Part shown: positions 1 through 38,454 of the stretch, one piece after another
Layout: every line of letters starts with the position of its first letter
Numbering within the stretch: position 1 is the first letter of the stretch
Virus record (IMG/VR): IMGVR_UViG_3300007734_000666
Coordinates: 1 to 38,454 of that record
DNA: 38,454 nucleotides
Strand: one strand, 5' to 3'
Source: a virus
Program-made: the position numbers and the translations under genes
The notes under the pieces: generated by a model
Told to the model about the DNA's origin: nothing
Database searches by the model: none
What the model saw: only the letters and a program-made list of their open reading frames with translations

Positions 1-719
1 TCGCCTATGGCCCCCAACGCTTCACCGGGCTTGCGGCTGCCTTGAACGTCAGCGACTAATTTAGCAACGTATGCCTTTTCGTAATCGGACAAAGGTTGCC
101 CGGTTGCTTGGCTAATTCCTTTAGCTACTCTTCCCGCAAGTGTCCTCATAGCCGCAGCGTCAATTCGGCCAGGCATAGCCCAATGGGACAGTACCTGCGC
201 TGCAAGCGTACCCGCATAGCGTACAAACTCGGGCGTTAGCCCGCCACCTACAAATCGCGCTGCTTCTGCTGTTAAGCCACCCGGTGTTGCGCCTAACCCT
301 TCTGCAACTTTACCCGTTGTTTCAGACCCCACGCCGCCTAACGCACCAGAAACTACGCGCGCGGCGGGGCCGGCGGCTCGGGCTGTGCGTCCCAAGAATT
401 CGACACCGCTGCCCAAACCTACCAATGGAGGCGATCCCGAACCCTTGAGACCCACGCCCACGCCTTGAAGTATTTCAGGCGCGAACAACCCAAACCCCCC
501 GCCGATAGCCCCCGCGCCGCCGATGTCGGGTATAAGTTCTGTGCCGGTAGGACCGCGTAATGGCCTTGCTGTTTGCCGTGGTTGGGATATGGCTGCCCCA
601 CCCGGCAACGTGTCAAAGCCTTGCTTTGGGTACGACGATAATATCGTGGCGACTTCAGCATCCGTTGCATCGTCGGGAACTTCTAACGTCCGGCCTTCAA
701 ACAGTATGGACTTAGCCAT
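1..719 (-). CDS. Ejection protein X, left-end allele (partial, C-terminus outside window)
   Basis: An open frame of 239 codons runs from an ATG at 719 to the window edge with no stop. It follows gene Y by two bases and has a ribosome site (AGGAAAC) inside the end of Y. The N-terminus contains EVPDDATDAEV, a short motif I know from the N-termini of phage internal virion proteins. The rest is rich in Gly and Ala with hydrophobic stretches, as in DNA-ejection proteins that leave the capsid to form a channel for DNA. Position (third in the Z-Y-X order) matches the 564-residue protein at 35252-36946, but I see no sequence similarity between the two. Role inferred from position and composition only. 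Confidence 0.6.
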   Translation of the reverse strand, partial: MAKSILFEGRTLEVPDDATDAEVATILSSYPKQGFDTLPGGAAISQPRQTARPLRGPTGTELIPDIGGAGAIGGGFGLFAPEILQGVGVGLKGSGSPPLVGLGSGVEFLGRTARAAGPAARVVSGALGGVGSETTGKVAEGLGATPGGLTAEAARFVGGGLTPEFVRYAGTLAAQVLSHWAMPGRIDAAAMRTLAGRVAKGISQATGQPLSDYEKAYVAKLVADVQGSRKPGEALGAIG

Positions 720-721
720 TA

Positions 722-2125
722 TTATTGTTTCCTGATAGCGCCGTTAGCATCTCTAACATACACGTCTGGCCCCGCCGCTTTAACCGGCACTTTTATGATC
801 GGGTCGTAAGGAAATTTTACTCCTCTGGATATTGCACTTTGTACTTCCGCATTGTGAGTATCAATATTGTTACGAACAGTATCCGCATAAGCGTCTAGTA
901 CGTTTGACAACGCGGTTGGATCGGTGTTTAGGTTGCCTAATGCTTGCTCCAACGCCGCCTGTTGACGCTCGGACGGTTGCGAGTCCAGTTTTTTAAGGCT
1001 AGCTAATATGCCTTGGAATAGTCTGGATCTAAGTTCTTCTGCGTTTTTGACGCCTTCCGTATTGACGCTCATGCCAAGTCTATTGTTCAGAAAAGAAGCC
1101 GCAACTTTCATCCCCTCGCCGCCGGTGCCCATGAAAACGCTGGCAGCGGGAATCAATTTTTTGGATGCTTCTATGTTTGCAAACATGGCAGGGCTTTGTT
1201 TTAACGTGTCGTAAGTAGCTCGCGTACTTTTCATAAAATCTTTTTGCGCTTCTACGCTTGCGGGTGTGTATGCATTAACTTCAACCTTAGTCCCCGGCGT
1301 GTGGGTAGTCATGTAGACTAGCCGCGCCAGTAGTTGTTGGCGCACAACCGGGTCGGTAGTTTTTCCAAGTCGGTCAATTGTAGCTATGTACTCAGGCGGC
1401 GGCGTAGTGGATTCTTTTCCTACCATAGCCCGTCGGGCTACCATTTTTTCCGGTTCTGTCAGATCTGATTTTTCGAGCGATGTTTCAAACAACGATTTAG
1501 CGGCGGGCGCGGTGTACGCCGGTAGCCCCGTGCGTAGCAACGTATTGCTAGGTGCGACGTTATGCGATTTAAGCAGTTCTTTTTCTCGCTCGTTTAGCGT
1601 TGCTAAACGCTGATTTGCGCGGGGGTCACCTTGCGGTCCGGCCAACGAGCTAAGGTCCACAATTTCCGCTTGTATTTGCCTGAGCAGTTGATTTACGTCT
1701 GTTGGCGCAGCATTTGCACCAACGGCGCCCGGCAATGCATTGGCACTTCCCGCGGCGGGCATCGCAGTAGCTGGCGTAGACGGATACCGTTTGTCATACG
1801 CAGCAACGGCCCGCGCTTTTTGCATCAGATCCACGCCCGTTTTTTTCATCCCCGGATCTGGATGGGCAATGAACGCTTGTGCTATTTCCATTGGATCTGA
1901 CGGCCCACCCATAGCTGATATTCTGCGGCTAAATTCAGCCACTCCCGCCGCGTCTTGTCGCAGTTTTTGAAGCTGCATCTGCGAGGCTTCGTTCTGCTGC
2001 ATACCCTGCATCATCTGCATGGTTCGCAAGGCGTTGGCCTGCCCCGCTTCCTGCGCTTGCAAGGGGATGGTAGCAATCCGGCCCGGTAGTTGGGTGTCAA
2101 GCAGTCCGAAATTGATCTCAGCCAT
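722..2125 (-). CDS. Ejection protein Y, left-end allele (467 aa)
   Basis: Probable internal virion/DNA-ejection protein. The N-terminal 56 residues, starting MAEINFGLLDTQLPGR and ending QMQLQKLR, are identical to those of the 483-residue protein at 36946-38397; beyond that the two proteins are unrelated apart from a short NALPG element in a Pro/Ala linker. The N-terminal part is Gln/Met-rich and probably helical; the C-terminal half is predicted helical and polar. The start overlaps the end of gene Z by 8 bases, so translation is probably coupled. The family is not one I can name; the ejection role is inferred from position between tail genes and from composition. Confidence 0.65.
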   Translation of the reverse strand: MAEINFGLLDTQLPGRIATIPLQAQEAGQANALRTMQMMQGMQQNEASQMQLQKLRQDAAGVAEFSRRISAMGGPSDPMEIAQAFIAHPDPGMKKTGVDLMQKARAVAAYDKRYPSTPATAMPAAGSANALPGAVGANAAPTDVNQLLRQIQAEIVDLSSLAGPQGDPRANQRLATLNEREKELLKSHNVAPSNTLLRTGLPAYTAPAAKSLFETSLEKSDLTEPEKMVARRAMVGKESTTPPPEYIATIDRLGKTTDPVVRQQLLARLVYMTTHTPGTKVEVNAYTPASVEAQKDFMKSTRATYDTLKQSPAMFANIEASKKLIPAASVFMGTGGEGMKVAASFLNNRLGMSVNTEGVKNAEELRSRLFQGILASLKKLDSQPSERQQAALEQALGNLNTDPTALSNVLDAYADTVRNNIDTHNAEVQSAISRGVKFPYDPIIKVPVKAAGPDVYVRDANGAIRKQ

Positions 2126-2182
2126 TTGGCACTCCGTATTGTTTCTGCATCATCTGCGCGAGCATAGCGGAGTAAGGGTCGG
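1959..2182. repeat. Left copy of 224-bp near-identical terminal direct repeat
   Basis: This segment aligns without gaps to 38231-38454 (constant offset 36272) with five differences, all transitions. It covers the first ~56 codons of gene Y and the last ~20 codons of gene Z. Identity stops sharply at the inner edge (codon 56/57 of Y) and runs to the window end on the other side. The imperfect match argues against a simple exact terminal redundancy of one molecule and for two closely related alleles. Confidence 0.95.
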
Positions 2183-4001
2183 GCGAGAACGCACGGCCCA
2201 AGGCGTTGCCGATGCCCCCGTACGCTGACGCCTGCGATGCTGCTGCGGCCATATCCGCGTTGGCAAATGTGTTGGCAGCACCCATGCCCAGATTCCCCGC
2301 ATTGGTGGCGTAGTTTGTACCCGCCGCAGTAGCCGCCCCCGCCGCGGGAGGTCCGAACCCGGCAATGTTAGCCAGCGTGTTTCGCCGCGTGGCTTGATCT
2401 TGCCCGTAGCGGTTGTAGGCGTTTTGGTACTCTTGCGAACCAAAGTTCTGCCCAAACTTTATCGCACCTTCCATGCCGGGGCCAGAAATGCCCATGCCCT
2501 TAGCTGCCAAAGAATGGTTAAGTGCATCCATCCCTGTTTTGAATCGGAATGGGGCGCTTGGGTCTGCGGTGTAGTCGGACATGGCGAACGGGCGGGTCAG
2601 ATCCTCGTCCGCGTACTTTGCAAGAGCGTTTACTCCCGCTGTGTAGTACGGCAGCGACCGGGCTTTGGCGTCGGCGTACTGCTGCGCCTGGAGCGCGGTG
2701 GCCGCTGCGCTGGCCTCCCCCGAGCGTGCTGCCGCGTCGCGGGCCGCGTCGCCGGTCATGTTCGCCGCTATCAGACTGCCGGCGCCCGAGATCAGCGCAC
2801 CGGGTACGCCCGTCGTGGCGAAGAACTTGGCTAGCCAAGCGGGGATGGCACCGCCGCCGCCAGAAGTATCGCCCGAGGGCAGATCAGACCCCGACGTGTA
2901 CCCTGCCGGCGCGGTGGGTTGGTCGGCGTAAGACGGATTGGTCATTCCACCCGTGTCGTCATAGTATTCTGCCATTTTGCCACCCGTTGTCGCTGGAACT
3001 GTTGGTAAAGGTGCGTTGCCCGAAGGCACAAGGTTGTTTGAGCTTAGACTTTCTCTGCCGCCCATGCCACCACCTAACGCGGCGTCTGTCGCTGCGTCAT
3101 ATGAGGGTGAGGCAAATGCCCTGTTCGCCCCGGCGATAGTCCCACCCACCGCGGCTTGCGTCGGTGACTGACCGCTTAGCAGGTTGGTTAAAAAGTTAGA
3201 CGCGCCCGCTTGCACGGACGCGGGGAAGCCCGTGCCGGACATGGCGTTGCCGATGCCGTACCCCGCCCCGCCCAACGCACCGCCTTTTAGTATCCCACCG
3301 GCAACGTCACCGCCGCTTCCCAAGGCGTTGATGCCGCCCATCGTGGCGCCCGCTGCTGCCGCGCCCGTAACGCCCCCGCCATAGGCCGCGGCAAGACTCT
3401 CGCCGCCGGTAAAAGCACCGCCGCCCGCCGCAGCCATGATAATAGGGCCAAAGTCTTTCCATGCACCTTGCAGCATCGTTTGGTGATCGGCGGTGTCTTT
3501 TGGCGCTTGAAACTGTGCATCCTGCGGGACTGCTATGTATTTATTCCCGTCCGGGCCTGTTACGACTTCGCCCTTGGCCCCGGAGGGGGAAATCCATTGT
3601 GCTTTTTGAGCGCCACCGTACATACCAATATCACCAGCGATCCTTGATGCTACAAGTTCTGGTGCGCCAGCAGGAACAAGGTAAGTTCTCTTTCCATCCA
3701 CCATCCCGGCTTCTACACCTAGATTACCGTAGGGGGACTTTTGTCCGGGGGTAAAGGACGCCGTTCGCAAAGGAGAGTCGTCGGCATACTGCCCGGCACT
3801 TCCCCCGGACCATCCGAAATTGCCGTCATCCTGCATCCCCCATTGAGCTTCCTTTGGCAGCTCGTAAGCGTACTTTCCCGCAGCATCTTGGTAGATGCGT
3901 CGTCCGGTACGGGAATCGTACTGTTGCTGCTCATAGTTTCCGCTGCCGTTATCCCCGGAAACATTAACCGTTCGATTGCCAAGCCACCACGGAGTCGCCA
4001 T
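2118..4001 (-). CDS. Ejection/DNA-transfer protein Z (627 aa)
   Basis: Large Gly/Ala-rich virion protein. Residues about 185-290 are a long run of small hydrophobic residues (many GG and AAA steps) that could insert in or cross a membrane. The C-terminal third contains a segment around ADPSAPFRFKTGMDALN followed by GISGPGMEGAIKFGQNFGSQ and a helical QEYQNAYNRYGQDQATRR stretch; this resembles phage 'DNA transfer protein' C-termini that I recognise from other podoviruses. The start overlaps the stop of the preceding 113-residue gene (TAATG). A second copy of its last 20 residues, with one Pro-to-Leu change, lies at the right edge of the window. Function by family resemblance and context. Confidence 0.7.
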   Translation of the reverse strand: MATPWWLGNRTVNVSGDNGSGNYEQQQYDSRTGRRIYQDAAGKYAYELPKEAQWGMQDDGNFGWSGGSAGQYADDSPLRTASFTPGQKSPYGNLGVEAGMVDGKRTYLVPAGAPELVASRIAGDIGMYGGAQKAQWISPSGAKGEVVTGPDGNKYIAVPQDAQFQAPKDTADHQTMLQGAWKDFGPIIMAAAGGGAFTGGESLAAAYGGGVTGAAAAGATMGGINALGSGGDVAGGILKGGALGGAGYGIGNAMSGTGFPASVQAGASNFLTNLLSGQSPTQAAVGGTIAGANRAFASPSYDAATDAALGGGMGGRESLSSNNLVPSGNAPLPTVPATTGGKMAEYYDDTGGMTNPSYADQPTAPAGYTSGSDLPSGDTSGGGGAIPAWLAKFFATTGVPGALISGAGSLIAANMTGDAARDAAARSGEASAAATALQAQQYADAKARSLPYYTAGVNALAKYADEDLTRPFAMSDYTADPSAPFRFKTGMDALNHSLAAKGMGISGPGMEGAIKFGQNFGSQEYQNAYNRYGQDQATRRNTLANIAGFGPPAAGAATAAGTNYATNAGNLGMGAANTFANADMAAAASQASAYGGIGNALGRAFSPDPYSAMLAQMMQKQYGVPNG

Positions 4002-4342
4002 TACAGCCCCGACACTTCTCGACCGCTGGATCGGATCGTAAGCGAGGTGACGGCGCCGGCCAGACCTTGGATGCTGTCGCCCGGTGCCAGGATATGCCCC
4101 ACGGCCTCGGGGCAGAGGTAGGTGTCGCCCGCCGCAATGATGCGGGCGCTGATTATCCGTTTGCTCACGCCCGCCGAGCCAAGGGCTGTGACCAGATCAA
4201 TCGTAAGCGTAACCGAGCTACCCGAGGTGTTGCAGACGGTCATCTTGTCAATGAACGTGGTGACGTTCGTCGCCGTGTAATAGGTGGCGTTTGAATTGGT
4301 CAACTGCTGCGAGGCGATCAGGACTTTAGGCGTGACGGCCAT
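4001..4342 (-). CDS. Small virion protein, unknown function (113 aa)
   Basis: Small Thr/Ser/Val-rich, probably all-beta protein starting MAVTPKVLIASQQLTNSN with a CPEAVGHILAPGDSI element and ending in a TIRSSGREVSGL-like strand. I recognise the pattern from small uncharacterised proteins in tail modules of other phages, but no function is known to me. It starts directly after the stop of the 292-residue gene and ends overlapping the start of ejection protein Z. A minor tail or fibre-attachment protein is an inference from position. Confidence 0.65.
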   Translation of the reverse strand: MAVTPKVLIASQQLTNSNATYYTATNVTTFIDKMTVCNTSGSSVTLTIDLVTALGSAGVSKRIISARIIAAGDTYLCPEAVGHILAPGDSIQGLAGAVTSLTIRSSGREVSGL

Positions 4343-5221
4343 CTAGAGGCTCGATGAAAAGGTAAGCGTAACAATAACAGACGGCGTAGCCGGTCGCACC
4401 GGGCTTGCTTGCGCGGCGGTGTAAGGCATACTGACCGCTGCGTCCGTACTTGACCAGCACAATTCAAGATAATCCCCCGCCAGCACAGACACGACAAGGT
4501 TCCACGCAGCAACCACATGCCCGTCCACGCCGCCGTGACTGCTTGCAACCGACACCATCGTGTTGGTGTTGGCTACATCGGACCCGTTCTTGCGGAGCCA
4601 CACGCTCACGTCTTGCTCGGACACGCTGGTGCTTTGGTATTGCGAACTGAATTGCAAGTTGTAGACGCCCGTGTACGCCGCGGTGATCTGGGACGCCAAG
4701 GTGCAGGTCAGCGTCGTGCTGGTCACCAGTTGGGACGTATCTACCGTATAAGTACCCGTGCCGCCCGTACCACTCACAAAGGCCGTGATGCGCGTGTTGG
4801 CCGTCACGCCGGTGCCGGCCACCGTCATGCCGAGGAAGATAGTCCCCGAGGTGACCGCGGTGACGGTCATCACCGTGCCGGCTGACGCCGCGCCGTTGTT
4901 GATGGTGCCGGTGACCACCGCCGTGCGAGTCCCGATGCTGACGCCGTTGGAGATGTCGGTCGTGTTGTACGACATCACCCGTGCGGTGCTGGCCGGGGCC
5001 GTCTGGCTGGTGGTGTCAAAGAACGCGCCGTAGGGCGTGCGCGGGTAGGTTGGAAGCGCGAGCGTCGGTGCAAACTGCACCTCTTCCAACGTTGTAGCGT
5101 TCTGGCCCGAGCCTGTCAACGTAAAGAGGTTGAACAGATACCGATACCACTCCCGTGTGACCATCTTCTGGTCATCGGTGAACGGCACCCGCTGCGCGGG
5201 GATCTGTGAGGTATCAGGCAT
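4343..5221 (-). CDS. Virion/tail protein with inserted Gly/Thr-rich repeat module (292 aa)
   Basis: Probable tail or fibre protein. The N-terminus (1-60) is polar and may dock on the neck. Residues about 68-105 and 190-290 together look like one beta-sandwich similar to C1q/TNF-type jelly rolls: [19 protein letters not shown], later [24 protein letters not shown] and [13 protein letters not shown]. Between them (about 110-172) sits a module with [19 protein letters not shown] and [11 protein letters not shown], a beta-repeat type found in many large repetitive bacterial and phage surface proteins. Start overlaps the end of the gp10-like gene by 8 bases. The fold assignment is by eye. Confidence 0.6.
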
Positions 5222-6725
5222 TGGTCGGCGTCACAAACAGTTCCGCGCCCATGATGACCACCTTCACGGGGTCAGTCCCCGTTACCTCGTAGACACGATC
5301 GCGCAGCTTCTCGGTCATGCCCAAGCGCCGCCAGATGACGCGCTGGCCGTACTGACCCAGTTGGCCCATCGTGCGGCTGTGGTAGTTGCTCCAGGTGTGG
5401 CCCCCGTCATCGGACCACCGCAACAGCACCTGCGGATCGCTGCCTTGGCCCGTGGTCAGACCCACACCCGCCTCGCAGTCCAGTTGCAGCGAGTGCTGCG
5501 CGGTGCGTTTCAGAGTGTTGGTGCCGGTTGCCAGCGCACGCCAAGAGCGTAGCCATTTGTCCAGACTGCCCGATGCGGATTCCGAGGTAATCAGGTCGCC
5601 GTTCTCAAGCAGCAGAAAAGATCCGCTTTCAAGGAGCAACGCAAAGTTGGTGGCGTAGGAATCCAAATCAAAAGCGTATAGGTTGCCGCTTTGATAATCA
5701 CCAACAAGAACCAGATTGTTGAACGCCATCTGGCAGTTGGACCGATGACGCCCGAACTCCCCATTCTGGAAGCTGGCGCGTTCGTGCCACAATTGCGTGG
5801 CAACGTCGTAGCACCACGTCTTGTTGGCGCCGGGGAAGGTCAGAACGTAGAACGCATGGCCCGCCTGCTGGTAGGTGTAGCCGATCGCATCCGAGATGTC
5901 GCCGTAACTCTGGATCTCGTACTCGATGGCGTGCGTGGACACGCGGATAAAGTTGTACCCGTTGGACCGATACACCATCCCGCGCCCGCGGGCATCCGAC
6001 CCGAGCCAGTACAGCGCGTTGTCCAGCTTGGCAACCGAGTACGCCGCCTCGCAGCCCAACTCCATGAACGCGCCTTGGATACGCGCCATAGGAAAGGTCG
6101 CATTGCCGGCGTCGTACCAGACCTCAATCGAGTTGTTGCCGAACAACCAGATTTCGCGGTGGTTGACGCTCAGCGAAACGATGTCGTCCGGGTAACCTTC
6201 CGCGCTGGCAAAATCCAGCGGATCTACCGAGGTGCCGTCCAGCAGGGACGTTACCCAGAACTTCTGACTGTTGGGTTCGTTGAATACGAAGTACCCGTCC
6301 AGATAGCCGACAGTAACCGCGCCGGGGAAATCTCCGTCCGTAATCTGGGCGAAGACCAGCGTGCTGTCGTTGTAAATGTACCCATCAGGGTTGCACGCGA
6401 TGAACAACTGCGTGCCGTTGTCCACCATGCTGACCGGCCCCGTGCCGGTTACAGCACCCAGATAAGTGACCACATAGGCCGAGGTGATCTTGTACAGCCC
6501 CAAACCGGACACGGCGTAGGCGTTGCCGTTGTACTGCCACAGCCCGCGAATTGGCCCGCTGCCGACCGTTGTCTGGACCGACAGGCCGGGGCAGCGCGAC
6601 AGGAACCCGCCTTCCTTCCCTCCGCTGCCTTCCGGCACGGCTTCGGGGAACAGGTTGACCAGACGGTTGTCGGCTGCGTTGATTGACCGGGCGACATAGG
6701 CGCCGCCAAGGATGGGTGTTTTCAT
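5214..6725 (-). CDS. Packaged-DNA stabilisation / tail hub protein, P22 gp10-like (503 aa)
   Basis: Neck protein that in P22 (gp10, 472 aa) binds under the gp4 ring and closes the portal channel after packaging. Features seen: N-terminal [14 protein letters not shown] with following Gly-rich CPGL segment, the repeated beta-blade pattern ([52 protein letters not shown]) and a W-rich C-terminal third. Residues about 365-385 carry [17 protein letters not shown], an odd Leu/Glu repeat also present in the 48-residue protein at 12363-12509. Ribosome site AGGAGTATAGC precedes the ATG. It follows the gp4-like gene in transcription but is separated from it by an antisense HNH gene. Confidence 0.82.
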
Positions 6726-6740
6726 GCTATACTCCTATTT
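6726..6740 (+). promoter_or_regulatory. Candidate extended -10 promoter for the HNH gene
   Basis: TGCTATACT at 6725-6733 matches the extended -10 pattern TGnTATAAT with one mismatch and lies 28 bases before the plus-strand HNH start at 6761. No good -35 hexamer is 17 bases upstream. This would give the HNH gene its own transcript, needed because it faces against the late operon. Confidence 0.4.
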
Positions 6741-6752
6741 ACCTTAAATAGG
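6734..6752. repeat. 7-bp-stem inverted repeat between divergent starts
   Basis: CCTATTT, 5-base loop, AAATAGG. It fills the 35-bp gap between the start of the gp10-like gene (minus) and the start of the HNH gene (plus), overlapping the ribosome-binding region of both. It could be an operator, a translation-modulating hairpin, or the trace of the insertion target. Confidence 0.6.
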
Positions 6753-6760
6753 GGGTTAGC

Positions 6761-7303
6761 ATGGAAACGTGGAAGCCTGTGTTTGGGTACGAAGGATTTT
6801 ACGAAATAAGCGATCTTGGAAATGTTCGCAGAGCCTCCAGAGGAAAAATGCTTAACGCAACTAAAGTACTTGAGGCTAAACAAATGTTTGAGCGCGGCGA
6901 TACCCTTAAACAAGTTGCTACTTTTCTTGGCACAAGTATTCCCACCGCGCATAGCATTAAACTTGGAAAAACATGGTCCGGCAACGCGAATTACAGACCA
7001 GTTAAAAATGCAACGGGATCTGACCACTATATATATTTTACCCCATGCAAAGAGGGAAAATACCGTCGTAAAACCATTCATCGTTGTCTTTGGGAGTCTT
7101 TTAACGGCCCTATTCAAGGTCGTTTGGAGATAAACCACAAAAATCTTGATCGCCAAGATAACCGACTGGAAAATTTGGAGCTTGTAACCCACCAGCAAAA
7201 TATTCAGCACGCTATTAACGAGTATAAAAGCAAAGGTTTGTTCCGCGCGGTTAAAGGCACAAAAGGCTTTATTGGGGGGAAACATAGTAAATATTTACGC
7301 TAA
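6761..7303 (+). CDS. NUMOD4-HNH homing endonuclease, antisense to late operon (180 aa)
   Basis: Free-standing homing endonuclease. Residues 3-25 (WKPVFGYEGFYEISDLGNVR) are a NUMOD4 DNA-binding motif; 33-70 look like a helix-turn-helix; the HNH core spans about 107-150 with H107, N125-H126, the NRLENLELVTHQQN segment and H150. It is the only plus-strand gene within 18 kb of minus-strand late genes, is AT-richer than its neighbours, and its TAA overlaps the stop of the gp4-like gene by two bases. A GGGGG ribosome site lies 5 bases before the ATG. It is a clean insertion between two neck genes. High confidence in family. Confidence 0.92.
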   Translation: METWKPVFGYEGFYEISDLGNVRRASRGKMLNATKVLEAKQMFERGDTLKQVATFLGTSIPTAHSIKLGKTWSGNANYRPVKNATGSDHYIYFTPCKEGKYRRKTIHRCLWESFNGPIQGRLEINHKNLDRQDNRLENLELVTHQQNIQHAINEYKSKGLFRAVKGTKGFIGGKHSKYLR

Positions 7304-8016
7304 AATGAGCCACTAAACACGTTGAACCGTTGGCGAGTGGCGATGATGCTGTAGGGCATGCTCATCACGTCGTCCGGGTTGTTGATCCGCTTGATGTTGC
7401 GTTTGCTCGACATGGCAATCCGCTGCACTTGGGGCGGCGGCTCCACACCAAACTCGGCAGCAATCTCGCACGCCAGATTGAACCGGAAGGCTCGCAGATA
7501 GCCCGGTGGGACCACCAGCGTGGTGGCGAGCAGCGCCGGTTCGACCAATTCGGTGACGCTGACAATGTGCCAGTTCAGCGCCTTTGTCGGCACCGGATAA
7601 ACCGTCATCTCTACATTGGACATCGTCATGTTGACAAACATGACTTGCGGATAGGTGCTGGTGACCGTCTTTACCGCAATGCCGTTGTACTGCTGCTGGT
7701 TTATCAGTTTGATGCCAAAACTGATGTTGTTGCTTGGATCTCGGAAATAGGTCGAATCGTCAACCAGCACGGGTCGGTTGCCCACAAAATCACCCGTTGG
7801 CCCGAGAGTGCGTGTTGCGATATTGGCCGGCCAGGTGAACGTCTGATCCTGCGTCGAGAAGACCGACAAGCGTTCAGATGACCAACTGTCGAGCATCTGG
7901 TTCATCGCGGTCAGCGCATCTGCTGAGGTGTCTGCCGAAGGTGTTTCGCCTTCAGCCAGTTGACCGATGAGCCGTAAGGCTCCGTTGATCTGGTCCCCCG
8001 CCGATGTTGTTGTCAC
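7300..8016 (-). CDS. Head-completion/tail accessory protein, P22 gp4-like (238 aa)
   Basis: Adaptor that binds the portal ring and begins neck assembly. The N-terminal helical part, ALRLIGQLAEGETPSADTS followed by ALTAMNQMLDSWSSERL, is the signature of this adaptor family. The middle is beta-rich and the C-terminal part returns to helix (FRFNLACEIAAEFGVEPP). It is longer than P22 gp4 (166 aa), as is usual in environmental podoviruses. Starts with GTG overlapping the stop of the 58-residue gene by 4 bases (GTGA), so translation is coupled. Confidence 0.8.
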   Translation of the reverse strand: MTTTSAGDQINGALRLIGQLAEGETPSADTSADALTAMNQMLDSWSSERLSVFSTQDQTFTWPANIATRTLGPTGDFVGNRPVLVDDSTYFRDPSNNISFGIKLINQQQYNGIAVKTVTSTYPQVMFVNMTMSNVEMTVYPVPTKALNWHIVSVTELVEPALLATTLVVPPGYLRAFRFNLACEIAAEFGVEPPPQVQRIAMSSKRNIKRINNPDDVMSMPYSIIATRQRFNVFSGSF

Positions 8017-8189
8017 TCTACCAACTCCTTACGCGGGCGCCCGCGAGGTTTGATCAGTTCATTGACAACGGGCGTGAGCAACGCACCCGCGTCGTACCGT
8101 TCCCAACCGTTCTTCTCATCATACGCGGCCTCGGCCTCTGCAATGGCGACCTTGTTGCCGTGTTCGGGATGTCGCAAGTAGATGACCAT
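8013..8189 (-). CDS. Small conserved phage protein (58 aa)
   Basis: Begins MVIYLRHPEHGNKVAIAEAE and continues DEKNGWERYD; ends in a basic RGRPRKELVE tail. The HPEHG and NGWERY elements occur in tiny genes next to neck genes in other phages that I know, without a known function. A GGGG ribosome site lies 7 bases before the ATG and the stop overlaps the next GTG. Possibly a head-tail assembly factor; unproven. Confidence 0.65.
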   Translation of the reverse strand: MVIYLRHPEHGNKVAIAEAEAAYDEKNGWERYDAGALLTPVVNELIKPRGRPRKELVE

Positions 8190-8205
8190 GATACCCCTTC
8201 AAAAC

Positions 8206-8219
8206 CCGCCCCCCGGCGG
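8206..8219 (-). terminator. Weak GC-rich hairpin with short T run (attenuator?)
   Basis: On the minus strand CCGCC-GGGG-GGCGG is followed by GTTTT. It lies just after the 140-residue head protein gene and before the 58-residue gene. The T run is only four bases, so at most partial termination, which would keep head protein levels above neck protein levels. Confidence 0.35.
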
Positions 8220-8241
8220 TATTGCCAGAGGGCGGTAGTGC

Positions 8242-8664
8242 TTACGCTACCCGATAAACCGAGTACGCAGCCGTGTCGGTTTTGCGGAACAGAAACTCAG
8301 CTGCTCCGCTAACACCCGCCGCGCTGCCGGTGATGGCAATAACCAGATTGCCGACCGCAGTAATGCCGGTGCCAACGACTACCGTGATGAGGCCCGATGT
8401 GGTGCCAAGATTGATAATCCGCAGCGTGAAGGTGCTGTTGACTTTCATGTTGGTCATCGTTGCATCGATCAAGGTCGCCGTAGGCAGAGTGTAGGACGCC
8501 GCCGTGCCAGACGGACTGCCCACCAAAAGACCTCCGGTAATTTGAGCAACAGTCAGCGTTGCGGTTGCAGTCGCCGTTTGGGGCGCTGCTTGGGTGCCGA
8601 TTGTTTGTTCATTTTGGTTGCCATCTGTGTACTGATAACCACCACCAACTGATGCGAGAGCCAT
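8242..8664 (-). CDS. Small virion protein following coat gene (140 aa), unknown
   Basis: Ala/Thr/Gly-rich protein, MALASVGGGYQYTDGNQNE at the start, then a long beta-rich region (LTVAQITGGLLVGSPSGTA, FTLRIINLGTTSGLITVVVG). Position directly after the coat gene, small size and composition suggest a head decoration protein or fibre, but I do not recognise a named family. Strong ribosome site AGGAGAAACA before ATG. Confidence 0.6.
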   Translation of the reverse strand: MALASVGGGYQYTDGNQNEQTIGTQAAPQTATATATLTVAQITGGLLVGSPSGTAASYTLPTATLIDATMTNMKVNSTFTLRIINLGTTSGLITVVVGTGITAVGNLVIAITGSAAGVSGAAEFLFRKTDTAAYSVYRVA

Positions 8665-8695
8665 GATTGTTTCTCCTAAAGTGTTAAGTTGCCCC

Positions 8696-8708
8696 CGCGC
8701 TTAGCGCG
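8696..8708. repeat. Short hairpin downstream of coat gene
   Basis: CGCGC-TTA-GCGCG, in the 56-bp gap between coat and the 140-residue gene. No T run follows on either strand, so it is not a standard terminator; it might protect the coat mRNA 3' end. Confidence 0.4.
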
Positions 8709-8720
8709 AGAGCAGGTTGG

Positions 8721-9929
8721 TTAGCCCCAGATCCGGCAGGCCATCGCGGGACGAATGGTGCTGAAGCCGTACAGCACATCAACGCGACACGGCATGCGGT
8801 CGTTGTTGATGTCGTACTGACGCACGATCCGCATGGAGATGCCGTTATGGACTTGGCGCGAGGCCATGTCCACGCCCTGCGGCAGCAAGAGGTCAGCCGT
8901 TGCCAGCGTGATCGCATCCTTGTGATAGACCAAGTTTTGCGGGTACACGGTGGACGCGGTGCCCAAGAACGTCAGCGCAGCCGATGCAGCCGGGAACGCA
9001 TCAACCGTAGCCAGCGCATTGCTTGCGGTGTACATCGCGGGCAAGAACGCAATGGTCGCCGAGGTGCTGGTCAGGGTCTGATCCGCGGTCACAACAAACT
9101 GCTGCAGGCTACCCGTGCTAAGACGAGTTTGCGGATTGACCGCGTACACGCTAGCAATGGTGAAAATATCGCCCTGTTTGATGGTCTTGGTGCCGCTGGT
9201 GTATGTAATATCCAGCGTCGTCGCGCCTTGAGTGGCCGGCACAGTAGACGCACAGATTGGCGCAACAGGCAAGCTACCCACGGTGTGGTTGACGATCGAC
9301 TGCGACATGTTCATCTCTTCAAAGCCGAACACGCCTTCGCCCATCATGCCGGTCTTGAACTGACGAGAAATCGTATTCGTCGGGTTGAAGAAACCGCTCA
9401 GGCCGTTTACCAGTCCCGCATTGGCCGCGGGGTTGAGCGTCGCATACCGCGGCGACATAGGCGCAGCCGACTCGTTCAGCTTCTGTTGAGCTTGAAGCAG
9501 AACCAGCGCGGTAGCGGGCGTGGTGCCAGGCGTTCCGACCGAGGCCGAAATCGACTTGTACGCATTCGCCACGTCAGCGTCAACACTCGACGCCAGCTGG
9601 CTGATACGCGGCTTGAGAACACGTTCCGCAAAGTCGTCCAACTGCATGGTCAGCTCGGCAGAGGTGAAGTTGATGCCGATATGCTTCTGGCTGGACACGG
9701 TAAGGGTCGTGTACTGCTCGTTGTCGTCCTGCACCTGCAGGGCGGCACCGTCGGTCACCAGCGCACGATCCGGCAAGCGGATACGCAGCGTGGAGCCAAT
9801 CTTTGCCCCTTCGACAGCAAAACTGTCGTCGTACTCTTTGTTGACGTTGCGGGAAATAACAAGGTTGTTTTCAAGAATCTCAAGAGACTTCCTAGTTATC
9901 ATATCGATTGTGAGCAGCGAATTTGCCAT
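8721..9929 (-). CDS. Major capsid protein, P22 coat-like (402 aa)
   Basis: Forms the capsid shell (HK97 fold family, P22 coat branch). Recognised from the N-terminal MANSLLTIDMITRKSLEILE and the following NVNKEYDDSF, GSTLRIRLPDR and HIGINFTSAELTMQLDDF elements, which are typical of the P22-coat-like family; P22 gp5 is 430 aa. It is preceded by the scaffold gene and by an AGAGGAA ribosome site. A run between about 205 and 330 is more variable and beta-rich and may be the inserted surface domain. Confidence 0.9.
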   Translation of the reverse strand: MANSLLTIDMITRKSLEILENNLVISRNVNKEYDDSFAVEGAKIGSTLRIRLPDRALVTDGAALQVQDDNEQYTTLTVSSQKHIGINFTSAELTMQLDDFAERVLKPRISQLASSVDADVANAYKSISASVGTPGTTPATALVLLQAQQKLNESAAPMSPRYATLNPAANAGLVNGLSGFFNPTNTISRQFKTGMMGEGVFGFEEMNMSQSIVNHTVGSLPVAPICASTVPATQGATTLDITYTSGTKTIKQGDIFTIASVYAVNPQTRLSTGSLQQFVVTADQTLTSTSATIAFLPAMYTASNALATVDAFPAASAALTFLGTASTVYPQNLVYHKDAITLATADLLLPQGVDMASRQVHNGISMRIVRQYDINNDRMPCRVDVLYGFSTIRPAMACRIWG

Positions 9930-9998
9930 TGTTCTATTCCTCTAAGGATGTTAGAAAGAAGATTCCACAATCACCAAACGCGGCGACTAGGAATTGTT

Positions 9999-10772
9999 TT
10001 AGCGGTTCCTCGCTTCCTGCTTTTTCACTTGTCTTGCTCTTTCAGCTTCGATCCATTGACTTGTGGTCATTGTTTTGATTGACCGTGGGTCTGTGGTGTC
10101 GTAGCCGCCGGAATGACCCCCGCGGGCGGTGACAGGCGAAATCGGCGCAGGTGCGCTAGATGTTCGTTTCGTTATTGGTTCAGAAGCGATCTTTGCTTCC
10201 AGTTTTCCTATCTCTTTGGCCTGCAAAAACGGGTCCGCAAGTCGGGCTATGCGGTCAGCTTCCTTGGGGTTTGTGCCGAGATAGTATGCAATATCAGGGC
10301 CGTTATCCGAGGCTTGAATCGTCTGGGCCATCACTTGGGTGATCGGTAGCTTGGGGTTGTACGCGACTTGTTCAAAGTCCTCGTACTTGCTCCGCGCATC
10401 CTCTTCCTTGTCGTGATAGTTCCCCAACAACTCCTGTTGCTGTTTCGCAAACTGTTGCTGCTGGACAATCTGCTGCGCCTTGGAAGTCGTCAATGCTTCA
10501 ACGTATTCCTCGGTCGTCGTAAACTGTTCCGGCTTGACATGCTCCACAGGGACGGGCTTTGGTGCTTCGGCCTGCCTTGCTTCGCGCTCCCACTTCCGTT
10601 GCTCTCTTGCAAGCCTCTTGCCGATGGCTGCGTCCAGATCCTCTTGGCTGAACAGCTTCGATTCCTTGACCTCACCTTCGGGTGCTGCTTCCGGCGCTGC
10701 TACTTCTGGGGCAGGCGCTGCCGTAGCGTCCTGTTCCGGCGCGGGTTGCTCCGCTATCACTTCTTCAGACAT
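9999..10772 (-). CDS. Capsid scaffolding protein (257 aa)
   Basis: Acidic, Ala/Pro/Glu-rich N-terminus (1-40), then a helical charged middle (AIGKRLAREQRKWERE, QQIVQQQQFAKQQQELLGNY) and a basic C-terminal end (ARQVKKQEARNR) of the sort that contacts coat protein. These features and its place just before the coat gene identify it as the assembly scaffold that directs procapsid formation and is then released. P22 gp8 is 303 aa. The AGGA ribosome site is close to the ATG. Confidence 0.8.
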   Translation of the reverse strand: MSEEVIAEQPAPEQDATAAPAPEVAAPEAAPEGEVKESKLFSQEDLDAAIGKRLAREQRKWEREARQAEAPKPVPVEHVKPEQFTTTEEYVEALTTSKAQQIVQQQQFAKQQQELLGNYHDKEEDARSKYEDFEQVAYNPKLPITQVMAQTIQASDNGPDIAYYLGTNPKEADRIARLADPFLQAKEIGKLEAKIASEPITKRTSSAPAPISPVTARGGHSGGYDTTDPRSIKTMTTSQWIEAERARQVKKQEARNR

Positions 10773-10815
10773 GGCTCGATTCCTGAGAATCCCTAGAGTG
10801 CCGCCCTAGTACGGT

Positions 10816-10956
10816 TCATTCCGATTTCGGTTCCACCTGGGACTGCGCTTGCAATTGAATCTTGGCAATCAATGCCTGCACTTGGACAAAAGGCATCTGC
10901 CCGAGTGCGCTAAGGATTCCGTTCACTTCCGCAAGCTCAAGTTGTAAGGAAATCAT
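10816..10956 (-). CDS. Tiny helical protein (46 aa)
   Basis: Starts MISLQLELAEVNGILSALGQ and continues with an amphipathic Gln/Leu-rich helix; ends VEPKSE. Its ATG overlaps the stop of the S74 fibre gene by 4 bases (ATGA), which supports real translation. Such short EVNxIL..LG proteins occur in other phage structural operons, with no known function. Confidence 0.6.
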   Translation of the reverse strand: MISLQLELAEVNGILSALGQMPFVQVQALIAKIQLQAQSQVEPKSE

Positions 10957-11924
10957 GCTGCCTCCAGTTTGGCGACTTTCGCCGCGAGTTCTTTAATTGC
11001 TGCGGCAAGCAGCGGTGTTATGCGTCCGTAGTCCATCTGCAACAGCACCTCGTCAGGCTCGCCTTTTCCGCTTACAGGGTATGGATAAACTTCGCGTAAT
11101 TCTTGTGCAATAAATCCATAATCTTGTTTTCCATCTTTTTTCCATACAAACGAGCGAGGTTGCACTTTTGCAAGAATATCCAGCGCACCCGTAAAATCTT
11201 GCACATCCTCTTTTAACCTGCCATCGGATGATGTGTTGTATGCAACCGTCGTAGCCGAAGCAACAGAAATGGAACCTATGGCTGACGCTTGCCCATCGGC
11301 ATCGTAAAAAGTGATGAATCTAGCGTTGGTCATATCGCTAGCGCCAGTCAACGCACATGTGAATGCCGTTGTAGCTGACGATGCCGTTGCGTTTGTATTC
11401 CGCACCTCTGCCATGTATGTGCCAGCACCCGATACAGAACCAGAAAAAATGTTTCCTCCTATTCCGTTGCCTGTGAACGTCCCCGTCGCACTCAACGTCC
11501 CAGTCACCGCAGTAGCGCCATTCATGTAGATCGTGCGGGTGCCGTCGCCAATACCGATCTGGTTCGTCGGTGCGCCTTGAGTCAGACCAATGAGCGAGTG
11601 ATAGGTCACCCCGTCCGTATTCAGTGCGCGGAGAACAGTGTTATTGGCGAGATTCACGTTACCCGTGAACGTCCCCGTCCCAGTCACCGCGACGTTACTG
11701 CTAAACGTCCCCGTCGTTGCCGAGAGAGCAGCAAGCGTACTTGCTCCGGTTACGCCGAGCGTCGTGCTGAACGTCCCAGACGTTCCCGCAACGGGCGATG
11801 TGCCATATGCCAAGATGTTCGCGGGCGTGATGCTGTAGTTGGCCCCCGAGCGAGCGATCGGGATAAGGTCGCCCGCTTGTGCGGGTGCGCCTGCTGCTAG
11901 TCCTGAGATCTTAGTGTCACTCAT
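10953..11924 (-). CDS. Tail-fibre-like protein with C-terminal S74 autoprotease chaperone (323 aa)
   Basis: Residues 1-40 form an N-terminal anchor (KISGLAAGAPAQAGDLIPIA). Residues 45-220 are a Thr/Gly/Ser repeat region of short beta strands, likely trimeric. Residues about 231-323 are a peptidase S74 intramolecular chaperone: TSSDGRLKEDV with predicted self-cleavage at Ser233, then ALDILAKVQPRSFVWKK, YGFIAQELREVYP and MDYGRITPLLAAAIKEL, finishing in a coiled coil. The chaperone trimerises the fibre and then cuts itself off. The gene is unusually placed, between portal-proximal genes and the scaffold, right after an HNH gene whose stop overlaps its start. Confidence 0.88.
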   Translation of the reverse strand: MSDTKISGLAAGAPAQAGDLIPIARSGANYSITPANILAYGTSPVAGTSGTFSTTLGVTGASTLAALSATTGTFSSNVAVTGTGTFTGNVNLANNTVLRALNTDGVTYHSLIGLTQGAPTNQIGIGDGTRTIYMNGATAVTGTLSATGTFTGNGIGGNIFSGSVSGAGTYMAEVRNTNATASSATTAFTCALTGASDMTNARFITFYDADGQASAIGSISVASATTVAYNTSSDGRLKEDVQDFTGALDILAKVQPRSFVWKKDGKQDYGFIAQELREVYPYPVSGKGEPDEVLLQMDYGRITPLLAAAIKELAAKVAKLEAA

Positions 11925-12363
11925 TGTCTTGTCTCCAAGAATGTTTTCGTGGATTGGTAAATAATGCTTTTTCTACAGACCATCCACGCCCATAAATTCT
12001 TTGGCGAACGGTGCTGGATTTGACGCCCGATGCGGTTATCCATTGCTCAAGCGTTTTAGTAATATCACCAATGGTTACCCATTTGTTTGTACGCCTGTTA
12101 TTTGCTTGTTCTTTACGAGTCGCCCAACGACAGTTTTCTTTAGCATAACTGGCGTCATTGTCTATTCGGTCAAGTGTTAGCCCCGGCAGATAGCCGTCTT
12201 TCATATCCTCGTAAAACGAGGCAAAAGAATGCCATTCATCACAAACTTTAATGCCCCTTGCCCCGTAGCGAAAATAGTCGGGATGTTTTGAGTTAGTTGT
12301 GCGATGTATCATGCAATACCAAAGATTCCGCATCGTATAGAAATTGTCGTCCCGTACTTTCAT
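11917..12363 (-). CDS. HNH-type homing endonuclease (148 aa)
   Basis: Residues 11-95 hold the phage HNH variant with YGARGIKVCDEW, LTLDRIDNDASYAKENCRWA and RKEQANNRR; residues 97-138 hold a small helical DNA-binding repeat (GDITKTLEQWITASGVKSS, then RGWSVEKALFTNP). The ATG at 12363 forms TGATG with the preceding stop; a GTG three bases earlier is an alternative start. Its end overlaps the start of the S74 fibre gene by 8 bases. It is on the same strand as the operon, unlike the HNH gene at 6761. AT-richer than neighbours, as expected for an invading gene. Confidence 0.85.
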   Translation of the reverse strand: MKVRDDNFYTMRNLWYCMIHRTTNSKHPDYFRYGARGIKVCDEWHSFASFYEDMKDGYLPGLTLDRIDNDASYAKENCRWATRKEQANNRRTNKWVTIGDITKTLEQWITASGVKSSTVRQRIYGRGWSVEKALFTNPRKHSWRQDNE

Positions 12364-12509
12364 CACGCTTCAAGCAATATAGTACTCACTCCATCCTCAA
12401 GCAGGATGAAGTTTGAGTCTTCCAACAAAAGATCCCCGCCCGCGTGAACGGCGTCCGGTCTCGCTTTGCGAAACCAGCACATCACCCGCGTGGCGTTGAG
12501 GACTATCAA
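12363..12509 (-). CDS. Small protein with Leu/Glu repeats (48 aa)
   Basis: Starts at a TTG whose last bases overlap the previous stop (TTGA), giving a protein that ends GDLLLEDSNFILLEDGVST plus ILLEA. A later ATG at 12482 would give 39 aa. The LLLED/ILLED repeats resemble [15 protein letters not shown] in the gp10-like protein, so both may share a beta-strand interaction element. Function unknown; start uncertain. Confidence 0.5.
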   Translation of the reverse strand: MIVLNATRVMCWFRKARPDAVHAGGDLLLEDSNFILLEDGVSTILLEA

Positions 12510-12811
12510 TTGAAGGGCTTCGTGTAGACGGTGCCGCCCGCGCTGATCTGGATAGCCGACACGCGCCAGGGCGCACCGGTCCCCGCGGGGACAGGGAACC
12601 ACATGGGCGTGTAGGACGGCACCGGCGTGTCCGCGGTGGTGGCCGTTACGGCCTCACCCACTTTGACGTACATGTCCGTCGTACCCCACACCATCACGGT
12701 AGACGCTCCGGGGTTGTACGCCGAGGTGACACCCGCCGTGCCGGTGTAGGACACGCTGTAGCCCGTCGTGGCTATCGGATCTCGGACTACGGAAAGACGG
12801 TCAGTTGCCAT
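12506..12811 (-). CDS. Small virion protein, unknown (101 aa)
   Basis: Thr/Val/Ala-rich, probably beta protein with VMVWGTTDMYVKVGEA and PMWFPVPAGTGAPWRVSAIQ elements, which I associate with small phage structural proteins of unknown role. Lies in a row of small genes between portal and the S74 fibre gene. A head or fibre accessory protein by context. Confidence 0.6.
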   Translation of the reverse strand: MATDRLSVVRDPIATTGYSVSYTGTAGVTSAYNPGASTVMVWGTTDMYVKVGEAVTATTADTPVPSYTPMWFPVPAGTGAPWRVSAIQISAGGTVYTKPFN

Positions 12812-12819
12812 GTGTTACC

Positions 12820-13182
12820 TCACGCCAAGAATTTTAGTTTGTACAGGGTGGACAGATACAGATCAACGATGTTGTCAATCAACTGTTGCAACGGCGTGTC
12901 CGTTTTGTCGCACACGTCATACCGCACCGACTCAATTTCTTTGAGCTGGTCTTCCAGAAATTCGATGATGTTGCTGGTCTTTTTGGCCGACATCAGCGTA
13001 ATGGGGCCGATCAGCCCGTTTCGGCCTTGATAGGCTTCGGCAAAAGCGTCCGCATGGTCAACGATGCCGTCGTAGAAGGTGTTCAACGCGCTGTGTTTGC
13101 TGAAGCTGCGAGTGTTCAAGTGAACGCTATGCGCCACGTCCCGCGCCAGAAACAAGAGTCCTACGAAGTCCGAGGCTTTCAT
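12820..13182 (-). CDS. Conserved helical phage protein (120 aa), DUF5856-like
   Basis: All-helical protein: VGLLFLARDVAHSVHLNTRS, then ALNTFYDGIVDHADAFAEAY, YQGRNGLIG and a long C-terminal helix. The paired His and acidic residues (H18, H21, E49-type positions) recall the ferritin/Dps-like helical proteins seen in many phage head modules (I believe DUF5856). Function not established. Its ATG overlaps the portal stop by 4 bases. Confidence 0.6.
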   Translation of the reverse strand: MKASDFVGLLFLARDVAHSVHLNTRSFSKHSALNTFYDGIVDHADAFAEAYQGRNGLIGPITLMSAKKTSNIIEFLEDQLKEIESVRYDVCDKTDTPLQQLIDNIVDLYLSTLYKLKFLA

Positions 13183-15413
13183 TGCGGCGCTCCCATCGGC
13201 ATGCCTTGCGGCGGCGGCATACCCGGCGGCGGCATCTGCTCCATGCCCTCTTGCGGCATGCCTTGCATCATGTCCTGCGGCATCATGTCTTGGTCACGCC
13301 CCGGCATCTCGCTGATCAGGTCGCCCGAGGTGATCATGCCATGCACGGTGCCAAGCACAATGTCTTGGATCTGCTCGGGCGTCATGCCCGCCTGCACCGC
13401 GCTGATCCGCTTGGTCTCGGCGTCGTAGGCTTTGACCTCGCTGTCGAACTGCTTGATCTTCAGCTCTTGGGCTTCCATCGATTGGCTGACGTTCTGCAGC
13501 ATCTGGTGCATCTGCTGCATCTCTTGGCCCATCGCTTGCATCTGCTGCTGCGCGGCAGCCAGCGCCGGGTCGTCCTCGTCGGACAACAGTTTCGGATCGA
13601 TCGTCTTGGCGAACCGTGCGGCCATCTCCTGCGCGCCCGGCCAGTCCATGTTTTTGATGAACAAGTCGCCGGCCACCGCCCACAGTTGCGGGTTGCCCTG
13701 CAACAGGCGCGACATGGCGTCCAGCGACTCCTGCCGCTTGGTCATGTAGCTCGGGCCGGTCGTCACCGCAACGTCGTACTTGCCGACGCCGGGGTTATAT
13801 ATCTTCTTGACGACGATGCCCTGCTCGTCAACTATCTTCTTGACCGGCATGGGCTGTGACGGGTCGATGGCCGCTTGGTCTGTCTCACCGTCAATGCCGA
13901 TGATCCGAGCAATGCGCTGCGTGTCGTAGATCTTAGGTATCAGGTCCACCAGTTGCCGGGTGCCGTACCGAATGGCTCGCGCAAGGTTGTCCACATAGTG
14001 GTAGGTGCCGGTGTCGGACTGCTTCTCGCGCGCGAGGATGGCCTTGCCCGATCGCTCGTTGCTGGTCGCCCCGAGACTGGAGTCGTACTGCCCGGTCGAA
14101 CTTTTGATGTCGTCCGACGCGCCGGCCTTCGCCTGGAGCAGTCCGCTGGAGGCCATCGGAGGCTGCGCCCGCTGCGGGAGCGGCAGCACGCCGCCCTGCC
14201 CATCGGTCACATCCGGGTTGACCTCAAGGTACGGCCAGTTGTTGATGTTGGCCGTCTTCCATTGGTTTTCGTAACCTTCAAACTGCCCGCCGTAGCCGAT
14301 GAATGGCGCTTTCGGGGCCAGCGCTAACATCTCTGCTTCTTGGCTAACCCAATAGTTGTACATCCGCTGCGCGTCCTTGGCGTTTCGCACCAGACCGCTG
14401 ACGTACATCCGGCCATCAATCTCAAATTCGTTGCCGATCACGCGGATGACGGGGATGTACTTGCCCGCCCAGTCGCGCTCCTCAAGCACCTCAAAACCGT
14501 TGGTCTTGCACCACTTGACCGTCCGAACGTCCACATCCCGCGTTTTGATAGGCGTCAGGCCCATCATTTCGGCTTGTTTTGCCTCGGGCGAACCCTTCAT
14601 GGCCGTGATGCCACCGTGGTACTGGTTCAGCGTCTTGGCTTCGTGCTTGATGTAGAAATACTCGGCAATCCGCACCGTGTCCTGGTTGATCCATGCGTTC
14701 AGTTGCCCGTCGCCCACGCCATAGGACAAGCTGGACAGGGTTGCCGCGTCGGGGAACTGGCGTTCGTACTCGTCTTTGGTGACTTCTTGGTTTATGAAGC
14801 ACCACTCGGCATCCGATCCGCACGGGTCTTGGATGGTGGGGTCCATGTAGACCGAGAACGAATCCCGAATGCGCCCAATCCGCAGATCCTGCTCAAAGGT
14901 GTTCTCGTCGCAGTATTCGGTCAGGATGCGGAAGTACCCCTCACCAAACGTCACTTGGTTGTCGCAGGCCGTGTCGTAGGCCACGTCCGCATCCGAGATG
15001 TACTCAATGTGACGCACGATGCCGTTGAATATCTCGGCGACCTCCACATCAGCCTTGTCGTCGGCGGGGATGACCTTGCCCGATGGCCTGTTTTGCCGCT
15101 GGTCGTTGGTCACTTGCAGCACATGCTGCGGCAGCTTGTTGATCGTCAGGCAGGGGCGTGCGTTGATCGTCTGACCTTGAACCGAGCCGCGGGTTGCCAG
15201 CACATCGGCGGGCCATTGCCATTGGTTGTCGGGTGAGGCTGCGCGGAAGCGAAGATCGTCCAACTCGTCTTCGCGGGAGTCCGAATACGCGGCGATCGCC
15301 ATTGTGAGGCGAGTCCGCATAGTGGCAAGCATGTCGCCGTTGTCACGGTCACGCTTGGTGCCGCCGCTGGATACGGCGCCGGCTTCGTTGATGCCCGTGT
15401 CCTGATAGGCCAC
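13179..15413 (-). CDS. Portal protein, P22 gp1-like (744 aa)
   Basis: Forms the dodecameric ring through which DNA enters and leaves the head. Recognised from the P22-type portal N-terminus: RASPDNQWQWPADV, GRPCLTINKLP-like element (NARPCLTINKLPQHVLQV), QRQNRPSGKVIPADD, then DVAYDTACDNQVTFGEGYFR and a SVYMDP segment. P22 gp1 is 725 aa. Residues about 605-665 form a Gln/Met-rich coiled coil like the P22 barrel, and the C-terminus is Met/Pro/Gly-rich. Starts with GTG sharing a base with the previous stop (TAGTG). Confidence 0.9.
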   Translation of the reverse strand: MAYQDTGINEAGAVSSGGTKRDRDNGDMLATMRTRLTMAIAAYSDSREDELDDLRFRAASPDNQWQWPADVLATRGSVQGQTINARPCLTINKLPQHVLQVTNDQRQNRPSGKVIPADDKADVEVAEIFNGIVRHIEYISDADVAYDTACDNQVTFGEGYFRILTEYCDENTFEQDLRIGRIRDSFSVYMDPTIQDPCGSDAEWCFINQEVTKDEYERQFPDAATLSSLSYGVGDGQLNAWINQDTVRIAEYFYIKHEAKTLNQYHGGITAMKGSPEAKQAEMMGLTPIKTRDVDVRTVKWCKTNGFEVLEERDWAGKYIPVIRVIGNEFEIDGRMYVSGLVRNAKDAQRMYNYWVSQEAEMLALAPKAPFIGYGGQFEGYENQWKTANINNWPYLEVNPDVTDGQGGVLPLPQRAQPPMASSGLLQAKAGASDDIKSSTGQYDSSLGATSNERSGKAILAREKQSDTGTYHYVDNLARAIRYGTRQLVDLIPKIYDTQRIARIIGIDGETDQAAIDPSQPMPVKKIVDEQGIVVKKIYNPGVGKYDVAVTTGPSYMTKRQESLDAMSRLLQGNPQLWAVAGDLFIKNMDWPGAQEMAARFAKTIDPKLLSDEDDPALAAAQQQMQAMGQEMQQMHQMLQNVSQSMEAQELKIKQFDSEVKAYDAETKRISAVQAGMTPEQIQDIVLGTVHGMITSGDLISEMPGRDQDMMPQDMMQGMPQEGMEQMPPPGMPPPQGMPMGAPQ

Positions 15414-15757
15414 TATTTACCTGCCCCGTAGGATTGAACGTCTTGTTCCATAATCTTGTGCATCCGTTGTTCAGCCGCTAGAGCGTCTTTGACCGATTTG
15501 TATTGCGGAAAATCTACGCCGCTTTTGGTTGCAAACTTCATCGCTTGCGGAACGTCCCGGATTTGACCGTGCCAATACGTCGGTAAGATCATGGCGCCGC
15601 CGCTTGGTGTATCCACAACAGAACCCATGAACGTAGTGGTTGAACCATCTGCATTCTTTAGCCCGGTGCCGCCGGTCAGGTGATTGCGATGATATTGCAA
15701 AGCCGCCTGCTCACCGGGCGAGAACTTTGAAATATCAACGAATGTCGGGTCAGCCAC
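15413..15757 (-). CDS. Conserved small protein upstream of portal (114 aa)
   Basis: Starts at a GTG that shares the last G of the upstream TAG, giving MADPTFVDISKFSPGEQAA. Contains LPTYWHGQIRDVPQAMKFA and a basic/acidic C-terminal helix (AEQRMHKIMEQD). I do not recognise a named family. Position between terminase and portal suggests a head assembly or virion role. The in-frame upstream ATG at 15796 would overlap the 56-residue gene by 40 bases and lacks support. Confidence 0.6.
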   Translation of the reverse strand: MADPTFVDISKFSPGEQAALQYHRNHLTGGTGLKNADGSTTTFMGSVVDTPSGGAMILPTYWHGQIRDVPQAMKFATKSGVDFPQYKSVKDALAAEQRMHKIMEQDVQSYGAGK

Positions 15758-15927
15758 TACTTTACCGCCTTCTGCACGTCGGCCCATAGCGCACACGGTA
15801 CGCCATCACGGTCCGTGACCTGCACCGCGCCGTGAGGCAGCGTAATCTCGCGGTCGTAGTGACGCCAGGTGTGGGTTCGGGGGCCGTACAGAGGTATCGC
15901 GTACCCAGCGGCGTACAGTTCATTCAT
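15757..15927 (-). CDS. Small protein (56 aa), unknown
   Basis: Starts [20 protein letters not shown] and ends [15 protein letters not shown] overlaps the stop of the 42-residue gene (ATGA) and its own stop overlaps the next GTG, so three genes are coupled. The [16 protein letters not shown] run suggests a small beta domain. No family recognised. Confidence 0.55.
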
Positions 15928-16052
15928 TTCTTGGCTTTACGTTTGACCGAGTACGCAATGGCAACCGCCTGCTTCACGGGTTTGCCCGCGGCGACCTCGG
16001 TCTTGATGTTCTTGCGAAATGCGGTTTTGCTAGGCGACTTGACGAGAGGCAT
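15924..16052 (-). CDS. Tiny basic conserved phage protein (42 aa)
   Basis: [20 protein letters not shown], then [19 protein letters not shown]. This short pattern (KSPSK-A---NI--E---GKP-KQA-AIA-S--RKA) is widespread in tailed phages near terminase or portal genes; function is unknown. Highly basic, so perhaps nucleic-acid binding. Confidence 0.75.
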
Positions 16053-16054
16053 GG

Positions 16055-16309
16055 TCAGCACTTCCATCGTTTAAGGGATGCTTTGGCTCGTTCGCCGTCC
16101 TTGGCATGTGCCGCTACTGCGCCCATCCGCGCGCAAAATGACGCTTTGCGCCCTTTATCGGCCTCTGTCTTGGGGTTAGGCGCGGGCGCCTTGAGGTTGC
16201 TGCCCGTGGCAGCGTTGTACTTGGCTCGGCCCTTGGCCGTCAGGCCGGCGCCTTGGCTGACCGGCAACTTCTCACCCCGCCCCACAGATAACGACACGTT
16301 TTTCTTCAC
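16055..16309 (-). CDS. Conserved phage protein, DUF6321-like (84 aa)
   Basis: Contains [38 protein letters not shown] and a C-terminal [20 protein letters not shown] followed by KRWKC. This pattern is a widespread small phage protein (I believe DUF6321) found beside the large terminase; role unknown. Starts with GTG one base after the TerL stop. Confidence 0.75.
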
Positions 16310-16310
16310 G

Positions 16311-17828
16311 CTAGCTACCCATCCATGAGTTGGTTACGCTGGCGTGGTGCGACGCCGTGCGCCGGGCGGGTTCCCGATACTCGCGGTGCGCGACGGGGAA
16401 CGCGAAAGTCACCGCAAGCGCGTCGGCTGCATCCGGTGAAGCTAACCCTCTGCTACGCATTTCCTTCTTTCCTTCAAGGAAAATCGTACCGCTACTGTTA
16501 GGCTTCTTCATGGGGCCGGTCAGATCCGCTTTCATCTGCCGATCCTCCGGTATGCTGGCCGTTTTCAGCCAGTCCTTCATCGTACCCCACATCTCGGCGC
16601 GCTTGTTGCCCCACATAACCGAGTTCTTGGCTTTCCAGCCGAAGTTTACGCCTCGTACCTTGTACCGCTGTTCCGTGAGCCTGTCAAGTATCCCGTATCC
16701 GAGGCCACCTTCGTCGATTACTGACAGGGTTGGCTTGTACTCCTCAATGGCGTCGATCACCCGGCCCACAATCGTCATGGTGTCCTCGCCCGAGTACCGT
16801 TTGACGGCGATCAGGTCGCGGCCCTGGCGTACCGCGATGACGGTCGAGTCGGCCCCGCCGCGGGCCGGGTCGATGCCCAGTACGATGGGGGCGGTGGAGT
16901 CCTTCCATCGCTCGCGTTTTGATGCGTCATCCACCAGCATCGCCGAAATGAACTGGTCTTCACCCGCGTCGGGAAACTCACCGTACACCTCCACCTTGGC
17001 TTGCGGAGAATCTTCGCCGTACTCGGCAATAATCTGCTCGTAGACCTGCTTGTCGGTGTCCTCGACCGTGCGTGCGTCCACGGTGCGGGTGTTCCAGAAG
17101 GCTCTTTTGGCGTGAAAACACTCAAAAAAGTACCCTTCGTTGCGCCGCGGGTTGCTGAACGCAAACCAGTACCGGTCGGGGGTGTTTTCGGTGAAAAACC
17201 CCGCTCCGACCTCCCATATAGGGTTGGGAATACCGGATGACTCGTCAAATATGAGCATCATCCCGTCTTGGTTGTGGACGCCCGCGTAGCTGTCGGGGTT
17301 CTCAGCCGACCACAGCTTGCCCTCGGCTGCCCAGTACCGCGTACCTTTCTTCAGATCCCGCTCGACCAACTCGCACAGCCATTGCGCCGGCACCAGCTTG
17401 GTCGCGCTGATCTCAAACCAATGGTTGTTGATCGCCATCGCCGACCACTTGGTCAGCTCGGCCCACGTCACCGAGCGCAACTGGTTCTCCGAGTTGGCGC
17501 TGATGACCACGCTCCCGCCGATGCGGGTGGTCAGCATCCACAGCACCAGCCAACTCACTAAGGCTGACTTGCCGATGCCTCGCCCGGATGACACCGCCTC
17601 CCGCAACGTGGACATGTCCACCTGGTTGTTCTTGATGTGCGTCTTGATGTCGCGCAGCACCTCGCGCTGCCACTTGCGCGGCCCGGTAAATTTTGCTAAA
17701 GGTGTGTTCTTCTGGCCCCACGGGAACGCGAAGAGGACGAACGCCTCGGGGTCGTCCGCCAGCGCGGGCGACCACAGCTCGACCATCAGCCGCTGTTCCT
17801 CGTCCGATGTGTAGATGGGCGTTTGCAT
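16311..17828 (-). CDS. terL: Terminase large subunit (505 aa)
   Basis: DNA packaging motor and headful nuclease. ATPase: Walker A SSGRGIGKSA (about residues 80-89), Walker B MLIFDESS (D195, E196), coupling region SNPRRNEGYFFECF. Nuclease: GIDPARGGADSTV (Asp320), VIDEGGLGYGI (Asp372, Glu373) and SPDAADALAV (Asp466, Asp469). I chose the ATG at 17828 because it overlaps the upstream stop (TAATG) and follows AAGG; an in-frame TTG at 17852 would add eight residues. All key residues are present. The late operon begins two genes upstream. Confidence 0.93.
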   Translation of the reverse strand: MQTPIYTSDEEQRLMVELWSPALADDPEAFVLFAFPWGQKNTPLAKFTGPRKWQREVLRDIKTHIKNNQVDMSTLREAVSSGRGIGKSALVSWLVLWMLTTRIGGSVVISANSENQLRSVTWAELTKWSAMAINNHWFEISATKLVPAQWLCELVERDLKKGTRYWAAEGKLWSAENPDSYAGVHNQDGMMLIFDESSGIPNPIWEVGAGFFTENTPDRYWFAFSNPRRNEGYFFECFHAKRAFWNTRTVDARTVEDTDKQVYEQIIAEYGEDSPQAKVEVYGEFPDAGEDQFISAMLVDDASKRERWKDSTAPIVLGIDPARGGADSTVIAVRQGRDLIAVKRYSGEDTMTIVGRVIDAIEEYKPTLSVIDEGGLGYGILDRLTEQRYKVRGVNFGWKAKNSVMWGNKRAEMWGTMKDWLKTASIPEDRQMKADLTGPMKKPNSSGTIFLEGKKEMRSRGLASPDAADALAVTFAFPVAHREYREPARRTASHHASVTNSWMGS

Positions 17829-18223
17829 TACTGACCTTGCATTCTTAGCCAATCAGATTGCGTTGCCCCTACCGCATCGGGGTTGTTACCCGTGGCTCGC
17901 ATGTAATCTTCTTTCCACGCGGTGGGGTGTGTTTTGGATTTCAACATGGTTCCGTCCGGTGTTGACGAAGCCCAATGAAAACGATTTGAATCGTAGGGGT
18001 CGCGTTCTGGTCGGATACCCATTCGCCACGCTTGACGATAATCATAGTTTGCCGAGGTACTTAGGTCCGGTTCTTCGCCGTATTGTTTTACAAACTCCGA
18101 AAACCACGGCGTTGCGCGGATGCCGCGTTGAAACCGTATTTCTTCTCCTTGCGCGGCAATATTAGGATTCATCCTAGCCGCGAGGAGGTTGACCGGATCT
18201 TCGGGGGACAGATAGTTAGCCAC
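17828..18223 (-). CDS. Hypothetical protein between terminase genes (131 aa)
   Basis: Starts at GTG 18223, overlapping the end of the small terminase by 8 bases, giving MANYLSPEDPVNLLAARMNP. Aromatic and Trp-rich C-terminal half (TPWFSEFVKQYGEEP, YDYRQAWRMGIRP, FHWASSTPDGTML). Looks like a folded small domain of unknown function. An internal ATG at residue 18 is an alternative start. Position between terS and terL suggests a packaging link, unproven. Confidence 0.6.
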   Translation of the reverse strand: MANYLSPEDPVNLLAARMNPNIAAQGEEIRFQRGIRATPWFSEFVKQYGEEPDLSTSANYDYRQAWRMGIRPERDPYDSNRFHWASSTPDGTMLKSKTHPTAWKEDYMRATGNNPDAVGATQSDWLRMQGQ

Positions 18224-18611
18224 CTTGATGCTCGATGACGCGCCCTCGCGCCTGCTCAAGCGCCGTGATGACGCTGATCTTCTGATACACGTCCACGCTG
18301 ATCTCCTGCTTGGCCGTCCAGCCATGCACATGCTGGAGTATCGCCAAGCTCGCCTTGGCGTCGCCGGCCTCTGACGCCTCGTTCAGCCGCCGTGCGGCGC
18401 GCAGTTCGTTGTCCGCACGCCCCTTCTGCGCCGCCAGTTCGGCCAATGGGTCAAATTGGCACAATTGTCGGTACTCCACGGGCAGCATCCCGGACGCCAA
18501 CGCCAATGAGTCACCTTTTAACCCTAAAGATGATGCTTGGTATATGGCGTCCAGCCGCGCCTCTGTCGCTCGCACTCTTGGCCGGATAGCTAACGGTAGC
18601 GATCGGAACAT
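18216..18611 (-). CDS. terS: Terminase small subunit (131 aa)
   Basis: Recognises viral DNA for packaging and regulates TerL. N-terminal helical DNA-binding part (LDAIYQASSLGLKGDSLALA, then PVEYRQLCQFDPLAELA) followed by a helical oligomerisation region (ADNELRAARRLNEASEAGDA) and HGWTAKQEISVDV. I recognise this arrangement from small terminases of related podoviruses. First gene of the late operon; the candidate promoter places the transcript start at or next to its ATG. Confidence 0.8.
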   Translation of the reverse strand: MFRSLPLAIRPRVRATEARLDAIYQASSLGLKGDSLALASGMLPVEYRQLCQFDPLAELAAQKGRADNELRAARRLNEASEAGDAKASLAILQHVHGWTAKQEISVDVYQKISVITALEQARGRVIEHQGG

Positions 18612-18617
18612 GCCGCA

Positions 18618-18647
18618 GTTATAGCACGACCCGAAATCAGTTGTCCA
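18618..18647 (-). promoter_or_regulatory. Candidate sigma70-like late promoter, possibly leaderless
   Basis: On the minus strand TGGACA (18642-18647), 18-base spacer, TATAAC (18618-18623): each hexamer matches consensus at five of six positions. The seventh base after the -10 box is the A of the terS ATG at 18611, so the mRNA would begin on the start codon. Confidence 0.5.
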
Positions 18648-18713
18648 TAGTGCCTATTTGACCTATCCGTTACTAAGCACCGGTTAGGCTTGTAAGTTAA
18701 TGGCTTGCAAATA

Positions 18714-18728
18714 TGAAAAAATTTTTCA
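18714..18728. promoter_or_regulatory. A/T palindrome in terS upstream region
   Basis: TGAAAAA-A-TTTTTCA, a perfect 7-bp-arm palindrome and strong A-tract. Likely bent DNA or protein-binding site near the late promoter. Confidence 0.45.
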
Positions 18729-18797
18729 AATTGTTCTCGGCACCTACCCTGACCTGCACGGCCGGCTCAAGGCCCTGGCTCCCCCACCCTCCAGCTT

Positions 18798-18845
18798 TAA
18801 CCCTACCAGCAACAGGGCTATATAACCCTGCTAGCTGTAGGGCTA
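18798..18845. promoter_or_regulatory. Pair of tandem dyad sites TAACCCT-N9-AGGGCTA
   Basis: Two 23-bp sites, 18798-18820 and 18823-18845, start 25 bp apart. Both have the same outer 7-mers (TAACCCT and AGGGCTA, near-palindromic) and different 9-bp centres. This looks like a two-site operator for a dimeric DNA-binding protein. Confidence 0.55.
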
Positions 18846-18892
18846 TTGTGCTGTCGATGCCTGGCGCCAGCTGGTGCCGGGAGGCCGGGCGG

Positions 18893-18945
18893 CCGGACGG
18901 CCGGACAGCCGGACAGCCGGACAGCCGGGCCGGACAGCCGGACAG
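18893..18945. repeat. Tandem 8-bp repeat CCGGACAG
   Basis: Five exact CCGGACAG units (18901-18924 three in a row; 18930-18945 two more after a 5-base CCGGG interruption), preceded by one degenerate unit CCGGACGG. GC-rich microsatellite in otherwise mixed composition; no spacer sequences. Confidence 0.85.
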
Positions 18946-19034
18946 CCATGACATTGCATCCCGGATTGTGAAATGTCGAACCGGATACCAGGATTCTGGC
19001 GCCAGATATAAATAGTCACTTAGCTGGGCTATGG

Positions 19035-19212
19035 ATTGTCATAGTGATTGCCTAGCGAAAATCGGCGTAGATGCGTCATCTACAGGCTTCTAGGCAATAT
19101 TGTCATTTTATGCGCGGTGTCTCAGAGTTGGCGCAGCACCCGCCACAATACCTATGCCTATAAATTCAATTTTTTACTTCTTAACAATTAAAATGACAAT
19201 ATTGCCTAGAAG
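19035..19212. promoter_or_regulatory. Three composite sites including a perfect 24-bp inverted repeat
   Basis: 19087-19110 and 19189-19212 are exact reverse complements, 78 bp apart. Each is itself a near-palindrome built from half-sites ATTGTCAT and ATTGCCTA around a central AATATT. A third site at 19035-19055 holds the same two half-sites as a direct repeat (ATTGTCAT, 4 bases, ATTGCCTAG). A hairpin GTAGATG-CGT-CATCTAC lies between at 19067-19083. No flanking target duplication, so binding-site array rather than mobile element is my reading. Confidence 0.7.
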
Positions 19213-19300
19213 TCTTGCGGATCGTGTATCCGCGCGCATCTCCAAGCTTTTCCACAATAGCCAATCCAGAGCCAATCAATAGCCAAGCCATAGCCTAGAA
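19159..19300. other. Putative replication origin: AT-rich region, DnaA box, 11-bp iterons
   Basis: 19159-19205 is strongly AT-rich. TTTTCCACA at 19248-19256 fits the DnaA-box consensus TTWTNCACA. Immediately next to it are four head-to-tail 11-mers: ATAGCCAATCC (19257), AGAGCCAATCA (19268), ATAGCCAAGCC (19279), ATAGCCTAGAA (19290), all sharing AGCCWA at the same phase, one helical turn apart. DUE plus DnaA box plus iterons is the classical layout of iteron origins. Inferred from sequence only. Confidence 0.6.
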
Positions 19301-19359
19301 ATGCAAAGAAAAAGCTTGCACGCTCTCCAATAGTGTGAAACAATGCTTTTTAGCTGGTC

Positions 19360-19377
19360 CACGCGCTCGCGCGCGTG
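19360..19377. repeat. GC hairpin in 5' leader of early operon
   Basis: CACGCGC-TCGC-GCGCGTG, 25 bases before the start at 19403. It would form in the leader RNA just upstream of the ribosome site and may affect translation or mRNA stability. Confidence 0.45.
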
Positions 19378-19402
19378 CTCATACACTAAACGAGGAAAAT
19401 AC

Positions 19403-19597
19403 ATGAAAACCGCAGCCGAATTAGATTTGAAACATGCGTACACCGGGCGCATGTACTCCAAGATCGACATACATGTAAACGGCGTGTATGTCGCATCAAC
19501 GAACAGGGCGAAAACGGTTATGCAAGCGCGCTGGCAATATGCGCGCGCGAACCCCGCGCTCGTACTGTCCCAGATCAAAGGGGCGCGCGCCAAATGA
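19403..19597 (+). CDS. Small basic early protein (64 aa), unknown
   Basis: Starts MKTAAELDLKHAYTGRMYSK after a clear ribosome site (ACGAGGAAAATAC). Basic with a beta-alpha look (KIDIHVNGVYVASTNRAKTV, then MQARWQYARANPALV). First gene of the plus-strand early operon, right after the putative origin, so an origin-binding or regulatory role is possible. An in-frame upstream ATG at 19343 lacks a ribosome site. No family recognised. Confidence 0.65.
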   Translation: MKTAAELDLKHAYTGRMYSKIDIHVNGVYVASTNRAKTVMQARWQYARANPALVLSQIKGARAK

Positions 19598-20241
19598 ACG
19601 TCCATCTAACGCTCAAAAGCGCGAACGTGAAAACCGGGCCAATTCCGGTTAGCACCACCACCAAAGAATCATGCCCGCCAGATTGCGCCATGCGTAACGA
19701 ATGCTACGCATCGTCCGGCCCGCTCGCCTTGCATTGGGCGAAGGTTACCGCGGGCGAGCGTGGGACAGACTGGGATACTTTCGCGCAATTGCCCGAGGGT
19801 CAATTGTGGCGCCACAATCAGGCCGGCGATTTACCGGTCCAGAATGGCACGATCGACGCCGTCAAGCTTGGCGCGTTGGTGCATGCCAATCAAGGCAAGC
19901 GCGGATTCACCTACTCGCACCATCGCGATACGCAATCCGTCAATTGGATTAGGCATGCGAATGCCTGGGGATTTACTGTCAATCTCAGCGCGAATAACCT
20001 CGCCGATGCCGACACGCTAGCCGATCACAAAGCCGGTCCCATTGTCGTAGTACTGCCGTCCGATACCACATCTAACACGCGCACGCCGGCCGGCCGTCCG
20101 GTAGTCGTTTGTCCGGCTACGCAACGCGACGACGTATCCTGCGCGACGTGTCAGCTATGCGCGCGCCAGAGGGACGTGATCGTCGGCTTTCCCGGCCATG
20201 GCGCGCGCAAGCGCGTGATCGACATTCGGCTGGCCTCATGA
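19594..20241 (+). CDS. Cys-rich phage protein, GP88/DUF7227-like (215 aa)
   Basis: N-terminus LKSANVKTGPIPVSTTTKES leads into a Cys group (C27, C31, C37), followed by GQLWRHNQAGDLP, KRGFTYSHHRD, GFTVNLSANNLADAD and a C-terminal Cys group (C173, C183, C186, C189). I recognise this as a phage family (GP88-like, or DUF7227) of unknown function; the Cys pattern suggests a metal or Fe-S site. It overlaps the 64-residue gene by 4 bases. Biochemical role unknown; the conserved polar motifs look enzymatic. Confidence 0.65.
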   Translation: MNVHLTLKSANVKTGPIPVSTTTKESCPPDCAMRNECYASSGPLALHWAKVTAGERGTDWDTFAQLPEGQLWRHNQAGDLPVQNGTIDAVKLGALVHANQGKRGFTYSHHRDTQSVNWIRHANAWGFTVNLSANNLADADTLADHKAGPIVVVLPSDTTSNTRTPAGRPVVVCPATQRDDVSCATCQLCARQRDVIVGFPGHGARKRVIDIRLAS

Positions 20242-20318
20242 GCATCTCGGAAGTGATGTCGCACGCATGCGCTATCGGCGCATGCGCTTGTTTTCTTTAT
20301 CTTATTTTGAGAGGATAG
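20238..20318 (+). CDS. Tiny Cys-containing membrane peptide (26 aa)
   Basis: MSISEVMSHACAIGACACFL followed by YLILRG. ATG overlaps the previous stop (ATGA) and the stop sits just before a good ribosome site for the next gene. One hydrophobic segment with three Cys. Translation is supported only by the overlap and spacing. Confidence 0.45.
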   Translation: MSISEVMSHACAIGACACFLYLILRG

Positions 20319-20322
20319 AATC

Positions 20323-20511
20323 ATGCACACAATCGATGAACAGGAAGCGCGCGCGTATCAGGCGGGCGATCTCGCGCTCGCGGGCGCTCTGGCGCAGCTA
20401 GCCGATGCGCGCGCGGAGATCGACACGCTGCGCGCGCTAGTAACGGAAGCGGTCGATTATGTCACGGACGATTTTTGGAAAGAACGCGCCGAGACTGCGC
20501 TCGCGGACTAG
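20323..20511 (+). CDS. Small acidic helical protein (62 aa), unknown
   Basis: MHTIDEQEARAYQAGDLALA and later RAEIDTLRALVTEAVDYVTD: acidic, Ala-rich, probably one or two helices forming a coiled coil. Strong GAGAGGA ribosome site 7 bases upstream. High GC with many GCGC steps, like the rest of this operon. No family recognised. Confidence 0.6.
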   Translation: MHTIDEQEARAYQAGDLALAGALAQLADARAEIDTLRALVTEAVDYVTDDFWKERAETALAD

Positions 20512-20598
20512 AGTACCCGGCCGGCGGCGCCTGCGGAGAGCGGGCGCTCGCCGGACGCGCACTAACGCACGTCTTAATCCACTAGAGGAAACTAAACT

Positions 20599-21183
20599 AT
20601 GATCATGATCGATCGAGCCAAGCTCAAAGCCGCGGCGCGATTCGCGGCGCAGGACCCGAAAGATAGGCGCCTATCCCTGCACGGCGTGCTTGTCGAAGCC
20701 AGCCCGGCCGGCGTGCGCCTCACGGCGACCGACGGCGCTGCCCTGCTCGTGGTCCGGGCGGCGGGCGAGCCGGACACCGACACATGGACGGGCATCATCC
20801 CGTCCGACGTGATCAAGGCGGCGCTCGCGTGGAAGGGCGGCAAGTCGCTCCCGATCGTCCTGGTACCGGGCGAGCCGGAGTGCAGGCTCACGCGGGCGAC
20901 GGGTGAGGCGGTGGTATTCGTCCCGGCGCCGGGACCGTTCCCGGACTATCGCAAGGTGATACCGGCGGCGCCCAGCGGCGCGGCGTCATTCTACGATCCC
21001 GACCTGCTCGCGCGGTTCAAGCGGGCGGCGGAGGATTTAGGCTCCGATCTTGGCCTGTTCGGCATGATGCATGGCGGCGATGGTAGCGGGCTGGTCTATC
21101 TGACCGCGGACGCTACCGGCGTCATCATGCCGATGCGGTCCGGCGGGCTGGACGTGGCCCAGTGCCAATGGGCGGCGGTATGA
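20599..21183 (+). CDS. DnaN-like sliding clamp, short form (194 aa)
   Basis: Resembles bacterial DNA polymerase III beta clamp: RLTATDGAALLVVRA matches the clamp strand-loop pattern, FPDYRKVIP matches the FPDY...IP element of the middle domain, and VIMPMRSGG matches the MPMR end of bacterial clamps. At 194 aa it has room for two clamp domains instead of three, so the ring would need three subunits, as in trimeric clamps. It likely tethers the phage polymerase encoded at 23820-26528. AGAGGAA ribosome site upstream. Family call by motif; stoichiometry is inference. Confidence 0.72.
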   Translation: MIMIDRAKLKAAARFAAQDPKDRRLSLHGVLVEASPAGVRLTATDGAALLVVRAAGEPDTDTWTGIIPSDVIKAALAWKGGKSLPIVLVPGEPECRLTRATGEAVVFVPAPGPFPDYRKVIPAAPSGAASFYDPDLLARFKRAAEDLGSDLGLFGMMHGGDGSGLVYLTADATGVIMPMRSGGLDVAQCQWAAV

Positions 21184-21425
21184 GCGCGGCCATTATTACC
21201 CGTTACCACGGCGCAACGAATACCAAAGGCGCGCGCATATCGGCACGCATGATGACCGCGCGGCCCGTGTTCATCCCGTACCCGCGCGAGTTGAGCGAGC
21301 GGGACTGTCACGCGGCAGCAGCCGCGGCGCTCATGGCCCGTGAGGGCTGGCCCGTGGGCTGCCCCATGGCCGTGGGCGGCATGCCGGGCGGCGGGTATGT
21401 GTTCGTGCGGACGGGCGGCGCATGA
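21180..21425 (+). CDS. Small conserved phage protein (81 aa)
   Basis: Starts MSAAIITRYHGATNTKGARI (ATGA overlap with the clamp gene). A pattern of TxYHGxTNTxGARI, then PYPRELSERDCHAAAAAALM, and a C-terminal GGYVFVR strand is common in small phage and plasmid proteins of unknown function. Coupled to the clamp gene. Confidence 0.65.
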   Translation: MSAAIITRYHGATNTKGARISARMMTARPVFIPYPRELSERDCHAAAAAALMAREGWPVGCPMAVGGMPGGGYVFVRTGGA

Positions 21426-21481
21426 TAGCCCTGTTCGTGGCGTGCGCGCTGGTCCTGATTTTGATCGTGTTCGATATGTAG
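21422..21481 (+). CDS. 19-residue membrane peptide
   Basis: MIALFVACALVLILIVFDM, essentially one transmembrane helix. Its ATG overlaps the previous stop (ATGA) and the operon terminator begins 12 bases after its stop. Too short to prove from sequence; the overlap pattern of the operon supports translation. Confidence 0.4.
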   Translation: MIALFVACALVLILIVFDM

Positions 21482-21492
21482 CTCAACGGGGG

Positions 21493-21527
21493 AAAAAAGG
21501 GGCGCCTACGGGCGCCCTTTTTTTTTT
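21493..21527. terminator. Bidirectional rho-independent terminator
   Basis: A6 run, GGGCGCC (21500-21506), TACG loop, GGCGCCC (21511-21517), T10 run. The A and T runs make it work on both strands: it ends the plus-strand early operon (last stop 21481) and the minus-strand replication operon, whose last stop lies at 21526-21528. Confidence 0.9.
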
Positions 21528-23823
21528 ACTTGACCGCGGCGAGAGTAGGCAAGCGCCCGGGCGGCGGCGCCTCGACCATCCTGCGGAGATCGGACTTGCT
21601 CAGGTGCCGCAGGTGCGGCGCGCAGAATATATGCTTCTTCGTCCCCAGGCCCACGGCGCCGAGGCGCCCGCAGTCCTGCCAGCCGGCCTCCTTCAGCGCG
21701 TGCAGCAGCGCCTGTTGCGGTATCTTGACGCCCCCCGGCGCGCCACCCGTCAGGCGATCGCAGAGGGAGTGGAACGGCGAGCCGATCACGCCGGCGGCGA
21801 ATTCGCCCGCGCCCGTGCGGAGCAGTTCGACCAAATAACTCTCGGCCATGCTCATGCCGTGCTCGATCAAGTTCAATTTGAATTCGGTCATGGCGGGGGC
21901 GGCGGCGGGGTTGAAGCGGGACACGTCCCGGCGGGCGAGCCAGCCCGTGCAAGCGGCGAACCCGCCAGCCCTGTACCAGTCCCAAAGGCGGGCGGCGGCG
22001 ACCGGGTCCATGCGGGCAGCAGCGGACCACACGGCGAACCAGCGGCGGTCCTGCGTTGCCAGGCTGATCGGCACCGGGTCGTTGCTGAACGCCAGGACGA
22101 AGCACCGGTTGACCATCAGGTAAGGCGCAAGCCCTTTGCGGTTGATCGGGAGCATCTCGGGCGGGGCGGCGATGATCGGCTTCAGCTTGTTCGCCAGGGC
22201 CCGGCGCTCGCGGGCGTCGGGTTCCTTCAGTTCGTTCAGAAGGATAATCTCGGCCTCGAGTTGGTATCCCCATTGCGAGCCTAGCGTGTCGTTGTCCAGA
22301 ATGCCGCGGTTGCGGTGGGACGGTCCGCAGACGGCCCAGAGAAGCGGCGCCCACATGGTGTCCTTGCCGCAACCCTCGTCGCCACCGTGCAGAACGGCGT
22401 GGTTGATCTTGGTATTGGGGTGCTGGTACTTGTGCGCCATCACATCGAGGATATGCTCGCGCTCGGCCACGATCGGGACCAAGGCGGCGCAATGGTCAAG
22501 CCACGGCGTCACATCCCCGGCGCCGGCGGGCTGGCGGGCGTCGCGCCAGCGGTTGCCGAACACGTCCCCGTCGCGATGGCAGAGGACGGTCTCACCCGCG
22601 GCGTAGGTGATCCCGACCAAGGCGGGGGCGCCCTTCGATTGCCGGTTCTCGTCAAAGCAGACGCTGGCCTCGACCTTGCGGTCGTTGTGGATCGACTTGC
22701 ACGACACATGCCGGTACAAGGCGTTGAAGGTCGCGCGGGACACCTCGCGGCGGTCGATCAGGTCGAAGTACGATTCGTCGTCTTGGATATAGGCGAACCG
22801 CTCGTACCAGCCGGCCTTCTCGATCCGGCCAAGCTCGCGGCGCTGCACCTCGGCGATCGTCGCGGCGGCGTCCGACTCGGGCCGGAACAGGTCGCCGGGG
22901 GTCAGCTTGGCAAGCGCAGGCTCCATGATCGCGGCGAGCAGTTCCTCGCGCAGGCCCGAGGAATGCTCGGGACCGCCCTCCTCGGCCACCCAGGCCAAGA
23001 ACGCGGCGCTGGCGAAGTCAACGCAATGCGAGTGCAGGCAGCAGTAGGACCGGGTCGCGGGCATGTAGCGGCCCTCGGGGTTGCCGTCGGTATGCTCGGC
23101 GGCGTGGGGGCAGATGACCCCGGCCCACCCTTGGGCGTTGGGGTGCGACAGCACAAGGCCACGCTCGGCGAGCCAACCGAACACGTCATCGCCTCCGTCA
23201 TCGGCAATGCGGACGGGGCGGGGACTGGCGGCGTCCGCAGGGCCGGGGGTCACGTCCAAGGCGGCGCATATCTCCTCCAAGGTGAACTCGCGCTCGGGGT
23301 GGAACTCGGTCAGGACGGCGGCGAACTCGCCCCGGCCCGGCTTGAGGTTGACCGATCCCGGCAGCCGGAAGTTACTCACCGGGTTGCAGGCGCCGGGGTC
23401 CGTGTAGCCGGCCTCCGCAATTGCGCGGATGGCGGCGGCGAACTCGCCCCGGCCCGGCTGGATCCGGAACACATAACCGTACTGGAAGTTACCCGGCGAG
23501 GTCTCGATGATCCACGTCGGGGCGAGGGACGGCACTTTGCTCTTGGTCCCCACGTCGTCCAGCACCAAGACCAGCACATACTCGCAATGGGCGGCGGCGG
23601 CGCTCGGTCGGCCGTCGGTAAAGCGGTCGATGATGAAGCTGGCGGTGTTGCCGTACCAGGCCTCGCCGGGCTTGATCTTGTGCGTGGGGAGGAACGCCGG
23701 CCAGACGCACTTGATGGCGCCGTCGGCGTGGTACTGCAGCACCTTGCCGACCGGCTTCTGCCGTACGATCAGCGCCGTCTCACCCGCCGGGGCCAGCCCG
23801 GCGAAAAACTCCAGAAAATTCAT
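21526..23823 (-). CDS. Primase-helicase, RepB-like primase plus SF3/DUF5906 helicase (765 aa)
   Basis: Residues about 80-175 resemble the RepB-type primase fold (LVLDDVGTKS, TWIIETSPGNFQYGYVF, NFRLPGSVNLKPG). Residues 238-267 hold Cys/His pairs (C238, H240, C261, C262, H264, C267), a likely zinc site. Residues about 455-640 are a superfamily 3-type helicase: Walker A GGDEGCGKDT (480-489), Walker B ILLNELKE, then NRCFVLAFSNDPVPI and DRRWFAVW. Known analogues are the primase-helicases of phage NrS-1 type. It would prime and unwind for the PolA enzyme, whose stop it overlaps by 4 bases. Confidence 0.82.
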   Translation of the reverse strand: MNFLEFFAGLAPAGETALIVRQKPVGKVLQYHADGAIKCVWPAFLPTHKIKPGEAWYGNTASFIIDRFTDGRPSAAAAHCEYVLVLVLDDVGTKSKVPSLAPTWIIETSPGNFQYGYVFRIQPGRGEFAAAIRAIAEAGYTDPGACNPVSNFRLPGSVNLKPGRGEFAAVLTEFHPEREFTLEEICAALDVTPGPADAASPRPVRIADDGGDDVFGWLAERGLVLSHPNAQGWAGVICPHAAEHTDGNPEGRYMPATRSYCCLHSHCVDFASAAFLAWVAEEGGPEHSSGLREELLAAIMEPALAKLTPGDLFRPESDAAATIAEVQRRELGRIEKAGWYERFAYIQDDESYFDLIDRREVSRATFNALYRHVSCKSIHNDRKVEASVCFDENRQSKGAPALVGITYAAGETVLCHRDGDVFGNRWRDARQPAGAGDVTPWLDHCAALVPIVAEREHILDVMAHKYQHPNTKINHAVLHGGDEGCGKDTMWAPLLWAVCGPSHRNRGILDNDTLGSQWGYQLEAEIILLNELKEPDARERRALANKLKPIIAAPPEMLPINRKGLAPYLMVNRCFVLAFSNDPVPISLATQDRRWFAVWSAAARMDPVAAARLWDWYRAGGFAACTGWLARRDVSRFNPAAAPAMTEFKLNLIEHGMSMAESYLVELLRTGAGEFAAGVIGSPFHSLCDRLTGGAPGGVKIPQQALLHALKEAGWQDCGRLGAVGLGTKKHIFCAPHLRHLSKSDLRRMVEAPPPGRLPTLAAVK

Positions 23824-26528
23824 TTACTGTATCTCCGCATGGTTTTCACATCTATGGCCAAGGGCAATCCCTCGGCCCATGCCGGCGCTTCGCACATCGC
23901 TTGCCTCATGGCAGCGGTGGCGGCGTCCGGGTCCGTTGTTTCCACGACAATTTCATCGTGAATGTGCAGCACCACGCCCTCCAGCCGGCGCAAGGCATGC
24001 CGGAGGACATCGTTCGCTGTTGCCTGTGTCACGTTCTCGACTGCTAGGCCCCGCCAAAGCCTTGCCCGCGGCCACTCCGCGGCATCGGCGGCGGGCTTCC
24101 ACGCGGCCTTGAGATAGGACACGCCGTCAGTCTCAAGGCGGGCGAACGGGTAGCACAGCACCCGGCCCGAGGGCAGCATGTACCACAGATGCTGGCCGTC
24201 GAACAGGTACGTCACCCGGCCCGCGGTGAACTCATGGCCCACGTTCCGCATGGCGCGGGTATAGGCACCCTCCAGATCTTGGCCGTGCTTCATGGCCCAC
24301 GGGTTGGCACCGCGCCACAGACGGATGGCGCGGGGGACGTTATCGATCTGCACACCGTACACCCGGCCAAAGGTGTCGAACGATCCCTCGCTACCGAGGA
24401 AACCTAACGCGAGTTCCTGAACCTTCCCGCATTGACGCTGCATGTCGGTCACGGCATCATAGGCCACGCTGAAGGTCGCCATCGCGTTGACCTTGTACGG
24501 GTCCAGCCCCGAGCGGAACACGTCAAGTTTCGCCTCGCCCGCGGGGCAGTTGGACAGCCACGGGTTGACACGGCCCTCGATCGAGGACCAGTCGGCCACC
24601 ACCAGCGCATGGCCGGGGGCGGGGATCAGCGCGGGGCGCAGCATGCCCTTGAGCACGTCGGTCACCCGGCGCCCGTAGGCGGGGACGATCTTATGCCCGC
24701 GCACCATCGCCTCGCGCACGGCCTCGGGGTCGCGTGCGGTCTTGCGGGTAAAGTTGTGGACCTGCGCTCCGTAGGAAGAATTGTGGTGCACTAATCCTTG
24801 CGCGCAGTAGCTAGCATCTCCATCAACTGTGATGTCCCAAACTCCCTTTTCTCCCACGCATACAATTTCTGCAATTTCTGCAAATGAAGTGCTTGATGCC
24901 CACTCGACGTGACTATAGCTAGGTTGTTTAAGCTGTTGTTCAGTGTATTTGAATCGATGTGATGCACTTCCCATCCCAGCGGCCACTGTGCCAGCCCAAG
25001 CGTTTCCATTAGCACCAGACGATGCTCTGGCGCGTACCGGCTTTCCTTGTGCTGCCACAAGTACCGATACCCCCGCCGCAGTATCGCGGCCACTTGCTTT
25101 CGTACTCCAAACATGGGGTTCTTCTCCCCCATCTTTGCTGCGTGATGGTTGGCCGAGCGCAGTACCTTTAGCCTGTCTTTCGGAACATCCTCCCGCAATA
25201 TCCGATATACCGTAGCCTGCGTCATCCGCGTTGTTGCAGCGATCTCGGTGCCTGGTAAATAGGGCGGGGTTGTATATAGCCGCACGACTTCCGACCGTAT
25301 AGCCGGGTCGCGTAATGCCTTCAGACTGATGCTCATGTTTTGTCCATCCAGATTGTGTAAGTAGCTGATGGTCGGCGGTGCATTCAACCCACTCACCGCT
25401 GCGGGTGGTCACGCGGTACATGGTTTCCCTGCCCTTGTAGACCTTGCCGGACACTTTACACAATCGCCCCGTATGCGTCAAAACTTTCTCGCCTATTTGC
25501 AGCAGAAAAATAGGTGCCCGGCCATGCTCTGTCTCCACTAGCGTAGTGGCTTCCACACATGCCCGCCCCGTGGCGCTGCCGCCGGCAAAGACGAACGCGC
25601 CGCGCACCCGGTCATCCTCGGTGTCAGCGAGATCCGAGAGGCGCTTGAACTTGGCAACAGACGACGCCCACAGATCGTCGGCGCATTGGATCACGTCGGC
25701 CACAGGCCCCGGCACCTCGTCGGGGTTCTCCTCGGCCAAGGCCAGCAGGTTGGCGCGGACCGACTTGTCGATGGAGTACTTCTCGCCGGTCCACATGAGC
25801 TTGACGGCCTCGGGGCCGACACGGTCCTGCACCCATTGGCGCATCTTGGGCGAGCGCACGGAGGTGACAGCACCGTCGGTCACCTCGCGCACGATCTGCT
25901 CGATCTCGATCAACTCGGCCTCGGCGTAGGTCATGGCAGCATGGCAGAGGTCGGTGTCCACCAGCACACCGCGGTCGTTGATGCGCTCGTTCACATGGTA
26001 GTCGGCGAGTTCCTCATCGGACAGCGGGCGCAGCGACTTGCTGATCTCGCGCATGGCCCTGACATCCTGCTCGCAGTAAGCGACGAATTCGGCCATCAGG
26101 GTCGGGTCGTTGTTGAAGGTGCCATCAGCGCGGGGGAGGGACAGCAAGCGGATCAGTTGCGAGCCGCGGTGGTCCTTCTTCATCTTGCTCGACACGGCGC
26201 GGCCCACGTCTTCCAAGCTGCCGGGGAGGCAGTTGGCACGCGCTTGCGCCGCAGTACAATAGAACTGTTCCAACTTTGGTTCGGGGATTCCTACGTCCGG
26301 GCATAGGACGTACCAGAATATCAACCGTTCAAACGCGGCGTTGTGCGCCATGATCTGATGGTCGCCGATCTCGGGGAAGGGCATGCCCGGTAGCCATGTC
26401 CTGACTGGCTCATCGTCAAAGGCGTAGGACATGCACAGCACCTCGGTGCTGGCATCCTGCGCGTAGTTGTACACGCCGCGACGGGGTAGGTCGCAGCGTG
26501 ATCGGGTCTCAAAATCAAGCCAGATCAC
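23820..26528 (-). CDS. Family A DNA polymerase with intein (902 aa precursor; ~642 aa spliced)
   Basis: Replicative polymerase. Residues 1-165 form a 3'-5' exonuclease: WLDFET (Asp5, Glu7), AHNAAFERLIF and YCEQDVRAM. After the intein (324-583), the polymerase domain has motif A VVADWSSIEGR (Asp646), motif B around RQCGKVQELALGFLG and motif C LHIHDEIVV (His857, Asp858). Host sequence around the intein reads ATGRA then SSYGAQVHNFTRK, matching the TGR...QNF primer-template motif. GTG start with strong AAGGAGG site. Spliced product has all catalytic residues. Confidence 0.92.
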   Translation of the reverse strand: MIWLDFETRSRCDLPRRGVYNYAQDASTEVLCMSYAFDDEPVRTWLPGMPFPEIGDHQIMAHNAAFERLIFWYVLCPDVGIPEPKLEQFYCTAAQARANCLPGSLEDVGRAVSSKMKKDHRGSQLIRLLSLPRADGTFNNDPTLMAEFVAYCEQDVRAMREISKSLRPLSDEELADYHVNERINDRGVLVDTDLCHAAMTYAEAELIEIEQIVREVTDGAVTSVRSPKMRQWVQDRVGPEAVKLMWTGEKYSIDKSVRANLLALAEENPDEVPGPVADVIQCADDLWASSVAKFKRLSDLADTEDDRVRGAFVFAGGSATGRACVEATTLVETEHGRAPIFLLQIGEKVLTHTGRLCKVSGKVYKGRETMYRVTTRSGEWVECTADHQLLTQSGWTKHEHQSEGITRPGYTVGSRAAIYNPALFTRHRDRCNNADDAGYGISDIAGGCSERQAKGTALGQPSRSKDGGEEPHVWSTKASGRDTAAGVSVLVAAQGKPVRARASSGANGNAWAGTVAAGMGSASHRFKYTEQQLKQPSYSHVEWASSTSFAEIAEIVCVGEKGVWDITVDGDASYCAQGLVHHNSSYGAQVHNFTRKTARDPEAVREAMVRGHKIVPAYGRRVTDVLKGMLRPALIPAPGHALVVADWSSIEGRVNPWLSNCPAGEAKLDVFRSGLDPYKVNAMATFSVAYDAVTDMQRQCGKVQELALGFLGSEGSFDTFGRVYGVQIDNVPRAIRLWRGANPWAMKHGQDLEGAYTRAMRNVGHEFTAGRVTYLFDGQHLWYMLPSGRVLCYPFARLETDGVSYLKAAWKPAADAAEWPRARLWRGLAVENVTQATANDVLRHALRRLEGVVLHIHDEIVVETTDPDAATAAMRQAMCEAPAWAEGLPLAIDVKTMRRYSK
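24780..25559 (-). other. Intein in DNA polymerase (260 aa, Cys324-Asn583)
   Basis: Protein-splicing element. Block A CVEATTLVETEHGRAPIF with Cys1; block B ECTADHQLLT (T-x-x-H); block F GVWDITVDGDASYCAQGL; block G VHHN with penultimate His and terminal Asn; the +1 residue is Ser584. All class 1 splicing residues are present. The region between block B and block F (about residues 405-545) has no intein endonuclease motif and looks like a translated shadow. A free HNH gene occupies this DNA in another frame. Confidence 0.93.
24791..25336 (-). CDS. HNH homing endonuclease nested out of frame inside the intein (181 aa)
   Basis: Same strand as the polymerase but in a different frame. Starts MSISLKALRDPAIRSEVVRL; helix-turn-helix about 15-48 (EIAATTRMTQATVYRILRED); NUMOD3-like ANHHAAKMGEKNPMFG (62-77); HNH core 104-151 with EHRLVLMETLG, GWEVHHIDSN, NNLAIVTSSGHQALH (H125, H126, N138, H147). 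The ATG at 25336 has a weak GGATGG site; an in-frame GTG at 25396 is possible. Its stop TAG (24791-24793) lies within the codons for the intein's last residues. A complete gene with all HNH residues. Confidence 0.88.
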   Translation of the reverse strand: MSISLKALRDPAIRSEVVRLYTTPPYLPGTEIAATTRMTQATVYRILREDVPKDRLKVLRSANHHAAKMGEKNPMFGVRKQVAAILRRGYRYLWQHKESRYAPEHRLVLMETLGLAQWPLGWEVHHIDSNTLNNSLNNLAIVTSSGHQALHLQKLQKLYAWEKREFGTSQLMEMLATARKD

Positions 26529-26540
26529 GCTGCTGCCTCC

Positions 26541-27194
26541 TTACGCTACAGCCCGACGGCGACGGCCCGCGGGTGCGGGTGCCGGCTCTTCCACCACCGG
26601 CGCGGGGGCGGGTGCCTCCGCTTCGGCGTCAAGGCTCATCCACTCGTCGATCGAAAAGACCGGCGTGAAAATCTTGCCGTACGACTTGTGCTGGTAATGC
26701 TCAACCAGCAACGTCACCACCGGCACCGGCTTCGTCGGATCCGCTTCGACTTGCTCGGCGATCGCCAGAGCCAGAGTCTGGACCGCACGCTTGCCACCGA
26801 CGCTGGTGCTGCTGAACCGCGCTTCCATGCCCTTGTCTTCACCGGACATGCACTTGAGGCTCAACCCGACCTGAGTCTCCCAACCCTTCTTGGCACCGGG
26901 AGGCGCCACGTCGAGTTCCGGCAGCGGTTGTGACACCGACACCATTTTCTCACCCAATACCTCACCGTCGCCCCATGCGATGGAGCCATGCACGAACGAG
27001 AACGGGTTGACGGCCCAGACGCTGCCGTCCTCGATCTCGGTCTGGTCTGCACCGAACACCCAATGGCCGGTTTTGTCCATCTTGAGGATGACCGTGCCGG
27101 CGGGGCCGACATCCGACTCCAGCTTGCGAAGGGCCGTGGAGAGTGACTGCACGGAGGGAAGACCTGCTTGCGAAAAAACTGCGATATTGGACAT
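26541..27194 (-). CDS. Putative ssDNA-binding or recombination accessory protein (217 aa)
   Basis: Beta-rich protein with SVWAVNPFSFVHGSIAWGD, GWETQVGLSLKCMSGEDKG and THLVEHYQHKSYG-like strand (VVTLLVEHYQHKSYGKIFTP), then a Pro/Ala/Glu linker and a basic GRRRRAVA tail. It lies between the nuclease and polymerase genes, the usual place of a phage single-strand binding protein. No acidic C-terminal tip as in bacterial SSB. Assignment by position and composition; I do not recognise the family with certainty. Good AAGGAA site. Confidence 0.5.
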   Translation of the reverse strand: MSNIAVFSQAGLPSVQSLSTALRKLESDVGPAGTVILKMDKTGHWVFGADQTEIEDGSVWAVNPFSFVHGSIAWGDGEVLGEKMVSVSQPLPELDVAPPGAKKGWETQVGLSLKCMSGEDKGMEARFSSTSVGGKRAVQTLALAIAEQVEADPTKPVPVVTLLVEHYQHKSYGKIFTPVFSIDEWMSLDAEAEAPAPAPVVEEPAPAPAGRRRRAVA

Positions 27195-27205
27195 TACTTT
27201 ATTCC

Positions 27206-28303
27206 TTAGACAAGTTTAGAAAGGGCGGCGGTCAACTGCTGCCCGATTAACAACACCGCTGGCCTCGGATCAGACTCCGGTGCCAACGTATCGCCCGACG
27301 AGACTGACACCGTCAGTCCTTCGGGCAGATTCTTGATTTTCTTCTCCGCTTGCGCGGGTGAGAGCAGTTCCTTCTTGAACGGGTCGATGCCCAATTCGGA
27401 CAGGACCGCGGCAGCTTTGGCCTCATCCACCCACTTGCGTGTGCCGCGCTTGGCGACCAGTTTCCATCCCGGCACCTTCGCGCCCGCCTTGAGCTTAGTC
27501 TCGACCAGTTCGTTGATCGAGTCAATCCAACCTTGCAACAGGACAGCATTGGCCGCATACGCGCCTAGCATGTCGTTGTCCACCGCGTCAAGGTTGACCT
27601 TGAGCGCACGGTCCACCGCGCCGGTCATCTGGGGACAGGTCGGCTTCGCCGGGCAGAAGCGGCAATGCGGGCCGGTGGCGAGCTTCGCCTCGGGCAACGC
27701 CGACGCCTTGACCGCGCGCTTGAGGTCGCGCTCAAACTGCTTGATGCGGGCGGGTGTGGTCTCCCATTGGCGCAGCACCGGCGGCTGGATGATGGCGCAG
27801 ATGATCTTCGTTGCGCCGTCGAAGACCCACGCGGATTCCTTTGTTCGCATGGCCGCGGCTGCGTAGTACATGAGCTGCTCGTTGTCCTCCGCGCTCACCG
27901 CGATGCCGTCCCCGAACTTCCAGTCGATGACGTAGGCCGTCTCGCCGATGCGGCCCAACAGGTCGCAGGATCCGAAGGCACCGGGCAGGTAACTGCCAAA
28001 GCCCACACGGGTCTCGACTGCCATCTGCATCCGGCGATCGGGGTCCAGTTCGTCCAGCAGGTCGAGCGCCGGCTGGACCTTGTCGTCGAACATGTCTTGG
28101 TCGAGCGTGTGACCTTCGTAGGTCGTGCCGATCACGTTGTCCTCACCGAGGAGGTACTCGCTGATCGCGGTGTGCAGCAACGTTCCTTTGTCGGCGTAGG
28201 TGCTGGAGGGCATCACGGGCGCTCGGGCAACAAGCGCCACGGAGCCAGGGCAGGCCATCACGCGCTTGGCGGTGCTGCCGCCGACGACGGTTGAGTGCTT
28301 CAT
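27206..28303 (-). CDS. Cas4/RecB-like PD-(D/E)XK exonuclease, DUF2800 family (365 aa)
   Basis: Nuclease for phage recombination or host DNA breakdown. Catalytic residues seen: His44 (LLHTAISEYL), Asp114 (GSCDLLG), Asp127 and Lys129 (VIDWKFGDG). Four Cys, C18 (MACPGS) with C214, C217 and C223 (CRFCPAKPTC), form the Fe-S staple typical of AddB/Cas4-type nucleases. The ATG at 28303 overlaps the previous stop (ATGA) and follows AGAGGAG. C-terminal about 120 residues are helical and poorly conserved. Confidence 0.85.
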   Translation of the reverse strand: MKHSTVVGGSTAKRVMACPGSVALVARAPVMPSSTYADKGTLLHTAISEYLLGEDNVIGTTYEGHTLDQDMFDDKVQPALDLLDELDPDRRMQMAVETRVGFGSYLPGAFGSCDLLGRIGETAYVIDWKFGDGIAVSAEDNEQLMYYAAAAMRTKESAWVFDGATKIICAIIQPPVLRQWETTPARIKQFERDLKRAVKASALPEAKLATGPHCRFCPAKPTCPQMTGAVDRALKVNLDAVDNDMLGAYAANAVLLQGWIDSINELVETKLKAGAKVPGWKLVAKRGTRKWVDEAKAAAVLSELGIDPFKKELLSPAQAEKKIKNLPEGLTVSVSSGDTLAPESDPRPAVLLIGQQLTAALSKLV

Positions 28304-28668
28304 GCGAACTCCTCTTCTGCGTATTCGGTGGCAAGATCCGCAACCCAATGCGAGTCACGCAGATGCTCGGTGAGCAAGGCCACAACACTCTTGCGCTCAC
28401 GGTCGCGGCGGTTCTCAAGTGCCGTGTCGTTGCTGCTCAAGCTGGCAACGTACATCTCTGCCGCGTACGAGGGATCGCGATTATCAAGCAGATAATCGTA
28501 GAGGTCAAACTGGGCACGTCCGTTTTTCGGGTACTGACCGTACTCAAGTATGGTCTCGATCACTTCGATCAACGCCAGTTCGTAATGCCGCGGCGTTGGT
28601 TGCTTGGGCGAGAAGCCTTGCAGGGGACCGCATACGCTGCAGTCGGTGGCACCGCACATGCATTTCAT
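28300..28668 (-). CDS. Small protein with N-terminal Cys cluster (122 aa), unknown
   Basis: Starts MKCMCGATDCSVCGPLQGFS: four Cys in twelve residues, a zinc-ribbon-like or metal site. Rest is helical and acidic (LALIEVIETILEYGQYP, DLYDYLLDNRDPSYA) and ends ATEYAEEEFA. First gene of the replication operon, ribosome site AAAGGAC. Upstream ATGs in frame have no ribosome site. Role unknown; could be a regulator. Confidence 0.6.
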   Translation of the reverse strand: MKCMCGATDCSVCGPLQGFSPKQPTPRHYELALIEVIETILEYGQYPKNGRAQFDLYDYLLDNRDPSYAAEMYVASLSSNDTALENRRDRERKSVVALLTEHLRDSHWVADLATEYAEEEFA

Positions 28669-28698
28669 TTGAGTGTCCTTTATTGAAGTTGAGAAAAA

Positions 28699-28729
28699 AT
28701 AATACCACACTTTTATTTTTGTGTGTTAA
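28699..28729 (-). promoter_or_regulatory. Candidate promoter with dyad for replication operon
   Basis: Minus strand TTAACA (28724-28729), 19-base spacer, TGG-TATTAT (28699-28704; extended -10 form). Between them CACAC-N10-GTGTG (28706-28725) forms a dyad that could be an operator. The 83-bp gap (28669-28751) is AT-rich and separates divergent operons. Confidence 0.5.
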
Positions 28730-28751
28730 AGTTTTGCACATCGGAGGATAT

Positions 28752-28940
28752 ATGAGAATTCACACAGCAACCATATCAACCAAAGAACTACAACAGGCGC
28801 TGCGGGACTACTGCGCGACCAAAGGTGGCATCCCCGACTTCGTCATCATTCAAAGCTACCAAAAAGAGATTGTGGTGGATCTTGCGCCCGATGGCGTGAT
28901 TAGCAGCGATGAATTCCAACATGCCGCTACTGGAACGTGA
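28752..28940 (+). CDS. Small protein, first gene of right early operon (62 aa)
   Basis: MRIHTATISTKELQQALRDY, later IPDFVIIQSYQKEIVVDLAP. Mixed alpha/beta. Strong GGAGGATAT site before ATG. Overlaps the start of the VRR-NUC gene. No family recognised. Confidence 0.6.
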   Translation: MRIHTATISTKELQQALRDYCATKGGIPDFVIIQSYQKEIVVDLAPDGVISSDEFQHAATGT

Positions 28941-29208
28941 CATCGAACGCCACCTTGTACGCCGCGCCATCGAGCACGGCGGCAAGGCATACAAGTGGGT
29001 GTCACCGGGCCATGTCGGTGTGGCTGACCGCATCGTGCTGCTGCCCGGTGGCGTGGTGTGGTTTGTGGAACTCAAGTCCTCCACGGGTCGCCTGTCACCG
29101 CTGCAGAAGCTGTTCGCGGCTGACATGGTGCGGATGGGAATGCAGTACGCGGTGCTTAGATCGAAGGAGGAAGTAGACCAATGGTTCTCAGACCGTACCA
29201 AGAATTAG
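28921..29208 (+). CDS. VRR-NUC nuclease (95 aa)
   Basis: PD-(D/E)XK nuclease of the VRR-NUC family, phage stand-alone type, thought to cut branched or flap DNA. Seen: ERDIERHLVRRAIEHGG, WVSPGHVGVADRIVLLP (Asp36), WFVELKSSTG (Glu50, Lys52), and LSPLQKLFAADMVRMG. Alternative start ATG at 28909 adds four residues. Overlaps the helicase gene that follows by 28 bases, so it is coupled to it. Confidence 0.88.
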   Translation: MPLLERDIERHLVRRAIEHGGKAYKWVSPGHVGVADRIVLLPGGVVWFVELKSSTGRLSPLQKLFAADMVRMGMQYAVLRSKEEVDQWFSDRTKN

Positions 29209-30473
29209 CCGCCGACTTCCTCTACGAGCGCGACAGGGCGATGATCCTCGCCCCTGTCGGCGCGGGCAAGACCGCCATCACGCTCACGGCCATGCGCGAC
29301 ATGCTGGCCGCGGGCGAGGTGCAGCGGTTCTTGGTCATCGCCCCCAAGCGGGTGGCCGAGTCGGTCTGGCCGAGCGAGGCCAAGCTCTGGGCGCCGGGGC
29401 TGGCGTTGTCAGTCGCGGTTGGCACCGCCTCGGCGCGCGCCCGTGCGTTGCAAGCGAACGTCCAGATCGTGGTGTCCACCTACGACAACCTGCAATGGCT
29501 GGCCGAGCAACCGCTGCAGTTCGACGGCGTGGTGTTCGACGAACTGACGCGGCTGAAGAACCCCTCGGGCAAACGGTTCAAGGCGTTGGAGAAGGTGTTG
29601 GGCGCCATGCGGATCCGTTGGGGGCTGACGGGTAGCTTCACCAGCAACGGTCTGGAGGACGTATTCGGGCAATGCAAGGTCATCGACCAGTCGCTGTTGG
29701 GCCGGGCCAAGGGCGCGTTTCTGCAGCAGTACTTCCATTGCATCAACCGCGACCACGGTCAATGGGAGCCGGCCACCGGGGCGCTGGCGCTGGTGATGAC
29801 ACGCATCAAGCCCGCAACGTTCGTCTTGGAGGCGGGCGAGTACACGGACAAGCTGCCGCCGCTGCATGTGGTCGAGATGGCCGCGGCGCTGGACGACCGG
29901 GGGCCGTACGAGGCGATGAAGCGCAGCTTTGTGGCCGAGTTCCCGACCGCTACCGCGATCGCCGCCAACGCCGCCGCCGTAACGAGCAAGCTGCAGCAGA
30001 TGGCAAGCGGGTTTGTGTACACGGCCCACGGCCCGGTGTGGTACTCCAACCACAAGATGGTGCTGCTGGACGACCTGCTGGCCGAGAACCAGCACGCCAA
30101 CACGATCATCGCGTACCAGTTCATCGAGGAACTGGCCGAGTTGCGGCGCCGGTATCCGCGCGCGGTGACGCTGGACGAGCCGGATGCGATTGCGCGGTGG
30201 AACGCCGGGCGGGTGCCGTTGCTGCTGGTGCATCCGAAGTCTGCCGGCCACGGGTTGAACCTGCAGCACGGCGGGTGCCACATGGTGTTCCTGTCGCTGC
30301 CGTGGTCGCTTGAGTTGTTTGAGCAGACGATAGGCCGACTGCACCGCAGCGGCCAGCGCCACGATGTGTGGGTCTATGTGCTGCTGACCGAGCGCACGAT
30401 GGACGAGAAGATTTACGCGGCGCTGCATGACAAACGATCGTTATCTAATCTTGCAATGGAGGAACTGAAATGA
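29181..30473 (+). CDS. SNF2-family SF2 helicase/translocase (430 aa)
   Basis: ATP-dependent DNA translocase. Motif I APVGAGKTAI (Lys30), motif Ia VIAPKRVAESVW, motif II VFDELTRLKN (Asp120, Glu121), motif III WGLTGSFTSN, motif V HPKSAGHGLNLQ, motif VI QTIGRLHRSGQ. Short form without extra domains, as in many phages. Strong AGGAGG site. Pairing with a VRR-NUC nuclease gene immediately upstream suggests joint action on forks or recombination intermediates. Confidence 0.9.
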   Translation: MVLRPYQELAADFLYERDRAMILAPVGAGKTAITLTAMRDMLAAGEVQRFLVIAPKRVAESVWPSEAKLWAPGLALSVAVGTASARARALQANVQIVVSTYDNLQWLAEQPLQFDGVVFDELTRLKNPSGKRFKALEKVLGAMRIRWGLTGSFTSNGLEDVFGQCKVIDQSLLGRAKGAFLQQYFHCINRDHGQWEPATGALALVMTRIKPATFVLEAGEYTDKLPPLHVVEMAAALDDRGPYEAMKRSFVAEFPTATAIAANAAAVTSKLQQMASGFVYTAHGPVWYSNHKMVLLDDLLAENQHANTIIAYQFIEELAELRRRYPRAVTLDEPDAIARWNAGRVPLLLVHPKSAGHGLNLQHGGCHMVFLSLPWSLELFEQTIGRLHRSGQRHDVWVYVLLTERTMDEKIYAALHDKRSLSNLAMEELK

Positions 30474-30628
30474 AGTTGGACTTGTTGAAAGCGAAGTTGA
30501 AGGCGGCGAAAGCCGAGCGGATCATCCGGCGAAGGCAGTACAACGCCGCCGAGCGCGGACTGTTCAAGGTCTGCACCCTTGTTGACCAACTGGAGAAGCA
30601 AATTGAAGCTCACCTGGCGCGAGCTTAA
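30470..30628 (+). CDS. Small basic helical protein (52 aa)
   Basis: MKLDLLKAKLKAAKAERIIR, then RRQYNAAERGLFKV and a coiled-coil-like QLEKQIEAHLARA. ATG overlaps the helicase stop (ATGA). No family recognised. Confidence 0.6.
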   Translation: MKLDLLKAKLKAAKAERIIRRRQYNAAERGLFKVCTLVDQLEKQIEAHLARA

Positions 30629-30791
30629 CCGCGTCTTGGTCTCCAAGACCGAGGCCGAGGTGCTGGGCATGCTTGAGCGTGAGGTGGCTACCGAGCGCCG
30701 TGTGGTGGTGCTTGAGCGTCTGCACCAGCGGTACAACGTGCTGCGCGTGTCGCGTGAGCGCATCGAACTGTTACGGGAGGCAAAGAAATGA
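30603..30791 (+). CDS. Small charged helical protein (62 aa), TTG start
   Basis: Starts at TTG 30603 preceded by GGAGAAG at good distance, inside the end of the 52-residue gene; gives MKLTWRELNRVLVSKTEAEV then LEREVATERRVVVLERLHQR. Mostly helix. No family recognised; an in-frame TTG at 30579 is less well placed. Confidence 0.55.
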   Translation: MKLTWRELNRVLVSKTEAEVLGMLEREVATERRVVVLERLHQRYNVLRVSRERIELLREAKK

Positions 30792-30973
30792 ACCTGATAA
30801 ACCGTTTTCTTTGGCATTACTGGTGGGGCCAGACGGAATATCTCCGGCAAAGGCTTGAAGAACTTGAAGCTGAAGAAAATAACTTGATCGAGGACAGACG
30901 TAAGGTCCGGGCGCGGCTGATGAAGGCCGATGCAAAGGTTATTACCTACGCACAAATAGGGGGTGTGAGATGA
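30788..30973 (+). CDS. Small coiled-coil protein (61 aa)
   Basis: MNLINRFLWHYWWGQTEYLR, then a heptad-like RLEELEAEENNLIEDRRKVR. Trp/aromatic N-terminal end may touch membrane. ATGA overlap with upstream gene. Unknown function. Confidence 0.55.
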   Translation: MNLINRFLWHYWWGQTEYLRQRLEELEAEENNLIEDRRKVRARLMKADAKVITYAQIGGVR

Positions 30974-31167
30974 GAGACCTCTATCGCGGGGACGGTGGAC
31001 CGCTCAGTTCGTATGACGAGGGCTGGAACGACGGCATAGAGGCTGCGCTTGCCGCGATTGAGCAGCGGAACTCCGATTTGCTTGCGGAGTTTGAACGCGC
31101 CGAGGCCAAGAAACTTAAAGAAATTGTGGCTCGTGCTGTTCTCGCCGCCGCGCAGGAGGGCAAATGA
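30970..31167 (+). CDS. Small acidic helical protein (65 aa)
   Basis: MRDLYRGDGGPLSSYDEGWN, then an Ala/Glu helix (AALAAIEQRNSDLLAEFERA). Coupled by ATGA overlap on both sides. No family recognised. Confidence 0.55.
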   Translation: MRDLYRGDGGPLSSYDEGWNDGIEAALAAIEQRNSDLLAEFERAEAKKLKEIVARAVLAAAQEGK

Positions 31168-31208
31168 CCCCCGCCGAGGCGCTGCGGGATGTGAGGGAGG
31201 TGCCATGA
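31164..31208 (+). CDS. 14-codon overlapping micro-ORF
   Basis: MTPAEALRDVREVP with ATGA overlap at both its start (with the previous stop) and end (with the next start). It perfectly bridges the 37-base gap between two genes. It may serve only to carry ribosomes to the next start. Confidence 0.35.
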   Translation: MTPAEALRDVREVP

Positions 31209-31384
31209 ACGAACGCTGGACGTATCAGGACGCATGGCATCGAGGCTTTGCGGCTGGCTTTTCGTGTGCTGCTGTCGTTGCTTTGGTTACTGTGTTTTGC
31301 CTTCTTGCTTACGGCACTTTTGATAAACCAATTCCGCAACCGGTAAAGAGCGATGCATCCAAACGCCCGACCGGGAAACCGTAA
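31205..31384 (+). CDS. Small inner-membrane protein (59 aa)
   Basis: One transmembrane helix (FSCAAVVALVTVFCLLAYG) after a polar N-terminus, then a Pro/Lys-rich tail. GAGGGAGG-like ribosome site. Unknown function; could modulate the host envelope. Confidence 0.6.
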   Translation: MNERWTYQDAWHRGFAAGFSCAAVVALVTVFCLLAYGTFDKPIPQPVKSDASKRPTGKP

Positions 31385-31562
31385 CGCTCGACGCAACGAG
31401 GCATCACGTTCCAAAGAATGCACCTGTTGCGCGAAGCATCAAAGACCAAACAATTTCTATCTAACTAAATTTGGGACGCTCTCATCATGGTGCAAAGACT
31501 GCCTGAAGGACGCGAGAAAACTCAGCGCGTGGAAAAACAAGCTGTTGAAGACGTCTGTCTGA
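31353..31562 (+). CDS. Small zinc-finger-like protein (69 aa)
   Basis: Basic N-terminus, then CTCCAKHQRPNNFYL and SSWCKDCLKDARK: two C-x2-C pairs about 20 residues apart, typical of phage Zn ribbon proteins. AAAGAG site before ATG; overlaps the previous gene by 32 bases. Confidence 0.65.
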   Translation: MHPNARPGNRNARRNEASRSKECTCCAKHQRPNNFYLTKFGTLSSWCKDCLKDARKLSAWKNKLLKTSV

Positions 31563-31714
31563 TTGCCCGAAACGCCATTGACCGTATTGGCGAGCTTGAA
31601 CGAGCGTTAGCCCGCAGCCGACGCTACCAGGCGCGGGTGCAGAAGTACCGCACAACCTGCCCGACGTGCGGATCCATCAAGAAACAAAAGGAGTGCAAGA
31701 AATGTATCGTATAA
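31529..31714 (+). CDS. Small protein with C-terminal zinc ribbon (61 aa, start uncertain)
   Basis: C-terminal CPTCGSIKKQKECKKC gives C-x2-C...C-x2-C. Middle is helical (AIDRIGELERALARSRRYQA). GTG at 31529 chosen to limit overlap; ATG at 31487 is the alternative. Function unknown, perhaps DNA binding. Confidence 0.5.
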   Translation: MEKQAVEDVCLIARNAIDRIGELERALARSRRYQARVQKYRTTCPTCGSIKKQKECKKCIV

Positions 31715-32016
31715 AACTGGCAGCAGGGCTAAACCTCGCATCGGGGGATGAGTGCTTTACTCCGACGTTGACCCCGGAGAGCAAACGAAAGTGGATTGAC
31801 GAACACGATCTGTTCATCGCCAACGGGCGAGCATTCGCGCTGGTGGACACGTTCAATTGCGTCTATTTCATGGACTGCATAACCGGCTCGCTGTACCAGT
31901 TTGGCGAATGCCTGACCTCATCAGAACTGAAGTTCACCGACTTTCGGCGGGAGCAGGACAAGGCGGCGAAGATCCTGATGGCCGTCCAGAAAGTGAATCA
32001 TGCAAACGCTCGCTGA
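31702..32016 (+). CDS. Hypothetical early protein (104 aa)
   Basis: MYRIKLAAGLNLASGDECFT, later KRKWIDEHDLFIANGRAFAL and CVYFMDCITGSLYQFGECLT. Mixed alpha/beta; six Cys in total. Good AGGAG site within the upstream gene. No family recognised. Confidence 0.6.
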   Translation: MYRIKLAAGLNLASGDECFTPTLTPESKRKWIDEHDLFIANGRAFALVDTFNCVYFMDCITGSLYQFGECLTSSELKFTDFRREQDKAAKILMAVQKVNHANAR

Positions 32017-32164
32017 AGCCTGTTTAAGCTATGCCCAATGTGATGACTATCACATCACCGCCGACCTGCTCACGCGGGCCGGGAAACGGCTCATCGAGCT
32101 GGAGGCCGAGTGCGACCGCTTGCGGGCGCAGTTGTTCGAGGCCCATACGACATTCAAGCTATGA
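32000..32164 (+). CDS. Small helical protein (54 aa)
   Basis: MQTLAEACLSYAQCDDYHIT and a charged helix LIELEAECDRLRAQLF. Overlaps the previous gene by 17 bases and the next start by 4 (ATGA). No family recognised. Confidence 0.5.
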   Translation: MQTLAEACLSYAQCDDYHITADLLTRAGKRLIELEAECDRLRAQLFEAHTTFKL

Positions 32165-32706
32165 CACTCCTCGGCGAAACACCTTACACGCCTTGCTTCG
32201 TCCGAAACGAATTTCTGTTCGACGAATGGATTGGTCACGGCGACTTTACACCTGCCGTAGTGTTTGCGTTCCGCGCCGAGCCAGCGAGGGTGCCGATGTT
32301 CCAAGTGATGCTGGACTCTGGGGCACAATGGGCGCGAGTGCCTATTCACATGATTTGCAGCAGGCCCTGCTCCCCGCTGCCGATCGAGCAATCGTCTTGG
32401 TGGGACAGTTACGGGTACGAGTTCACCGTCGTTGCTCTGCCGTTCTTGAAAGGTCATGCGGTCACGGCACTTGGCCGGGACGGTCAGATCCGCAAAGGAA
32501 ACTACTTGTTCTCAATCGACTGGATGAAGACCGGCTGGAGCGAGGTGCCGGACCAGCACAAAAATCATCACATCATTGCGCTGGAGTCCGGGGCGTGGAT
32601 TGCCTACCCGAACAACCGGCTGGTCTGGCAAGACCCGTCGTGGATTACGCCGGCGCCGAATCGGGAGTGGCAAACACCTACCCGGACGTATTCGGTCGAA
32701 GGGTAA
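32161..32706 (+). CDS. Hypothetical protein, last gene of right early operon (181 aa)
   Basis: MTLLGETPYTPCFVRNEFLF; Trp/aromatic-rich beta protein (WWDSYGYEFTVVALPF, IRKGNYLFSIDWMKTGW, IIALESGAWIAYPNNRL). Reads like a compact cytoplasmic domain. I do not recognise a family. Ends just before the terminator of the opposing late operon. Confidence 0.6.
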   Translation: MTLLGETPYTPCFVRNEFLFDEWIGHGDFTPAVVFAFRAEPARVPMFQVMLDSGAQWARVPIHMICSRPCSPLPIEQSSWWDSYGYEFTVVALPFLKGHAVTALGRDGQIRKGNYLFSIDWMKTGWSEVPDQHKNHHIIALESGAWIAYPNNRLVWQDPSWITPAPNREWQTPTRTYSVEG

Positions 32707-32732
32707 AAAAGAACCCCCGCGCAAGGCGGGGG
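32705..32732 (-). terminator. Rho-independent terminator of late/lysis operon
   Basis: Minus strand: CCCCCGC-5-base loop-GCGGGGG followed by TTCTTTTTT. It lies about 35 bases after the endolysin stop and next to the end of the converging plus-strand operon. Confidence 0.85.
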
Positions 32733-32740
32733 CAAGGGAG

Positions 32741-32758
32741 TACCGATGGCGATCGGTA
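32741..32758. repeat. Perfect 7-bp inverted repeat before endolysin stop
   Basis: TACCGAT-GGCG-ATCGGTA, between the terminator and the endolysin stop. No T run. Possible second pause or RNA-processing hairpin. Confidence 0.5.
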
Positions 32759-32765
32759 AGTCAGT

Positions 32766-33194
32766 CTAAGCGAACGGCCTCGTCCCTGCGCGATCAATAA
32801 TCAAGGCTGATTTCCGGGGCGCCGCCGCGGGCGTGTTGGGGATGCTGATGTGCGTCCAGGCGTCAAACTCGCGGATGATCTGGTCATACGCCAGCCCGGA
32901 GGCCATCACAGCCCGCACAACCGCGTCCGGGGTCATGCCCGGTACTCGGACATCAGCGGCGCAGCCGAGCCGGTGCTGGCTGGTTTCGCGGCTCCCGCAG
33001 GCTGCATTGACCGCGGCTGACCTGTAGGCCGAGTTGACCATAATCGGCCTGCCGCCGAGCCGGTCCTTGACCAGTTCAAGGAACACCGCCAGCCGTTGCA
33101 GGTTTGCCCGAGCTGCGGGATCTGGGGTGTTGTCTAGCAACCGATGATCTGTGACGGTGAGTTCCTCAAGAGTGAAATGATCACTTAGGTTCAT
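32766..33194 (-). CDS. Endolysin, M15 family peptidase (142 aa)
   Basis: Cuts peptidoglycan cross-bridges (L-Ala-D-Glu or D-Ala-D-Ala type). M15_3 metal-binding motif SQHRLGCAADVR (His74, Asp81), catalytic Glu109 in IIREFDAW, and third zinc ligand His115 in WTHISI. FTLEELT start and VNSAYRSAAVN are typical. No signal peptide, so release needs a holin; several candidate holins are immediately upstream in transcription. Last gene of the late unit. Confidence 0.9.
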   Translation of the reverse strand: MNLSDHFTLEELTVTDHRLLDNTPDPAARANLQRLAVFLELVKDRLGGRPIMVNSAYRSAAVNAACGSRETSQHRLGCAADVRVPGMTPDAVVRAVMASGLAYDQIIREFDAWTHISIPNTPAAAPRKSALIIDRAGTRPFA

Positions 33195-33399
33195 TTTGAT
33201 TCACTTGTATCCCCGCTAACAAACCAATAAACCCGCCCACGATGGTCTGAAACGCCGGGGCAATTAGTTTGAATATGTCGGCGTTATCCACAAGCGGATC
33301 AAATAACCCGAAGCACATCACCATAACCATTGATAGAAGGATTACACAGAGCGTAATGCTCACCATCATGACTACAAAGAATAGAGTTTTTTCTTTCAC
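33181..33399 (-). CDS. Small membrane protein with two TM helices, holin-like (72 aa)
   Basis: TM1 FFVVMMVSITLCVILLSMVM, TM2 FQTIVGGFIGLLAGI, polar tail QVNQNEPK. Two-helix class II holin layout. GTG start overlaps the 56-residue gene by 4 bases. Holin or antiholin by position next to endolysin. Confidence 0.6.
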   Translation of the reverse strand: MKEKTLFFVVMMVSITLCVILLSMVMVMCFGLFDPLVDNADIFKLIAPAFQTIVGGFIGLLAGIQVNQNEPK

Positions 33400-33566
33400 T
33401 TGTTTCCGGGATCAGGCACAACTACACCGCTCAGACCCAAAGCTGCTGCCAGACCTTGCACAAGAAGTTGATACTGGGGAGGGATCATCGGCGCTGCAAT
33501 TGCAAAAATTACGCCAAGACCCACCCTCGTCGAATTCTCACCAAAGCGTTTTCTGAGCCATCCCAT
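33396..33566 (-). CDS. Small hydrophobic protein in lysis cassette (56 aa)
   Basis: MGWLRKRFGENSTRVGLGVI, then hydrophobic IFAIAAPMIPP and LVQGLAAALGLSGVVV. Basic N-terminus, one or two membrane helices. Strong AGGAG site. Possible antiholin or holin subunit; no family recognised. Confidence 0.6.
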   Translation of the reverse strand: MGWLRKRFGENSTRVGLGVIFAIAAPMIPPQYQLLVQGLAAALGLSGVVVPDPGNK

Positions 33567-33567
33567 G

Positions 33568-33969
33568 TCAATCTCCTTTTTTCTTCATACCTATGATTTT
33601 CTCTAGCGTTCTGCCGCCAAAGTAGAAACTCATTATTAACATGCCCCATTGTCCTAAAAGCTCGACATAGGACTCATTTGCGTTATGCCCAAAAGAACTC
33701 ATCATCGCAAATACAAAATAACCGGACAAAATTGCAATCAACGCCAGAGGACGAATGTTTTTGGATAGCCAAGAATCGCTACCCATATCCGCTTTTAACC
33801 TGTCGGTCAATTCGTGCTGCTCAGCAACTTCAGCATTAAGCTGGGCAAGCTCTCCGTTCTGTTGCATCTCCAAAAGTTTTAGCTTCGCTTGTTCCGCCTG
33901 CGCGGGGTCGGGAAAGAACTTGTCTACCAGCTTGCTGCCTATGTCGAGTATTGCGCCAAGCGGGAACAT
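33568..33969 (-). CDS. Holin-type membrane protein, 3TM family-like (133 aa)
   Basis: Amphipathic start (AILDIGSKLVDKFFPDPAQA, then helix KLLEMQQNGELAQLNAE), then hydrophobic segments RPLALIAILSGYFVFAMM and GMLIMSFYFGGRTLEKI. DPAQ and LLEMQQNGEL are characteristic of the phage 3TM holin family. It would form inner membrane holes for endolysin release. Confidence 0.75.
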   Translation of the reverse strand: MFPLGAILDIGSKLVDKFFPDPAQAEQAKLKLLEMQQNGELAQLNAEVAEQHELTDRLKADMGSDSWLSKNIRPLALIAILSGYFVFAMMSSFGHNANESYVELLGQWGMLIMSFYFGGRTLEKIIGMKKKGD

Positions 33970-34490
33970 CAGAAATTACCTCCTACTGGATTCAACACCC
34001 CGGCTGGAGCGTCGGTAACAATTGTTGATCCCATCTTCACATGCCCGTTGGTCAAGGGCGATTCGTTGATCGGGCCATAGCAGGATGCGAGCTGCGCCCC
34101 GTTGACCAGTTTTGTCTGCTTGTCGCAGATGAATGACCATAAATTACTCATGCCCTCTGTCTTGCTCAAAACAAAGGTGCGGTGAACCAACGGAGCCACA
34201 GCCCACGATGGTGCCTGGGGTGCTTCAGTCACGGTGCTGAACAATGACCAGACTTTACCCGGAGGCGCATCGCAGGAGTTTTTCATCAGCGCACCGTTGG
34301 CTACGCTTCGGCCTTTCAGAACCGGACAGACAGCCATGCCCTCGGCAAACACTTTGCCTTTGACGGTAATCATCTTGCCGGTAGGCGTAGAACCGGACGC
34401 GGCACAGAGCGCATATTCGCCGTTGCAGATCATCAGATCCGCAGCCGACACGGTGACGGGGAACAGCGCCAGCAAGAGTAGTTTTTTCAT
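33969..34490 (-). CDS. Secreted Cys-rich protein inside lysis cassette (173 aa)
   Basis: Signal peptide MKKLLLLALFPVTVSA cut before ADL. Mature part has six Cys (22, 29, 55, 73, 122, 137), enough for three disulfides in the periplasm, plus GKVWSLFSTVTEAP and a Gly-rich C-terminus. Not lipoprotein-type. I do not recognise the family. Position between an XhlA-like protein and holin suggests a role in lysis or in the host envelope (exclusion or spanin-like). Start supported by AGGA. Confidence 0.7.
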   Translation of the reverse strand: MKKLLLLALFPVTVSAADLMICNGEYALCAASGSTPTGKMITVKGKVFAEGMAVCPVLKGRSVANGALMKNSCDAPPGKVWSLFSTVTEAPQAPSWAVAPLVHRTFVLSKTEGMSNLWSFICDKQTKLVNGAQLASCYGPINESPLTNGHVKMGSTIVTDAPAGVLNPVGGNF

Positions 34491-34497
34491 GTCTGTC

Positions 34498-34683
34498 CTA
34501 GACTTTTATGACCATGTGAAGCAACAAGAGGATCAACGTGCCGGCTACGCCTAACAATATTTGTTCTATCCGTTTCAATCGAGCGTTGACGCCGGTCATC
34601 TCTTTTTCAATACTCTCGTACCGGACCGCGCAAACGTCAACGTGAGAATTGATCTTCGCATCGACTTCCATGGCTGTTATCAC
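34498..34683 (-). CDS. XhlA-like small membrane protein (61 aa)
   Basis: Coiled-coil VRYESIEKEMTGVNARLKRI then a TM helix (LLGVAGTLILLLLHMVI). This layout is that of XhlA/haemolysin-type holin helpers. GTG start overlaps the fibre gene stop (GTGA); ATG at 34671 is an alternative. Confidence 0.6.
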   Translation of the reverse strand: MITAMEVDAKINSHVDVCAVRYESIEKEMTGVNARLKRIEQILLGVAGTLILLLLHMVIKV

Positions 34684-35222
34684 GGGTTGATCAACTGGAA
34701 ACGTGTGCCGTCGTAGACGACCAGCGCGATCTTGCCGCTCTTGATGTCGGTAGCGGCCAGCGCCGTGGTGCCGTTCTTGGTGATGGCCTTGGCGCCCAGA
34801 TTGTTGACGTTGAGCGTGGCAGCGCCGGTGTTGGCCGCTGCGCCGATGAAGGTCAGGGTCAGGCCGGCGATGTACGCGGACAGCGGTTGCGTGTAGGTGC
34901 CGAGGATCGTGTCGGTGCCGGTCACGGTCATGTAGTTGGTCACGCCGGCTGACAGGGAACCGACGTTATCCGCGGTCCAGATCAGGGCGCCGGTTGAGTC
35001 TTTCAGTTCCATGTAGTACAACGCCGAGTCCAGCCAGACCGCGGCCTCGCCGCGGGAGTTCATCACCACCGGGTTGGTGTTGGCCGTGGTGCCCGCAGAG
35101 GTGGTGTAGGTGGACTGCGGCGTGGTGGTGCCGGCGGCGTAGGTGTAGAGCAAGCCCCCCGCCAGCGGCGCACCGTTGGCTGTGAAGAACTGCATCAAAG
35201 GAGAGGGGGTCAGGGTAGCCAT
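34680..35222 (-). CDS. Short tail fibre / head-binding adaptor (180 aa)
   Basis: N-terminus TPSPLMQFFTANGAPLAGGL, then TYAAGTTTPQSTYTTSAGTT and NPVVMNSRGEAAVWL: typical of head-binding domains of podovirus tail spikes. The C-terminal part (LTFIGAAANTGAATLNVNNL, ending in FQLINP) is a common fibre closing domain. It has no receptor-binding or enzymatic domain, so host recognition must lie elsewhere. AGGAAG site upstream. Confidence 0.75.
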   Translation of the reverse strand: MATLTPSPLMQFFTANGAPLAGGLLYTYAAGTTTPQSTYTTSAGTTANTNPVVMNSRGEAAVWLDSALYYMELKDSTGALIWTADNVGSLSAGVTNYMTVTGTDTILGTYTQPLSAYIAGLTLTFIGAAANTGAATLNVNNLGAKAITKNGTTALAATDIKSGKIALVVYDGTRFQLINP

Positions 35223-35251
35223 TTTATCTTCCTAGATTGTTAATGTTGTTA

Positions 35252-36946
35252 TTACGGCGCTGCTAGGCTGTTCTGGTTTTCTTGCGCTACCGGCAATCCA
35301 ATTAGCGCATTACGCAATGCGGGTGACATAGGCGCGTTTGCGTTATAACTGGGTATCGCACGTCTTTGCCCCATAGGCGACAATAGATATTGCTGCGCCG
35401 CAAGTTGCGTTGCGCGGGGTGCTACGCCCCCCGCCATAGCACCAACAGACGCGCCAGGGACGCCCCCAAACAAACCACCCAGCAAAGCCCCGCCGCCACT
35501 ACCCAATGTAGCCCCCAACATACTCCCCGCGCCTGGGGTGCCACTTGTGCCGGGAGGCGTCATAGTAGGGCGCGAAATATTTGCAAACCGCGCAATTAAA
35601 TCAAGGTCGCCGCTAAAATACCTACCTCGCGTTTGTAAATCGTTAGCTAGTGTTCTTGCATTAACAGAACCCCCACCTTCCACAATCGCGTCTTCAATGC
35701 TATGGCTGATAGCCATTCGTTGCCGCGACGCACGAAATTGGTCAAGGAGCGCTTGCGCGTTAGGGTTGCCTGCTGTTTGCAAAGCACGTTCTATTTGGTT
35801 TTCCAACGCGCTGCTAATAGCGCGTTGAGCCAGCCCTAATTCGTTGTCGCCGCGCGCCATGTTGGCGCGGGACGCTTCGCGCAACGTGCGGGTGGCGCCA
35901 ACAGCGTCACCTGAGTTAAATTGTCCTACGCGGTAATTGTTTACCAAATCTGCTACGGGTTGCGGAATCGCGTTTGGGAAAGATCGCCCAGGCCCCGTGT
36001 ACGAAGCAAGTACATCATCCAGCGATTGTGCAAACGCCGCGTCCGTTGAGATAGGGCCAATTCTGGTTATAGGTGTGTACCCGTTTTGGTATTCTTGGGC
36101 GCGTATGTTTTGCATACTTGCGCGGGTTAAATCACCATCAACAGGAAGTTGCACCGCGCGCCGCGCAAGCCGATCAATTTCTGGCTGATTACGCGCCGCC
36201 GCTTTCTGCTGTACCCCCATTTTCCCCGCTATCCGTTCTAGCATCACGTTTTGCCCGCTAGGCGTAACACTACCGGGTGTTGTAACAAGACCTTCGCTTT
36301 GCCCCGCGCGTATGGTTAAGTCTCTAACGGCATTTTGGGACTGCTGCATATTCAACCGCACCTGTTTTGCTTGCGCGGTAGCGGCGGTGGCCGACGGTAT
36401 GGTCATAGAAGTTAATACACCCGCAACCGGGCTTCCAGTAGCCTCAGTTACGCCCTGCCCAGTCGCTCCGCTAACCAAACCTATGCCGCCGCTACGAAGA
36501 AGTTCTGCGCCGGTGCGGGCCGGCGATAGCATGCCTCCGGTTGCCGCCTGCAAACCTACATCCAATACCCGTTGCCCCCGCGTCATATCTTCAGTAGGCT
36601 TGATTAACCCCGCGCTACGCAACATATTCGTAACCCGCTCCGGGGGTGCGGTTACTTCGGGCGCTAAATTTGGAAACCCCGCGGCGGTCGCTAAAGTGCC
36701 CGCACCCATTTTGGCTAAATTTATTACGTTTTGCGGCGCGTTGAGCAAAGTATCCGCAGCGCCGCCAAGTGCTTTATAGGGCGCGCTGGTTACCACCGCC
36801 ATCGTAGATGGCGGGTGACGTTCTGCCGGTATATCAGTTTCTTGCTTTGCTTCTAAGTATGCTTGCGCTACCGTTTCAAATTCTGGCGTACCTTTTTTAC
36901 CTGCGTTGTTGACTATCCAAGTTGCGTATTCATCCGCAGTAGCCAT
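35252..36946 (-). CDS. Ejection protein X, right-end allele (564 aa)
   Basis: N-terminus MATADEYATWIVNNAGKKGT followed by PEFETVAQAYLEAKQ, a motif known from ejection proteins. Two hydrophobic Gly/Ala stretches (about 125-190 and 490-530) could form membrane helices; the rest is helical and polar. Its ATG shares one base with the Y stop (TAATG). It is the positional counterpart of the protein truncated at 1-719, with no visible sequence similarity. Confidence 0.65.
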   Translation of the reverse strand: MATADEYATWIVNNAGKKGTPEFETVAQAYLEAKQETDIPAERHPPSTMAVVTSAPYKALGGAADTLLNAPQNVINLAKMGAGTLATAAGFPNLAPEVTAPPERVTNMLRSAGLIKPTEDMTRGQRVLDVGLQAATGGMLSPARTGAELLRSGGIGLVSGATGQGVTEATGSPVAGVLTSMTIPSATAATAQAKQVRLNMQQSQNAVRDLTIRAGQSEGLVTTPGSVTPSGQNVMLERIAGKMGVQQKAAARNQPEIDRLARRAVQLPVDGDLTRASMQNIRAQEYQNGYTPITRIGPISTDAAFAQSLDDVLASYTGPGRSFPNAIPQPVADLVNNYRVGQFNSGDAVGATRTLREASRANMARGDNELGLAQRAISSALENQIERALQTAGNPNAQALLDQFRASRQRMAISHSIEDAIVEGGGSVNARTLANDLQTRGRYFSGDLDLIARFANISRPTMTPPGTSGTPGAGSMLGATLGSGGGALLGGLFGGVPGASVGAMAGGVAPRATQLAAQQYLLSPMGQRRAIPSYNANAPMSPALRNALIGLPVAQENQNSLAAP

Positions 36947-38397
36947 TATTTGTTTCCTTGAAGAATTGCGTCTGCGCGGCTACGAACGTCTGTCTGCGGT
37001 GCTTTTGGGGCGTACGATTTCATACCTGGGCTATCAAACAAAGATTTACCGCCAGCCCCATCAAGCCATGATTCTTCCGCGCCTTCGTAAGTTTTGTTTT
37101 TAGCCCACCAGCCACCGTAAAATTTTTGCCTTTCGATATCTTGTTTAGCCTGCGCTTTTGCTGTAGCCACCAAAAATTTGTTTGCTTCGGGCGTGTTTCC
37201 CAGTTGTATAAATGTTTGATTGATACGTTGCGCGTCACCTTCTGACTGAGCGCCTTTTTGCTCAAGTTGACGTTGCAACAACGCTTGACGACCTTGCGCC
37301 AGAAACAATTGAGAATTAGTCGCGTATTTATCCGCTTCAGGTACGCCAAGCGCGCCGAGAACCCGTGTTGCTTGCGTTTGCGCGTCTGCGCCGAAACCAG
37401 TCCTAAAACCGTTGTCAAGGATAGATTGCGAAGTTTCTAGCGCAGGTAATATTTTTCGCGCCCGATCAGCCGTACCAGCAATCTCGCCATAAAGTTTTAC
37501 GTTAAGTTTGCCTTTTTCTTGTTGTTCTGATTTTTCTAACGGCGGCATTACAACGGTAGCCCCCGCCGCGTGCGTGGATTTTGTTTTTAACCATTGCGCC
37601 CGCAGCGCACGTTCTTCAAGTGGCGGCAGATCCATACTTCTCAGCATACGTTCAAATTCGCCTGGGTCGCGTTTAAGTTCATTAAGTTTGGCAAAACCAT
37701 CTTGCGTAACCGGAAGATTTAACTGTTGCATAAGTTTTACATCCGGCGACACAACCGAAGCATCGCGCAACTGGCGTTGTACGTCTTTAATCTGCTCAAG
37801 CAACAACGGTTTGTCGCTTTGAAGTTCCGGGTTGTTGCCTATAGAAAGATATTGCCGTTCCAACGCTTTGATTCTTGCGTTCAGCGCGGCAGAGGGGTCC
37901 GCAACCCCGGACGCAACCCCCGGCGCACCCCCCTGGGTTATACCCGGCAATGCGTTTCTTTGCGTGGGCTGTGCAGCGCCGGGCAATGCGTTACCCGGCG
38001 GCACAGCAGGCTGTACCCCCGGCGCGGGTGCAACGTCCGGCCCCATATACCGCGTGCGGTACGCAGCGGCTTCTGTTTGATTGCGAAGGCCGGTATAAAT
38101 GCTTTGGGCTAGTTTGACGTGTTCAATATCACCAGACCGCATCATTGCATCGGCAGCGGCCTTAAGGTCCGGTGGGCCGCCGCTCCCCACAATCGCGGCT
38201 TGAATTTGGTTAAGCGTGTTTTGCTCGCGGCGCAGTTTTTGAAGCTGCATCTGCGAGGCTTCGTTCTGCTGCATACCCTGCATCATCTGCATGGTTCGCA
38301 AGGCGTTGGCCTGCCCCGCCTCCTGCGCTTGCAAGGGGATGGTGGCGATCCGGCCCGGTAGTTGGGTGTCAAGCAGTCCGAAATTGATCTCAGCCAT
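36946..38397 (-). CDS. Ejection protein Y, right-end allele (483 aa)
   Basis: First 56 residues identical to the 467-residue protein at 722-2125; the rest is unrelated. After a Pro/Gly-rich linker (about 120-175, with repeated NALPG) it becomes a long charged helical region, including KSEQQEKGKLNVKLYGE and KAQAKQDIERQKFYGGWW. Internal virion protein by position. The module beyond residue 56 appears to have been exchanged. Confidence 0.7.
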   Translation of the reverse strand: MAEINFGLLDTQLPGRIATIPLQAQEAGQANALRTMQMMQGMQQNEASQMQLQKLRREQNTLNQIQAAIVGSGGPPDLKAAADAMMRSGDIEHVKLAQSIYTGLRNQTEAAAYRTRYMGPDVAPAPGVQPAVPPGNALPGAAQPTQRNALPGITQGGAPGVASGVADPSAALNARIKALERQYLSIGNNPELQSDKPLLLEQIKDVQRQLRDASVVSPDVKLMQQLNLPVTQDGFAKLNELKRDPGEFERMLRSMDLPPLEERALRAQWLKTKSTHAAGATVVMPPLEKSEQQEKGKLNVKLYGEIAGTADRARKILPALETSQSILDNGFRTGFGADAQTQATRVLGALGVPEADKYATNSQLFLAQGRQALLQRQLEQKGAQSEGDAQRINQTFIQLGNTPEANKFLVATAKAQAKQDIERQKFYGGWWAKNKTYEGAEESWLDGAGGKSLFDSPGMKSYAPKAPQTDVRSRADAILQGNK

Positions 38398-38454
38398 TTA
38401 GCACCCCGTATTGTTTCTGCATCATCTGCGCGAGCATAGCGGAGTAAGGGTCGG
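38231..38454. repeat. Right copy of 224-bp near-identical terminal direct repeat
   Basis: Counterpart of 1959-2182 at constant offset 36272; differences lie near 38320, 38343, 38346, 38400 and 38405. Runs to the last base of the window, so the true extent is unknown. Confidence 0.95.
38390..38454 (-). CDS. C-terminal end of ejection protein Z, second copy (partial)
   Basis: Last 20 codons (DPYSAMLAQMMQKQYGVLNG) and stop, the same as the end of gene Z at 2118-4001 except Leu for Pro at the third-last residue. Shows that the sequence to the right of the window would continue as gene Z, as expected for a circular or repeated map. Confidence 0.9.
   Translation of the reverse strand, partial: DPYSAMLAQMMQKQYGVLNG

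Follow-up and report, generated by a model that had tools for sequence, protein, structure and literature searches.

What do the short tandem repeats lying between the two divergent gene blocks of this virus do, and could they mark the place where its genome begins to be copied? The IMG/VR record analyzed here, a virus of 38,454 bp hereafter called the window in its full length, encodes podovirus-like late genes running leftward (a TerS-like ORF, TerL, portal, scaffold, and capsid) and early genes running rightward from 19403, and the control region between the TerS block and the early block occupies 18612-19402. In this region, an earlier note had described a DnaA box followed by four 11-bp iterons at helical spacing, taken as a likely origin with the first early protein as its possible binder. 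Our analysis leads to the reading that 19025-19300 would be the replication origin of a podovirus-like phage, in which the reported repeats would form the promoter-proximal site cluster, and we consider this reading, on balance and if only just, to be the correct one. The control region is of a kind shared by many uncultured phages, with pairs of nine-base sites facing each other across easily melted DNA, and it is probably the starting point of genome copying in this phage. The genes on which the argument draws are the following.

18216..18611, minus strand: TerS-like ORF, leading the leftward late block; the gene at the same place in OR003940 is annotated as terminase small subunit
19403..19597, plus strand: first early protein, 64 aa, the binder proposed in the earlier note, unsupported
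19594..20241, plus strand: DUF7227 protein, the anchor for the search of relatives
21526..23823, minus strand: DUF5906/SF3 primase-helicase, candidate initiator
21571..21774, minus strand: predicted winged helix of the primase-helicase (codons 684-751, wing at about residues 722-729), from a structure model

Other genes of the record presented features of their own. The family A DNA polymerase (23820-26528, minus strand) carries an apparent intein-like insert at residues 365-583, which matched Pfam PF14890 with an E-value of 3e-7 and 30.8 bits, under the cut-off of 35.8. A basic protein of about 65 aa, encoded after the SNF2 helicase (30579-30791, plus strand), produced no NCBIfam match and has matches in 9 of the 12 related genomes compared.

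The letters and coordinates of the DnaA-like word and of the four iterons had been given correctly, as had the distance of 103 bp to the first early gene, whose ATG lies at 19403. The iterons at 19257-19300 (ATAGCCAATCC, AGAGCCAATCA, ATAGCCAAGCC, and ATAGCCTAGAA) are real: they agree at period 11 in 26 of 33 positions, a level reached in none of 500 dinucleotide shuffles of 18961-19402, period-11 matches never exceeded 18 in other 400-bp stretches of the window, and the same array was also detected by Tandem Repeats Finder. A stronger neighboring feature, absent from the earlier note, is a 27-bp inverted repeat with 96% complementarity and 78 nt between its arms, the exact arm of which (24 bp) was equalled in 0 of 500 shuffles. 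The sites of the control region are listed below.

18644..18670, no strand assigned: loose TerS-proximal triple of 9-bp units, TCCATAGTG CCTATTTGA CCTATCCGT; L004-L006 carry TTTGGCCTATTTGGCCTAT there
19025..19042, plus strand: additional right-facing pair, TGGGCTATG and GATTGTCAT
19048..19056, minus strand: lone left-facing site, TTGCCTAGC
19084..19110, plus strand: left arm of the inverted repeat, holding Box 3
19089-19106, plus strand: Box 3, right-facing nonamer pair, TCTAGGCAA and TATTGTCAT; near-identical in L056 and many class C loci
19107..19192, no strand assigned: gap of 86 nt between the convergent pairs, its right half AT-rich
19189..19215, minus strand: right arm of the inverted repeat, holding Box 4
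19193-19210, minus strand: Box 4, left-facing pair within the right arm, ATGACAATA and TTGCCTAGA
19248..19256, plus strand: DnaA-box-like word, TTTTCCACA, taken as a chance match
19256..19300, minus strand: Box 6, promoter-proximal, four tandem 11-bp-spaced units in the same orientation as the ATGACCCAA-type units of relatives
19316..19344, plus strand: candidate early promoter, TTGCAC-17-AACAAT, weak and proposed by position; a sigma-70 consensus scan over it found no site

The AT content of the gap, scored as a 90-nt gap, was 0.62 compared with 0.48 for the region, and 19144-19223, which spans the right arm and the half of the gap next to it, is the second least stable non-overlapping 80-bp segment of the genome. 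The gap at 19107-19192 together with the right arm, between the convergent pairs, is likely to be the melting site. Between TerS and the array, GC-rich tandem repeats of 8 bp (GCCGGACA) were observed at 18884-18947, and other GC-rich tandem repeats occupy the matching place in relatives, such as GCCGGTCA in L009 and GGCA in L004. A stretch of the type AAAATTGTTCG...GGCCC..CCCCC (about 18714-18790 in the window), set 60-130 bp ahead of the TerS start, was seen again in the relatives inspected and is a possible late promoter or packaging signal.

To place these sites in a wider frame, relatives were retrieved from IMG/VR with the DUF7227 protein, which yielded at least 599 matching stretches, of which the best 80 were kept. 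Among these, 59 loci, in addition to the window, contain both TerS and DUF7227 and the intervening control region, and dropping eight near-duplicate control regions left 52. In most of the 52, a phage-specific 9-mer is present in about 5 to 18 copies, which are mostly spaced by 9 bp and occur in both orientations. The top word was of a different kind in 10 of the 52, with GC-rich repeats in L004, L005, and L009 and a palindromic AAGTTAGTG-type word in seven others (L014, L026, L027, L029, L057, L059, and L063); inverted copies of the latter are paired with CACTAACTT on the TerS side and are possibly the sites of another regulator. Counted over 57 related control regions, the phage-specific 9-bp sites are in most cases arranged in head-to-tail pairs. 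Written in the direction of the gap, the site classes comprise, among others, TTTGGGTCA, ATGTGGACA, ATGTAGGCA, AATGGGTCA, TGTGTGTCA, ATGTTGGCA, TGTGGGGTA, TTGTAGTCA, and AAATTGTCA. The 16 regions of class A share a single order, which starts with a right-facing triple and then two right-facing pairs, the first of them with a left-facing pair nearby, and continues after the AT-rich tract with a left-facing pair, a lone site, and another left-facing pair directly before TTGACA-17-TTACAAT.

The most common element of this scheme is a convergent pair around an AT-rich gap. A strict scan recovered it in 33 of 54 regions, compared with none of 540 shuffles; the scan covered 54 of the 57 regions, leaving out L004, L005, and L011, and its site motifs, like those behind the site classes, were seeded by eye from the DNA and are hence fitted. 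In 31 of the 33 positives, the least stable or nearly least stable 60 bp of the control region fell inside the gap. By inspection, the core was recognized in nine further regions of the 57 (the window, L011, L046, L056, L075, L082, L026, L027, and L059, with L026 inspected as the same contig under the name L135), and it was not seen in the remaining 15 (L004, L005, L007, L009, L021, L025, L029, L035, L052, L057, L063, L067, L068, W01 or MW202483, and W02 or OR003940). That the convergent core is not clear in L004 and L005, which are among the closest relatives of the window by TerS, counts against the origin reading. MW202483 exhibits a right-facing pair and, ahead of its promoter, units of 11 bp (ACTACCAATCC) closely resembling the iterons of the window.

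The core of the window and that of class C phages sharing about 64% TerS identity with it are nearly the same DNA; the arms in L056 read TGTAGGCAATGTTGTCAT and ATGACAATATTGCCCACA, and many class C loci agree. We identify the inverted repeat of the window as the convergent core of its relatives' scheme and the reported iterons as the promoter-proximal box, which consists of a 9-bp pair in most relatives and of three 10-11-bp-spaced units in L034. Database searches at the level of DNA added little: the control region matched no phage DNA, the exact 21-mer of the inverted repeat gave 0 matches, and the iteron pattern gave 2, neither with genes of the group. A 16-base core pattern was found in at least 119 stretches, and since a group gene was present at only 28 of 121 loci (those stretches plus the two iteron-pattern matches), several of them by weak or chance-like matches (L146, L150, L187, L202, and L215), most of these pattern matches are probably due to chance.

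Seen against these relatives, the first proposal, taken as an origin that host DnaA would open through the DnaA box, is scarcely credible. The word TTTTCCACA abuts the array and has one mismatch to TTATCCACA, from which the class B nonamers (TTGTCCACA) also differ by one base, but TTWTNCACA occurred in 8 of the 52 related control regions against 6.3 (sd 2.4) expected from shuffles, and the remaining site classes bear little resemblance to a DnaA box. Being unconserved and at chance frequency, the DnaA box was rejected as an origin element. The window as a whole contains 3 matches to TTWTNCACA, and it has an exact TTATCCACA at 33284-33292, on the late-gene side of the genome. The helical spacing of 11 bp holds for Box 6 and fails as a rule, since the relatives mostly use 9 bp and only some promoter-proximal boxes (L034, L032, and MW202483) show 10-11 bp. 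As for conservation of the iterons in relatives, which the earlier note had made a condition of its reading, the letters have changed from phage to phage, while the type of repeat, its orientation, and its place have been kept. An origin is still the best reading of this place, on grounds other than the DnaA box, the helical spacing, and the 64-aa binder that were first put forward for it.

Those grounds extend to the genome scale. Counted from the least stable upward, the weakest 80-bp segment of the control region takes genome-wide rank 1 or 2 in 7 of 9 genomes; its rank is 3 in OR003940 and 7 in G007, in which it sits at the TerS edge. The sites are concentrated in the control region, with 10 of 10 exact sites in G001 and, one mismatch being allowed, 5 of 8 in the window. 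GC skew, proposed earlier as a check, gave a mixed picture: the minimum of the window at 20099 is near the site, but the pattern is inconsistent in relatives. Of 9 genomes, 6 were read as having an extreme no more than about 2.5 kb from the control region (G001, G007, and W01 being the exceptions), and skew is confounded by the divergent genes. The origin reading is thus founded on an array and an inverted repeat beyond chance, convergent pairs with an AT-rich gap, the instability rank, and the site concentration. Under this reading, the primase-helicase would bind the sites with the wing of a winged helix at its C-terminus, two oppositely facing assemblies would load on the convergent pairs, and the AT-rich gap would be melted and primed in both directions, while binding to the promoter-proximal array would tie early transcription to the level of the initiator.

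Which protein reads the sites was approached by comparing phages that differ in them. L042 and L069 have an identical TerS, 99.4% identical TerL, and 97% identical DUF7227 proteins, yet different sites, which makes all three proteins poor candidates, and TerS was rejected as the reader on this basis. The DNA beside the control region is nearly identical in these two loci (95.5% on the left and 90% on the right), and by sequence the control region has apparently been exchanged, which would be a natural swap of site specificity. The 64-aa protein proposed before is an unlikely binder: it has no family match, its one relative found in viral contigs (in L004) is not the first early gene there, and the architecture is present in many phages in which the protein was not found. 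A phage-borne DnaA domain IV was rejected as a general reader, exceeding the cut-off in 1 of 14 records; that record, MW202483, encodes a free-standing domain IV protein (L085, 5924-6220; Pfam Bac_DnaA_C, E-value 1.1e-17).

On present sequence and model comparisons, the SF3 primase-helicase of the phage (21526-23823) is the likely initiator and the likeliest site reader. It matched DUF5906 and the NrS-1 primase and, by predicted fold, NrS-1, poxvirus D5/E5, and SaPI5 PriRep1; its model is weak overall (pLDDT 66.9, pTM 0.37), with pLDDT of about 76-89 in the winged-helix blocks. The evidence that the wing itself reads the sites is suggestive only. All eight class B sequences seen carry K-S-R-x-x-D/E in the wing, and among close pairs residues 716-755 followed motif sameness most strongly (9 of 500 permutations), in an analysis run after the pattern had been seen. 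The first test, over all pairs, was not significant, as 24 of 400 permutations reached the observed value, with a peak at 664-675. The control proteins TerS, DUF7227, and TerL also beat the permutations, with smaller coefficients (0.064-0.088 vs 0.129), so that shared ancestry is a possible source of the covariation. Exceptions were found in L047, which has class A sites and an unusual primase-helicase C-terminus, and in L025 and L022, whose wing letters are identical and whose site consensus differs.

The main competitor of the origin reading is an array of early/late operators, in which a phage regulator would switch between rightward early and leftward late transcription and the gap would be promoter DNA with no replication start. 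The region does lie between divergent gene blocks, with boxes near TerS and directly before the early promoter position, a site in OR003940 sits between -35-like and -10-like hexamers, and contiguous short repeats suit multimeric repressors. Yet the commonest feature, convergent pairs with an unstable gap, is situated away from both gene starts, and no conserved repressor gene was detected among the scanned proteins of the window, small ORFs being partly covered; we regard the operator explanation as unlikely, though to be taken seriously. A division of labor, in which initiator sites would serve as both origin and operator, the 9-bp core pairs melting and the 10-11-bp promoter-proximal array controlling transcription, would account for the difference in spacing between such arrays (in the window, L034, L032, and MW202483) and the core pairs, but the examples are only these four, and we consider it improbable.

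Packaging at a pac or cos site read by TerS seems more improbable still. The adjoining terS gene speaks for it, and so do 3 of 11 large contigs (the window and ten relatives above 30 kb) that end within 340 bp upstream of DUF7227. These three, L015, L037, and L066, suggest that the assembly, or the DNA itself, breaks off at the control region. Opposed to this, the TerS proteins of L042 and L069, identical as they are, would have to read different sites, and the helix-turn-helix letters of TerS are nearly constant across site classes.

Returning to the origin reading, the locus resembles several known systems in part. Origins of phage-inducible chromosomal islands (PICIs) have, in their published layout, two iteron sets around an AT-rich region, an arrangement shared by the locus, and the SaPI Rep reads its iterons by the C-terminal domain (PMC7581432). 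Origins of this type (SaPI, EcCI), used with Rep or Pri-Rep, share with the locus the SF3-type primase-helicase, SaPI5 PriRep1 being among the fold matches, and the nonamer classes differ between phages, as element-specific iterons do in PICIs and SaPIs. The carriers here are complete phages equipped with capsid and terminase genes, and the window itself encodes portal, capsid, TerL, and polymerase, which does not fit a satellite dependent on a helper. Moreover, the PICI origin lies immediately 3' of rep, whereas the locus is placed where the early and late genes diverge, with early genes and about 2.2 kb between it and the 3' end of the gene for the primase-helicase, and it combines nonamer pairs with a further array before the early promoter. 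Because position and carrier differ, we do not class the site as a PICI origin, even if it would work like one.

In satellite phage P4, a primase-helicase with a winged helix binds the origin repeats, as is proposed here, and the alpha primase is of the Toprim type, both according to PMC4234260. The enzyme of the window is DUF5906/NrS-1-like, combining SF3/DUF5906 with a predicted winged helix and giving no Toprim match in Pfam at E 0.001. The lambda origin, with four 19-bp repeats bound by lambda O (PMC3985674), is similar in using iterons as initiator sites; it differs from the units of 9-11 bp and convergent core found here, and a lambda O-like protein was absent among the scanned proteins. 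Phage DSL-LC05 (OR003940, proposed 'Luchaoviridae') is a relative, which has the same order of TerS, control region, and DUF7227 and TGGGTCA-type repeats; in the accessible portion of its description (PMC10611076), the word 'repeat' occurs 0 times and the array is unmentioned. Among the titles and abstract openings that made up our literature scope, in which subscription journals mostly did not fall, such an array in phages is undescribed. The reading that fits the site best is that of a satellite-type (PICI/P4-like) origin carried by a complete phage, perhaps acting as an operator as well.

If this holds, a large group of uncultured aquatic phages would gain a testable origin and initiator, and the satellite-type origin layout would be extended to complete phages. 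We tentatively propose, with more doubt than confidence, that the nonamer code diversifies fast between phages and is read by a changing wing of the primase-helicase, such that related phages and satellites could not share origins. With dozens of natural site variants and helicase variants, the rules of DNA recognition by SF3 primase-helicases could be worked out, and the variant set would reveal whether escape from satellites or rival phages is what makes origin specificity diversify.

Follow-up and report, generated by a model that had tools for sequence, protein, structure and literature searches.

Mobile inteins are classically divided into bifunctional ones, which carry an in-frame nuclease, and mini-inteins that have no nuclease. 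A different kind of insertion has been described under the name of ShiLan domain, in which an out-of-frame HNH gene leaves the host frame open; it is patchy and mobile, and the study that describes it found that the domain splices neither as an intein nor as an intron (PMC11855218). Elements of this type were the only related concept found in our literature search, an earlier mention being possible. In addition, the public record of APSE-1 already annotates P46 (HNH endonuclease) as overlapping P45 (DNA polymerase), and the same search, with the same proviso, found no text that presents this pair as an overprinted homing endonuclease. The locus analyzed here belongs to a bacterial virus (IMG/VR record IMGVR_UViG_3300007734_000666), and the window is the whole stretch of 38,454 nucleotides. 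The best explanation for it is a splicing mini-intein with a homing endonuclease independently translated from an overprinted gene, a reading to which we assign a probability of about 0.87. A first-pass annotation of the same DNA had proposed overprinted dual coding within a contiguous intein, with the nuclease freed from the precursor. The proposal survives, since many assemblies keep both frames, each under its own selection; separate translation is what we infer.

The host gene, at 23820-26528 on the minus strand, as are the intein and HNH features described below, codes for a precursor of 902 aa that comprises exteins and intein and is a phage DNA polymerase of family A (PF00476). Its nearest named relative, MW202483 (Manatee Spring), has no intein. 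Over 2118-17852 and 21526-28348, the window also encodes portal, major head and head closure proteins, a terminase, a primase and an exonuclease. The intein is contiguous, of class 1 and 260 aa long, and runs from the codon at 25559 (Cys1) to the codon at 24780 (Asn260), i.e., 24780-25559, inserted at ATGRA/SSYGAQ (the slash marks the insertion point) within the polymerase context ...GGSATGRA/SSYGAQVHN... The insert reads CVEATTLVETEHG...TADH...GVWDITVDGDASYCAQGLVHHN, and all the class 1 residues anticipated by the first-pass annotation (Cys1, TADH in block B, the HHN end and +1 Ser) are in place and in frame with the polymerase; across 12 copies of the intein, the splicing residues are invariant. 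A profile search gave a match to TIGR01445 above its cut-off, and one to Pfam Intein_splicing with E=3e-7, yet under the gathering score. The N-terminal splicing half (blocks A and B, residues 1-75) lies at 25335-25559 and the C-terminal half (blocks F and G, residues 223-260) at 24780-24893, while the linker between them (residues 76-222) covers 24894-25334. In the AlphaFold2 model, residues 1-75 and about 224-260 come together in a Hint fold predicted with confidence (pLDDT of 81-92 across residues 1-70, dropping toward residue 75), and the linker is predicted to be disordered. By both sequence and predicted structure, the best matches to the Hint halves are the DnaB, gp41-1 and DnaX mini-inteins. 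As had also been claimed, no endonuclease domain is found in the intein's own frame, which sets it apart from canonical bifunctional inteins; the continuous polymerase frame sets it apart from split inteins, where host gene and intein lie in two ORFs, and the complete splicing blocks from ShiLan-type insertions, which have no splicing domain in the host frame. A group I intron instead of an intein was also considered and is countered by the uninterrupted host frame and the intein residues. Rfam gave no match for a group I ribozyme core here, nor for the annotated polA introns used as positive controls.

The nuclease appears on the same strand, in the +1 frame relative to the polymerase, where a complete HNH gene of 181 aa plus stop extends over 24791-25336, just as the first-pass annotation had placed it. 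Most of the protein is thus coded over the linker, and its tail shares the codons of the C-terminal splicing half down to 24791. A longer version starting at a GTG (24791-25396) is also available, but the relatives conserve the ATG start at 25336. The HNH_3 core (HRLVLM...WEVHHID...NNSLNNLAIVT...H, 24893-25024) is significant (E=3e-9, above the family cut-off), and PHROG HNH families were matched as well. The HTH and NUMOD3-like parts that had been proposed along with this core fared less well: HTH_23 (E=0.0045) and NUMOD3 (E=0.06) both fall under the Pfam cut-offs, and so these labels are weak. In the structural model, an N-terminal helical part is followed by a beta-beta-alpha HNH core and a C-terminal tail of low confidence (pLDDT about 50). 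The nearest solved protein by sequence is the homing endonuclease I-HmuI, a weak match (E=0.04), and Foldseek with the HNH model found no significant whole-protein match. HNH catalysis and target specificity are given here as predictions. The gene ends, as expected from the first-pass annotation, within the final splicing block: its TAG stop (24791-24793) falls in the Leu-Val codons that precede HHN, 11 nt ahead of the intein end, a distance kept in 10 of 10 close copies. The sharing of codons between the C-terminal region of the HNH protein and the final splicing block holds for blocks F and G. It is most extreme at 24807-24854, where almost all bases are invariant and GEKGVWDITVDGDASY in the intein frame overlies the HNH tail around WEKREFGTSQLMEMLA. 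Across the whole of the HNH gene, the polymerase frame stays open, the ORF at 23820-26528 being uninterrupted.

GC-rich DNA often contains long overlapping ORFs, and there are several in the ORF list of the window, so the HNH ORF might be spurious, an accidental echo of intein codons. We used a synonymous-shuffle test in which one protein is kept fixed, its codons are permuted and the stops are counted in the other frame. In the window, the intein frame stayed open in 1.1% of the shuffles when the HNH protein was fixed, and the HNH frame in 0 of 3000 when the intein was fixed. Among the polA copies, fixing the HNH protein adds 3-12 stops on average to the intein frame, and fixing the intein adds 2-5 to the HNH frame. 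The real sequences have zero stops in both frames at 34 of 34 tested loci (28 polA and 6 of the terminase types described below), against shuffle means of 1-13; in the terminase types, the test is weaker with HNH fixed (P up to 0.29) and strong with the intein fixed. Synonymous and nonsynonymous change was also compared in both frames by a four-class substitution count over nine close copies, a check suggested by the first-pass annotation, and purifying selection was found separately for each frame, with dN/dS ratios that are approximate because some distances are near saturation. In the N-block, the intein has a dN/dS of 0.18 [0.10-0.27] (range 0.13-0.19) and the would-be HNH frame one of 0.80. 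Over the linker, the HNH frame has a value of 0.07 [0.05-0.14] (range 0.07-0.15) and the intein frame is near neutral, at 0.94 [0.77-1.19] (range about 0.7-1.4). Where F/G and the HNH tail overlap, both are constrained (0.35 [0.16-0.75] for the intein and 0.16 [0.08-0.28] for HNH). The near pairs (window-L010 and L018-L020) gave the same pattern. Strong selection on HNH only in the linker makes the intein-frame linker a tolerated by-product, and the residues that it conserves echo the HNH core. In the intein frame, 12% of the third codon positions are invariant over the N-block, but 65% over F/G and as many as 82% over the GEKGVWDITVEGDASY core; this freezing of third positions is the mark of a stretch that is read twice. 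An accidental ORF would also have to account for the HNH_3 match, for a dN/dS near 0.1, for homologous stand-alone genes in phages and for the fact that the same DNA conserves the HNH frame above the intein frame (60-86% versus 41-65% identity in close relatives). The shuffles and dN/dS rule it out as a chance product, and we give it next to no probability.

The same arrangement was sought in other polA inteins, and it is common. Scanning IMG/VR with the HNH query and, separately, with the intein query recovered the same contigs. In these close relatives, both frames are open over their full length, and the third frame of the intein contains 8-30 stops. A broader scan reached more distant polA lineages, with HNH identities as low as about 30%. 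At least 33 polA contigs besides the window (34 with it) have an intein with an HNH gene of this type, always in the +1 frame; most are metagenomic contigs from uncultivated viruses, and L127 and L136 are cut by contig ends. Outside IMG/VR, a scan of cellular genomes with query A1 gave no match and one with query A6 a single 18-residue core match (L181). No relative was found in plasmids, and phage records searched with the HNH of the window gave no direct relative; those in phage records were reached by way of L007, L133 and the terminase types alone. In two of the 34 polA contigs, L147 and L148, an HNH of this family and frame carries an additional HTH domain, and the insert is at a neighboring polA site (NLQQ/CPS). 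Two polymerases (L126 and L138) have second inteins downstream in the same ORF with apparent in-frame endonucleases, HNH-like in L126 and LAGLIDADG-like by eye in L138, so that overprinted and in-frame intein types can coexist in one polymerase. Microcystis phage Mvi-JY20 (L028, 2501-2900) has a polymerase mini-intein of ~130 aa near the same motif with a nuclease in no frame, which is a possible ancestral state.

These relatives bear on two further explanations. In-frame HNH inteins do exist (L186, L168 and the second intein of L126), and sequencing or assembly frameshifts could have displaced one such ordinary domain, in which case there would be no overprinting at all. However, the offset is common to dozens of independent contigs, each of which would need two compensating errors, the two frames are under selection of their own, and HNH extends through the C-terminal splicing blocks themselves. 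Relatives in which stops break either frame had been named as a reason to abandon the idea; instead, both frames are kept across many independent assemblies, which refute a sequencing frameshift as the cause of the two frames, and the chances of such an error are vanishingly small. Otherwise, the intein could be dead or in decay and the HNH a passenger acquired recently, with the polymerase frame open by chance, as the near-neutral linker would allow. One relative, L134, has apparently lost the block A region and is possibly decaying, with both frames still open. A dead intein is nevertheless very improbable, given the invariant splicing residues, the low dN/dS of the N-block, the constraint on F/G and the polymerase frame without stops in dozens of copies. 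The double coding is thus due neither to chance nor to sequencing error.

How the nuclease would be made is indicated by the region around its start. An SD-like core precedes the HNH start in 19 of 25 polA copies, against an in-phase background of 16% (0 of 100,000 simulations). In the window, it is a GGATGG (25344-25349), weak and not scored as positive in this test, and in most close relatives AAGGATGG or AGGATGG. The start codon itself, which is ATG, GTG or TTG depending on the copy, falls at the same place in the alignment. Alternatively, ribosomes translating the polymerase frame could shift into the HNH frame in a programmed manner, so that N-extein and N-intein would be fused to HNH and no free nuclease would arise, and the same strand and the fixed +1 frame of every polA copy fit with this idea. 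Yet in several copies the HNH frame extends only a few codons ahead of the start before meeting a stop (none in L145), which leaves little room for frameshifting, no common slippery motif was seen by eye near the start, and the aligned starts and SD-like cores also speak for internal initiation. We consider frameshifting unlikely, if less so than the explanations discussed above.

The intein-HNH element has the distribution expected of a mobile one. Of the C-extein relatives, the nearest 80, at 66-89% identity, are without exception empty at exactly the intein site, and in the extein tree the occupied state needs seven changes, at least four of them forced by well-supported branches. Occupied and empty alleles are tree neighbors, as in L010 beside L041 and L002 beside L115. 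Patchy presence and empty target alleles, as for HNH homing endonucleases, are therefore both observed. In some empty alleles (L036, L039 and L041), the junction is followed by Ala in place of Ser; Ala would be unable to support splicing there, so the +1 Ser may arrive with the intein. In cultured phages, the outside relatives of the HNH occupy annotated introns in, or interruptions of, the polA gene (L030-L035), within about five codons downstream of the intein site and at the same TGR-x-S motif, as if one nuclease lineage had been moving between intron and intein vehicles. The C-terminal tails of these intron-borne HNHs (TTISKES...) are unlike the one overprinted on F/G, which suggests that the latter arose from intein codons.

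Taken together, the data point to a mobile intein whose endonuclease would be a complete gene over the linker and C-terminal splicing blocks rather than an in-frame domain. The polymerase would be made as a precursor, from which the Hint fold (residues 1-75 and about 224-260, with the disordered linker) would excise itself and ligate the polymerase, judging from conserved residues, selection and fold. The HNH protein would be a second translation product of the same mRNA, initiated at a ribosome-binding site and start codon of its own. Patchy distribution and endonuclease family suggest that it cuts intein-free polA alleles near the conserved TGR-x-SS motif, after which recombination may copy the intein into the cut allele. 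Both frames would stay open because the persistence of the element needs both products, and the F/G codons, common to both proteins, would have their synonymous positions frozen too.

The arrangement is not unique to the window; besides this large family, there are two other types. In one of them, the intein interrupts the large subunit of the terminase and is overprinted with a different HNH in the other relative frame. It was found in three metagenomic contigs (L151, L153 and L169) and in Tetrasphaera phage TJE1, Acinetobacter phage Highwayman and Rhodobacteraceae phage LS06-2018-MD07, the host proteins being confirmed as terminases. Their HNHs are split from those of polA by a 100/99 branch and intermingled with stand-alone HNH genes. 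The third type is a second intein of the L021 polymerase (L021:6510-7049), inserted at the ENVTQAT site of polA, whose +1 frame encodes an HNH of the phrog_374 type; further cases are those of APSE-1 (P45/P46), Shewanella phage SFCi1 and Caulobacter phages RW, RLK, KcrB and GB2A. Through these types, the design extends to cultured phages that differ in host and frame. The overprinted design is real and appears to have evolved repeatedly, with both messages intact in dozens of related and unrelated viruses. Since host sites, frames and HNH families differ, the three types appear to have independent origins. It seems reasonably probable that phages have in such overprinting, of a homing endonuclease on a splicing intein that remains contiguous, a general solution with at least three independent origins (polA TGR, polA ENVTQAT and terminase; two frames; different HNH families), selected for separating nuclease expression from the host precursor, and that in the lineage of the window the HNH tail was made from F/G codons. 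If true, this would be a third widespread architecture, and many phage mini-inteins deemed nuclease-less may still be mobile, misjudged because annotation reads one frame only. The overlap is also a strong natural case of same-strand overlapping genes, with separable protein roles and selection measurable per frame. It illustrates how compact linkers can pack two functions into the same DNA, and it links group I intron and intein nucleases at one conserved polymerase motif.

Compared with known systems, the polA group I introns with HNH (PhAPEC7, PPWS1, Pf-WMP3 and Providencia PS3, plus the interrupted polA of APK32) hold the closest outside relatives of the HNH and, like the locus analyzed here, interrupt polA in the TGR-x-S motif, there a few codons downstream, and have a nuclease gene apart from the host frame. 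Unlike at that locus, their host frame is broken, removal takes place at the RNA level and the C-terminal tails are different. Canonical in-frame HNH inteins (CL131 dCTP deaminase, L168) also combine intein and HNH, but their nuclease is a domain of the same-frame precursor. The DnaB, DnaX and gp41-1 mini-inteins are alike in the Hint splicing fold, and no nuclease gene is known in their linker. ShiLan insertions have in common with the window the out-of-frame HNH and the open host frame, while only the intein of the window has the full class 1 blocks, themselves dual coding. The APSE-1 group likewise combines a polA intein with an HNH gene that lies within it in the +1 frame, but at another site (mostly ending HN/C-E-N) and with another HNH family (phrog_374 being the best match in the second intein of L021). 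The claim that the arrangement had not been described before thus stands in part: non-splicing out-of-frame HNH genes are published (PMC11855218) and the overlap annotated in APSE-1 limits the novelty, and what is new is that dual coding is demonstrated, how broadly it occurs and that it includes the splicing blocks.
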